From: Beroe forskalii | Lineage: Eukaryota; Ctenophora; Nuda; Beroida; Beroidae | DNA: 64,000 bases | Assembly: GCA_011033025.1 (NCBI GenBank) | Contig: WFMF01000135.1 | Coordinates: forward strand, 62,001 to 126,000 | Direction of reading: 5' to 3' | Shown: positions 1 through 64,000 of the stretch, piece after piece | Layout: every line of letters starts with the position of its first letter | Position numbering within the stretch: the first letter of the stretch is position 1 | Notes under the pieces: generated by a model | Told to the model about the DNA's origin: nothing | Seen by the model: the letters and a program-made list of their open reading frames with translations, nothing else | Databases searched by the model: none | Translations under genes and position numbers: made by a program

Positions 1-1306
1 ACTGTAGCTCCCTCAGGTGGGATGTTTCTGTGTTTCCACTGTAGCTCCCTCAGATGGGATGTTTCTGTGTTTCCACTGTAGCTCCCTCAGGTGGGATGTT
101 TCTGTGTTTCCACTGTAGCTCCCTCAGGTGGGATGTTTCTGTGTTTCCACTGTAGCTCCCTCAGGTGGGATGTTTCTGTGTTTCCACTGTAGCTCCCTCA
201 GGTGGGATGTTTCTGTGTTTCCACTGTAGCTCCCTCAGGTGGGATGTTTCTGTGTTTCCACTGTAGCTCCCTCAGGTGGGATGTTTCTGTGTTTCCACTG
301 TAGCTCCCTCAGGTGGGATGTTTCTGTGTTTCCACTGTAGCTCCCTCAGGTGGGATGTTTCTGTGTTTCCACTGTAGCTCCCTCAGGTGGGATGTTTCTG
401 TGTTTCCACTGTAGCTCCCTCAGGTGGGATGTTTCTGTGTTTCCACTGTAGCTCCCTCAGGTGGGATGTTTCTGTGTTTCCACTGTAGCTCCCTCAGGTG
501 GGATGTTTCTGTGTTTCCACTGTAGCTCCCTCAGGTGGGATGTTTCTGTGTTTCCACTGTAGCTCCCTCAGGTGGGATGTTTCTGTGTTTCCACTGTAGC
601 TCCCTCAGGTGGGATGTTTCTGTGTTTCCACTGTAGCTCCCTCAGGTGGGATGTTTCTGTGTTTCCACTGTAGCTCCCTCAGGTGGGATGTTTCTGTGTT
701 TCCACTGTAGCTCCCTCAGGTGGGATGTTTCTGTGTTTCCACTGTAGCTCCCTCAGGTGGGATGTTTCTGTGTTTCCACTGTAGCTCCCTCAGGTGGGAT
801 GTTTCTGTGTTTCCACTGTAGCTCGGGCTCAGGTGGGATGTTTCTGTGTTTCCACTGTAGCTCCCTCAGGTGGGATGTTTCTGTGTTTCCACTGTAGCTC
901 CCTCAGGTGGGATGTTTCTGTGTTTCCACTGTAGCTCCCTCAGGTGGGATGTTTCTGTGTTTCCACTGTAGCTCCCTCAGGTGGGATGTTTCTGTGTTTC
1001 CACTGTAGCTCCCTCAGGTGGGATGTTTCTGTGTTTCCACTGTAGCTCCCTCAGGTGGGATGTTTCTGTGTTTCCACTGTAGCTCCCTCAGGTGGGATGT
1101 TTCTGTGTTTCCACTGTAGCTCCCTCAGGTGGGATGTTTCTGTGTTTCCACTGTAGCTCCCTTCAGGTGGGATGTTTCTGTGTTTCCACCAGCTCCCTCA
1201 GGTGGGATGTTTCTGTGTTTCCACTGTAGCTCCCTCAGGTGGGGTGTTTCTGTGTTTCCACTGTAGCTCCATCAGGTGGGATGTTTTGTATTCTCTTTCC
1301 CACTAG
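1..1306. repeat. 37-bp minisatellite, about 35 copies, spanning a splice acceptor
   Basis: Near-perfect tandem repeat of period 37 from the left window edge. Every unit contains CCCTCAGGTGGGATG, which matches the acceptor and first bases of the MYCBP2 exon at 1318 (CTCCCAG then GTGGGATG). The final copies (1190-1306) are degenerate and run into that exon. The array is therefore a repeated copy of an intron end plus exon start. It extends beyond the window on the left. Confidence 0.95.
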
Positions 1307-1317
1307 CTCCCTCCCAG

Positions 1318-4300
1318 GTGGGATGGGGTACAACTGTAAAGGCATCTACTGCTCCGGTTGGTCAGGACTGTGTGGGGATGGTGGTCAGGACAAGCTCACC
1401 TGGTACTTGCTGTGTAGCGAGTGTGTGGAGACTTACAAACAGGAACCTCTACCCACTACCGAAACTACTGACAACAACGTTAGTAAATGTGTACTGTGTA
1501 TTGTACTGTTTAATGTACTGAGAGGGTGTACTAGTGTACTACACTGTCCTCAGCATTATTCATCTTGTTGACTGGGGAGTTGTCAGTGTGGTTATTTAAA
1601 CTCTGTTTGCTCGGAACTTACTTGAAGCTTTTCCTTTCTCAATAATTCTCCCCGGTGTTCGTTGGGAAGGTTACCCCCTCCCTAGACTGCCTCTACTTCA
1701 CTATTACAGGACACCGCTCTGGACACAGTGACCTCTCTGTTTCAGGACACCGCTCTGGACACAGTGACCTCTCTGTTTCAGGACACCGCTCTGGACACAG
1801 TGACCTCTCTGTTTCAGGACACCGCTCTGGACACAGTGACCTCTCTGTTTCAGGACACCGCTCTGGACACAGTGACCTCTCTGTTTCAGGACACCGCTCT
1901 GGACACAGTGACCTCTCTGTTTCAGGACACCGCTCTGGACACAGTGACCCCTCTGTTTCAGGACACCGCTCTGGACACACAGTGACCTCTCTGTTTCAGG
2001 ACACCGCTCTGGACACAGTTATTCATCATGTTCTGGACACAGACCTCTCTGTTTCAGGACACCGCTCTGGACACAGTGACTTCTTGACAGGACACCGGTC
2101 TGGACACAGTGACTTCTCTGTTTCAGGACACCGCTCTGGACACAGACTGCCTCTACTTGACTTCTTCAGGACACCGCTCTGGACACAGTAACCTCTCTGT
2201 TTCAGGACACCGCTCTGGACTCAGTGACCTCTCTGTTTCAGGACACCGCTCTGGACACAGTGACCTCTCTGTTTCAGGACACCGCTCTGGACACAGTGAC
2301 CTCTCTGTTTCAGGACACCGCTCTGGACACAGTGACCTCTCTGTTTCAGGACACCGCTCTGGACACAGTTTCCTCCCCGCTGCTGTCGACCAGTGACCTG
2401 GAGGAGCAACTGAGCAACACGCACAACAACGCTCTCTTCCTGCTCTCCCTGTCCCCCATTGTGGAGGTGGCCAGCCCCGACACTCTCGACTACGAGTCCT
2501 TCCTAGAGGAGGCCATGGACGTGAGTCTTACACTGAGATGTGTCTTATGTGACTATACAGCCAGGGTCGTGCATGTCATATTAGTCTTATCCTGGGCGAG
2601 TATCACACCCGTACTTGCTTGCTCCCGACCCTAATCCTGACACAGTTCCAGTGGGTCTTACTCTCGACCCTAAGTCCCTAACCCCGACCCTACCCCTTGT
2701 CAGACTAATACCCTTTGTCAGACCAACCTGGAACCATCCCGGAACAAGTTCCGGGCCCTGCAGCAATGTGAGAACCTGTCTGCCACGCTGTCTCCCATGA
2801 CACCTCTTTCTCCCAACTCCATGGCAACCAGATTCTCTGCACCTCTCACTGAGGCACGTGCAGGGGTTGCTAAGCGCATGGGGCGCTCTATGTCAGTCAA
2901 TGTGCTACCTACTAATGAGGTAAGTTACCATGGTTACCATGGTTACCATGGTAACCATGGTAACCATGGTAGCCATATACTACTTATTAACCATGTACAA
3001 GTTATGGAAATTCTTATTACATTGGTAACAATGCTGAACGCGATGGTAACCATGGTTACCATCATTTCATACATCATTTTCATACAAACCACGCTTCTCA
3101 GACTAGATCGAGGTCACATCACAGCAATCTTCACGACAAAAGACGGCCCAAGTCAGCGAAGATTCCTTCTCACAGCAAAGCCCACCTCACTCTCCCCCAC
3201 CCGGCTCCACCTCACATTCCAGAACATACAGCTCCACCCCACATTCCAGAACATCCAGCTCCACCCCACATTCCAGAACATTCAGCTCCACCCCACATTC
3301 CAGAACACAGCGCTCTAGGAAACGTGCAGAAAGCAGCCTCTGTGGCTGCTATTCCTAGGAAGTCTGTGTCAGCGGCTGGCCGGATTCTAGGGGTAAATAC
3401 TGAGAATACTAACTCTATATTCCCACACAATGTAGCCAACTCACATAGCCAAAGCCAGGATAGAATACCACCGCTCAATGTCATCTTCACACTTCATATC
3501 ACTTGATCCCGCTTGATCGCTCCAACTCCCATTGCCGCCTCAGGTCGAGTACCGAGTATCGAACATTATCCAGAAACCTTCGCCGCAGCTCAAGAAACTT
3601 GCCACCGGAATTTCTCTGGACCGGGGCTGGCTATTCGGCTTCATGACGCAGGTTTTTGCAATAGATGAAGAGATCAAAAGTTGCAATCTCTGCATAAACA
3701 AAGCGCTCAAGAGTGTTTTCAAGCCAAAACAGGTTTTTTACTACACTTTGCCCGAAGGAACTAATTTCACTGTACTTTGCCTGAAGGAACTAACTGTACT
3801 TTGTCTAATTTCAGAAGCAGCCACTGCAAGATCTCGAGGAGGAGCTTATTCGGGGAGTGGAGAAGGCGTGGTCTGTCTCTAAAGGACTGCTGGCTGCTGA
3901 TTGGCTCCTCAGAACAGTGTCCTCCCTTCCCATCCTGCATTGTGTGCTGTGGAGACTCTACATGGGACTTCTCACAGACCCCACTGCTTCTGTGAGTACA
4001 CCAATCACCATGGTTACTGGGGGTACACTCTGGTTACTAGGGTTACTGTGGAGACTCTACATGGGACTTCTCACAGACCCTACTGCTTCTGTGAGTACAC
4101 CGATCACCATGGTTACTGGGGGTACACTCTGGTTACTAGGGTTACTGTGGAGACTCTACATGGGACTTCTCACAGACCCTACTGCCTCTGTGAGTACACC
4201 AATCACCATGGTTACTGGGGGTACACTCTGGTTACTAGGGTTACGGTGGAGGCTTTACATGGGACTTCTCACAGACCCTACTGCTTCTGTGAGTACACCA

Positions 4301-7300
4301 ATCACCATGGTTACTGGGGGTACACTCTGGTTACTAGGGTTACGGTGGAGGCTTTACATGGGACTTCTCACAGACCCTACTGCTTCTGTGAGTACACCGA
4401 TCACCATGGTTACTGGGGGTACACTCTGGTTACTAGGGTTACTGTGGAGACTCTACATGGGACTTCTCACAGACCCCACTGCCTCTGTGAGTACACCCCC
4501 TACACGCGGGGGGGGGGGTTGCTGGTCACTGGGGGGGGTGGTTGCTGGTCACTGGGGGAGGTTTGCTGGTCACTGGGGGAGGTTTGCTGGTCACTGGGGG
4601 GGAGGTTTGCTGGTTACTGGGGGGGTGGTTGCTGGTCACTGGGGGAGGTTTGCTGGTCACTGGGGGAGGTTTGCTGGTCACTGGGGGAGGTTTGCTGGTC
4701 ACTGGGGGGGTGGTTGCTGGTCACTGGGGGGAGGTTTGCTGGTTACGGGGGGGGGGTGGGATTGCTGGTCACTGGGGGGAGGTACACCAGGGTGCCGCCC
4801 CTCGCGTGGGGTAGAAGATGGTTACGGTGGGAATATAGGCTAGTGAAAGTCTTGATAGACTGCTCACTTTCACCCCAGGACTCTAACTCTCACTGGCAGG
4901 TACGGCAAAAAGACGGTCTGTTGCCCATTTGCCAGCACCCTATCAGCAACAGCATCAAGTGCTACGACAGCTGTGTGAGCAAAGCCTTCAGGACGGTGCT
5001 GCAGTCTCTGGCTGATCTCCTTCCTAGACTGCCCCCTGGCTCTGACATTCAGAAGGTAACTAGACTGCCCCCTGGCTCTGACATTCACATTTCACAAGGT
5101 AACTTTGAGAGAACCAGTCAGAGTGATCAGTCACCCTTACTTAGTTACTTCCTGGTTTCAGATGTGATACTGCCACAGTTTTTCCATGTTCCCACTCATT
5201 ACGCCTTACTCAATACCAACTCACAGCTCCTACTGAAGTACTTAAGTACTTACTTTCAGGTGGCTATTTCCTGCTGGAACCTGGAGTTTCAACTCTCATT
5301 ACTCCTAACTCCCTGCTAACTTTCAGGTAGCTATTTCCTGCTGGAACCTGGAGTTTCAACTCTCATTACTCCTAACTCCCTGCTAACTCTCAGGTAGCTA
5401 TTTCCTGCTGGAACCTGGAGTTCCCTCTCTCATTACTCCTAACTCCCAGCTAACTCCCAGGTAGCTATTTCCTGCTGGAACCTGGAGTTCCGGCCGGAGG
5501 ATCACAAGTTCCTGCAAGACTGCCAGGTGTTTAGTCACGTGCACAGACTGCTAACCAGCGCCAGTAGACGAGAGCCTGCAGCCGAGCTGCCTCCCTTCTT
5601 CAGAAGTCAGGAGATCCCTGATGTGAAGGTGTCCACCTCCTCTAGAGAGGCCCTGATCCCCTACCTCTCTGACAAGAAGACAGACACCTTCTGGGAGTCA
5701 GGAGACAAGGACAACTGGATAGCTCTCAAGATACCCTCCCCAAACAACCTACACGCTCTAGCAGTCCACCTCAATAATGAGGAGGACAAGGGATTCATCA
5801 CCACCAAACTCACTCTCAAAGTGGGCAACGTGCCAAAAGTGCTGAAGGTGTTGACTGTCAAGGAGATCAGCGGCAGACACACTGGCTGGATCTGGTTCGA
5901 AGTGTCCGGATTCTCACATATCCAGGTGAGTAGTTTTACGTTATTTAAACCTCAGCCGTGAAACGCTGGAGTATTGTTATATTGAGAGGGAGCTGTCCAC
6001 CCCTTCCCCCTGTACATGCGTATCCTCCTCAGGTTGAGTTCACAGCTAAGTCAGATCACGTGAGAGTGCGGCAGTTGACAGTGTATGGGGGAATGGCAGA
6101 AGTCCAACCCACCAGCCCCCTCCCCTCCATCCAACAATACGCTCTACAAGTCTTCAGGTTCATTTGGGTTGATTCGCTTGTTTCGCTTCTTTCGGGTTGA
6201 TTCGCTTGTTTCGGTTTGTTCTGCTTGTTCCGGCTAGATTCGACCAGTTCCTGTTTGTAGAATCAACGAACACTTCATTCCAGGGTTCTTACTAACGACA
6301 TTCTGAAGAACATTACGAAAGACAGCAGCTGCGATGTGAGCCATGCCTCGGCGGACCTGCAGGAGCACCTGGTGTCTATCCTCTTCGAGCAGTCTCACCT
6401 CACAGGTATTATCTCTCAGTAGAGCAACTCTAGCTTCATAGCAACTATAGTAACAGTAGGAATATTATACCCCAGTAACTCTGTAGTTACTCTACATAGG
6501 ACAGCTCTCGTTGCTATGGTAGCCCTTTTAACCCTAGTTGCCCAGCTACTTAGTAACTGTAGTAACAGTAGGAAAGTTACTCAAATAACTCTTAGGAGAG
6601 ATCCCGTTACTCTGGTAACCGTATGGTAACTCAAGTTACCTTGCTTCCTAAAAAACACCCCTCCCAGAAACTCAAAACAAGGTTCTGATGCACGTGTTAC
6701 TATAGTAACCATAATGCTACCATAGTGTTACCATAGTCCCCCCTCCCAGACACTCAAAACAAGGTTCTGATGCACGTAGTGAACGCTATCAGGAAACAAA
6801 CCCACTCCATCACTGACAAGAACTCCTTCAATGACGACTACTGCTTCGAACTGCTCTCCCTGGTTTCAGGTGAGCGTTGCTTCATCTCCTTCGCCACGGT
6901 TATTCACTGATCAACAGCTGCTCTAGTGTTTCGAAATATTTCCTTGTGTTTAAATTGCAATGCTTCAGCGCTGAGTGGTTCTGCGGCAGGGTGCTTCAAC
7001 CTTGTGATCCACGAGTCGCTGATACAAGACATCTTCAAGCTGCTGCACATGGGAACTACTCGGATCCAGAGACAAGTGATCCTACTGCTCAGGCGGATAC
7101 TCTCTCAGATCTCCCCTGAGAAACTGTGCAAGATAACCGGCACCTGCATCCCCACCTTCCCATTCGAGGAGGAGCCTGACTGTCAGGGGAGCCCAGGTTC
7201 CCAGGGGAGTCCAGATGCGGGCAGACAGGTGCTAACCAGCACCCCTCAGAAGAAGGGGGAGTGCGTGCCCCTCACTCCTTCCCCCGGCAAAAGGTCCTCT

Positions 7301-10300
7301 TCTGGAGGAGTTTACAAGAGAACAGTCCTCAACAAACTACTGGCCTACGTGATGAAGAGCATCAAACTCATCGTGAAGAGCAAGAGCAGGAGGGAGGGGG
7401 AGCAAAGTGCTGACATGAACATCAAACACTCGGTAACTATAGTAACTATAGTAACGTCAAACACTCCTTAGCAACCTTAGTAACCATAGCAACCCTTGTA
7501 ACATCAAACACTCAGTAACCTTAGCAACCCTTGTTACTGCTCCTGACAGGATTATTGGGTGCATGGCACTGTTGCTCCTGACCTAGCACAGGAGGTAGTC
7601 ACCCTACTAAAGGACATGGTGGAAGGGAAGTTAGGAGAGGAGTGGAGGGAGTGTGTTCAGGGCTGTCTCAGCTACTTCATCCTCTCCCTCACCCTAATCC
7701 CAGAGGAGAGCAGGACAGAGGACAGAATCGCAGAGAACAGGGGCCTCTGGCTCGCTCTAGCGGCCCTATCTATCATGGACGACGACCTGATGTCATCTGT
7801 CACTGTAACCAAGGTCAGAGGCCTTCTCAGCTCCTCTAGTTTACGATTAGTAGATCCTAAAAGTTTCAATATGCTAATACAAGAAAATAAATACGACCCT
7901 ATTAAAACTTCCTATCAATAGAAATAGAAGGAAGTACCCGGGTTTTCTGATAACATCCTATCTCCACCCTGACTCCCTGACTAATTACTATTTCCTTTCT
8001 AGGAGGCTGGTAAGGTTGAGTACTGCGAGAACCATGACGACGGTCGCACCAAGGCGCTCATCACGTGCACTAAGTGCGGGTTCCTGTGCACTGAGTGTGA
8101 CAAGTACCTTCATTTGAGCAGGAAGTCAAAGTCTCACCAGCGACAGGTTAGTTACACAGGAGATACCCCCTCCTCCGCCGCTAATCAGGCCTTATCTAAG
8201 GGTTAGTTGCACAGGAGATACCCCCTCCCCCGCCGCTAATCAGGCCTTATCTAAGGGTTAGTTACACAGGAGATACCCCCTCCTCCGCCGCTAATCAGGC
8301 CTTATCTAAGTGTTAGTTACACAGGAGATACCCCCCCCGCCGCTAATCAGGCCTTATCTAGGGTTAGTTAAGTGTTGGTTATCTAAGTGTTACAGGAGAT
8401 ACCCCCCCCGCCGCTAATCAGGCCTTATCTAAGTGTTAGTTACACAGGAGATACCCCTCCTCCGCCGCTAATCAGGCCTTATCTAAGGGTTAGTTACACA
8501 GGAGATACCCCCCCCCGCCGCTAATCACAGGAGATACCCCTCCGCCGCTAATCAGGCCTTATCTAAGTGTTAGTTACAGGAGATACCTCCCCCCGCCGCT
8601 AATCAGGCCTTATCTAAGTGTTAGTTACACAGGAGATACCCCCTCCCCCGCTAATCAGGCCTTATCTAAGTGTTAGTTACACCTCCGCCGCTAATCAGGC
8701 CTTATCTAAGTGTTAGTTACACAGGAGATACCCCCCCCGCCGCTAATCAGGCCTTATCTAAGTGTTAGTTACACAGGAGATACCCCCCCCCCCGCCGCTA
8801 ATCAGGCCTTATCTAAGTGTTAGTTACACAGGAGATACCCCCTCCTCCGCCGCTAATCAGGCCTTATCTAAGTGTTAGTTACACAGGAGATACCCCCTCC
8901 CCCGCCGCTAATCAGGCCTTATCTAAGTGTTAGTTACACAGGAGATACCCCCCCCGCCGCTAATCAGGCCTTATCTAAGGGTTAGTTACACAGGAGATAC
9001 CCCCTACCCGCCGCTAATCAGGCCTTATCTAAGTGTTAGTTACACAGGAGATACCCCCTCCTCCGCCGCTAATCAGGCCTTATCTAAGGGTTAGTTACAC
9101 AGGAGATACCCCCTCCGCCGCTAATCAGGCCTTATCTAAGTGTTAGTTACACAGGAGATACCCCCCCCGCTAATCAGGCCTTATCTAAGTGTTAGTTACA
9201 CAGGAGATACCCCCTCCTCCGCCGCTAATCAGGCCTTATCTAAGGGTTAGTTACACAGGAGATACCCCCTCCTCCGCCGCTAATCAGGCCTTATCTAAGG
9301 GTTAGTTACACAGGAGATACCCCCTCGGCCTCCCCCGCCGCTAATCAGGCCTTATCTAAGGGTTAGTTACACGGGAGATACCCCTCCCCCGCCGCTAATC
9401 AGGTCTTATCTAAGGGTTTAGGGTAGTCATGGAAGGTGATTATTGAGATTGGGAGGGTTGGATGAACTTACTATCTGAGGGGTGATAAAGAAAAGGATTA
9501 TGGAGATTGGGAGGGTTGGATAATAATACTGTTGCAGGTGTTCAAGGGGGCTGAAGCGAGTGTAGTACTGCACAAGCACGAGAGCATGAGCAGAGTGAAG
9601 CTGTATTGGATGATGGCTGTAGTGGACACCCAGTCCAGCAAGGCCGTCATAGAGTTCAGAAACACTTACTCCACCCAGCAAGACATTCTCATCTGCAGGT
9701 AACTATAGTAACCATAGTTACTCTGTAACCATAGTAACCACTAACCATAGTAACCATAGTAACCACTAACCACTCACCATAGTTACATCAAGCACTCTGT
9801 AACCATAGTAACCACTCACCATAGTAACCAGTCTTACTCCACCCAGCAAGACATTCTCATCTGCAGGTAACCATAGTAACTCTGTAACCATAGTAACCAC
9901 TCACCATAGTAACCATAGTAACATCAAGCACTCTGTAACCATAGTAACTACTCACCATAGTAACCATAGTAACATCAAGCACTCTGTAACCATAGTAACC
10001 ACTCACCATAGTAACCATAGTAACATCAAGCACTCTGTAACCATAGTAACCACTCACCATAGTAACCAGTCTTACTCCACCCAGCAAGACATTCTCATCT
10101 GCACTGTGTAACCATGGTAACCATAGTTACTTCCTATAACCATAGTAACCACTAACCATAGTAACCATAGTAACATCAAGCACTCTGTAACCATAGTTAC
10201 CACTAATCATAGTAACCAGTCTTACTCCACCCAGCAAGACATCCTCATCTGCAGGTAACCATAGTTACTCTGTAACCATAGTAACCACTCACCATAGTAA

Positions 10301-13300
10301 CCATAGTAACATCAAGCACTCCTTAACCATAGTAGCCACTCACCATAGTAACCAGTCTTACTCCACCCAGCAAGACGTCCTCATCTGCAGGCGATTAACC
10401 TGTAGTAACCATCGAGCACAGTGTAACCATAGTAACCAATGACCATAGTAATCATAGTTACATCTAACACTCTGTAACCATAGTAACCATTAATGACTAA
10501 CCAATAACCATAGTAGCAATTTGTTGGAGATTCTTGTGTTGTGGAGCATTATGTGAATTCTTTTGTTGCGGAGCAATGAGCATTGAGCGCTCCCTCGCCT
10601 GTTTAATAATTACTGGTTGTTGCTATAATATAATAATTGGTAATGAATCATTAGTACCATTGTTTCTGTTTGCTCGTTTCTGGTTGCTATGGCTCTATGG
10701 CAACTGGTTGCTGCATGGTTAATTGTTGCTATAGTAACTGGTTACTGAATAACAAGGTATTGCTATAGTAACTGGTTGCTAAGCTGTTATTTCTCTCAGG
10801 TTCTGCAATGAGACAGGAGAACCCAGCCCAGAGGGAGGGAGTCTGTGTAAGAACGAGGATTGCAACGCAAAGTTCAAAGTCTCCTGCAAAAGGACTCTGT
10901 CTTGTGGACACCCATGTTATGGTATGCTAACTAACCACTTGCTAGTTCATGTTTGAGGCTGGTGAAAAGAGACTGAAAGTTGCTGCTTTATATCTTATAG
11001 ATTTATTACCGGTTTCCCTCCCAGGAAACGTTGGAGAGGAAGTTTGTCTGCCCTGTCTCAAGAACTGCTCCGGAACACTCAAGCAGGATGCTGACGATAT
11101 GTGCGTTATCTGCTTCACTGGTAAGAGCTTTATGAAGGAGCATGTTATGTGTTTTATCTGCTTCACTGGTAAGAGCTTTATGAAGGAGCATTTATGTGTG
11201 TTATCTGCTTCACTGGTAAGAGCTTTATGAAGGAGCATGTAATGGTTAATTTATGAAGGAGCATGTTTTGTTCTACCTAATCCTGCAACCTCCCAACATT
11301 TACTAGCTACTCTGAAGTCTGAATTCCTCCTAACATTGGTCACTCAGAATTCCCCATAACCCTGCTCCCTTCTGAATTCCCAGTTCCCCCTAACCCTGCC
11401 CCCCTCAGAGAGTCTAGGCTGTGGCCCGTGTGTGCAGTTGACCTGTGGACACATTCTCCACACCGAGTGTGTGGCTAGAGTAATTTCCAGCCGCTGGGTG
11501 GGTCCCCGCATCACCTTCTCCTTTCTGCACTGCCCTATTTGCAAGGCAGTCCTAGGACATCCTCACTTTAACGAGGAGCTGAAGCCGCTGCTAATGCTGA
11601 AGGAAGACGTGTTGAGGAAGAGTGTTATGCGGCTCAAATACGATGGAATCGCATTGTGAGTGACAAAAGCTTTACGAGATTATTAGTGTTTCTCTGACTT
11701 AAAAGCTTCGGAGACTTGAAATTAACCCCAATATTTGCATTTGCTACTCTGTAGCTCCATCGTCTTTAGTTTCTCTATAGTCCCTCCAGTTTGTCTAATA
11801 TCTCTAGTTCGAGTAGAGTAGTAGAGCAGTAGGTAGTCTCTCTATTTTATCCCTTCTCAGTGATGAAGAGTCGGAAGCCGCCGAGTTCTCCGCTAACAAG
11901 TACGCTTACTACCAGTGCTACAAGTGCAGCAAGGCTTACTTCGGGGAGAGGCTCAGTGCCAAGCTAACGCTGGAGATGTGAGTACCACGTGCACTGCGCG
12001 CAGTGCACGTGCACAATGTACAGTTCCACGTGCACACTGTACAGTTGCACGTGCACTGCGCGCATTGCACGTGCACAATGTACAGTTGCACGTGCACTGC
12101 ACGCATTGTACGTGTGAACTGTACCGTTGCAAGTGCACTGCACGCATTTCACTTGCACTGCAGGCATTGCACATGCACTCTGTATAGTTTCACCTGAATT
12201 TTGCGCAGTGCACGGGCACTCTGTACAGTTGCACGTGCACTTCGCACATGACACCGTGTGGAGTGCTGAGTGTTTTATGGATATGTGACTATGAACCCGT
12301 AAAGGCACTGTTTAGCCCCCACTTGATAATGCGCAAACCCATGATCTGGAGTGTGTAATTTCTCATCAAGATCGCATTTGTGGGAGTAATTTGATGAGGC
12401 ATTGTTAAATGCACCTCCATTTCTACACTGAGTGTTTACATGACGTCATCAACTCACCATTCTAAGTTGTGATAATGACGTCATCAACCCACTATCATAA
12501 ACTCTCCTGGTGACGTCATTGCGATCCCTTGTTATTAGCGCCCAGGCTTAGTGGCTCCAATGCTAATACCCCTACGAATTGGAATCTATCTTATGTTTCC
12601 GCTGTTTGGTTAATGGTTTCTTTATTTGTTGTTTTGTTCAGGAGTTTGATCCCTCCTTTAATTTGTTTAGGAATTTGACCCCGTCCTTTAATTTGTTCAG
12701 GAGTTTGACCACCCATCCCTTATAATTTGTTCAGGAGTTTGACCCCCCAACCCTTATAATTTGTTCAGGAGTTTGGCCCCCTCCCCCTTTATTTTGTTCA
12801 GGAGTTTGACCCCCTCCCCCTTTATTTGGTTCAGGAGTTTGACCACTCCCCCCTTTAATTTGTTCAGGAGTTTGACCACCCATCCCTTATAATTTGTTCA
12901 GGAGTTTGACCCCCTCCCCCTTTATTTTGTTCTGGAGTTTGACCCCCTCCGCTCCCCCTTCATTTTGTTCAGGAGTTTGACCCACCCACCCCTTATACTC
13001 CTAAAACTTGTTCAGGAGTTTGACTCCCTCCCCTTTATTTTGTTCTGGCTGACCTTTTGTCAGGGGGCTTTATTTTGCAGGAGTTTGCAACTTTTATCTT
13101 GTTCAAGAAGTGTGCCCTAAGCACGGCACTGATTATCTCGAGTACAAGTGCAGGTAACCATAGTTACCCTGTTACCATGGTAACCCTGTTACCATAGTAA
13201 CCCTGTTACCATAGTAACCCTGTAACCATAGTAACCCTGTTACCATAGTGACCCTGTTACCATAGTAACCCTGTTACCATAGTAACCCTGTTACCATAGT

Positions 13301-14891
13301 AACCCTGTTACCATAGTAACCCTGTTACCATAGTAACCCTGTTACCATAGTAACCCTGTTACCATAGAAACCCTGTTACCATAGTAACCCTGTTACCATA
13401 GAAACCCTGCTACCATAGTAACCCTGTTACCATAGTAACCCTGTTACCATAGTAACCCTGTTACCATAGTAACCCTATTACCATAGTAACCCTGTTACCA
13501 TAGTAACCCTGTTACCATAGTAACCCTGTTACCATAGAAACCCTGTTACCATAGTAACCCTGTTACCATAGTAACCCTGTTACCATAGTAACCCTGTTAC
13601 CATAGTAACCCTGTTACCATGGTAACCCTGTTACCATAGTAACCCTGTTACCATAGTAACCCTGTTACCATAGTAACCCTGTTACCATAGTAAACCTGTT
13701 ACCATAGTAACCCTGTTACCATAGTAACCCTGTTACCATAGTAACCCTGTAACCATGGTAACCCTGTTACCATAGTGACCCTGTTACCATAGTAACCCTG
13801 TTACAATAGTAACCCTGTTACCATACCTACACTGTTACCATAATAACCCTGTTACCATAGTGACCCTGTTACCATATTAACCCTGTTACCATAGTAACCC
13901 TGTTACCATAGTAACCCTGTTACCATAGTGACCCTGTTACCATAGTAATCCTGTTACCATAGTAACCCACCTGTTACCCTAGTAACCCACCTGTTACCAT
14001 AGTAACCCTGTTACCATCCATTCTTTGATATGGTAACATCGAGAACTATTCCAAAGTTCAGTTTTCTCGTTACTACCTTATCCTATTTTCTTGTTAATAA
14101 CATCCCATTTTAATTTTATTTTGAAGGTTTAACTTCTATTCCAACAGCCGTGCGGCCAATGACAGGAATCGAAGGATTCAAGTGTAAGCAAGCCAGTGAC
14201 GGTTAAGGAAGTGTAATCCATACTTTAATCGCCCGAGACTTCGCTGCAATGGGCAGCTCCGCACAGTTTCCTGTACGCTCGGCTGAGTGAACCGTCGGGC
14301 TGCATTGGATTGAGATAAATCTCTCACCCTTAGCTCAGTGGCGCTGGCCGGGATTCGAACTCAGGATCTTTCGATCCTGTGCTCAAATCGATACCACCAC
14401 ACCACTGACCATCTAGCCCACCTCCCTGTAAACACCCTCTCCCCAGGTACTGCTGCCGCATTACTAATAACCCCTCCTTCCTCCCCAGGTACTGCTGCCG
14501 CATTACTAATAACCCCTCCTTCCTCCCCAGGTACTGCTGCCGCATTACTTATAACCCCTCCTTCCTCCCCAGGTACTGCTGCCGCATTACTAATAACCCC
14601 TCCTTCCTCCCCAGGTACTGCTGCCGCATTACTAATAACCCCTCCTTCCTCCCCAGGTACTGCTGCTCGGTGGCTGTGTACTTCTGTTTCGGCTCCACCC
14701 ACTTCTGCACGCCCTGTCACGACGACTTTGTGAGGTTGCGGGGACTGGCTCGGGAAGCTCTCCCCTCCTGCCCTGTGGGACCCCAGGCAGTGCAGCTGGA
14801 GGGCGCCTGCCCACTGGGGGTGGACCACCCGAGCACAGGGGAGGAGTTCGCTCTGGGGTGTGGGGTCTGCAGGAACGTGCAGACTTTCTAG
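1318..14891 (+). CDS. MYCBP2: MYCBP2/PHR E3 ubiquitin ligase, C-terminal third (21 exons seen, 5' part outside window)
   Basis: PHR ligases attach ubiquitin to Ser/Thr of targets and act in axon and synapse regulation (family knowledge). Exons I place by GT-AG sites and phase: 1318-1478, 2350-2520, 2722-2919, 3102-3392, 3544-3732, 3815-3991, 4879-5055, 5461-5925, 6033-6157, 6284-6405, 6750-6869, 6969-7432, 7550-7813, 8003-8146, 9538-9698, 10800-10921, 11025-11120, 11409-11655, 11861-11977, 13081-13153, 14657-14891. All junctions are phase-compatible except 11977/13081. About 1,370 codons are visible against roughly 4,640 in human. Domains in order: a Cys-rich block, linker, DOC/APC10-like domain, helical region, zinc-binding block, RING, tandem-cysteine relay, and the conserved C-terminus ending [10 protein letters not shown]...TF. 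Identity is certain from the RING and C-terminus; a few exon ends may be off. Confidence 0.95.
1705..2369. repeat. 36-bp minisatellite, about 18 copies, spanning a splice acceptor
   Basis: Unit of 36 bp containing CTGTTTCAG followed by GACACCGCTCTGGACACAGT, that is, an acceptor and the first 20 nt of the MYCBP2 exon that starts at 2350. The last copy runs directly into that exon. Because 36 is a multiple of 3 and the unit has no stop, much of the array is open in several frames. It is disturbed by shorter or altered copies at 1981-2220. Confidence 0.95.
2921..2975. repeat. TACCATGGT dyad repeat at the donor of exon 2722-2919
   Basis: Starts inside the GTAAGT donor and repeats TTACCATGG / CCATGGTAA, so each block is self-complementary. 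A related GGTAACCATGGTTACC block lies at 3043-3060. Same family as the GTAAC-type arrays further along. Confidence 0.85.
3218..3315 (+). repeat. 27-bp coding repeat inside a MYCBP2 exon
   Basis: Four consecutive 27-bp units encode a 9-residue repeat of the form APPHIPEHx in the exon 3102-3392. The period is a multiple of three and the frame is the gene's own frame, so this is a real protein repeat in a low-complexity linker, unlike the intronic arrays. Confidence 0.85.
3940..4496. repeat. 99-bp tandem repeat carrying the exon end and donor of exon 3815-3991, six donor copies
   Basis: GTGAGTACACC donor-like starts recur at 3992, 4091, 4190, 4289, 4388 and 4487, exactly 99 bp apart. Each unit holds about 50 nt of exon end (coding [13 protein letters not shown]) and about 50 nt of intron start containing ACCATGGTTAC. 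Copies differ by a few substitutions. 99 is 33 codons, so one frame stays open through the array. Confidence 0.95.
4505..4790. repeat. G-rich minisatellite of about 20-22 bp
   Basis: About 13 copies of a unit with core TTTGCTGGTCACTGGGGG in the intron before exon 4879. Runs of 5-10 G recur on the coding strand. Not obviously related to a splice junction. Confidence 0.9.
5030..5103. repeat. Duplication across the donor of exon 4879-5055
   Basis: The exon end CTAGACTGCCCCCTGGCTCT...GACATTCA is repeated in the intron directly after the first GTAACT donor and is followed by a second AAGGTAACT. Two donor copies 47 bp apart. Confidence 0.8.
5250..5510. repeat. 67-bp tandem repeat, four copies, spanning the acceptor of the DOC exon
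   Basis: Copies of CAG followed by GTAGCTATTTCCTGCTGG start at 5260 (GTGGCT variant), 5327, 5394 and 5461, exactly 67 bp apart. Only the copy at 5461 continues into a long open frame. The other three are acceptor plus about 30 nt of exon plus short intron filler. Confidence 0.95.
5461..6157 (+). other. MYCBP2: MYCBP2 DOC/APC10-like domain exons
   Basis: Exons 5461-5925 and 6033-6157 encode a region starting [10 protein letters not shown], then a jelly-roll DOC-type segment: [28 protein letters not shown], a HIS-rich turn and GWIWFEV. In the PHR family this domain precedes the C-terminal ligase module and has a substrate or co-factor role. The second exon codes [11 protein letters not shown], matching the end of the family domain. 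Splice phases are 0 then 2. Confidence 0.9.
6410..6749. repeat. Intron with GTAAC/GTTAC clusters and a duplicated acceptor
   Basis: Many ACTATAGTAACAGTAGG and TACCATAGT motifs. At 6647-6690 there is a copy of the next acceptor and exon start (CCTCCCAG then AAACTCAAAACAAGG), 98 bp upstream of the real one at 6750 (CCTCCCAG then ACACTCAAAACAAGG). Confidence 0.8.
8003..8146 (+). other. MYCBP2: MYCBP2 B-box-like zinc-binding exon
   Basis: Codes for [20 protein letters not shown] followed by [20 protein letters not shown] and RQ. The ordered Cys/His pairs match the zinc-binding block that lies before the RING in PHR proteins. Acceptor TTTCTAG, donor CAG then GTTAGT, phase 0 to 0. Confidence 0.9.
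8147..9420. repeat. About 55-bp minisatellite, about 23 copies, starting at the donor
   Basis: Unit with TTAGTTACACAGGAGATACC and GCCGCTAATCAGGCCTTATC. It starts with the donor of exon 8003-8146 and fills most of the intron. Length varies through a C/T-rich run (CCCCCTCCTCCG type), and a few copies are partly deleted (8520, 8690). Confidence 0.95.
9640..10520. repeat. Compound GTAACCATAG array with four extra copies of an exon end and donor
   Basis: After the exon 9538-9698 the intron consists of GTAACCATAGTAACC and AACATCAAGCACTCTG blocks. The exon end plus donor (CAAGACATTCTCATCTGCAG with flanking bases) recurs near 9835, 10071 (partial donor), 10223 and 10356. Several of these could be spliced as donors. 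Confidence 0.95.
10800..11655 (+). other. MYCBP2: MYCBP2 Cys-rich segment and RING domain
   Basis: Exons 10800-10921, 11025-11120 and 11409-11655. The first two carry FCNETGE..., [15 protein letters not shown] and the start of the RING (DDMCVICFT). The third carries [14 protein letters not shown], the family signature [18 protein letters not shown], and a charged helix ending RLKYDGIAL. The RING binds the E2; here Cys and His ligands are all present. Splice phases 2-1-1-2 are consistent. Confidence 0.95.
11100..11268. repeat. About 50-bp repeat spanning the donor inside the RING
   Basis: TTATCTGCTTCACTGGTAAG with AGCTTTATGAAGGAGCAT is repeated three times from 11104, 11152 and 11198, with a remnant at 11246. 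The unit holds the last exon codons (VICFT) and the GTAAGA donor. Confidence 0.9.
11985..12250. repeat. CACGTGCA-rich palindromic repeat array
   Basis: Units of roughly 33 bp built from GCACGTGCACTGCGC and ATGTACAGTTGCACGTGCAC. Both CACGTG and TGTACA are palindromes, so the array is open on both strands and could fold. It fills the first part of the intron after 11977. The rest of the intron, 12250-12600, is unique-looking. Confidence 0.85.
12636..13075. repeat. About 36-bp array resembling an acceptor plus exon start
   Basis: About twelve copies of TTTGTTCAGGAGTTTGACC with a C/T-rich filler. The exon placed at 13081 begins with GCAG then GAGTTTGCAAC, so the array repeats an acceptor and the first exon bases. 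The sequence GTTCAAGAAG at 13101 may be a further decayed unit, so the true start of this exon is uncertain. Confidence 0.85.
13154..14022. repeat. 17-bp satellite, about 50 copies, starting at a donor
   Basis: Unit GTAACCCTGTTACCATA repeats from the donor of exon 13081-13153 nearly to 14022. The donor GTAACC is itself the start of the first unit. Variants GAAACC, GTGACC and CATGG are scattered. Confidence 0.97.
14111..14416 (-). mobile_element. SINE with tRNA-related head, copy 1
   Basis: About 300 bp shared with 48011-48300, for example TGACGGTTAAGGAAGTGTAA, TACGCTCGGCTGAGTG and the far ends. On the minus strand the start reads like a tRNA, with a B-box-like GAGTTCGAATCCC and a short anticodon-arm-like hairpin (AGGATCGAAAGATCCT). 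I infer a tRNA-derived SINE on the minus strand, sitting in the last MYCBP2 intron about 30 nt upstream of the acceptor array. Confidence 0.8.
14447..14660. repeat. 42-bp repeat, five copies, spanning the last MYCBP2 acceptor
   Basis: CTCCCCAGGTACTGCTGC recurs every 42 bp. The real exon follows the sixth acceptor, at 14657, where the sequence changes from GTACTGCTGCCGCATTAC to GTACTGCTGCTCGGTGGC. Each unit is an acceptor plus 12 exon bases plus a short intron piece. Confidence 0.95.
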
Positions 14892-15872
14892 TTGCTTAGC
14901 AACCTTATAGTTGCTTAACAACCTCCTAGGGTGTGGGGTCTGCAGGAACGTGCAGACTTTCTAGTTGCTTAGCAACCTTATAGTTGCTTAACAACCTCCT
15001 AGGGTGCGGGGTTTGCAGAAACGTGCAGACTTTTTAGTTGCTTAGCAACCTTATAGTTGCTTAACAACCTCCTGGGGTGCGGGGTTTGCAGAAACGTGCA
15101 GACTTTCTAGTTGCTGAGCAACCTCCTGGGGTGCGGGATCTGCAGGAACGTGCAGAGTTTCTAGTTGCTTAGCAACCTTATAGTTGCTTAACAACCTCCT
15201 AGGGTGCGGGGTTTGCAGAAACGTGCAGGCTTTCTAGTTGCTTAGCACGTCCGGAGATGTGGGGTCTGCAGGAACGTGCAGACTTTGTAGTTGCTGAGCA
15301 ACCTCCTGGGGTGTGGGGTCTGCAGGAACGTGCAGACTTTCTAGTTGCTTATAGTTGCTGAGCAACCTCCTGGGGTGTGGGGTCTGCAGGAACGTGCAGA
15401 CTTTCTAGTTGCTTATAGTTGCTTAACAACCTCCTGGGGTGTGGGGTTTGCAGAAACGTGCAGGCTTTCTAGTTGCTTAGCACGTCCGGAGATGTGGGGT
15501 CTGCAGGAACGTGCAGACTTTGTAGTTGCTGGGCAACCTCCTGGGGTGTGGGGTCTGCAGGAACGTGCAGACTTTCTAGTTGCTTAGCAACCTTATAGTT
15601 GCTGAGCAACCTCCTGGGGTGTGGGGTCTGCAGGAACGTGCAGAGTTTCTAGTTGCTTAGCAACCTTATAGTTGCTTAACAACCTCCTGGGGTGTGGGGT
15701 CTGCAGGAACGTGCAGACTTTCTAGTTGCTTATAGTTGCTGAGCAACCTCCTGGGGTGTGGGGTCTGCAGGAACGTGCAGACTTTCTAGTTGCTTATAGT
15801 TGCTGAGCAACCTCCTGGGGTGTGGGGTCTGCAGGAACGTGCAGACTTTCTTATTGCTGAGCAACCTCCTAG
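14855..15872. repeat. About 72-bp repeat, about 13-14 copies, spanning the MYCBP2 stop codon
   Basis: The unit contains GTGTGGGGTCTGCAGGAACG and CAGACTTTCTAGTTGCTTAG, i.e. the last codons, the TAG stop and the first 3'-UTR bases, followed by a TTGCTTAGCAACC-type block. Copies vary in length (some lack one TTGCTTA block) and some change TTC TAG to TTG TAG or TTT TAG. Only the first copy is in frame after the exon. Confidence 0.95.
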
Positions 15873-16370
15873 CAACACGGCGTGTTGCTGCGTCACCCAA
15901 AAAAGTACTGCGTCTTCTGCTAGCTAGTAGGTTGGTATTCCAATGACACTGCAAGTCCAGTGCAATTTGGTAGTACCTATAGGGACATTTTAACTGAAAC
16001 ATCAATCTTTCTTTTCTTGCAGCCCTGCAAATGGGTTTTTATGACACCCCAATATTTTAGTTTATGATTCTCTTGCTTTGAAATGTTTTGTACGTTTGTT
16101 TAGGACCAATACTAAAAAGAGGTATAATTTTTGTGAAATTTAGCGATGTATTTTATTCTAAGTTACCAAACAATGACAAAACTTCAGGTGTTATTCGTTT
16201 TCTAGTTTTTGATTTATTTTGGAGATTTTATGTGACACCATCATAGTTCCTATCAATGAATTTGTTTGAACTTTTTACTGTTATATTTGTTAGTTTTGTA
16301 CCACTTTATTTGTTGAGTTATGGGACTTCTTAGGCGTGGATAATAAAGTCAATATACTTTTATAAAAGTT
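14892..16370 (+). other. MYCBP2 3' UTR and poly(A) signal
   Basis: After the stop-codon array, 15873-16340 is AT-rich with no coding signal. AATAAA at 16342-16347, followed by AT-rich sequence, is the best candidate poly(A) signal for MYCBP2. Confidence 0.6.
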
Positions 16371-16436
16371 TGCAATGGACTAATTTCTAATTTAAACAAT
16401 TTGGTAGTTTGAGTTTTATTCTTTTCATAAACGTAA

Positions 16437-16512
16437 TATTACTCAGTAACCTTAGAAACCCTAGTAACCTTAAAAACCCTAGTAACCCAAGTAACCATAG
16501 TAATATCACTGT
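16437..16512. repeat. Short GTAACC cluster between MYCBP2 and the EF-hand gene
   Basis: AGTAACCTTAGAAACCC and AACCATAGTAAT motifs, same family as the intronic GTAAC arrays. 16513-16710 is otherwise unique. Confidence 0.6.
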
Positions 16513-16713
16513 TCGCACTTTTTCCTCGTTACTAAACCCTTCAATGAAACGTTTCTGGCTTGGTTTTAATAAGGTTTCTGTTAGTGTTATTGCCTCTCCT
16601 GCCATACTTCATCCCCCTTATTCTTTTATTATCTCTTGCACCCCTACCATTAACTCTATTATTAACTCTATGTCACCCCTCTCATTAACTCATTCTTGTA
16701 GCGAGAATGAGTA

Positions 16714-18679
16714 ATGGAAGGGTACACTGAGGGTCAGATCGCCGAGTTCAGAGAAGCTTTTAGCCTTTTCGACAAAGAGGGTGAGCTGTATTTTGTCACT
16801 TTCTTATTATCCACAATATAATTATAACTTTACAGTGAGATTATGGTGAGTTCTCCGCCTGGATACGCTTCATTGAATTGTATTTTTCTGATATCTGGTA
16901 CTGATATCTGACTCTCATATCTGACACTGTTTCAGGTCGGGGATTCATCACCTCCAATGAGATCCTCAGAATCGTCAACATGTTCGGAACTCCCGCCTCC
17001 AAAGATGCAATCGAGAAGTTCATGATGGTTTGATGCATTGCCAAAGTTATTGGACGCTTTTGAATAGTCTCGACATGGTCAGATCACGTGACCAAGCAGG
17101 CACTATTAAATTGCGACGAGCATAGTTGGTAGAGTTAATTATTAATTCAACCGATTAACTCTTCGTTTCGTAGGAATGGGAATTTTATTCAAAGATTGGA
17201 GTTTCAGTTCCTGTTTGCGCTCGGTGTTGGTATAGTTGGCTCTGTAGGAACCTGAACATTCATTAACAATAACCACTTCAGGATTACGACGACGATAAGA
17301 ATGGAAATTTGGACTTTTCTGAGTTTCTCAAAATGATGTCAAGAAACAACGTTGTGAGTTATTCCATATGAAATAAAATTTCGTGGTCCACATGTTTAAT
17401 TTTCGACCCAATCTTCAGCTCCCTTCCCTGGTTCTGGCTCATTGATTATCCCTCAGTAACACTATTTCTATTCCTATTTCCAATCCTATTCCTATATGTT
17501 CCTGGTTTCTATTCCCATTCCTATTCCTATTCCTATACTCCTACAGGTGCTGAATGAACTGGCTGATGACAACATCAGAGCTGCGTTCAAAGCCATGGAC
17601 AAAGACAACAGCGGGTACATTGAGAAAGTTGAGCTGCTGCAAGTAATGAGGGGTCTGGGAGAGCAGTTAACAGAGGTCAGTGATTAACACGCTGTTACCA
17701 TGGTAACTAATGTTACCATGGTAACTTATTGGGCAAAGGTGACCACGTGATCACCAATATTGACTTACATTCACATAACTTGTAGGATTGTTTATGGTAA
17801 CATTCCAAGTGTTGTAGTTAGTTACTACGGTAACATTATAGAAGGTGTTATAGCTGGTAACAATGGTAACATTCCAGAAAGTAGCTGGTAACCATGGTAA
17901 CATTCTATATGATGTGGTACTTGGTAGATAGTAACCATGGTAACAATATAGAAGGTGTTATAGGTGGTAACCATGGTAACATTCCAGAAGGTAGCTCGTA
18001 ACCATGGTACCATCCAGAAGGTGTGGTAGCTAGTAGCCATGGTAACATTCCAGAAGGTAGCTGGTAACCATGGTAACATTCCAGAAGGTGTGGTAGCTGG
18101 TAATCATGGCAACATTCAAGAAGGTAGCTGGTAACCATGGTAACATTCCATAAGGTGTGGTAGCTAGTAACCATGGTAACATTCCAGAAGGTAGCTGGTA
18201 ACCATGGTAACATTCCATAAGGTGTGGTAGCTAGTAACCATGGTAACATTCCAGAAGGTAGCTGGTAACCATGGTAACATTCCAGAAGGTGTGGTAGCTG
18301 GTAATCATGGCAACATTCAAGAAGGTAGCTGGTAACCATGGTAACATTCCATAAGGTGTGGTAGCTAGTAACCATGGTAACATTCCAGAAGGTAGCTGGT
18401 AACCATGGTAACATTCTATATGTGGTAGCTGGTAACCATGGTAACATTTCATAAGGTGTGGTAGCTAGTAACCATGGTAACATTCCAGAAGGTAGCTGGT
18501 AACCGTGGTAACATTCCAGAAGGTAGCTGGTAACCATGGTAACATTCCAGAAGGTGTGGTAGCTGGTAACCATGGTAACTTCACAGAAAGACGTGGAGGA
18601 CATGATAAAGGAGGGGGATCTGGACGAGGATGGAAGGATAAACTTGGAGGAATTCACGATTATCATGAACAGCAAATAG
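16714..18679 (+). CDS. Calmodulin-like protein with four EF-hands, five exons
   Basis: Exons 16714-16780, 16936-17027, 17282-17353, 17547-17675 and 18587-18679; phases 1, 0, 0, 0, giving about 150 residues, the usual length for calmodulin-type proteins. The start is fixed by an in-frame TGA two codons upstream. N-terminus EGYTEGQIAEFREAFSLFDK is calmodulin-like. Loop 1 (DKEGRGFITSNE) has Arg at position 5, so it may bind calcium poorly. Loops 2 (DDDKNGNLDFSE), 3 (DKDNSGYIEKVE) and 4 (DLDEDGRINLEE) keep the acidic ligands. Likely a calcium sensor or a troponin C/calmodulin-like light chain; not calmodulin itself, which is far more conserved. Ends NSK then TAG. Confidence 0.92.
17690..18582. 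repeat. Compound repeat in the last EF-hand intron, related to the acceptor
   Basis: Repeats of GGTAACCATGGTAACATTCC then AGAAGGT and GTGGTAGCTGGTAACC, in units of about 34 and 60 bp, with larger duplicated blocks (18030-18220 resembles 18230-18450). The last unit runs into CCATGGTAACTTCACAG and the exon start AAAGACGTGG, which matches the unit TTCCAG then AAGGTGTGG. So this array also looks derived from the acceptor. Confidence 0.9.
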
Positions 18680-20560
18680 CGCAGAAAGACGTGTCTCACT
18701 CTCAGTCTCACGTAAGAAAGACGTTCTGGGTCTCAGTTGAGACGTTTTATTAAGCGGGTTTTTAACTAATCTCATTTAGTTTGTTTTTACATTGATAAGG
18801 ACCTGTTTATACTCTTTGTTATACAATTTTGTAATCACATTGGAGAGCTCCGGGCCCTGGCGCGATGCTGAATGAGGATGAGAATTAGCCTGGGCAGGAT
18901 ACGGATAATCGCTTAATGGGGCGAGCGTATACATAATTATAAACGTTAAGCTTAATTAAGTTATAGACCATTAAAGTTTCTATATTAAGATTAAATGTTA
19001 TGGTATTGGTTATCGTATTTATATCTGTAAATAGACTTAGAGGCTAAAGATAAAAGCAAATTAATTAAAATTAAAGAGCTATCAACTAACCAATCAGAGC
19101 GGAGTAAAATACTTTATTAACCAATGAGAGCGCGAGATCACGTCCGGCGTGGCGTGCTCAGCTCTCGTACTTTTTCTTGGGCGTAAACTACGTCTCCCTT
19201 AAAGTTAAAATACTTATACACGGCCAGTAGTGACGTCAGGGATCAAAACCTTGGACCACTTACCTGGCTCTGAACATAATGGATCCTAAACTGGTCCTGA
19301 CCTGGTTATTATCAACATTTTAATTCTAGGATAATGAGGGCTCTCGTTTGAATGGGAGGGAGTATACTTCATACTTCCTGCAGTCATCATCTTGATGCCG
19401 ATAATAATCATAATATTTTAAATAATCTCAAACTAAGACTATAAGTGCATGATGATAGTACTACTAATAGAATAAATTAATTATACTAAGTGATACTGCA
19501 ATGACTGAAACATTGACTATTTAATTTTATAGTATTATAAATATTACTATTACTAATATACTTCTTTTATGTTTTATATCTGCGCATTATTTCTCAAAAC
19601 TTGGCTGTATTTAACGCACATGGTACGTTACTTAGACTACCCAATCATCCTAGCACAGTAGCAATTTACCCTCATTTCCTTGTCACGTGTGAATTTAGTT
19701 CTGGTTAGACTTAGACGAAAGACTATTGACTAATAGTTGTCGGCCGTTGACAGACCCTCGTGAAAATCAGCGCAGCGCTGACATTAGCGGGTCTTGTAGT
19801 TTTCGTACGACTACGAATACGATGTATGACCCGCTGATTCTCACGAGGGTCTGTCAACAGCCGACAACAGTCAACAGTGGGTCATACATCGTACGACAAA
19901 CTAATGGTAATCTTTTCGAGACCTGCAAAAAGTGCCCACTCGCAGCATTAATTATATCTCCCTAACCATGAACCAGCGCCCTATTCTGCGAGTGCGCGCA
20001 CGTTAGCATCTGGTTATAATTTAGATGAATTAATTATAATAGGTAAACTATTAGTATTACCCGTACCTGTCTCGACCTTGTGGGGTACTTGGGGCGCGCA
20101 CATTAAAAATTGCCATATATTATGTGTCTTCAAGTTCAAGTTTCTTTCTTTTTTAGTCATTCTGATTCATCTCACCACGGCCGTGAATGACGACCGCGAC
20201 GCGCGCGCGTTAACTTAAAGAGGGCTTTGGTTAAAGCAACGGCAGGGCCGAAGCGCGAATCTCGGTTGGAGAGCACCCGACGCTCGTACTGAAGTTTCCC
20301 TATTCTGATTCTGCGCGCCGTTGTTCCTTTTGGTATGTCTCCCATATAAACGGCTCTGAGTGACGTCACCATTTGGTAATGAGAGTCAAGTACTGTTTAA
20401 TTATTTCCTCAATTTTTAATTTCTTAAATATTCTGTTGTTTCTATGTTTCCACTTCATTACATTTTAATTGAATTAGCTCACACGCCTTTAATTCAGTTT
20501 TTCAGTGGCCCTATTTATGATCTCCCTTCATGGCGTCAGTGTGTCTGGTTGTTTACCGAA
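18680..20560. other. Intergenic, AT-rich, with repeat fragments
   Basis: No gene recognised. Contains the fold-back at 19736-19868 and, at 20325-20370, a single copy of the sequence TCTCCCATATAAACGG with TGAGTGACGTCAC that forms the ends of the MITE at 43661. CT microsatellite at 20580-20606. Confidence 0.6.
19736..19868. repeat. Fold-back repeat with 37-bp arms
   Basis: Arms 19736-19772 and 19832-19868 are inverted copies with two mismatches (GACAGACCCTCGTGA against TCACGAGGGTCTGTC). The loop region also has partial inverted matches (ATGTATGACCC and GGGTCATACAT). Probably a small non-autonomous element. Confidence 0.85.
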
Positions 20561-20623
20561 GTAGAGCAGTCTCATAGCTCATCTCTCTCTCTCTCTCTCT
20601 CTCTCTTGTTCCTTGTGTTGAAC

Positions 20624-20832
20624 GTGACGCTCTCATTGGTCAGCTCGACAGCTGGCTGCGCGCTGATTGGTTGGCGTGTCACGTGAACTGAATTGCGCGC
20701 TCCTATTGGTTGAACTACAACTCCATGGTACAATTATCTCTAACCAATGGGAGTCGCGGATTCAGGTCACGTGTTCAAGCTGCAGCCAATCAGCGCGCGG
20801 CTCTGTTGAGCTGACTAAGGAGAGAGCGTGAC
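20624..20832. promoter_or_regulatory. CCAAT-box-rich imperfect inverted repeat, promoter-like
   Basis: Two arms of about 90 bp (from GTGACGCTCTC at 20624 and ending GAGAGCGTGAC at 20832) are imperfect inverted copies. Together they hold at least five CCAAT/ATTGG boxes (CTCATTGGTC, TGATTGGTTG, CTATTGGTTG, ACCAATGGG, GCCAATCAG) and CACGTG sites. CCAAT boxes are NF-Y sites in animals. Followed by a possible non-coding exon. Confidence 0.6.
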
Positions 20833-20956
20833 ACAGAGAGTAGCTTACACAGAGCACACACTTCATTGTCACGATCGTTTCTTTGATTTGCTCTGAGCTG
20901 CTCTGCCTCGTGTTGCGTGTTGATCCGTTCAACATCAGAGCTCCTGAACAGTACAG
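20833..20956 (+). other. Possible untranslated first exon with donor
   Basis: A GC-moderate stretch downstream of the CCAAT cluster ends in ACAGTACAG then GTAATG, a fair donor. No downstream coding exon was recognised, so this is a suggestion only. Confidence 0.3.
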
Positions 20957-22040
20957 GTAATGTTTTTAATTAACTTTAAATAATTAATTATCCATAACTT
21001 CAATTAATTAATAATGATTATGACTACAATTTCATAATTATAACTTTGCTCATAATCAAAATTCAAGCTTTATCATAATATAATCTTCACCTCTTTATCT
21101 ATTCCAATCTATAGTATCGATTCTAATCTATAGTACATCGTCTGATCATATACTTATGATTTATGGCTGTATTGCGCCTCTCATTTTACATTCCATTTCC
21201 CAATTGTTGAACTACGCATATTTCATTCTAACTGTTACACTTCGGCCTTTAATTTCAGTTTATGGGCGAACTTCTAACGTGATTTGCCGAAAATTGAATG
21301 TATCTCCTCAACTCCTCGCAAAGTTTTGAAGAAAACCCTTCAATCCTGGTAGTTAAGTAGTTATGTGTTAGGGCATAAAGCAAAACTTCTCATTGAGCCC
21401 ATTTCTGATTTAGCCCCATAAGTGATTTTTCAAAACTGGCTTCTGTCCCAAATTTCAAAAGCCCATAACCTCTTAGGCATAAATCAAAAATCTGTTCGAT
21501 TACAGAAGTTTTGTTTTTATCCTAAGAACATAACTATTGTATACCAACCGATATGAAAATTCATAACTTCGGCTATACTAGGAAAGTCATTTTTCATGGG
21601 GTGAAAATCTTCAGGTAGCGGACGTTTTGCTCTGTCTGAAACATCATAATGCAAAAACCAACCTCGGACCCCGTTTGAAGAAGGGGCATTTGAATAAGGG
21701 CGTTTAAATAAGAGGATCGTTTGAATAAGAGAATGAGGGACGTTTGAATAAGGAGATCGTTTGAATAAGGGGCGTTTGAATATAAGGGGATCGCTTGATT
21801 TATAAGGGGATCATTTGAATAAGTGGCATAAAATACGAAAATACTGCAGTTCATAAACACTAGGAAATACTAACTTAGTCCGGATCACTATCAATACCGG
21901 TTCCCCTGTCCCTAATGATGTTCTACAATCTTTTATTTCTTTCAGGACTTGATCGGTGTGCTGTATCACGGTATTGAATGTGCGCCTTATCGTCCCGTGA
22001 CCTGTTGTGTAAACCGTAAAACATATTTTATAATGTACGA
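20957..22040. other. AT-rich stretch without a recognised gene
   Basis: Short repeats of GTTTGAATAAG with AGGGGATCG variants at 21690-21830 (about 15-20 bp period). No coding signal seen. Confidence 0.5.
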
Positions 22041-22612
22041 TTTGAAGCTTAGAGCATGGCTGGGAATGCGCTAATGAAAATTATTGCACGAGGAGTAGCC
22101 GAGTGTAATAATTTGTATCGTCGCGCGAAGAGCAGGCCGAGTGCGACAATACCAAATTATTGCTCGAGGAGCAGCCGAGTGTAATAATTTCATTAGCGTC
22201 ATGACCATTTGCCATGCGTATAAGCCAATGTGAGGTCGTGAGAAGTGCTACATTACAAATTATTGCACGCCAATAAGTACCCTCAAAATTGGCAAATAAA
22301 CGCTTAGAGCATGGCTGGGAATGCGCTAATAAAACTCATTCACACGCCAATAAGTACCCTCAAAATTGGGTAATAGGTATTATAAGCCAATTTTGAGGGT
22401 ACTTATTGGCGCGTAAATAAGTTGTAATGTTGCACTCCTCACATTGGCTAATACACTTAGAGCATGAAAAATGGTCATGACGCTAATACAATTATTGCAC
22501 TCGGCTTCGCCTCGTGCAATAATTTGGTATTGTCGCCAATTTTGAGGATACTTATTGGCGTGCAATAATTTCTAATGTGGTTAAATCAAGCGTGCAAATA
22601 ATGGCCTTGAAG
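22040..22612. repeat. Cluster of fold-back repeats (TTATTGCACGAGG type)
   Basis: CTTAGAGCATGGCTGGGAAT occurs twice and in inverted variants. ATTATTGCACGAGG pairs with TCGTGCAATAAT, and GCCAATAAGTACCCTCAAAA appears in both orientations (22270, 22348, 22390, 22545). Looks like several nested copies of a non-autonomous fold-back element. Confidence 0.75.
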
Positions 22613-22825
22613 TTTTAGGTTCGTGTTACTAAATTCTGAAAATTATTTCCGAAAAGGTAGTACTATCAGCATCATGACCATTTAAGTTAACAGCTTAATA
22701 AGTTAGTCAGGCTCAATGTTCAATCAGGAGAAAAATTTACCCAATTTTCCATGCTCTAACATCCATCATGCAGCAACTCTGAACATGCACTGACATCAAA
22801 CAGTAAATTAGTACAGAATACAGAC

Positions 22826-22979
22826 CCATGATCTCCAGGGAAGATGCATTATCTAATGCAATCCCCAGTGCACGTGCTGCTTTTTTCAGTGACTGGACAA
22901 TGTCTTTGTCGGCAACTAAAAGTTTACCGTTGTGCCCTCTGTTTTCGCTGAGGAATACGAGAATCTTGCCTGGACTAGC
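22826..22979 (-). CDS. Possible exon of an unrecognised gene
   Basis: Minus-strand open segment bounded by CTCTTCCAG and a weak donor (GG then GTCTGT). Codes ASPGKILVFLSENRGHNGKL and then a helical SLKKAARALGIALDNASSLE. Composition looks protein-like and the acceptor is good, but I know no family. Entry phase 0 matches the exit phase of the exon at 27267-27481 upstream on the same strand, so they could belong together. Confidence 0.3.
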
Positions 22980-23226
22980 CTGGAAGAGAATTTTGATTTT
23001 GGTCAATTCTTTTGATCTTATCAAGATGCAATTATTGTGAATAAAAATTAGAGAATGTATTTTAATACTATCAGTTGTTCAATCTTCAGTATAACTACTA
23101 CTTCTTGAACGATCCAAGTGGCACAAAAAACCTCTATGTCGTTGAGGGGTGTAGCTGGAATATATTGAGTAGAGCAGCCACTTGCTAGTGAACCATTTAA
23201 ATCCTGTGAAGTTTAAGTTTTATGAT

Positions 23227-23823
23227 AATATGTATAATATGTATAATATGTATAATATGTATAATATGTATAATATGTATAATATGTATAATATGTATAA
23301 TATGTATAATATATGTATAATATGTATAATATGTATAATATGTATAATATGTATAATATGTATAATATGTATAATATGTATAATATGTATAATATGTATA
23401 ATATGTATAATATGTATAATATGTATAATATGTATAATATGTATAATATGTATAATATGTATAATATGTATAATATGTATAATATGTATAATATGTATAA
23501 TATGTATAATATGTATAATATGTATAATATGTATAATATGTATAATATGTATAATATGTATAATATGTATAATATGTATAATATGTATAATATGTATAAT
23601 ATGTATAATATGTATAATATGTATAATATGTATAATATGTATAATATGTATAATATGTATAATATGTATAATATGTATAATATGTATAATATGTATAATA
23701 TGTATAATATGTATAATATGTATAATATGTATAATATGTATAATATGTATAATATGTATAATATGTATAATATGTATAATATGTAATATGTATAATATGT
23801 ATAATATGTATAATATGTATACT
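23227..23823. repeat. 9-bp satellite TATAATATG, about 65 copies
   Basis: Almost perfect tandem repeat of TATAATATG. Open reading frames across it (MYNMYN..., IICIICIIC...) are artefacts of the period of 9. Confidence 0.98.
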
Positions 23824-23849
23824 ATGTATGTATACTATGTATAATATTT

Positions 23850-24230
23850 ATAATATTTATAATATGTATATAATGTATATAATGTATATAATGTATATAA
23901 TGTATATAATGTATATAATGTATATAATGTAATGTATATAATAATGTATATAATGTATATAATGTATATAATGTATATAATGTATATAATGTATATAATG
24001 TATATAATGTATATAATGTATATAATGTATATAATGTATATAATGTATATAATGTATATAATGTATATAATGTATATAATGTATATAATGTATATAATGT
24101 ATATAATGTATATAATGTATATAATGTATATAATGTATATAATGTATATAATGTATATAATGTATATAATGTATATAATGTATATAATGTATATAATGTA
24201 TATAATGTATATAATGTATATAATGTATAT
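23850..24230. repeat. 9-bp satellite TATATAATG, about 42 copies
   Basis: Follows the TATAATATG array after a short transition (23824-23850). Same length and composition but a different base order. Ends at the poly-A end of the LINE. Confidence 0.98.
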
Positions 24231-27009
24231 ATTTTTTTTTTTTTATTTCAAAATTTCAATTAAATAGAATTATCTTACAATATCATCTGGGATAATATCT
24301 GATAAAAATATTATAAAATAACCCCATAATTGAGGCTAAACCTGCAACACAATATGAAACCGTAATAAGAGCAGGGCCTGACAACCATCAATCAAAACAT
24401 ATATGATATGTTAATAATATCGGCTAATTTATAACTTAGGCTCATACTGTGTGGTAGGTAATGACTAGAAAGCAAAAATTCAAATTACAATTTGCCCAAT
24501 TAGAAACTGTAAGATATCTAGATAATAATAAGTTATTAAGTCAATAAATTAGAATTATAAAATTAGAATTATTTAATTTAATAAGCATTTGAGATAAGTC
24601 AATAAATTATAATTATAAAATTAGAATTATTTAATTTAATAAGCATTTGAGACAATCATTGCTCATTATTTTGGCTTTCATCACTTAATTCGATATAAGA
24701 TTAAGTTACATAGTCCACAAAAGTTATAATGTAAAAGTTAAAATGGAGACTTTGATTTTAATCAGAAATATAGCTTTATCTATGAGGAAACTCTAGCAAC
24801 AGCTGCAAGATCACACAAGAATGTACGATCATATCATTTAAATACATACTTGGGAACTAGAAACAAAGTGTGACCCAAGATGATACTGACGACTAGACAC
24901 TCCCTGGGGTCATTGAAATATTTATGCCTGCAGTTTTATCAGTTTTTAATCAGGCCAACCTAGGTCACTGGACAATAGAAAACTACGTAGTTTACATTTA
25001 AATACAGCAAAGGATTTATCTTGCCTTATTTCATGGTATGTTATTCCAGAGCATCGTGGTCCTATAAAAGAAACTATTTCTAAAGCTATCACAGTGCGGC
25101 TTTATGCTGCATTTGATGAGTTTGATCAGTACTGTCAATAATTGCAGAGGTTTTCTCGTTAATCTCACATCATGAGGCTTGGTTATCGAAAAATAAGGTG
25201 GTAAATCAATCGGGATCAATCTATTGATAATTTGAAATAACAATAACAAATCATTCAGAGCAAATTTGATTTTAAAAGGCAAGATATCTAATTCTTAAGT
25301 TTTTCAGCATATATGGCATCACTATAATGATCAAATGGTTGTCCATTTATCCATTTTATGGCCTTCTTTTGGATAGACTCAAATTTGTGTAACTGATTTT
25401 TGCTGATAGGGTGCCAAATAACCGAACAGTGTTCAAAGATTGATCGAATAACAGTGAGATAAAATGTCTTTTTGTCTCTTGTTAGATGTGAAATGGCATG
25501 TAATAAGCATGAGAAGTGCAAGCTTGGAACTTGCACGCTTAGTGAGTTTATCACATTGTTCAGTCCAGTGAAGTTTGGTTGTGACAGTGACTCCTAAATC
25601 TACCTGTGACTGAGGTAATCAATAAATACATTACCAAGTTTGTATATGAATATCGTACAAGGTAAATTATGTAATATGTTTCGTTGGTTAGAAACAGATA
25701 GTGCTTTACATTTGGAAGGATGGAATTTCATTCTATTAGCTATAGACCAATCATTAAGATTATTAATATCACTTTGAAGTGCAAAAGTGATCTTCTGAGA
25801 GATATATTTCCTCCAGATCTTAGTGTCATCTGCATAGAGGGTGATGTTTGTGCCATCTGAAATACAATTAAACATGTCATTTATGAAGATAACAAACAAC
25901 AAAGGGCCTAAAATAGAACCCCTGTGGTACACCTGATTTGACAGGTAGGACCCCTGACTTGAAACCTCCCACAATAACTTCCTGCTGCCGGTCCTGAAGA
26001 TAAGACTTTATGAAACGTAGCATCAAGCCATCTATTTTAAACTTCTCCTTGAGCTTCTTGAGAATCAGGTCATGGGATACACTATCAAAGGCCTTAGCAA
26101 AATCAAAGTAAATTATATCTATCTTTGCTTTATCATTGAGGCCAACGGCAAGGTCATGTAAATGGAACTAATTGCGTTGTACAGGACTTACCATTGATAA
26201 ACCCATGTTGCCTTTGAGTCAAGTAGGGGTTCACATGCAAGAAAAAGCTCTTTTCGGATACATTTTTCAAATACCTTCATAATAAGAGATGAGTGATATA
26301 GGCCTGTAATTTTCGACCATGCCCTTATCTCCTTTCTTATGAATAGGTACAATCGAGGCCACTTCCATTCTGCAGGTATGCAACCAGTTATGAATGCTAT
26401 ATTGAAAATTGAAGCAAGGGGCTTGGCCAGTGATGCAGCACAATTTTTCAGCACCATACCATGAATTCCATCAGGACCAGCAGCTTTAGAAGAATTTACC
26501 TCCTTAAGTAGTAACATGACATCAAGACTGTGGAATTCTAAGTCGATAAAATGGTTGTTGGAACACATGTCTATGTCAATATCATAATAACTTTCCTCAC
26601 AGAACTGTTCAAAGAAAAATTCGTTAAATAGATTAGCTTGATCAATGGGTTTGGTTCTGAAACGATTCTTGTAATTCATAGTTTCAGGAATACGTGTCGA
26701 TTTAGATTTAGATTTAACATATTTCCAAAATTTTTTAGAAATAAGAGAGGGATCAGTGTCATCTACTACATTAAGACGCATTTTTTCGTCCATAGCTTTT
26801 TTGAATTTAGTTCTAGACTTACGAAACATTTCATGGTCTTCTTCTGTACCTGACTCAGAGTTAGCTCTAGCTCTCCATTTTTCTTTATCTTTTAGAATTT
26901 TATCACATTCAGTGTCAAACCAAGGAGGCTGGAACTGAAACTTAATTGATTTTTCGGTATATATTTTCACAAGTATCAGTTAAGATTGTTTTGAACTTTG
27001 GCCAAGAAA
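24231..27009 (-). mobile_element. LINE (non-LTR retrotransposon), copy 1, 5'-truncated and frame-shifted
   Basis: Minus strand. The 3' end is a run of about 13 A at 24231-24244 (T on the plus strand). Reverse-transcriptase pieces in order: linker with KSKFWKYVKSKSKS-type sequence, [41 protein letters not shown] with the catalytic ADD, and a C-terminal part with SVIWHPISKNQLHKFESIQK. The frame breaks near 26170, 25950 and 25600, so it is dead. The 5' end is lost in the linker before the RT domain. RT motifs fit the Jockey/CR1 group. A 60-bp AT-rich direct repeat lies in its 3' UTR (24540-24650). Flanked on both sides by TATATAATG repeats. Confidence 0.93.
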
Positions 27010-27232
27010 TATGTATATAATGTATATAATGTATATAATGTATATAATGTATATAATGTATATAATGTATATAATGTATATAATGAAAATGTATATAATG
27101 TATATAATGTATATAATGTATATAATGTATATAATGTATATAATGTATATAATGTATATAATGTATATAATGTATATAATGTATATAATGTATATAATGT
27201 ATATAATGTATATAATGTATATAATGTATTAA
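27010..27232. repeat. 9-bp satellite TATATAATG, second block
   Basis: About 24 copies, one interrupted by GAAAATG at 27085. Same unit as at 23850-24230, on the other side of the LINE, so the LINE appears to have inserted inside one array. Confidence 0.97.
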
Positions 27233-27266
27233 CGTATGAACGTATAAATGTGCTAGAATTACTCAC

Positions 27267-27481
27267 TGGGGTGTTTGGAACCGATTTTTCATTTGCATCA
27301 AGAATCTCCGAATTGTCATTTGCATCAAGAATCTCCGATTTGTTATTTGCATCAAGAATCTCCGATTTGTCACAATTCGCATCCAGGTCTGTAATAATGG
27401 GCTGGATCCCTTCATCATCACTATCATCTGACAACGGGTCAAATCTGCTGTCATGATCATGATCTGACTCTGACATGGGAG
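27267..27481 (-). CDS. Possible exon with acidic N-terminus and 27-bp coding repeat
   Basis: Minus-strand exon bounded by TTATTGTCAG and CCA then GTGAGT. Codes MSESDHDHDSRFDPLSDDSD, an acidic stretch, then three copies of KSEILDANx (27 bp each). It lies downstream of the stop of the larger minus-strand gene, so it belongs to another transcript or an alternative end. Acidic Ser/Asp-rich N-termini occur in some transposases, but there is no core domain to support that. Confidence 0.4.
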
Positions 27482-27841
27482 CTGACAATAAATAAACAAA
27501 TTAGTTTGGTATCTTTATACTTTCATAGATGGCTTGGAAATTCATTTCATGACAAATTGACCTCATGAAACATAATTTTGCATGATTTAAAGCAGCTTGG
27601 GTTATAAAATTAAGATTGGATAGAAATAAAGTTCAGTAAGGTAACCCCCTGAAACTCAGCACTCAGCAGAGATTATTATAGTTTTATAGTGCCACATTCA
27701 AAATAAAGTAATACAAAAATTACGTAGGTATCAAATGCAGTTTCATAATGTGGCTCTATCCGTTTTTTTTTATAGTTATGGCAGAGTCTCATACGTATAA
27801 ATTTCCCTTGATATGAATTGATGAGAAACCAGTATAAGTCT

Positions 27842-30800
27842 TTAGCTTGTTGATTCCTCCACTTGGTTGGATTCAATTAACTGCTCTTGTTCGATTTGCT
27901 TTTTCAAAGATAAGAGGAAGTCTTCTGGTATATCTATTTCCAGTGTGTTAAGATTTGGACTTGAAGCAAAGCAAAAAATCTCTCCAAATGAGTCCTTTAT
28001 CAGCTTTTCTTCGTGAATGGCTGTATTCTTTTGGGTTATCTTAAAACGCATTTCATCTGGCTTTGTTGCTTTCAGTAGTATAACAACCACCATTCGATCC
28101 AGAAAAAAATCTTCGAACAAGACCTCATCTCTTACCAACAGGAGATTGTAGCCACCGAGTCCATCTTTGGTAGCAAGGATGTCATTTGCTTTGAACTGGA
28201 GCACAGGTCCATTACCACTGTCTTCTTCAATGGGAACAGTTGGCGCATAACCGAAATTCTGTTTCCAGTGCATCCTATTAGGCTTCCTTGGTTGAGCTGA
28301 CAACAACTGCAGAGCTTCTACCATCACCTTCTCATGTCTCTGTAGCCCTTCTTTGAATCCCAGTGAGACCAAAGTATATTTTCTATTCTCTGGGATTTGA
28401 GCCAGAATGTCTTTAACTATATTCATCACTTTGGAGGCACATACATTGGCGCTTACAGGTTCCTGGTACCGTTTGCGCTTCAGGACAGGCTGTGAAAACT
28501 TGGTTTTGGATATCTTCATTACCAAGTCCTCATTATTTTTAATCTTTTGGCTACAGTACTCCTTTAACGTCTTATTAAAGGTATGGCCTTTGATCATAGA
28601 TGCACCAAACCCGTGCTCTATTATGGCCTCGTTAGCAATGGCATAGACACTGGCATTCTCTATATTCCTACACCGTAGTTCTTCAATGAATGCCTTTGTC
28701 AACACTGCTGAATCAGTTGTTTTTCGAAGACACTCGATATCCTTATGGTAAACAGCTCCGTGCTTACCCTGTACACCCTTCAGCTCAACCAAAGCCCTCT
28801 TATATTCCACAGTATTTTCGAAGTAAGTGGTGGAGTGCTGCAGTTTATCAACACTTATCTGGAGTGGGGCATTTGGGGCCTGAAAATAAAAGTGATTTTT
28901 GGAAGGTTTATTTTAATTGTTTATTTTTTCGTTGTATCCCTAAATAGGTAAATATGACATTCTCATCAAATGTTTCGAGTGCTTGATATCAACTTCATTT
29001 TTTTCGTACCAACAATTACTTGCAAACTTACAAATTTCATGTCCGTATTACCGTTTATCTAAGTATTTGATTGCATAATTGATTAAACCCCTAACCAAAA
29101 TCAACACAAAATACCTGCCGAGTTGCAAGCTTGGCTTTTCGTGAAATATAACCTGCAGCTGAATACATATTATTCGTGGAAGAAAGAAAGTCTTTTGTAA
29201 ATGCCAAGGAGCCCATTTTCATCAAGTTCATGCTGTTTGTAACAAAATATACCACATTCAAATGAGTCGTGATGGCAGTTATTCTTACACCATTTCGAAG
29301 TTGTAAATGGCCTTCACTAACTAGCTCCACACAACGGATGTCACCTGAACACATAAGTTAATTAATTCAGGTGACAGGGAAAACAAAAACTTATATATCC
29401 TCTGGTTTCTGCATCTGGACAGGTTTGGGGTTAGTTCAGGGTTTAGGATTATAGTTAGTTTGGGCCAAAGTCAAGAAACTTGTTTGATTTCCAGAAGTTT
29501 TATCCACCAATTTCAGAATTTCACGTCTCTTGTTACAACTAAGAAATCACATCGAAGATTATTGTTGATATTCATTTTCCATCATATTGAATAATTCACA
29601 CATCTTTATATTGATGTACCTGTTTCTGATGATATGTCATATTCCTTATATGAAATGACACAATCTTGCTGTTCCAGAGAAACCAACCTCTGCTTGGCCT
29701 TACTGAAGCCATATATCTCTACATCAGGATCCATTTCACGAAAAATAGGATTCTCTCCCATTGTTAACTCCCAAAACCCCGCCTTCGAAATTGCCAAAAC
29801 ACTTTCATCATCAGTGAAATGCAGTGACTGTATCAACAGCTGTCTTTGGACAGTGGTTTCCAGAGTAATTAATTGCTTTACATGTAAAGACATGTTTGCA
29901 TGGTGTAAATCAAGGATTACAATAGTGTTCGCTGTACAGAGTACCACTACTTTAGATAAGGTACTACTCTTCAGATAATTATCTATGAGCAAGAGTGTGT
30001 CACTGAATCGAAAGTCTGATCTTTTAATTTGATAGCCTTTCTTCTTTGTTCTTTTATTTTCACTTGAGGTGGCTCCTTCCTTGGTACTTGAAAGTGTATT
30101 TTCTGATTGAGTGTATTGTATTGTGTGCAAGTACTGTGATGATGAATCTGTAACAAATGCAATATCATCTATTTTGTTAGAAGGCACCTGGATATAAGAG
30201 AAATCTCTAAGTGTGCCAAATTCAGGACTCTTTATGCAAGTGATTTGGGGAATCGTCATGTTATTCAACACCCAGAGGCATTTTCCAACGGTATCAACCA
30301 AAAAAATCACTTCTTCCTTGATACAACATGGTGAAACACTAACGATCGATTTGACGTTTCTATGAGTAAGAGAGACTTCGTTGTAAACAAAATTCCTGTC
30401 TGGAAGTAATTGATAAACATAGCTATTCACATGTTTTAGGGAGTCTTGTACTTGCTGAGATGACAGGGAGAACGAGTCCTCGTCATTTTGACGATCCTTG
30501 CCGAGGATTTGTTTTGAGGAAATTGCAAGCTTCAAATCAGTGCCAATGGAACAAGGTGAATTCCAAAGAGACAGTAAAACCTTTATGTTATGATGATGAC
30601 CGCCGAAAACTAAGTTCCAATTCCTTGAATGGCGAGGAATTGCCTTGGTAACGTGTAAAAGTCCAAAGGTGTATAAATGCTTCAATCTGTCATATAATTC
30701 ATCTACAGTTTGAGCCACATAAGGATCGTTTATACTCAATTTAACTTGTGTCGAATGCATATCAGACGTCACATTGTATGCCAGCAATGATGTACAAAGT

Positions 30801-33504
30801 TCACCTTTTGAAGTGCAAGTTGTACAGCCATCTCGAATATCATTGTACTCGCATGTCAGTTCTAGTTTAATGCAAATCTTACATTTTGTCATTTCGGTGA
30901 TTACATCAACATGCTCGTTTTGTAGAATTTCAACTGTTTCATTAGATGAAGAGAAAAACGTAGCTATGTTCTGCTGGGACTTATTACCTGAAACAAAACG
31001 TTTTTTATATTCTCGTGGTGATGAAAGGAAATTCGAACACAACAATGTATAAGGTCAATAAATGTACCATAATAGTGAATAAGTTATTGGCCTTTATTTG
31101 TTTATTTATTTGATTATCTAGCTTCCACGTTCAGTCTGGAGGGCCGGGCCCCTAATAAAACTTTAACACTTAACAGGGCCAAATACATGGCTGTCAAATT
31201 ATTCCATTCAATTTTGGGGAATCGACACGTTCACGACTTATTCACAAATGTAAATTTTACATCGATTGTCGAATGCAGCATCCAATTGAGCAATTGGCTT
31301 GACTAGACAATGAGATCAGTGCAGGATAAACGGGTAGGACATTCGATTCATTTCGAATAGATTGGGTTTGGTTTTAGGAAGCTAGTAAGATCAACCATCC
31401 TGCATAATATGGTAATCGGTATCTGTATAGAAAAGATTTTTGTGGGCATGACCTGCTAAATAAGTAAAATAATTGCCAATAAATTATTCAATAATAATTT
31501 CTTGTTTTAGCTTTGAAGCAGCTGACTAGCATAATCACATCAACTACAGGAAATAAGAAATATGTGGCACACTTTTGGCATGCAATGATGTGTTTGCCTC
31601 AATCAAAAATCCCACACTTAATGACTTATGAGTTTATGCTAATAGTATGCAATGCCACGCGACTGAGCATTCATACCAATGATTGAACCCAATTTTTACT
31701 ATTGAGATTAATTCTTATTAATAATACATACTCAGATCAAGGGCTCTGTACTCTCGGACATTCTTGAGGAATTTGTTTCCTGTCCTTGTTGAAAGAGCAA
31801 GATTTTGAATTCCAATTGCTTCCACATCTTCTACAGTGAGTTTCTTATCTAAACCACAGAGAACAAGTTCGTTTCCTCGTTTGGCCAAAAAAACTCCTTG
31901 ATTTAGGTCTTGACTATCGTAAATTAGATTGACGAGATATCTGAAGATGATCCATAATTAAAACTTAATGTCTAGATATCAAGAAAGCATTACAGCATTA
32001 CGTTTCAGTAAATTCTTTTAAAAAAGTTGTACAGATGAATACATTTTATACATTCAGCTAAATTAGTTAATTGTATGTACTCTCTAAAATTTTGTATACA
32101 GTATTTGAGATTTTACATGCAAAGGTACTTTCAGTTTAGCAGCTGGCTTCTACAAAATTTTCTCTGAAAAAAGTAAAGCTGTAGTTTATAAGATACCTTT
32201 ATTTGTAACGAACATAACTTAATTACTGTTGCCTTCATTGTGTGCCGTGCATAAGTATTTTTATCTACTAACCACAGTACAGAATTGCTGTACTCTGATC
32301 AGCCATTTCGGTTAGGTTAGTGAAAAAGTCAGAGACAGTGCGAAAAGTCAGAGAGAGAAACATTCGATAAATATAAGAAACATTCGCTAGTAATGAACGA
32401 GTGAAGAATGAATGGTTCTACTAATAATTTAAGTACTTAAAAAGGTAAGGCCTGAAAAAATAGAGGATAAAGGGATTTTTGAGACACATAGGTAGGATCA
32501 TAGGTCTGTGATGAATATATTAGCTTATTATGTTTAATACGCCCAATAAGGTATTAATTAAGCATAACATAGCAATTTTTACCAAGGGTATTGGGCAATG
32601 AAGCAGATGACTTACCTCCTCACTTTCTCATTCTGATAATAAATAACACCGTCCAATTGTTCATAAATTGTGATCAATGCTAATACACATTCAGGGTGTG
32701 TGCCACCATCAAGTTTGATATGGTTGCGCCATCTTTTAACCGTCGATATTGAAGGAGATACGTTGTTGATGGTACTCATAAGATTTTTCAGCAACTCCAA
32801 TCGATCTTCCGGCAATGGTTTCTTCGGTGCATGGGTCCCTCTTACTAGCCGATAATTACCATCACTAAGGGTGTTTCCGAGCTTGGTTGCAAATTCTTTG
32901 ATTGTGGGCCATTTGTCCCAATCATGAACTGCCATAGGATACATGAGCAGTGATTCAACTAAAGCATCCAGCTGTTGAAATATAATGTGATCTGCACTAA
33001 GTATTTCCAACTTGATCAATATATTAATCCAGTGAGTGATGTATGACTCTTCTGCCTTTCGTTTAAACTGCCAATTGTTTAATAACAGATTCGGAACATA
33101 CTTAGTGAGACGTGAAGGAAATTCTTCAAGGGATTCAACATTTTGCTCTCTTAAACATTTTAGACGTGACACCACCTCTTTGGTCCATTCATCTGTTTCA
33201 TCGTGAATGTGATGCGAAGTAAGATGCTTTTCAAAACCAAAGATGTCATTCATCTTTATGCCTACCACTTTGCCTTCACAACCTCGACCGAAACAAATGC
33301 ATCGTACTGGATTCAAAATCAATATTTGTTGACACATTTTTGCCCTGTATTTCAGATTGAATAACAGTCTATCATAGTTAAATATTGTGATCGATTCTAA
33401 GTTTTCCTCACATTCCTTTGACCAGCCTAATTCTGTTGCTACTTGTGATGTCACTGAACTCCGCTCTTGTCTTCGATTTGTATTTCTCTTTAAAACAAAA
33501 CCAA
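27842..33504 (-). CDS. Unrecognised five-exon gene, Cys-rich and propeller-like, 5' end missing
   Basis: Minus strand. Exons 33504-32616, 31940-31732, 30987-29620, 29344-29115 and 28879-27842; every junction is GT-AG and every phase fits (2, 1, 1, 0), giving about 1,240 codons. Entry at 33504 is mid-codon, so at least one upstream exon exists. Exon 1 has CxxxxC/His positions (CICFGRGCEG, HLTSHH) and a helical region. Exon 3 has a zinc-like cluster CKICIKLELTC...CTTCTSKGELC and then repeated beta-strand segments of the kind IVSVSPC..EEVIFLVD, typical of a beta-propeller. Exon 5 is helical with a basic stretch (KRKRYQE) and an acidic end, stop TAA at 27842. Introns lack repeats, unlike the + strand genes. 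I do not know its function; it faintly resembles uncharacterised cnidarian proteins with Cys motifs and propellers. Confidence 0.8.
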
Positions 33505-33721
33505 CTGCGGGAAGGTTAATAAAATAAATAAAAAAAATAGTGCGGGGGAGAACGGAAGTCAACCGACCAACGGTCACTTGTGTAAAATATTCTCGGTTTC
33601 GGCCAATCGGTTTCGTCGAGTAGGATTAGAATTTAAGGCTGTGAGGGAGAACGTTCAAGAAACAATTTCTATAACTGACTTTTTCTTGGTGATTTATTAG
33701 GGGGAGAGAGAAGTCGTCAGA

Positions 33722-35156
33722 TTGCAGATTTTTGCAGTCGAGTCGTCGGTTGGAGTCGTCGGTTGGAGTCGTCGGTTGGAGTCGTCGGGTGGAGTCGTCG
33801 AGTCGAGTCGTCGAGTCGAGTCGTCGAGTCGAGTCGTCGAGTCGAGTCGTCGAGTCGAGTCGAGTCGTCGAGTCGAGTCGTCGAGTCGAGTCGAGTCGTC
33901 GAGACGAGTCGTCGAGTCGAGTCGTCGAGTCGAGTCGTCGAGTCGAGTCGTCGAGTCGAGTCGTCGAGTCGAGTCGTCGATTCGAGTCGTCGAGTCGAGT
34001 CGTCGAGTCGAGTCGTCGAGTCGTCGAGTCGTCGAGTCGAGTCGAGTCGTCGAGACGAGTCGTCGAGTCGAGTCGTCGAGTCGAGTCGTCGAGTCGAGTC
34101 GAGTCGAGTCGAGTCGTCGAGTCGAGTCGTCGAGTCGAGTCGAGTCGTCGAGACGAGTCGTCGAGTCGAGTCGTCGAGTCGAGTCGTCGAGTCGAGTCGT
34201 CGAGTCGAGTCGTCGAATCGAGTCGTCGAGTCGAGTCGAGTCGTCGAGTCGAGTCGTCGAGTCGTCGAGTCGTCGAGTCGAGTCGTCGAGTCGTCGAGTC
34301 GAGTCGAGTTGTCGAGTCGATTCGAGTTGAGTCGTCGAGTCGAGTCGAGTCGTCGAGTCGTCGAGTCGTCGAGTCGACGAGTCGAGTCGTCGAGTCGAGT
34401 CGTCGAGTCGTGTCGTCGAGTCGAGTCGTCGAGTCGTCGAGTCGAGTCGAGTCGTCGAGTCGTCGAGTCGTCGAGTCGAGTCGAGTCGAGTCGTCGAGTC
34501 GTCGAGTCGTCGAGTCGAGTCGTCGAGTCGAGTCGAGTCGTCGAGTCGAGTCGAGTCGAGTCGTCGAGTCGTCGAGTCGAGTCGTCGAGTCGAGTCGTCG
34601 AGTCGAGTCGAGTCGTCGAGTCGAGTCGAGTCGAGTCGTCGAGTCGTCGAGTCGTCGAGTCGTCGAGTCGAGTCGTCGAGTCGAGTCGTCGAGTCGTCGA
34701 GTCGTCGAGTCGAGTCGAGTCGAGTCGAGTCGTCGAGTCGAGTCGTCGAGTCGTCGAGTCGTCGAGTCGAGTCGTCGAGTCGAGTCGTCGAGTCGTCGAG
34801 TCGTCGAGTCGTCGAGTCGAGTCGTCGAGTCGAGTCGTCGAGTCGAGTCGTCGAGTCGAGTCGTCGAGTCGAGTCGTCGAGTCGAGTCGTCGAGTCGAGT
34901 CGTCGAGTCGAGTCGTCGAGTCGAGTCGTCGAGTCGAGTCGTCGAGTCGAGTCGTCGAGTCGAGTCGTCGAGTCGAGTCGTCGAGTCGAGTCGTCGAGTC
35001 GAGTCGTCGAGTCGAGTCGTCGAGTCGAGTCGTCGAGTCGAGTCGTCGAGTCGAGTCGTCGAGTCGAGTCGTCGAGTCGAGTCGTCGAGTCGAGTCGAGT
35101 CGTCGAGTCGAGTCGTCGAGTCGATTTGTCGAGTCGATTTTCGAGTAGCCGAGTCG
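33722..35156. repeat. CpG-dense satellite built from CGAGT and CGT words
   Basis: About 1.4 kb made almost only of the 5-base word CGAGT and the 3-base word CGT in varying order. From about 34830 to 35090 the order becomes regular (13-bp unit CGAGTCGAGTCGT). A CpG occurs every 3-5 bases. No stop codon can form in most frames, which explains long open frames on both strands; these are not genes. Confidence 0.97.
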
Positions 35157-35446
35157 TTGAATCGAATCGACGAATCGAATCGACGAATCGAATCGACGAA
35201 TCGAATCGACGAATCGAATCGACGAATCGAATCGACGAATCGAATCGACGAATCGAATCGACGAATCGAATCGACGAATCGAATCGACGAATCGAATCGA
35301 CGAATCGAATCGACGAATCGAATCGACGAATCGAATCGACGAATCGAATCGACGAATCGAATCGACGAATCGAATCGACGAATCGAATCGACGAATCGAA
35401 TCGACGAATCGAATCGACGAATCGAATCGACGAATCGAATCGACGA
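35157..35446. repeat. 13-bp satellite CGAATCGAATCGA
   Basis: About 22 perfect copies directly after the CGAGT/CGT array; the same 5+5+3 word pattern with A in place of G/T. A short inverted block (TCGATTCGATTCG) lies at 35526-35553 beyond a hairpin. Confidence 0.97.
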
Positions 35447-35485
35447 AAAAAGCGTCCCTATAGGAGTATGGGGACGCTTTTTCAA
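35446..35485. repeat. Hairpin at the end of the CGAAT array
   Basis: AAAAAAGCGTCCC and GGGGACGCTTTTT form a stem of about 13 bp around a loop of about 12 bases (35446-35485). It is between the CGAAT array and its inverted remnant. Confidence 0.75.
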
Positions 35486-35592
35486 AAAAGCTGACATTAT
35501 TATTTATCGGAATCCGATAAGCCTCGTCGATTCGATTCGTCGATTCGATTCGTAGAGAACTGCAGCACTTAATTCGATTGCATATTTGTATA

Positions 35593-36280
35593 CCTTATTG
35601 TAGGAAATTAAGCACTCAGAAAATTAAGCACCAATGCCTCGAAAAGGGCTTAATTTCATGGTGCTTAATGACATGCTGGCTTAATTTTTGTATACCTTAA
35701 TTTTCGAATAATTTTGGGATTTTTAAATGTCAAAAAATGTTCGATATTTTGCTATATTATATGTACAGTGCTAATTTAGAACAATGGAAGTAAAGAATTT
35801 AAATAATAATTTAATGATGAATTGAAAATAGTGGAATAATCAAATATCCTCGCCATAAGCCTCCGTCTCCTCGTCTTCAGCTTCCACAAATTCTTGGTTC
35901 TACATCCTTTTAAATCATTCTTGTCAGATCTTCCAAAGCTGTAGCTCTCCTTGATGTACGCACAGAACACCAAAAACTTAATCTTTTCTTCAACTGACCA
36001 TTCAAGTCTGACCTGGCTCCTGATCTACAGCCCTCCTTGTGTGATTGGTGGCCGGAACTGTTCTTCTGTCAGGACTTAAATCTGTTTTACATAACAGACG
36101 CACATTGCAATTTGCATTTCATTTGTATAAATTGTGAAAAATTTAATTAAGCCTACAAGTAATTAGGCCTACCTGAATGTTAATGCTATTAAGCACCAGA
36201 TGTGTTAAAAGGGCCTAATTTCATGGTGCTTAATGACGTGTAGGCTTAATTTTTTGAGTGCTTAATTTCCTACAATAAGG
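35593..36280. mobile_element. 688-bp TIR element with a degenerate minus-strand ORF
   Basis: Ends CCTTATTGTAGGAAATTAAG at 35593 and its inverted copy ending at 36280; inverted similarity continues for over 30 bp plus an inner inverted block (TTCATGGTGCTTAATGAC type). Flanked by TATA on both sides, consistent with a TA or TATA target duplication. Inside, minus strand 36010-35776 codes WSVEEKIKFLVFCAYIKESY and then SFGRSDKNDLKGC; an acidic tail EDEETEAYGEDI is readable in another frame. I cannot assign the superfamily. Confidence 0.75.
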
Positions 36281-37006
36281 TATAGGGAGGGCAAGGAGGA
36301 AAAAGGTATGTGGCATGTCTATATAAAAGTTCAAAGTAGCGTCAATTATTATAACGTCAACGTATCGGCCTACTTTTAAGCCACGAACCATAAAAACATG
36401 AAACGGGGAAACCGTTTCATTGTTTGTATCATTAACTGCTAACGCAATTTCATTTCTTTGCTTATCTGCAATCCACCCTATCGTAATTTTCGTTAAGTTG
36501 TGAAAGATGTTTCTACAGGTTGTTTCAAACTTTCAATATTAGGTATTTATATATTCCAAAAGATTCCTGAAGCGACAATCAACCTGGATATGCAACGATT
36601 TTAATCTATAATTCGGAAGTTCGGATATTCTACAAAAATATCATATGCAATTATTTTATAGGCGACGGATTTATTGCATCACCAGAGTAAGGAAATGATG
36701 TACCAAATTCTGGAGACAATTTTCAGAAGGAGGCGATAACTGATTCCACTGAGGCGATATTTAATGCTCTTCATGGTGATGTCGCATTCTGGGTGGGGGC
36801 TATTTATCATAATATGATAGCGACATTATTTCATGCCATGGTGTATGAAAATTATCGCTGAAAGTTTACATATTATGTAAACTAGAGTGATGACTTGATA
36901 AAGATTCCCAAATTGCTTATTGCAATCCAGGCCTACCAAGTTTTTGAACACCAAAATTTTTACTCCACATAACTACACCTGTACCTACTAAGGAATTGTT
37001 GATGGA
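36281..37006. other. AT-rich stretch without a recognised gene
   Basis: No coding signal or long repeat seen. One small dyad, AAACGGGGAAACCGTTT, at 36400. Confidence 0.5.
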
Positions 37007-37805
37007 AACCGTGAGTTTGGCCTGAATGGTGATTGATATCTTCTAGTTATGACCCAACTGAGATGCCTACCCAAATTTGGTGCGTCTATCTTGTCAGAAG
37101 TCGAGATATGGCACTTGCCACCATTTTCATGACTATCCCCAAATTACTGGCACATGTGCCAAATGCCATAGAATGAAACCAAATTTTCGGGTTTTTAAAC
37201 TTGTTTTGAGGTTTAAATGGTCAGATAGGATGGAATAAGGTTACTAGAATTTGTTTGAATCATTTCGCGGTCGATTTTCAAGAAATGGTGACACGGTGAC
37301 ACCAAAATGACACCGTGACACCAATTTCAAAAATGCTCCAAATTTGTTCGGAATCACATTTAAACGTTCAGATAGTCAAAGTAAGTCACTAAAACATCAT
37401 TCTGATTCAAAGTAATCGGTTTAATCGACCAAAATTTCGATCCTGACATAGCCTGAATTCTGAAAATACAGTGTCACATGGCCTTAATGGCAAAAAATGT
37501 GTCAAAACCGACCAAAAACCGTGAGTTTGGCCTGAATGGTGATTGATATCTTCTAGTTATGACCCAACTGAGATGCCTGCAAAATTTGGTGCGTCTATCT
37601 TGTCCAGAAGTCGAGATATGGCACTTGCCACCATTTTCATGACCTCAGAGTATCCCCCAAATTACTGGCACATGTGCCAAAATGTGCCAGAATGAGAAAC
37701 CAAATTTTCGGGTTTTTAAACTTGTTTTGAGGGTTCTAAATGGTCAGATAGGATGAAATAAGGTTACTAGAATTTGTTTGAATCATTTCGCGGTCGATTT
37801 TAAAG
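37007..37805. repeat. 511-bp tandem repeat, direct copies (left part)
   Basis: One full and one partial unit; unit starts ACCGTGAGTTTGGCCTGAAT at 37007 and 37518. The unit contains CACATGTGCCA and a GTGACACCGTGACACC block. The second unit is interrupted at about 37805 by the LINE and resumes at about 39688. Confidence 0.85.
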
Positions 37806-39690
37806 AAATTTTTATTTCAAAATTTCAATTAAATAGAATTATCTTACAATATCATCTGGGATAATATCTGGTAAAATATTATAAAATAACCCCCATAATT
37901 GAGGCTAAACCTGCAACACAGTATGAAACCGTAATAAGAGCAGGGCCTGACAACCACCAATCAAAACATATATGATATGTTAATAATATCGGCTAATTTA
38001 TAACTTAGGCTCATACTGTGTGGTAGGTAATGACTAGAAAGCAAAAATTCAAATTACAATTTGCCCAATTAGAAACTGTAAGATATCTAGATAATAATAA
38101 GTTAATAAGTCAATAAATTATAATCATAAAATTAGAATTATTTAATTTAATAAGCATTTGAGATAAGTTAATAAATTAGAATTATAAAATTAGAATTATT
38201 TAATTTAATAAGCATTTGAGACAATCATTGCTCATTATTTTGGCTTTCATCACTTAAATCGATATAAGATTAAGTTACATAGTCCACAAAAGTTATAATG
38301 TATAAGTTAAAATGGAGACTTTGATTTTACTCAGAAATATAGTTTTATCTATGAGGAAACTCTAGCAACAGCTGCAAGATCACACAAGAATGTACGATCA
38401 TATCATTTTAATACATACTCGGGAACTAGAAACAAAGTGTGACCCAAGATGATACTGACGACTAGACACTCCCTGGGGTCATTGAAATATTTATGCCTGC
38501 AGTTTTATCAGTTTTTAATCAGGCCAATCTAGGTCACTGGACAATAGAAAACTACGTAGTTTACATTTAAATACAGCAAAGGATTTATCTTGCCTTATTT
38601 CACATGGTGTGTTATTCCAGAGCATCGTGGTCCTATAAAAGAAACTATTTCTAAAGCTATCACAGTGCGGCTTTATGTTGCATTTGATGTGAGTTTGATC
38701 AGTACTGTCAATAATTGCAGAGGTTTTTCTCGTTAATCTCACATCATGAGGCTTGGTTATCGAAAAATAAGGTGGTAAATCAATTGGATATAATTTACTT
38801 TGATTTTGCTAAGGCCTTTGATAGTGTATCCCATGACCTGATTCTCAAGAAGCTTAAGGAGAAGTTTAAAATAGATGGATTGATGCTACGTTTCATAAAG
38901 TCTTATCTTCAGGACCGGCAGCAGGAAGTTATTGTGGGAGGTTTCAAGTCAGGGGTCCTACCTGTCAAATCAGGTGTACCACAGGGTTCTATTTTAGGCC
39001 CTTTGTTGTTTGTTATCTTCATAAATGACATGTTTAATTGTATTTCGGATGGCACAAACATCACCCTCTATGCAGATGACACTAAGATCTGGAGGAAATA
39101 TATCTCTCAGAAGATCACTTCGCACTTCAAAGTGATATTAATAATCTAAATGATTGGTCTATAGCTAATAGAATGAAATTCCATCCTTCCAAATGTAAAG
39201 CACTATCTGTTTCTAACCAACGAAACATATTACATAATTTACCTTGTACGATATTCATATACAAACTTGGTAATGTATTTATTGATTACACTCAGTCACA
39301 GGTAGATTTAGGAGTCACTGTCACAACCAAACTTCACTGGACTGAACAATGTGATAAACTCACTAAGCGTGCAAGTTCCAAGCTTGCACTTCTCATGCGT
39401 ACATGCCATTTCACATCTAACAAGAGACAAAAAAGGGCATTTTATCTCACTGTTATTCGATCAATCTTTGAACACTGTTCGGTTATTTGGCACCCTATCA
39501 GCAAAAATCAGTTACACAAATTTGAGTCTATCCAAAAGAAGGCCATAAAATGGATAAATGGACAACCATTTGATCATTATAGTGATGCCATATATGCTGA
39601 AAAACTTAAAGAATTAGATATCTTGCCTTTTAAAATCAAATTTGCTCTGAATGATTTGTTATTGTTATTTCAAATTATCAATAGATTGAC
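37806..39690. mobile_element. LINE copy 2 with internal inversion
   Basis: 37806-38783 matches 24235-25213 of copy 1 in the same orientation (3' end, minus strand). 38784-39690 matches about 26140-25225 of copy 1 in the opposite orientation, so RT reads on the plus strand: [47 protein letters not shown], and (after a one-base frameshift near 39117) SVIWHPISKNQLHKFESIQK. The join lies where copy 1 is continuous, so this is a 5' inversion as made by twin priming. Also dead. Confidence 0.9.
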
Positions 39691-41030
39691 AAGGTGACAC
39701 CAAAATGACACCGTGACACCAATTTCAAAAATGCTCCAAATTTGTTCGGAATCACATTTAAACCGTTCAGATAGTCAAAATAAGTCACTAAAACATCATT
39801 CTGATTCAAAGTTATAGGTTTAGTCGACCAAAATTGCGATCCTGACATAGCTTGAAAATACAGTGTCACGTGGCTTCAATGTCAAAAAATGTGTCAAAAC
39901 CGACCAAAAACCCGTGAGTTTGGCCTGAATGGTGATTAATATCTTTTAGTTATGATCCAACTGAGATGCCTGCAAAATTTGGTGCGTCTATCTTGTCCAG
40001 AAGTCGAGATATGGCACTTGCCACCATTTTCATGACCTCAGAGTATCCCCCAAATTACTGGCACATGTGCCAAAATGTGCCACAATTAGAGATCAAATTT
40101 TCGGGGTTTTCAACTTGTTTTGATGGTTCTAAATGGTCAGATAGGATAGTACAAGGTCAATAGACATTGTTTGAATCATTTCGCGGTCGATTTTCAAGAA
40201 ATGGTGACACGGTGACACCAAAATGACACCGTGACACCAATTTCAAAAATACTCCAATACTTTGACTATCTGAACGGTTTACATGCGATTCCGATCAAAT
40301 TTGGAGCATTTTTGACATTGGTGTCACGGTGTCATTTTGGTGTCACCGTGTCACCATTTCTTGAAAATCGACCGCGAAATGATTCAAACAATGTCTATTG
40401 ACCTTGTACTATCCTATCTGACCATTAAGAACCATCACAACAAGTTGAAAAACCCTAAAAATTTGGTTTCTCATTCTGGCACATTTTGGCACATGTGCCA
40501 GTAATTTGGGGGATACTCTGAGGTCATGAAAATGGTGGCAATTGCCATATCTCGACTTCTGGACTAGATAGACCCACCAAATTTTGCAGGCATCTCAGTT
40601 GAATCATAACTAAAAGATATCAATCACCATTCAGGCCAAACTCACGGGTTTTTGGTCGGTTTTGACACATTTTTTGACATTGAAGCCACGTGACACTGTA
40701 TTTTCAAGCTATGTCAGGATCGCAATTTTGGTCGACTAAACCTATAACTTTGAATCAGAATGATGTTTTAGTGACTTATTTTGACTATCTGAACGGTTTA
40801 AATGTGATTCCGAACAAATTTGGAGCATTTTTGAAATTGGTGTCACGGTGTCATTTTGGTGTCACTGCGTCACCATTTGTTCTAAATTGGCCACAAAATG
40901 GTTCCTACAATGTTTTATGACATTGTTTCATGCTATCTGAACATTTAAAACTATCTTATTGGGTAAAATGACCCTTAAACGCACGATCCTATTTTGGCAC
41001 ATGTGCCAGTAATTTGGGGGATTCATCTAC
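39688..41030. repeat. 511-bp repeat, resumed copy and inverted copies
   Basis: 39688-40256 continues the unit in direct orientation; from 40257 to about 41030 the same sequence is reversed (e.g. AAATCGACCGCGAAATGATT against AATCATTTCGCGGTCGATTT). The turning point at 40257 has almost no spacer. Confidence 0.85.
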
Positions 41031-41379
41031 TGTTCGTGGAATGCGCATCAACATTTGTCCATGGAAAATGTGCCATCGTGATTGATAAATTTGCGCGTTC
41101 TGTAATTTGTGCGTTCTGTAATTTGTATGTTATACGCGCTTCCGGTTTTTTTTTCGGCGGATGAACTTCGAGTGCAAAGTCCGGACATTTTAGACCCCTC
41201 CCTCCCCCCTTGTCCGCATTTCAGAAACCCCTTCCTCCTTTTCATGAAAATCTTTTGGTTCATCATTTCTGGGCCAGAAATTTCACGATTTTCTGGTTAA
41301 ATGACCGTCAAATCGGCCAAAATTTCCATAATTTGCGGTGGTCCGCATTTGGCCAAACACCCCCCTCCCCCTATGTCCG

Positions 41380-41515
41380 CATTGGTGCTGTGGATCAGTG
41401 GTGCAGTGGAACACTGGTGCAGTGGTGCACTGGAACACTAGATCAGTGGCACACGGGAACAGTAGATCATTGGAACACTGGTGCAATGGCACAATGGAAC
41501 AATACATCAGTGGGC
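41380..41515. repeat. Short GTGGAACACTGG-type minisatellite
   Basis: Imperfect units of 10-15 bp with GTGCAGTGGAACACTGG and variants TAGATCAGTGGCAC. 41031-41379 upstream holds nothing recognised. Confidence 0.75.
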
Positions 41516-41574
41516 TAAAAAATGGGTGGACTTAACTCCGCGGCGGACCCGGTGGACCCGCTGCGGGTCTCGAT

Positions 41575-42905
41575 CTAATGATTCGACGTATCTGTGTTCC
41601 ATGATCCAATGATCCGATGTTCCAGTGTCTCGATCCGACGTACCTGTGTTCCATGATCTAATGATGCGATGTTCCAGTGTTCTCGATCTAATGATCCGAT
41701 GTGCCTGTGTCCCATATTCCAGTGTTCTCGATCTAATGATCCGATGTGCCTGTGTCCCATGTTCCAGTGTTCTCGATCCAATGATCCGGCGTACCTGTGT
41801 TCCATGATCTTATGATCCGACGTACCTGTATTCCATGATCTAATGATCCGATGTTCCAGTGATCTCGATCTAATGATCCGGCGTACCTGTGTTCCATGAT
41901 CTAATGATCCGATGTTCCAGTGTTCTCGATCTAATGATCCGATGTGCCTGTGTCCCATGTTCCAGTGTTCTCGATCTAAAGATCTAATGATCCGATGTGC
42001 CTGTGTCCCATGTTCCAGTGTCTCGATCTAATGATCCGGCGTACCTGTGTTCCATGATCTAATGATCCAATGTTCCAGTGTTCTCGATCTAATGATCCGG
42101 CGTACCTGTGTTCCATGATCCAATGATCCGATGTTCCAGTGTTCTCGATCCAATGATCCGACGTACCTGTGTTCCATGATCTAATGATGCGATGTTCCAG
42201 TGTTCTCGATCTAATGATCCGATGTGCCTGTGTCCCATGTTCCAGTGTTCTCGATCCAATGATCTGACGTACCTGTGTTCCATGATCTAATGATCCGATG
42301 TTCCAGTGTTCTCGATCTAATGATCCGACGTACCTGTGTTCCATGATCTAATGATCCGACGTACCTGTGTTCCATGATCCAATGATCCGATGTTCCAGTG
42401 ATCTCGATCCAATGATCCGGCGTACCTGTGTTCCATGATCCAATGATCCGATGTTCCAGTGTTCTCGATCCAATGATCCGACGTACCTGTGTTCCATGAT
42501 CTAATGATGCGATGTTCCAGTGTTCTCGATCTAATGATCCGATGTGCCTGTGTCCCATGTTCCAGTGTTCTCGATCCAATGATCTGACGTACCTGTGTTC
42601 CATGATCTAATGATCCGATGTTCCAGTGTTCTCGATCTAATGATCCGACGTACCTGTGTTCCATGATCTAATGATCCGACGTACCTGTGTTCCATGATCT
42701 AATGATCCGATGTTCCAGTGATCTCGATCCAAGATCCGATGTTCCAGTGTTCTCGATCTTATGATCCGACGTAGCTGTGTTCCATGATCTAATGATCCGA
42801 TGTTCCAGTGTTCTCGATCTAATGATCCGATGTGCCTGTGTCCCATGTCCCAGTGTTCTCGATCTAATGATCCAACGTACGTGTGTTCTCGATCTAATGA
42901 TCCGA
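41575..42905. repeat. Compound minisatellite, unit about 61 bp
   Basis: Alternating blocks CTCGATCTAATGATCCGA, CGTACCTGTGTTCCATGATC and TGTGCCTGTGTCCCATG. Blocks are shuffled, so the period jumps between about 30, 45 and 61 bp; 42100-42340 and 42410-42650 are near-identical higher-order copies. Open frames here are repeat artefacts. Confidence 0.93.
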
Positions 42906-43483
42906 TGTGGCGATGTTGTTAGGGTACCGTTTCATCGGTCACCTTTCAGTAAGTCACTATAACACGTTGACGTACCTTGCTGTTATAGCCCAAATTTCAA
43001 ATATTATGAAATTTGCGTACGTTGATCTTCCTCTAGCACAGGTGTGATTTTGCTCATCAAGCAAGATCCTTATAGCCGTGTAATGCACTTGTTTATATAC
43101 GTCTCCTTGTTACACTGCCTAACTTGCAACTTGGAAAGTTGGCAAGCGTGTCTTGATACAACCTATCTTGAGATATCGTGTCTTGAGATACCGGGTGTGT
43201 TGCTGTTCGATTCAGCAATAGTTCAATGAATCTATTGATACACCTCTATCGAGACATTCTACACGCTACTTTTGGCTACATGCATTGTCCTGTCTAAAGG
43301 AGATCACGTGGGCTTAGGAAAGAGCCAATCAGACAGAGACGCGCACGGATTATCGTGACCGCAAGAGGATAGGAAAGGGGGCGTTCGGGCTACTTGTTTT
43401 CACTTCTTATATTTTACAATTCGGAAAAGTCATATCTCTGGTTTATCTTCTCCACTATACTAGAGTAGAACATTAACATTTGG
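42906..43483. other. Stretch without a recognised gene
   Basis: Nothing coding seen. Short near-repeats of CTTGAGATATCGTGTCTTGA at 43160-43200. Confidence 0.45.
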
Positions 43484-43557
43484 CTCCCCGTCTGGGAATC
43501 GAACCCAGGTCGCCCGCGTGACAGGCGGGAATACTAACCACTATACTAAAAGTAGGA
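43484..43557 (-). tRNA. tRNA-Asp (GTC)-like, acceptor stem damaged
   Basis: Minus strand. D-arm TAGTATAGTGGTTAGTA, anticodon arm CCCGC-CTGTCAC-GCGGG with anticodon GTC, T-arm CTGGG-TTCGATT-CCCAG and 3' side ACGGGGAG all fit eukaryotic tRNA-Asp. The 5' acceptor strand reads TCCTACT with two extra bases before the D-arm, giving two mismatches. CCA follows the discriminator in the DNA. It is therefore either a tRNA gene with a decayed acceptor stem or a retroposed tRNA copy; a pseudogene is more likely than a working gene. Confidence 0.7.
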
Positions 43558-43660
43558 CCATAACACTCACATACGTACAAGAGGAAATGCGCGGCGTAAA
43601 ATTATGAATTTGATTTTGCTGTGCATAGTCTGAGCGCGCGCCACGCAAGGCCTAAAATTG

Positions 43661-43914
43661 GTAGGTCTCCCATATAAACGGGAGCCTTCATTATCTATGA
43701 CAATGACGTCACTCAGAAAAATATAATTAAGCGCACCTAGCGCTTAACTTTAAGGACTAGGGTTAGGGTCAGGATTGGGGTTAAGATTTGTTAGGGTTAG
43801 GGTTAGCCGGTTAGGATTAAGGTTAGGGTTTTGGTTAGGTTTAGGATACAGAAAAATTGACGTTTAGATCTGTGACGTCACTCAGAGCCGTTTATATGGG
43901 AGAGATACCCTAAA
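43661..43914. mobile_element. MITE with TIRs and telomere-like interior
   Basis: Left end TCTCCCATATAAACGG and right end CCGTTTATATGGGAGAG are inverted copies, with inner TGACGTCACTCAG on both sides. CCTAAAATT flanks both ends and may be the target duplication. The interior holds repeated TTAGGGTTAGGGTTAG-like sequence (43758-43850). Another end copy is at 20325-20370; garbled copies lie at 45270-45720. Confidence 0.8.
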
Positions 43915-45240
43915 ATTAATCTTTAATTCATTTCCACTTATTACGCAGCTTTATTCAACGTATACAAATGAAGGATTGAAGGAAAAATAATAATTCACGA
44001 TAAGACCAGTCAAACATTGCGTTAGTGTTCCCTAATGCCTAACCACGCGCACGTCGGTGCGTCGCAATTTTCGTCGTTTGGTCCTTTGAGCCATCAGACA
44101 ACGCACTTCGGCAACTTGAGTTCCTATCAACCTATCTTTTTACTTACTTAATTCTGCTGGCTCTTGGTTTCACCTAACCAAGAGCCAGCGCGCGCGGCCT
44201 GAGGAGGAATGACGGCGCACCGCGCAGAATAGGACGCTGGTTAGGGCAAGCTGTTGTTAACTTTAGGGGTGTCACAACGCGTACTTGCGCACAAAGTACT
44301 AGCACGATTTGGCGAAGAAAAGTGAAACACAATTTTTTGCAGTTAAAATAAGATAACTCAAAATGTAATAACTGTATCGATCTGAAATTTGGATATATGG
44401 TGTAAAACCTAAAAATACAGGTTCTAGTTGAAATTTCAAAATTTTGCCCCAAACCAAAGTTATGGGCGAAAATGTCACTTAAATTGCGTTTATTTTTCTC
44501 CTGGGTCGATTTTTAAAATTCTAAAAAACCAGGACATCTACAAATTTTGTTCTTCGACATTTCTGAAAGTTTCAGGACGATTCGATGAAAATGAAAAACA
44601 GTAGGTCTCCCTGGATCCCAATTTTCATGGCGACACGCATGAAACTGACAAAATACCAAACATAACAGGAAACTGATCAGCGCACGTGCTACGTTTCCAA
44701 CATGAAGAATTGCGCTGTTTGAATGCGTAGGCTTGCGAGCTTTATAACAATTTTCAGATTTGTTCTACGTCTATCCTGAACCAAGTTATGGACAAAATAC
44801 GTCCGAGTTTTTGACCAGCCAGTTTGGAGATTGATAATTCTACTTTTACATAATGTATTTCCTGAAAGTTTCAAAAAGAAACGTTAGAGGAAGGATTAAG
44901 CTTTGTTTTCCATGTTTTATTTTGTAATTTGAGCGATGATTTTTCTTACAATCACGTGTTGAGTGAGGACGATTGATATGCGTAATATCAAGCAAAATTT
45001 CGGCGTTACATTTTCACCGCGGCTCCTGTCCGTGCAGCCTATAACTCTCTCAAAATCATCCGTGGCCAATAAAACTTAGTTTGTTTCAAAGTACTCATCG
45101 TGCTGATCATTTTGTAATTTTCGACTTTGTGGGTGCTAAAATTTCATTTTTTACAAACACCCCTAATGTCTTATGTAACTTGGTAGAATTTGCGAACAGG
45201 AAAACGTAAACGCTGAGTGGAATATTTTTAAAGGGCCCCC
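43915..45240. other. Stretch without a recognised gene
   Basis: A perfect 13-bp hairpin (CTGGCTCTTGGTT / AACCAAGAGCCAG, 44157-44188). Otherwise AT-rich, no coding signal. Confidence 0.5.
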
Positions 45241-46210
45241 CGGGCCTGCTAGTTATAATTAAACGGCTTTGACTTTGGTTTTAAAGTCCCTCTTTTTTGG
45301 GGATGCTTATATAAAAGGGTTTGGTGAGCCAGTCTAAAAGTCAATTTTCTGTATCCTAAACCCAACCAATTTTCCCAAAAACCCCTAACCCAACTTTTTC
45401 CCAAAAAATAAAAATCCTGACCCAACCCGAACTAACCTTATTTAAAGGCTGGGTCCTTTAAATTTTATTTTTCTGAGTGACGTCCATTGCCATAGATAAT
45501 GAAGGCTTTAATTTATATGGGGGACAAACCCCCTTTTTTCAATCCCAAACCAAAAACCCTTTCCCCCAACAAAAACCAACCTTAATCCCTTACCCCAAAC
45601 CCAAAAATTTCCCGACCCAACCAGAAACCCCTAATTTTTAAAGGTTTTAAAACCTAGATGCGCTTTTATTTTTTGAAAATGACGCCCTGGGCATAGAAAC
45701 TAAACCCCCCCTTTTTGGGCTGGGGGAAAGAACCCGGGCCTTCCTGTTTTCGGGGGCCTAGCGGAGAGGGGCCGGGGAACGCCGACAACAAAATTTTTAA
45801 AAAGATAAAACATGAAAAATTTTTAAAAGGGAAACCCCCTTAAAAAAATTTAAATCAAAATGAATTTTTAATTTTTGCTTTAAAGTTTTAAACCGATTTC
45901 AGGTTTTTTTCCCCGTTGTTCAATTTACTGGTTGGGAAAAAAATTTTTAAATGATAAAATTTAAATTGAAATTTCCCCTTTAAAAATTAAAATTTCCCCC
46001 GCTATTGATCAACTTTCTTTTTAACAGTCGGGGAAACGGCCGTTGACCCCTCGGGGGAATTTTTGGGAAACTGACGCCAGCTGCTTCCGGGTTTTGGGGG
46101 TAGCGTCAGGGTCAGAAACGTCCGGGAAAAAACAATTTTTTTTCATTTATTTTAAAATTTTTTTATTATATTTTTCCCCTTTTGGGTTTCCAAATTTACT
46201 GTCTTTCCCC
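45240..46210. other. Suspected low-quality sequence with garbled repeat copies
   Basis: Homopolymers are stretched everywhere (CCCCCC, TTTTTTT, AAAAAA, GGGGGG), and recognisable sequence is smeared. 45285-45540 and 45530-45720 are distorted inverted copies of the MITE at 43661 (GTATCCTAAACCCAACC, TGAGTGACGTCC, CATAGATAATGAAGGCT). 46030-46110 faintly resembles the fold-back at 19736. The pattern suggests base-calling error rather than biology. Confidence 0.6.
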
Positions 46211-46348
46211 CCATCGTTACTAAACACTCATATTATAAGACCTCAAGTTTCTCGAATTACTTGGTCCTCTTCTATCGTTGACTGTTTTTCGGTTTAACAT
46301 AGGTTGTCCAACCCCAACTCTTTCCAGTGGCGGTGTTGGTGGATTAAC

Positions 46349-46649
46349 TTATTTCACTTTCACTGGATATTGAAAGTATTTCGGTTTCTCGGCATGTTTC
46401 GACACCGTAATATTGTATCCGCCCTGGTTTTTGCCAAGAGTCGGGTTGCTGATGGTTATGGAGACCCCTCCACTCCTGCTGTACGAGTACTCGTCTGTCC
46501 CGGTGTCGAGGGCTTTCAGAAAAGATATGTACGAGGCGTGGGAGCGTCTCCAGGCAGCCACCTTTGCCGCGGCCTCAATTGCTTCATTGTCAGCCACAGC
46601 GACGAGAAAACTTGCTACTGATGAGGTCAGTGAGAGTGAGATACTTTAA
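46349..46649. other. Overlapping open frames on both strands, unresolved
   Basis: Minus 46597-46349 is an 82-residue frame starting MADNEAIEAAAKVAAWRRSH, ending KYFQYPVKVK. Plus 46413-46626 reads ...FRKDMYEAWERLQAATFAAA and ends ACTGATGAG then GTCAGT, a donor. Either could be real; both contain Ala-rich helices. I cannot decide, and it adjoins poor sequence. Confidence 0.3.
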
Positions 46650-48010
46650 GTTTAACGCAGTACGCGCCTACATCCTTTCCCCGTCGATCGAATGAAGTGA
46701 TAAAATTCAAATGATACACGCACACAATGGCTCGTGATTGCCGTTTTTCACGGACGTTAAATTTAATGATTAAGTTAATGTGAAAGCGCATTGTGTGCGG
46801 ATTTTTTCAAGGATTTGATCAATGCAGGGAAGGATGAAACCACCATACTGCTCATGTTGTCAATGTCATGTGCTCGTGAGGTACTCAGTCTACTATCCCA
46901 TATAACTCGAGACTAACAGAGCCTTCAAAATCATTATCTTAATCTTTATCTAATATCTATGACAATGACATTGATAAATTGTGTCTATGGTGTTTCATGT
47001 ACGCCAACACCAGAATTCGTTTTTATAAAATTCGATTTCAGAAAAAATCGTGTTTTTGCGCGTCGTCGTGTATCATTTACGCCAATACAATTCAACATCA
47101 TTCGCGCGACAACGTTTACAAATATTTCTTCGCGTATTCCAAAAAAGATAAAATATTGGCAAATTTTCGGCGCCACGCAAAATTGAAATTTAAAAATTTA
47201 AAAGAAAAAACATTTTTAGTGCAGACCATCGCATGTGGAAAATTAAAGATGGGAAATTAAAAGGAAAGTGAGATAAGAAAAATTAAAAAGAAAGAAAATT
47301 AAGAGTGAGATTACGGAGTAGAATTCGAAAATATTCCCGATGTCAGTTTTGTTAAATCAGATTCATTTATTTTGCCGCGAAACTTCTTCTTTGCCGCAGA
47401 AACTAAAATTATCATTAATCAGTATTTTTGATAACACACTAATAAACTTTATTCCTTTGAAAATGTTCGAAAGATTTCAATTAACAAATTTGAACAATCA
47501 ATATTTTGATAAACATGATCTTATGTAAAATATGATTTAATATAACGTAGCCGGTCTAACAGTGTTTAGCATATTACGTGTCTTATCAACAATACTGGCG
47601 TCATGACAAAAACTACAGTGTTTTGAAGTAATTCATATTTTCAAGTTACTCCCACAATTTTATCGCATTATCGATTACTTCATCATAAATACAAAACCCC
47701 TGATATACCTTAGCGGTCTATATGTCTGTTTATTCAATATAAATTATAATTAAATCGCTGCCGTTTTACCAGTTTTGCGTAGTCCATTATGCGTCCTTGT
47801 CTCTATCTCTTTTCTTTATTCTCGAAATTGATATTATGATTTTTTGTAATTAATTCAATTGCATGATTTTAAGCTGATAGCTGATTAAAATATTGCAAAC
47901 TTACTGCAATTAAACTAGAATTTTCAAATATTCCATTTTCCAACATCTTACTTCCTCATTAATTGTCAGTACAGCAATTAACTAATCAACAACTTCTGCT
48001 ATGTATTGTC
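46650..48010. other. AT-rich stretch without a recognised gene
   Basis: No coding signal, RNA or long repeat seen. Confidence 0.5.
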
Positions 48011-48300
48011 AATTTTATTTTGAAGGTTTTACTTCTATTCCAACAGCTGTAACAGCTAATGACAGAAATCGAAGTAATTCAAGTGTAATCAAGCCAGTGA
48101 CGGTTAAGGAAGTGTAATCCATACTTTCTTCGCCCGAGACTTTAGCAGCTCCTCATTTAACCCTTCCTCACAGTTTCCTTTACGCTCGGCTGAGTGCACC
48201 GTGTGGCTGCATAGGCTTGAGATACCTAGGTACCTTTCCCCCGTAGCTCAGTGGGAACGGCAGGATCTTTCAATCACGAGCCATTACACCAACTGACCAC
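48011..48300 (-). mobile_element. SINE with tRNA-related head, copy 2
   Basis: Same family as 14111-14416 (shared ATTTTATTTTGAAGGTTT, TGACGGTTAAGGAAGTGTAA, TTACGCTCGGCTGAGTG, GTAGCTCAGTGG). The tRNA-like part is shorter and lacks the B box. It ends 14 nt before the acceptor of the first ankyrin-gene exon. Confidence 0.8.
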
Positions 48301-48318
48301 TCCTATTCCTGCAGCGTT

Positions 48319-51300
48319 ATGTTAGTGCTAGAGAACAGACCTCCTCGACTTCGCCGCTCCGTTTCCTTCACAGAAGACACCCTCATTGACCACGCCATTA
48401 AATCAGGTATAGGCTGCAAGGAGGGCTGGTTAACTGATTAGAATTAGAGCTTTCAATGACCATCACTTCTGTCACCACGTCTTCCCCTCGCTAAAACCCC
48501 ATACCTCTGCTCTACAATTGCTCTCTATTGTTAATTGGGTGTCTCCCCTGAAAATGTGGGGAGTTGTCGGGGTATTCGACGGGGGGGCCCCGAGCCCCAA
48601 ACCCCTGACGCTGCAGGGGAGAGCCCCCCGGGCGCGTGGGGGGACAGAGTCAGGTGGGTTTGTGGGGTCCAGGTGGGTTCGTGGGGTCCAGGTGGGTTTG
48701 TGTGGTCCAGGTGGGTTTGTGGGGTCCAGGTGGGTTTGGGGTCCAGGTGGGTTTGTGGGGTCCAGGTGGGTTTGTGGGGTCCAGGTGGGTTTGGGGGGGT
48801 CCAGGAGGGCAACCAGGGTCCAAATGGGTTACTGGGGTCCAGGTGGGTTTGTGGGGGTCCAGGAGGGTTCCTGGGGTCCAGTTACTGGGGTCCAGGTGGG
48901 TTTGTGGGGTCCAGGTGGGTTTGTGGGGGTCCAGGTGGGTTTGTGGGGTCCAGGTGGGTTTGTGGGGTCCAGGTGGGGTTTGTGGGGTCCAGGTGGGTTT
49001 GTTGGGTCCAGGTGGGTTTGTGGGGTCCAGGTGGGTTTGTGGGGTCCAGGTGGGTTTGTGGGGTCCAGGTGGGTCAGGGGGTCCAGGTGGGTTTGTGGGG
49101 TCCAGGTGGGTTTGTGGGGTCCAGGTAGGTGGGGTTGGGTTACTGGGGGTCCAGGTGGGTTTGTGGGGTCCAGGTGGGTTTGTTTGGGTTTGTGGGGTCC
49201 AGGTGGGTTTGTGGGGTCCAGGTAGGTTTGTGGGGCCTAGGTGGGTTACTTGGGTCCAGGTGGGTTTGTGGGGTCCAGGTGGGTAACTGGAGTCCAGGTG
49301 GGTTTGTGGGGTCCAGGTGGGTTTGTTGAGTCCAGGTGGGTTTGTGGGGTCCAGGTAGGTTTGTGGGGCCTAGGTGGGTTACTTGGGTCCAGGTGGGTTT
49401 GTGGGGTCCAGGTGGGTTTGTGGGGTCCAGGTGGGTTTGTGGGGTCCAGGTGGGTTTGTGGGGGTCCAGGTGGGTTTGTGGGGTCCAGGTGGGTTTGTGG
49501 GGTCCAGGTGGGTTTGTGGGGTCCAGGTGGGTTTGTGGGGTCCAGGTGGGTTTGTGGGGTCCAGGTGGGTTTGTGGGGTCCAGGTGGGTTTGTGGGGTCC
49601 AGGTGGGTTTGTGGGGTCCAGGTGGGGTTTGTGGGGGCCCAGGTGGGTTTGTGGGGTCCAGGTGGGTTTGTGGGGTCCAGGTGGGTTTGTGGGGTCCAGG
49701 TGGGTTTGTGGGGTCCAGGTGGGTTTGTGGGGTCCAGGTGGGTTTGTGGGGTCCAGGTGGGTTTGTGGGGTCCAGGGTTTGTGGGGTCCAGGTGGGTTTG
49801 TGGGGTGGGTTTGGTCCAGGTGGGTTTGTGGGGTCCAGGTGGGTTTGTGGGGTCCAGGTGGGTTTGGGGGTCCAGGTGGGTTTGTGGGGTCCAGGTGGGT
49901 TTGTGGGGTCCAGGGAGGGTTTGTGGGGTCCAGGTGGGTTTTGTTGGAATTCCAGGTAGGGTTTGTGGGGTTGTGGGGTCCAGGTGGGTTTGTGGGGTCC
50001 AGGTGGGTTTGTGGGGTCCAAATGGGTTTGTGGGTTTTGTGGGGTCCAGGTGGGTTTGTGGGGTCCAGGTGGGTTGTGGGGTCCGAGTGGGTTTGTGGGG
50101 GTCCAGGGTTTGTTGGGGTCCAGGTGGGTTTGTGGGGTCCAGGTGGGTTTGTGGGGTCCAGGTGGGTTTGTGGGGTCCAGGTGGGTTTGTGGGGTCCAGG
50201 AGGGTAACTGGGGTCCAAATGGGTTACTGGGGTCCAGGTGGGTTTGTGGGGTCCAGGTGGGTTTGTGGGGTCCAGGTGGGTTACTGGGGTCCAGGTGGGT
50301 TTGTGGGGTCCAGGTGGGTTTGTGGGGTCCAGGTGGGTTTGTGGGGTCCAGGTGGGTTTGTGGGGTCCAGGTGGGTTTGTGGGGTCCAGGTGGGTTTGTG
50401 GGGTCCAGGTGGGTTTGTGGGGTCCAGGTGGGTTTGTGGGGTCCAGGTAGGTTTGTGGGGCCTAGGTAGGTTTGTGGGGCCTAGGTGGGTTACTTGGGTC
50501 CAGGTGGGTTTGTGGGGTCCAGGTGGGTTTGGGGTCCAGGTGGGTTTGGTTTGGTGGGGGTCCAGGGGTCCAGGTTTGGTTTGTCCAGGTGGGTTTGTGG
50601 GGTCCAGGTGGGTTTGGGGGTTTGTGGGGTCCAGGTGGGTTTGTGGGTCCAGGTGGGTTTGTGGGGTCCCAGGTGGGTTTGTGGGGTCCAGGTGGGTTTG
50701 TGGGGCCTAGGTGGGTTTTGTGGGTCCAGGTGGGTTTGTGGGGGTCCAGGTGGGTTTGTGGGGTCCAGGTGGTTTGTTTTGCCAGGTGGGTTTGGGGGGT
50801 CCAGGGGGTTTGTGGGGTCCAGGTGGGTTTGTGGGGTCCAGGTGGGTTTGTGGGGTACAGGTGGGTTTGTGGGGTCCAGGTGGGTTTGTGGGGTCCAGGT
50901 GGGTTTGTGGGGGTCCAGGTGGGGGGTGGGGTCCAGGTGGGTTTGTGGGGGTCCAGGTGGGTTTGTGGGGTCCAGGTGGGTAACTGGAGTCCAGGTGGGT
51001 TTGTGGGGTCCAGGTGGGTTTGTGGGGTCCAGGTGGGTTTTGGGGGGTCTAGGTGGGGTTGGCTCCTTGGGTCCAGGTGGGTTTGTGGGGTCCAGGTGGG
51101 TTTGGGCTGAGTCCAGGGGGGTTTTACTGGGGTCCAGGTGGGTTTGTGGGGTCCAGGGTGGGTTGGGGGTCCAGGTGGGTTTGTGGGGTCCAGGTGGGTT
51201 TGTGGGGTCCAGGTGGGTTTGTGGGGTCCAGGTAGTTTGTGGGGTCCAGGTGGGTTTGTGGGGTCCAGGTGGGTAACTGGAGTCAAGGTGGGTTTGTGGG

Positions 51301-54300
51301 GTCCAGGTGGGTTTGTTGAGTCCAGGTGGGTTTGTGGGGTCCAGGTAGGTTTGTGGGGCCTAGGTGGGTTTCGGGGTCCAGGTGGGTTTGTGGGGTCCAG
51401 GTGGGTTTGTGGGGTCCAGGTCCAGTGGGTTTGTGGGGTCCAGGAGGTGGGTTTGTGGGGTCCAGGTGGGTTGTGGGGTCCAGGTGGGTTTGTGGGGTCC
51501 AGGTGGTTTGTGGGGTCCAGGTGGGGTTTGTGGGGTCCAGGTGGGTTTGTGGGGTCCAGGTGGGTTTGTGGGGTCCAGGTGGGTTTGTGGGGTCCAGGTG
51601 GGTTTGTGGGGTCCAGGTGGGTTTGTGGGGTCCAGGTGGGTTTGTGGGGTCCAGGTGGGTTTGTGGGGTCCAGGTGGGTTTGTGGGGTCCAGGTGGGTTT
51701 GTGGGGGTCCAGGTGGGTTTGTGGGGTCCAGGTGGGTTTGTGGGGTCCAGGTGGGTTTGTGGGGTCCAGGTGGGTTTGTGGGGTCCAGGTGGGTTTGTGG
51801 GGTCCAGGTGGGTTTGTGGGGTCCAGGTGGGTTTGTGGGGGTCCAGGTGGGTTTGTGGGGTCCAGGTGGGTTTGTGGGGTCCAGGTGGGTTTGTGGGGTC
51901 CAGGTGGGTTTGTGGGGTCCAGGTGGGTTTGTGGGGTCCAGGTGGGTTTGTGGGGTCCAGGTGGGTTTGTGGGGTCCAGGTGGGTTTGTGGGGTCCAGGT
52001 GGGTTTGTGGGGTCCAGGTGGGTTTGTGGGGTCCAGGTGGGTTTGTGGGGTCCAGGTGGGTTTGTGGGGTCCAGGTGGGTTTGTGGGGTCCAGGTGGGTT
52101 TGTGGGGTCCAGGTGGGTTTGTGGGGTCAGGTGGGTTTGTGGGGTCCAGGTGGGTTTGGTTTGTCCAGGGTCCAGGTGGGGTCCAGGGGGGGGTGGGTTT
52201 GGTGGGTTTGGGTTTGTGGTCCAGGTGGGTTTGTGGGGTCCAGGTGGGTTTGTGGGGTCCAGGTGGGTTTGTGGGGTCCAGGTGGGTTTGTGGGGTCCAG
52301 GTGGGTTGTGGGGTCCAGGTGGGTTTGTGGGGTCCAGGTGGGTTTGTGGGGTCCAGGTGGGTTTGTGGGGTCCAGGTGGGTTTGTGGGGTCCAGGTGGGT
52401 TTGTGGGGTCCAGGTGGGTTTGTGGGGCCTAGGTGGGTTACTTGGGTCCAGGTGGGTTTGTGGGGTCCAGGTGGGTTTGTGGGGTCCAGGTGGGTTTGTG
52501 GGGTCCAGGTGGGTTTGTGGGGTCCAGGTGGGTTTGAAGTGGGGTCCAGGTGGGTTTGTGGGGTCCAGGTGGGTTTGAAGTGGGGTCCAGGTGGGTTTGT
52601 GGGGGATCCAGGTGGGTTACTGGGGTACAGGTGGGTTTGTGGGGTCCAGGTGAGTTTGTGGGGTCCAGGTTGGTTTGTTGGGTCCAGGTGGGTTTGTGGG
52701 GTCCAGGTGGGTTTGTGGAGTCCAGGTGGGTTTGTGGGGTCCAGGTGGGTTTGTGGGGTCCAGGTGGGTTACTGGGGTCCAGGTGGGTTTGTGGGGTCCA
52801 GGTGGGTTTGTGGGGTCCAGGTGGGTTTGTGGGGTCCAGGTGGGTTTGTGGGGTCCAGGTGGGTTTGTGGGGTCCAGGTGGGTTACTGGGGTCCAGGTGG
52901 GTTTGTGGGGTCCGGGTGGGTTTGTGAGGTCCAGGTGGGTTTGTGGAATCCAGGTGGGTTTGTGGGGTCCAGGTGGGTTACTGGGGTCCAGGTGGGTTAC
53001 TGGGGTTCAGGTGGGTCTGTGACTGTAATGACCGTGATAATTATGTCCGATAACTTAAGTCAGTGTCACGTACGACGTACGTGGGAATGCGTTGATGAAA
53101 TCGGGACATTTACTTTATACTTGCGGCAATGAATGTGACATGGCTCATCCGCCGAATGTAGTTTGGGTGATTAATCAGCCGATAAAGTTGCGCTGGATGC
53201 GGCTGAATAAAAGCTTTTCAGACTTATATTTATAAAGTCTCACGGAAGGCTCCAGGTTGACCATTGTAGAACACTATGTCAATGTCATGATTTGCTATCC
53301 CGTGGAATATATTAAACTGCCAGGTTTTAGCTGTCGTTCGTTACCAATATTCCGAATTAAAAGTTTATCGATAGTTGTTTTAAAACTGTACCGATAGTTA
53401 TTTTAAAACAGGAGAAGATTTTATTTTTGTTCCTTATAATGTTTTTCCAAAGCCTAGTTTAAAAGCAATATATCATACTCTTCATGGCTATTATTGTGCA
53501 AGGAAAAACAGTTTTCTCCAATAGCCCTCTGTGTCATATGTTGACATAGAACCATCGCCCAAGCATTGGTTATATCGGTATGCTGACAGTTGCGTCCTGA
53601 GAAGTGTTATTATCTGATACGCGTGGAAAGTAGGCGTCTCTTACGTCACCAACTCCCCATTCTAAGCCCCTGGTTATGACGTCTTTCTCCATCATACTTG
53701 GTGCTCGGTCTCGGCTTTGCGTGACTTGAACATCCTTCCAGCTTGTTGTGACATTAGGAATTTCAGAAACCTTGGAAATGCAAGACTCAGTCTCCTCTAT
53801 TTTTGGGCAATTAAAAGTCAATTTTAACTCTCGCCGATGGGCTCTGTTATGATAAGACCAGTTCTTATGAAATCTGTGATGTTTAGAATTAGATATGAGA
53901 ACGGTTAAGACTATTTTTACTTGAACTGATTAAACGCTCAGATATGTTGACAATTGACCAGATACTGCAAGGCAAATATAGAAATATGTCACACCCTTGT
54001 AGTTCTAGGCATTTACCCTGCGCACCCACTCCCCTCTTACTACTTCTCTCTTAATACCTCTCTCCCCCGAACCCCCACTCCTGTATCCACTCTCCCCCAC
54101 TCACCTCCCAATCCTAATGCCCCTCACCCCCACTCGGCACTCCCCTCACCCCACCCCCTCCAACTCCTCTCACCCTCATTTCCACTCCAATCATCCCCAC
54201 TCACCCTCTCCCCACCATCCCGCCCCCACTATCCTCACCCCCACTCCCCTCACCCCTATTCACCCCACTTCCACTCCTGCTCACCCCACTCACCTCCTCT

Positions 54301-57022
54301 CCCCTCATCCCCTCATCCTCACTCCCCCATTCCCACTCACTCCATCTCCCCATTCCCCTCACTCCCTCTTTCTCCTACTCCCTCTCTCCTCACTCCCACT
54401 CCCTCTCCCACTCCAACTCCCACTCCCTCCCTCTCCTACTCCCTCTCCCACTCCAACTCCCCCACTCACTACCTCTCCCACTTCCCCACTCACTCCCCCA
54501 CCCTAACTTCTCCCTCTCCCTCAGGATGACGAAGGTCAGACCGCGCTGCACTACTCTATCGGCAATGACAACATGGAGTTGACAGGAATCCTGCTGGAGG
54601 CAGGAGCTGACCTCTTTAGACACGATGACAAGGGCATCCTGCCCACTGCGCTGGTGAAGAGCACTAACATGAAGAAGTTCCTAAACGACAAGATATTCGA
54701 CGCTACCATGGCCAGTGAGTGCTACTCATAGTACTATAGTAGGCCCTAGTAATCCATCCAATGTACCATGGCCAGTGAGTCCTACTCATAGTACTATAGT
54801 AGGCCCTAGTAATCCATCCAATGTACCATGGCCAGTGAGTGCTACTCATAGTAGGCCCTAGTAATCCATCCAATGTACCATGGCCAGTGAGTGCTACTCA
54901 TAGTAGGCCCTAGTAATCCATCCAATGTACCATGGCCAGTGAGTGGGTCCGAGTAGTCGGCACCAGCTAGTTCTAAACCAGTAAATCTAATGTCCTAGAA
55001 GTTAACAGAGCTAGTTCTAATCCAGTAAATCTAATGCCCTAGAAGTTAACAGAGCTAGTTCTAATCCAGTAAATCTAATGTCCTAGAAGTTAACAGAGCT
55101 AGTTCTAATCCAGTAAATCTAATGTCCTAGAAGTTAACAGAGCTAGTTCTAAACCAGTAAATCTAATGTCCTAGAAGTTAACAGAGCTAGTTCTAAACCA
55201 GTGAATCTAATGTCCTAGAAGTTAACAGAGCTACTTCTAAACCAGTAAATCTAATGTCCTAGAAGTTAACAGAGCTTGTCCTAATCCAGTGAATCTCATG
55301 CCCTAGAAGTTAACAGAGCTAGTTCTAATCCAGTGAATCTAATGTCCTAGAAGTCGGCACTAGCTAGTTCTAATCCAGTGAATCTAATGTTCTAGAAGTT
55401 AACAGAGCTACTTCTAAACCAGTAAATCTAATGTCCTAGAAGTTAACAGAGCTAGTTCTAAACCAGTGAATCTAATGTCCTAGAAGTTAACAGAGCTACT
55501 TCTAAACCAGTAAATCTAATGTCCTAGAAGTTAACAGAGCTAGTCCTAATCCAGTGAATCTCATGCCCTAGAAGTTAACAGAGCTAGTTCTAATCCAGTG
55601 AATCTAATGTCCTAGAAGTCGGCACTAGCTAGTTCTAATCCAGTGAATCTAATGTTCTAGAAGTTAACAGAGCTAGTTCTAAACCAGTAAATCTAATGCC
55701 CTAGAAGTTAACAGAGCTACTTCTAAACCAGTGAATCTAATGCCCTAGAAGTTAACAGAGCTACTTCTAAACCAGTGAATCTAATGCCCTAGAAGTTAAC
55801 AGAGCTAGTTCTAATCCAGCGAATCTAATGCCCTAGAAGTTAACAGAGCTAGTTCTAATCCAGTAAATCTAATGCCCTAGAAGTTAACAGAGCTAGTTCT
55901 AATCCAGTGAATCTAATGCCCTAGAAGTTAACAGAGCTAGTTCTAATCCAGTAAATCTAATGCCCTAGAAGTTAACAGAGCTAGTTCTAATCCAGTGAAT
56001 CTAATGCCCTAGAAGTTAACAGAGCTAGTTCTAATCCAGTGAATCTAATGCCCTAGAAGTTAACAGAGCTAGTTCTAATCCAGTGAATCTAATGCCCTAG
56101 AAGTTAACAGAGCTAGTTCTAAACCAGTGAATCTAATGCCCTAGAAGTTAACAGAGCTAGTTCTAGTGAAGAAGTTTCAAATCACCGTGACTCATGGTTT
56201 TGCAGTAACTATCCCAGTTGTTACTGACGAATAGAACTCCTTCATATCGTTTCACTAATATCGTTTCACTAACCTGTAAATCTTCAGATTTGCACCGTGT
56301 TCTTCACAAAAGTGAAGAGACTGAGCCGGTGACGAACAGACTGGGATCACGGCACTTCAGCGACACTGACCTGGTGAGAACTGTCATATGAGAAACATTC
56401 CACCTTCCACATTCACAGCATATCTCATGAGGGTGTCTTAAGTCTTACTTTTGACTTCATTTCCATTCTCTCTGAATTCAACTTCAAAGTTTCAAAACAA
56501 CAGTGTAGAATGCTAAATTACATTTTAGAATGTACATTTAAACTTTTTGAATTAAACTTTACAATATACTTTTTGAATTAGAAAGTACATTTTACAAATC
56601 AATGTCACATCCCCCTTCTCCCCCTTCAGATGTCGTGTGGGTACTCAGGCAAGCGGCGGACTCGCTCCCGGTCCCTGTCCGACAGTGGTCTTCAGGCGGA
56701 TTGCTCCCAACTCAAAGGCATCCTCAAAAAGAACTCATCCTTTGAGCCGCGCGTTTCTCTGATCACGGAGACGCGGGAGAGCGAGGAAAGCATCTGCAGC
56801 GCGGGAGAGGGGAAGCACCAAGTGTCCCTGCATCACCATGGTAACAGTGGTGACGTCGCGGAGAGTAAGGGGGTGTCTGGGGCGCAGCCCCCTCCTGAAG
56901 AAGAGCCTTGCATTGAAGAGGTGAAGAAAAAGAAGAAGACTCGGAAATCTAAGCGGGGTAACTTCGTCTTCAGAGCGCTCTTGAGAACGAGACACAAGTT
57001 TAACTTCCTTATCAAGAGGTAG
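48319..57022 (+). CDS. Ankyrin-repeat protein with RVxF (PP1-docking) motif
   Basis: Coding exons 48319-48406 (start ATG; exon acceptor at 48314), 54525-54714, 56288-56373 and 56630-57022 (stop TAG). Exon 1 codes MLVLENRPPRLRRSVSFTED and then TLIDHAIKSG; RSVSF fits the RVxF docking motif for PP1, and the layout (motif then ankyrin) resembles PPP1R27/PPP1R12-type regulators. Exon 2 codes one and a half ankyrin repeats (DDEGQTALHYSIGNDNMELT, then GILLEAGADLFRHDDKG). Exon 4 codes RSRSLSDSG, an acidic mid part, a Lys run and the basic end FNFLIKR. Exon 1 exits in phase 1 but exon 2 enters in phase 0, so an exon is missing from the 6-kb intron. Other junctions fit. Function as a PP1 regulator is inferred. 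Confidence 0.75.
48650..53018. repeat. 19-bp G-rich satellite, about 230 copies, in intron 1 of the ankyrin gene
   Basis: Unit GGGGTCCAGGTGGGTTTGT. Each unit holds CCAG followed by GTGGGT, which resembles joined acceptor and donor sites. Variant units with TTACTGG, GGGCCTAGG and TAACTGGAGTCC are interspersed and recur in groups (49200-49390, 50450-50510, 51260-51370). Three units make 57 nt = 19 codons, giving very long artefact frames. Confidence 0.98.
53019..54035. other. Unique part of the ankyrin-gene intron
   Basis: No exon recognised; the missing ankyrin exon could be here but I did not find a matching segment with the right phases. Confidence 0.4.
54036..54524. repeat. Expanded CCCACTCC-type pyrimidine tract at an acceptor
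   Basis: About 480 nt of C, T and A in short words (CACTCCC, CTCACC, CCCAC), almost free of G, ending in CTCCCTCAG at the ankyrin exon 54525. It looks like an expanded polypyrimidine tract. Confidence 0.85.
54700..54945. repeat. About 60-bp repeat spanning the donor of ankyrin exon 2
   Basis: ACCATGGCCAGTGAGTGCTA recurs at 54706, 54766, 54826 and near 54877 and 54928 (last three shortened by an internal deletion). The unit carries the last exon codons (TMA) and the GTGAGT donor. Confidence 0.95.
54964..56168. repeat. 44-bp minisatellite, about 27 copies
   Basis: Unit with GAGCTAGTTCTAATCCAGT and CTAGAAGTTAACA. Variants (TCC/CCC, AAACC/AATCC) are shared between distant copies, and 55320-55370 recurs at 55580-55640, pointing to block duplication. 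Confidence 0.95.
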
Positions 57023-57555
57023 AATGGAATGTTCCGCTTTGTTTCAGTGTCCCTGTCAACCCTCAGTCACAGTGATTTAACTGAGACGCGAGATTACAAA
57101 CAAAGTACCTATTTTGTATTCGTTCCGAATTTTAATACTTTTCTGACGTTGTCAGACCCAGCGCCAGACGAACAATAACCTTACATATACACTTTTTTAT
57201 TTTAGAAAGTACAAACTGCTATATGATGCGTTCGTTGTTGATTATATTTATAAGATTTTTTTCAGATTATACAATTTTTATACGTATGTATTGACAATTT
57301 ATTTAACTTAGGTTGGATTGAATGTGAAACTAAGGTCCCGAATTTGAAGACGACTTTCACTTTCAGTTTCACCTGAAAATGACATGACAACCTGATTTAA
57401 ATTCATTTTGGAACGTTTTCATTTTCAATTGAATTTTGCTCAATGACTCAATATCTACTATTACTAAGACTATCACTTAGAGTGTTAAATGTTACTGTTA
57501 TGTGTTTATAATTATATTTATTTTCATTCCTAAAATGACATAATTTTTCATTTTG
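57023..57555. other. Ankyrin gene 3' flank
   Basis: AT-rich, probably 3' UTR; no clear AATAAA found. Nothing else recognised. Confidence 0.4.
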
Positions 57556-58030
57556 TATTTGGTTCATGCTAACGCCTTCCTAAGCCCGCATAGTTGTGTG
57601 TGCGCGACGACAACAGGGTTCCTAAGCCCGCATAGGTGTGTGTACGCGCGCGGCACTTCCCTGAGGAAGCGCGCCGCGCAACACAGACAGGGATAAAAGT
57701 GTTTAGCAAATAATAGGGGTATACGTGTTTAGCAAGCTAACGCCGAACGGTTGCTCGACGGACGTTGCCCGTCTATTTCCTCTGACATGGGGTGACGTCC
57801 AAATGTGGAACGTTGCGCCGCGAGAGTAGGGTAACATCCTACGATGTGTGTTCGCGCCGCGCGACGATAACAGGGGCATACGTGTTTAGCAAACCTTTCC
57901 TAAGCCCGCATAGGTGTGCGTACGCGCGCCGCACTACCCTACAGGGATATACGTGTTTAGCAAAGCAAACCTGTGCGGGCTTAGGAAACACTGCACTGCA
58001 CCTATGCGGGCTTAGGGAGGTTAGGGCCAT
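57556..58030. repeat. GC-rich inverted/direct repeats (CCTAAGCCCGCATAGG)
   Basis: TCCTAAGCCCGCATAGGTGT occurs at 57576 (variant), 57610 and 57899 and inverted at 57974 and 58000 (CCTATGCGGGCTTAGG). ATACGTGTTTAGCAAA recurs at 57722, 57878 and 57948. CpG-rich, likely a fold-back element cluster. Confidence 0.7.
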
Positions 58031-58680
58031 CTGGTTGGATGATGTTACGCCGTTAACCTTATGAGCTGAAGAAGTTTTGGAAATCATATTGAAATGAACA
58101 ATCGAATCTTTTTCAAACATTTACTTCTCTTCTTTTAATTTCAATATGTTAAGGCTGGAAGATCCAGTAAGAGGTGAATGTTGAAGATTATGGAATTCTG
58201 AGATTAATATTGATGTATTCATCAAAATACTTGATTTTGTTTTATTTTTATAGCATTTTTAATGATTGAACCCACAATTATACTGTTCCACAGCTTCGAT
58301 TGACAGTTTCAAAACACAACTTAAATTGCTTTAAATTGTTGCATAAGTTTCTAGCTGAATAGCTGATTAATGCTTTTGAAGTTTTCATTTAACCAGATGC
58401 TTATTTCGAAATGGCAAAGCATTTTGAAGGGTGGAAAAGAGGGCTTAGAGTAACTTGAAGTGTTTGTTATGCATATATGTGAAGGGGCTAGATAGTGTAT
58501 GCTCATGTATATACAACGACCAGATTTAAATAATAATAATGAAAATTGAAAAGACAACTTTCTTCTAAAATCAATCTGCAAGACTTTTCTCCAACTCCAT
58601 ACTTGAACACAAACATGAGGTGGTTTCATCATTCCGTGTCGATCGAATGGACATGCCATTAAACACTTTTTCGAGCTAGA
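58031..58680. other. AT-rich stretch without a recognised gene
   Basis: No coding signal seen. Confidence 0.4.
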
Positions 58681-58925
58681 TTTTTTCTAGGGGGGCCTTT
58701 TGAAAACTAAGGGGGGCCAAAATCTACATAAGCAAATTTTCGATTTTCATAGCTGCAATTTTCACTTTTTTGCGTAACTCTAAAAAAGTTGAATTTCAGG
58801 AAAATTTCTGTCTAACTGAACTAAATTTTAACTTCCTTTTGATGTTCACATTTTTGAGAAAATCCTAGGAAGGGCCAAGGCCCCCTAAGATTTTTCTAGA
58901 GGGGGCCTTTTGAAAACCAGGGGGG
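58681..58925. repeat. Duplicate GGGGGCCTTTTGAAAA boundary
   Basis: TTTTTCTAGGGGGGCCTTTT and TTTTTCTAGAGGGGGCCTTT bound an AT-rich block of about 210 bp in direct orientation. Possibly two ends of a small element. Confidence 0.4.
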
Positions 58926-59186
58926 GTGTGTAGTCCCATGCAAATGGACTGATCAAATGAAAACCGCACACTACACTTTTACAATGACGTCTGTGCCAAA
59001 CAGCAATTGTGTGTTTTTCATTTGATCCATGTGGAACCATGCAGGTGCTTGATTCCTTTAGGTAATGCAATGTGGAGATTATATTAGGATCCAAGTCAAG
59101 TGAGCTACACCAAGATGAGTGGTGTGCAGGCATCATCAGTCCAATATCTACCTCAGTGTTGAACACCGATTTTTCACCTGTACCAA
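58926..59186 (-). other. Possible minus-strand exon, unrecognised
   Basis: Open segment following ATTGGTACAG on the minus strand codes EVDIGLMMPAHHSSWCSSLD and on to AVWHRRHCKSVVCG. Codon composition looks protein-like, but there are no known motifs and no neighbouring exon. Confidence 0.2.
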
Positions 59187-59514
59187 TATGTTTTTAGAAG
59201 TGTTATTGATATTACAGGTGTCCTTACTTCATGTATATGGGACAAATGAATAATTTGATTGGGAGCCGGACATTTCACCTCATGGCACTTTATCTCTCTG
59301 CCCTGACCCTAACCAAAACCCTAACCTTACCCAAAGCCTTGACTCTAATCATGATGTTGAGCCACCTGAAGTAGAGTCTAGTAAATCAAATCAGCTGTCT
59401 GTTGGATTCATGAAGCAAGAGCACAAGGTATCAATAACTTTTGAGTGACAAACTGGTATGGGTGACAAATGGGCCTCCAATACTTTATTAATCAATTTAA
59501 CCTACACTACTTAA

Positions 59515-64000
<4,486 letters not shown>

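Follow-up and report, generated by a model that had tools for sequence, protein, structure and literature searches.

Minisatellite-like duplications of intron/exon boundaries are known from amphioxus, where these "mirages" have been described in Adh3, globin, TnC and PGBD5 with variable unit lengths and, according to the sections of the reports that deal with them, with splicing apparently undisturbed (PMC3087553, PMC3902484). Length polymorphism, even somatic, counts among the traits of this kind. In human, internal tandem repeats lie at exon-intron boundaries in segmental duplications and, in the account given in the corresponding part of the source, can alter splicing (PMC2812944). A related proposal concerns the origin of introns: in the Rogers model, as summarized in a passage of PMC3087553 that cites it, introns are gained by tandem duplication of AG|GT, and a potato RdRp case of intron gain by tandem duplication is outlined in part of PMC4974935.

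Here we analyze a ctenophore homologue of MYCBP2 whose tandem arrays resemble all three. With the mirages, as portrayed in the relevant sections of PMC3087553 and PMC3902484, they share units that span the exon edge and the splice site, occurrence at both donors and acceptors, variable unit lengths, and AG/GT decoys in many units. Minisatellites of ~30-bp units at exon edges are common to this gene and the human boundary repeats, as far as the latter are described in the corresponding part of PMC2812944, and tandem units containing AG|GT are common to this gene and the Rogers model.

Gene identity and exon set

The window is the whole stretch of 64,000 nucleotides of Beroe forskalii DNA under analysis (C176:62001-126000), from a genome of 216 Mb in 1134 contigs. 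The gene is read on the + strand, and C176:1-70000 and C176:126001-136000 were added to the window. Its C-terminal exons match the human MYCBP2 chains 5o6c (E 2e-42) and 6t7f (E 7e-41), further exons contain the Pfam domains PHR (2e-25), RCC1 (3e-11) and ANAPC10 (1e-4), and the RING region is about half identical to that of human MYCBP2, as judged by eye from the alignment. The homology search also yielded two fragments without a name.

The curated set comprises 58 exons and 57 introns with AG/GT borders; it combines reading by eye with the output of a small gene finder, for which exons of the window itself served as training set. Gene finding with a weak intron penalty was rejected for over-prediction (631 pieces), and stricter penalties with hand curation were adopted; a few curated exons came from the weak-penalty run or were read by eye. 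The list excludes the first copy of a segmental duplicate (contig 24.2-33.6 kb), pieces inside arrays, and doubtful predictions (contig 11593, 12264, 12574, 13250, 14722, 14983, 16647, 21907, 24010, 25967 and 29470/40522). The finder is home-made and trained on the same gene, the upstream part of the gene is incomplete, and a few multi-kilobase introns may conceal exons; missed exons would blur the placement test.

Tandem arrays carrying splice junctions

Tandem repeats (TRF score >=50) occupy 0.24-0.79 of each 4-kb bin over MYCBP2, about half on average, and a mean share of 0.088 (0.006-0.29) in 13 other 10-kb stretches. The junctions of the window were read from the sequence and then re-tested by ungapped self-alignment through each junction, with a copy sought within 300 bp and a threshold of 9, one more than the highest score among 150 shuffled controls. 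In MYCBP2 as a whole, such a copy runs through 26 of 115 edges (25 of 114 junctions, and the stop codon), eight of the 25 junctions with low scores (10-20), and both boundary types are affected, donors at 16/57 and acceptors at 9/57. Such self-similarity is not due to chance, as shuffled windows are duplicated at 0-0.00025. Acceptors 1318 and 13081 are by-eye additions to the 25; the ungapped test missed them because their last copy has a 2-bp indel (TAGCTCCCTC--AGGTGGGATG and TTTATTTTG--CAGGAGTTTG, respectively).

The ten junctions that the initial annotation had named, together with the stop codon, do lie in repeats that carry the junction itself (10/10), three of them (1318, 5055 and 13081) only when small indels are allowed; its unit lengths needed adjusting where it had given 47 and 72 bp, for which TRF gives 48 and 73 bp. 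An eleventh repeat-carried junction of the window, the weak donor 7432, was absent from its list. The 37-bp array at acceptor 1318 extends 87 bp upstream of the window, and at donor 11120 the lag of 95 found by the ungapped test corresponds to about two units of 48.

Table 1. Exons, tandem arrays and duplications of the MYCBP2 homologue (window coordinates), and one array in another gene.
Feature	Coordinates	Strand	Details
21 curated 3'-terminal exons of the MYCBP2 homologue	1318..14890	+	37 more upstream, same contig
37-bp array	1..1330	+	unit with acceptor 1318 and ~8-11 bp of exon; TRF, by eye; missed by ungapped test
36-bp array	1707..2369	+	acceptor 2350 and 20 bp of exon; lag 36 bp; TRF, ungapped test
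27-bp (9-codon) in-frame repeat	3204..3307	+	within exon 3102-3392, whose 5' part follows the open frame as judged by eye; TRF
99-bp array	3947..4497	+	45 bp of exon end and donor 3991; lag 99; TRF, ungapped test
Two-copy duplication	5020..5110	+	around donor 5055; indel, weak (score 11); ungapped test
67-bp array	5252..5489	+	acceptor 5461 and ~29 bp of exon; lag 67; TRF, ungapped test
Two-copy duplication	6657..6780	+	acceptor 6750 and 28 bp of exon; lag 82; ungapped test
Repeated exon end	7415..7525	+	exon end and donor 7432; lag 82, score 17, extra copy by eye; ungapped test
55-bp array	8146..9418	+	starts at donor 8146 (1 exon base); abuts, no crossing; TRF
Higher-order array	9657..10490	+	at least 34 bp of exon end and donor 9698; lag 168; TRF, ungapped test
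48-bp array	11098..11244	+	23 bp of exon end and donor 11120; TRF, ungapped test
33-bp array	12633..13090	+	acceptor 13081 and ~8 bp of exon; TRF, by eye; missed by ungapped test
42-bp array	14439..14666	+	acceptor 14657 and 10 bp of exon; lag 42; TRF, ungapped test
73-bp array	14856..15867	+	last codons, stop 14890 and start of 3' UTR; lag 73; TRF, ungapped test
Acceptor array in L014	L014:3269-3880		unit GCAG|GTTTCATCCCGTACACC, ~23 bp, ~25 copies, ~0.6 kb

Placement of arrays relative to splice junctions

Placement was probed at the level of arrays using the 61 intronic arrays with a period of at least 7, an array being taken as crossing if it includes at least 5 exon bases. Under the null, each array is collapsed to one unit, which is a modelling choice, and a unit of the same length is placed uniformly in the collapsed intron. 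Junction-crossing arrays number 13 of 61, and 13.5 +- 2.8 are expected. By period, crossings are 0/17 vs 1.0 expected at 7-19 bp, 1/16 vs 3.3 at 20-39 bp and 11/25 vs 7.4 at 40-149 bp, and one of the three arrays with longer periods crosses. The median collapsed intron measures 201 bp and the crossing units 31-133 bp, so that about one in five randomly placed units straddles an edge; the premise of the initial annotation that random placement would rarely do so is not borne out.

In a second approach, we counted junction-centred windows with a near copy (lag <=300), and derived the expectation from the introns concerned, in which each array was weighted as a single unit. This self-similarity test gives 18 of 114 junctions vs 21.1 expected, a ratio of 0.85 (bootstrap 0.54-1.24), with ratios of 0.79-0.87 over four window settings and 0.65-1.19 over seven variants of the test. 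The ratio is 1.19 (0.63-1.91) in the window-only subset (8/40 junctions vs 6.7), 0.92 for lags of at least 30, 0.65 for introns <600 bp and 0.95 where both exons measure at least 90 bp. The laxest (ungapped) test gives 25/114 vs 35.2 (0.71, 0.48-1.00), and with the raw repeat coverage of introns as baseline, junctions fall short (18 vs 44.4). The counts leave room for a modest excess among periods of 40-150 bp or in the window taken alone.

Some features of these tests bear on how their figures are read. The ungapped tests overlook at least two true crossings (1318 and 13081), yet are equally blind inside introns. The array test used the best-scoring TRF periods, and for the other tests eight periods were reset by hand to a shorter basic unit. 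The intron with the segmental duplicate entered the array test whole; for the expectation of the self-similarity tests it was restricted to the stretch beyond 33630. A KS test of the exonic share of units (p 2e-4 vs uniform) was discarded, because many of its lags span several periods and so depress the exonic share.

Across the junctions of the curated exons, the duplication profile has no peak at the junction: values are 0.23-0.41 over the 120 bp of intron nearest the edge, 0.19 for donors and 0.14 for acceptors at the edge itself, and 0-0.07 at 40 bp into exons. The renewed rise further out comes from the next intron, which is soon reached since exons are mostly short. Copy number is also alike in crossing and interior arrays (medians 5.6 and 5.1, p 0.52). 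Placement is therefore near-random, and the overlap of arrays with junctions, which the initial annotation had proposed to compare with shuffled positions genome-wide, shows no overall excess in MYCBP2 and speaks against its claim that the arrays are seeded on splice junctions.

Duplications inside exons

Blind placement would put 11.7 arrays wholly within the 58 curated exons and only one is present, the 27-bp in-frame repeat (Poisson P 1e-4). When edge runs are set aside, duplicated windows amount to 97/7956 in exon interiors vs 23508/45703 in introns, and all 97 lie in the exon of this 27-bp repeat, an exon partly delimited by eye. Exon interiors are thus depleted, which suggests, as the initial annotation had offered as a second possibility, selection that tolerates duplication where splicing hides it. 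Multiples of 3 make up 5 of the 13 crossing units, close to a third, and a like one-sided pattern is seen at the stop codon, which is not a splice signal.

Decoy splice sites

Copies of splice sites within the arrays, here called decoys, were scored by a position matrix trained on MYCBP2 itself, with at most eight scores listed per site, and often score like the authentic site. The largest number at one junction is 26, at contig acceptor 36668, where the eight scores listed are 2.9-5.4 vs 5.2 for the authentic site, followed by contig donors 14568 (20 decoys) and 18923 (16). In the window, acceptor 2350 has 16 decoys (the eight scores listed are 7.3-7.9 vs authentic 7.9), donor 3991 has 5 equal ones, acceptor 14657 has 5, acceptor 5461 has 3, donor 11120 has 2 equal ones, and donor 9698 has 2 weaker ones (4.8 vs authentic 6.7). 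Weaker decoys also accompany contig 21597 and window 7432, and the position-matrix scan found none at contig 41171, 44617 and 49831. At one junction, the 11120/11409 splice, human MYCBP2 and the peptide of the joined exons align with no insertion, which is what use of the first donor would give. A tentative reading, which we hold at somewhat below even odds, is that mirage-type arrays extend beyond amphioxus and become so dense that the splicing of one gene has to pick, again and again, the outermost of up to ~26 similar tandem sites, the choice then being set by position (first donor, last acceptor) and not by strength.

Arrays in other genes and surrounding sequence

An acceptor array that carries the acceptor and the first ~16 bases of the exon is also found in L014, a transporter-like gene on contig C1 (Pfam Sugar_tr 4e-24), so that splice-edge arrays are not confined to MYCBP2. 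Across seven other gene models, of which two lie in the right part of the window, 2 of 58 junctions are crossed, one strongly (L014) and one weakly. This control is small, consists of mostly predicted, unproven models and cannot test a genome-wide claim. Splice-edge arrays are rare among these few genes, in which tandem arrays are less dense. Three introns of the myosin gene L023 hold TRF arrays, none of which reaches an exon as judged from the coordinates.

Large arrays outside MYCBP2 lie at window 33736-35446 (13-bp unit), 41580-42886 (~61-bp) and 48651-53021 (19-bp, ~230 copies). At window 61333-62645 there are exons resembling, by eye, CTP:phosphoethanolamine cytidylyltransferase, and a 24-bp array at 63157-63861 begins ~500 bp downstream of the last such exon read and is not at an exon edge. 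By eye, ~1.6 kb of L009 (L009:1230-2860) contains many repetitions of a short phrase like 'cctaattccggcca'. A palindromic motif like GTTACCATGGTAAC, which we take to resemble the X-box bound by RFX factors, occurs at 2.1 per kb in the gene region (window 1-16000, C176:11000-78000) and at 0.03 per kb in shuffled sequence. Its density is 0.66 per kb over the following 58 kb, and other stretches totalling 130 kb contain it 3 times; it lies within 13 of 59 arrays.

Discussion

Our data point to splice-edge minisatellites in MYCBP2 that are tolerated at exon edges, placed there by chance and selected against inside exons, a reading to which we assign a probability of about 0.8. As a plausible course of events, MYCBP2, lying in a repeat-prone stretch, would have gained many independent minisatellites, with new tandem duplications arising regardless of gene structure, presumably by slippage or unequal exchange. 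Duplications inside exons would be purged by selection unless in frame, and intronic, edge-straddling or stop-straddling ones would survive. The straddling ones would survive through their outermost splice site (the first of the donors, the last of the acceptors) or outermost stop, from which a correct product can still be made, the extra copies being spliced out or left in the 3' UTR. As introns were short before they expanded, roughly one unit in five would straddle an edge by chance.

Arrays could instead start at junctions if the DNA there were prone to breakage or slippage on account of splice signals or co-transcriptional R-loops, and the presence of 25 of 114 junctions and the stop codon within repeats, the 11 of 25 crossings at periods of 40-150 bp and the window ratio of 1.19 would fit such an origin. 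However, overall the observed counts equal or fall below expectation and the profile is without a peak at the junction; moreover, the stop codon behaves alike and crossing arrays have no extra copies, which makes junction seeding quite unlikely. Selection might also keep the decoys themselves, with the arrays supplying alternative splice sites or in-frame coding repeats: decoys often score like authentic sites, the gene finder reads portions of the 36-bp array as exon, and the 36-bp unit at 2350 can be read as 12 protein letters, an example of an in-frame coding repeat. Against this, the share of crossing units that are multiples of 3 is near a third, irregular copies interrupt the 36-bp array, and crossing arrays are not enriched, so that we regard such selection as quite improbable.

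An intron born by AG|GT tandem duplication is expected to have its donor and acceptor in copies of one unit. Several acceptor units do contain AG|GT (1318, 5461, 14657 and L014), and donor and acceptor flanks match at 15/30 or more in 3 of 57 introns, where ~1.2 are expected (null share 2%). However, the number of introns with one TRF array crossing both ends is 0 of 57, donor and acceptor 30-mers within an intron match at 8.8/30 on average vs 9.0 for mismatched pairs, and the best within-intron match is 16/30 vs a null maximum of 19. With no both-end array and flank likeness at the null level, no recent intron birth is seen, and the suggestion in the initial annotation that the gene displays this process many times over loses its ground; it is very improbable that the arrays show introns being born in this way, and old births by tandem duplication are compatible with the same figures. 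Over-expansion or mis-joining of arrays in the assembly would be suggested by a segment of MYCBP2 with several exons that is present twice upstream of the window (C176:24294-30017 and ~33667-41027), ~90-94% identical in aligned rows, through duplication or assembly error. Such an artefact is hardly to be expected for the junction arrays, whose copies differ from each other (TRF matches 83-98%) and which have a like acceptor array in an unrelated gene on another contig; we infer that the arrays are real.

With tolerance and chance as the preferred reading, a striking mechanism, repeats born at splice sites, gives way to a quantitative null that anyone can apply: where introns are short, random minisatellites must often straddle exon edges. 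MYCBP2 also offers a natural set of similar tandem splice sites, useful for studying how the spliceosome chooses among equals.

Among the known systems, the Rogers model differs in what it leads one to expect at both intron ends: an array crossing both is absent in all 57 curated introns of MYCBP2. Some of the human boundary repeats make novel introns with RNA support, according to the part of the source that describes them (PMC2812944), whereas MYCBP2, read from genome sequence, gives no clear sign of a new intron. The arrays studied here probably work like the amphioxus mirages and belong to that kind, judging from the sequence features they share. They differ in number, with ~25 junctions affected in one gene, in contrast to the one or two boundaries per globin or PGBD5 gene in the sections of the amphioxus reports that describe these genes (PMC3087553, PMC3902484), and in the application of a placement null. 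The kind itself is known from amphioxus; what is new in MYCBP2 is the density of mirages and the presence of up to 26 decoys at one junction.
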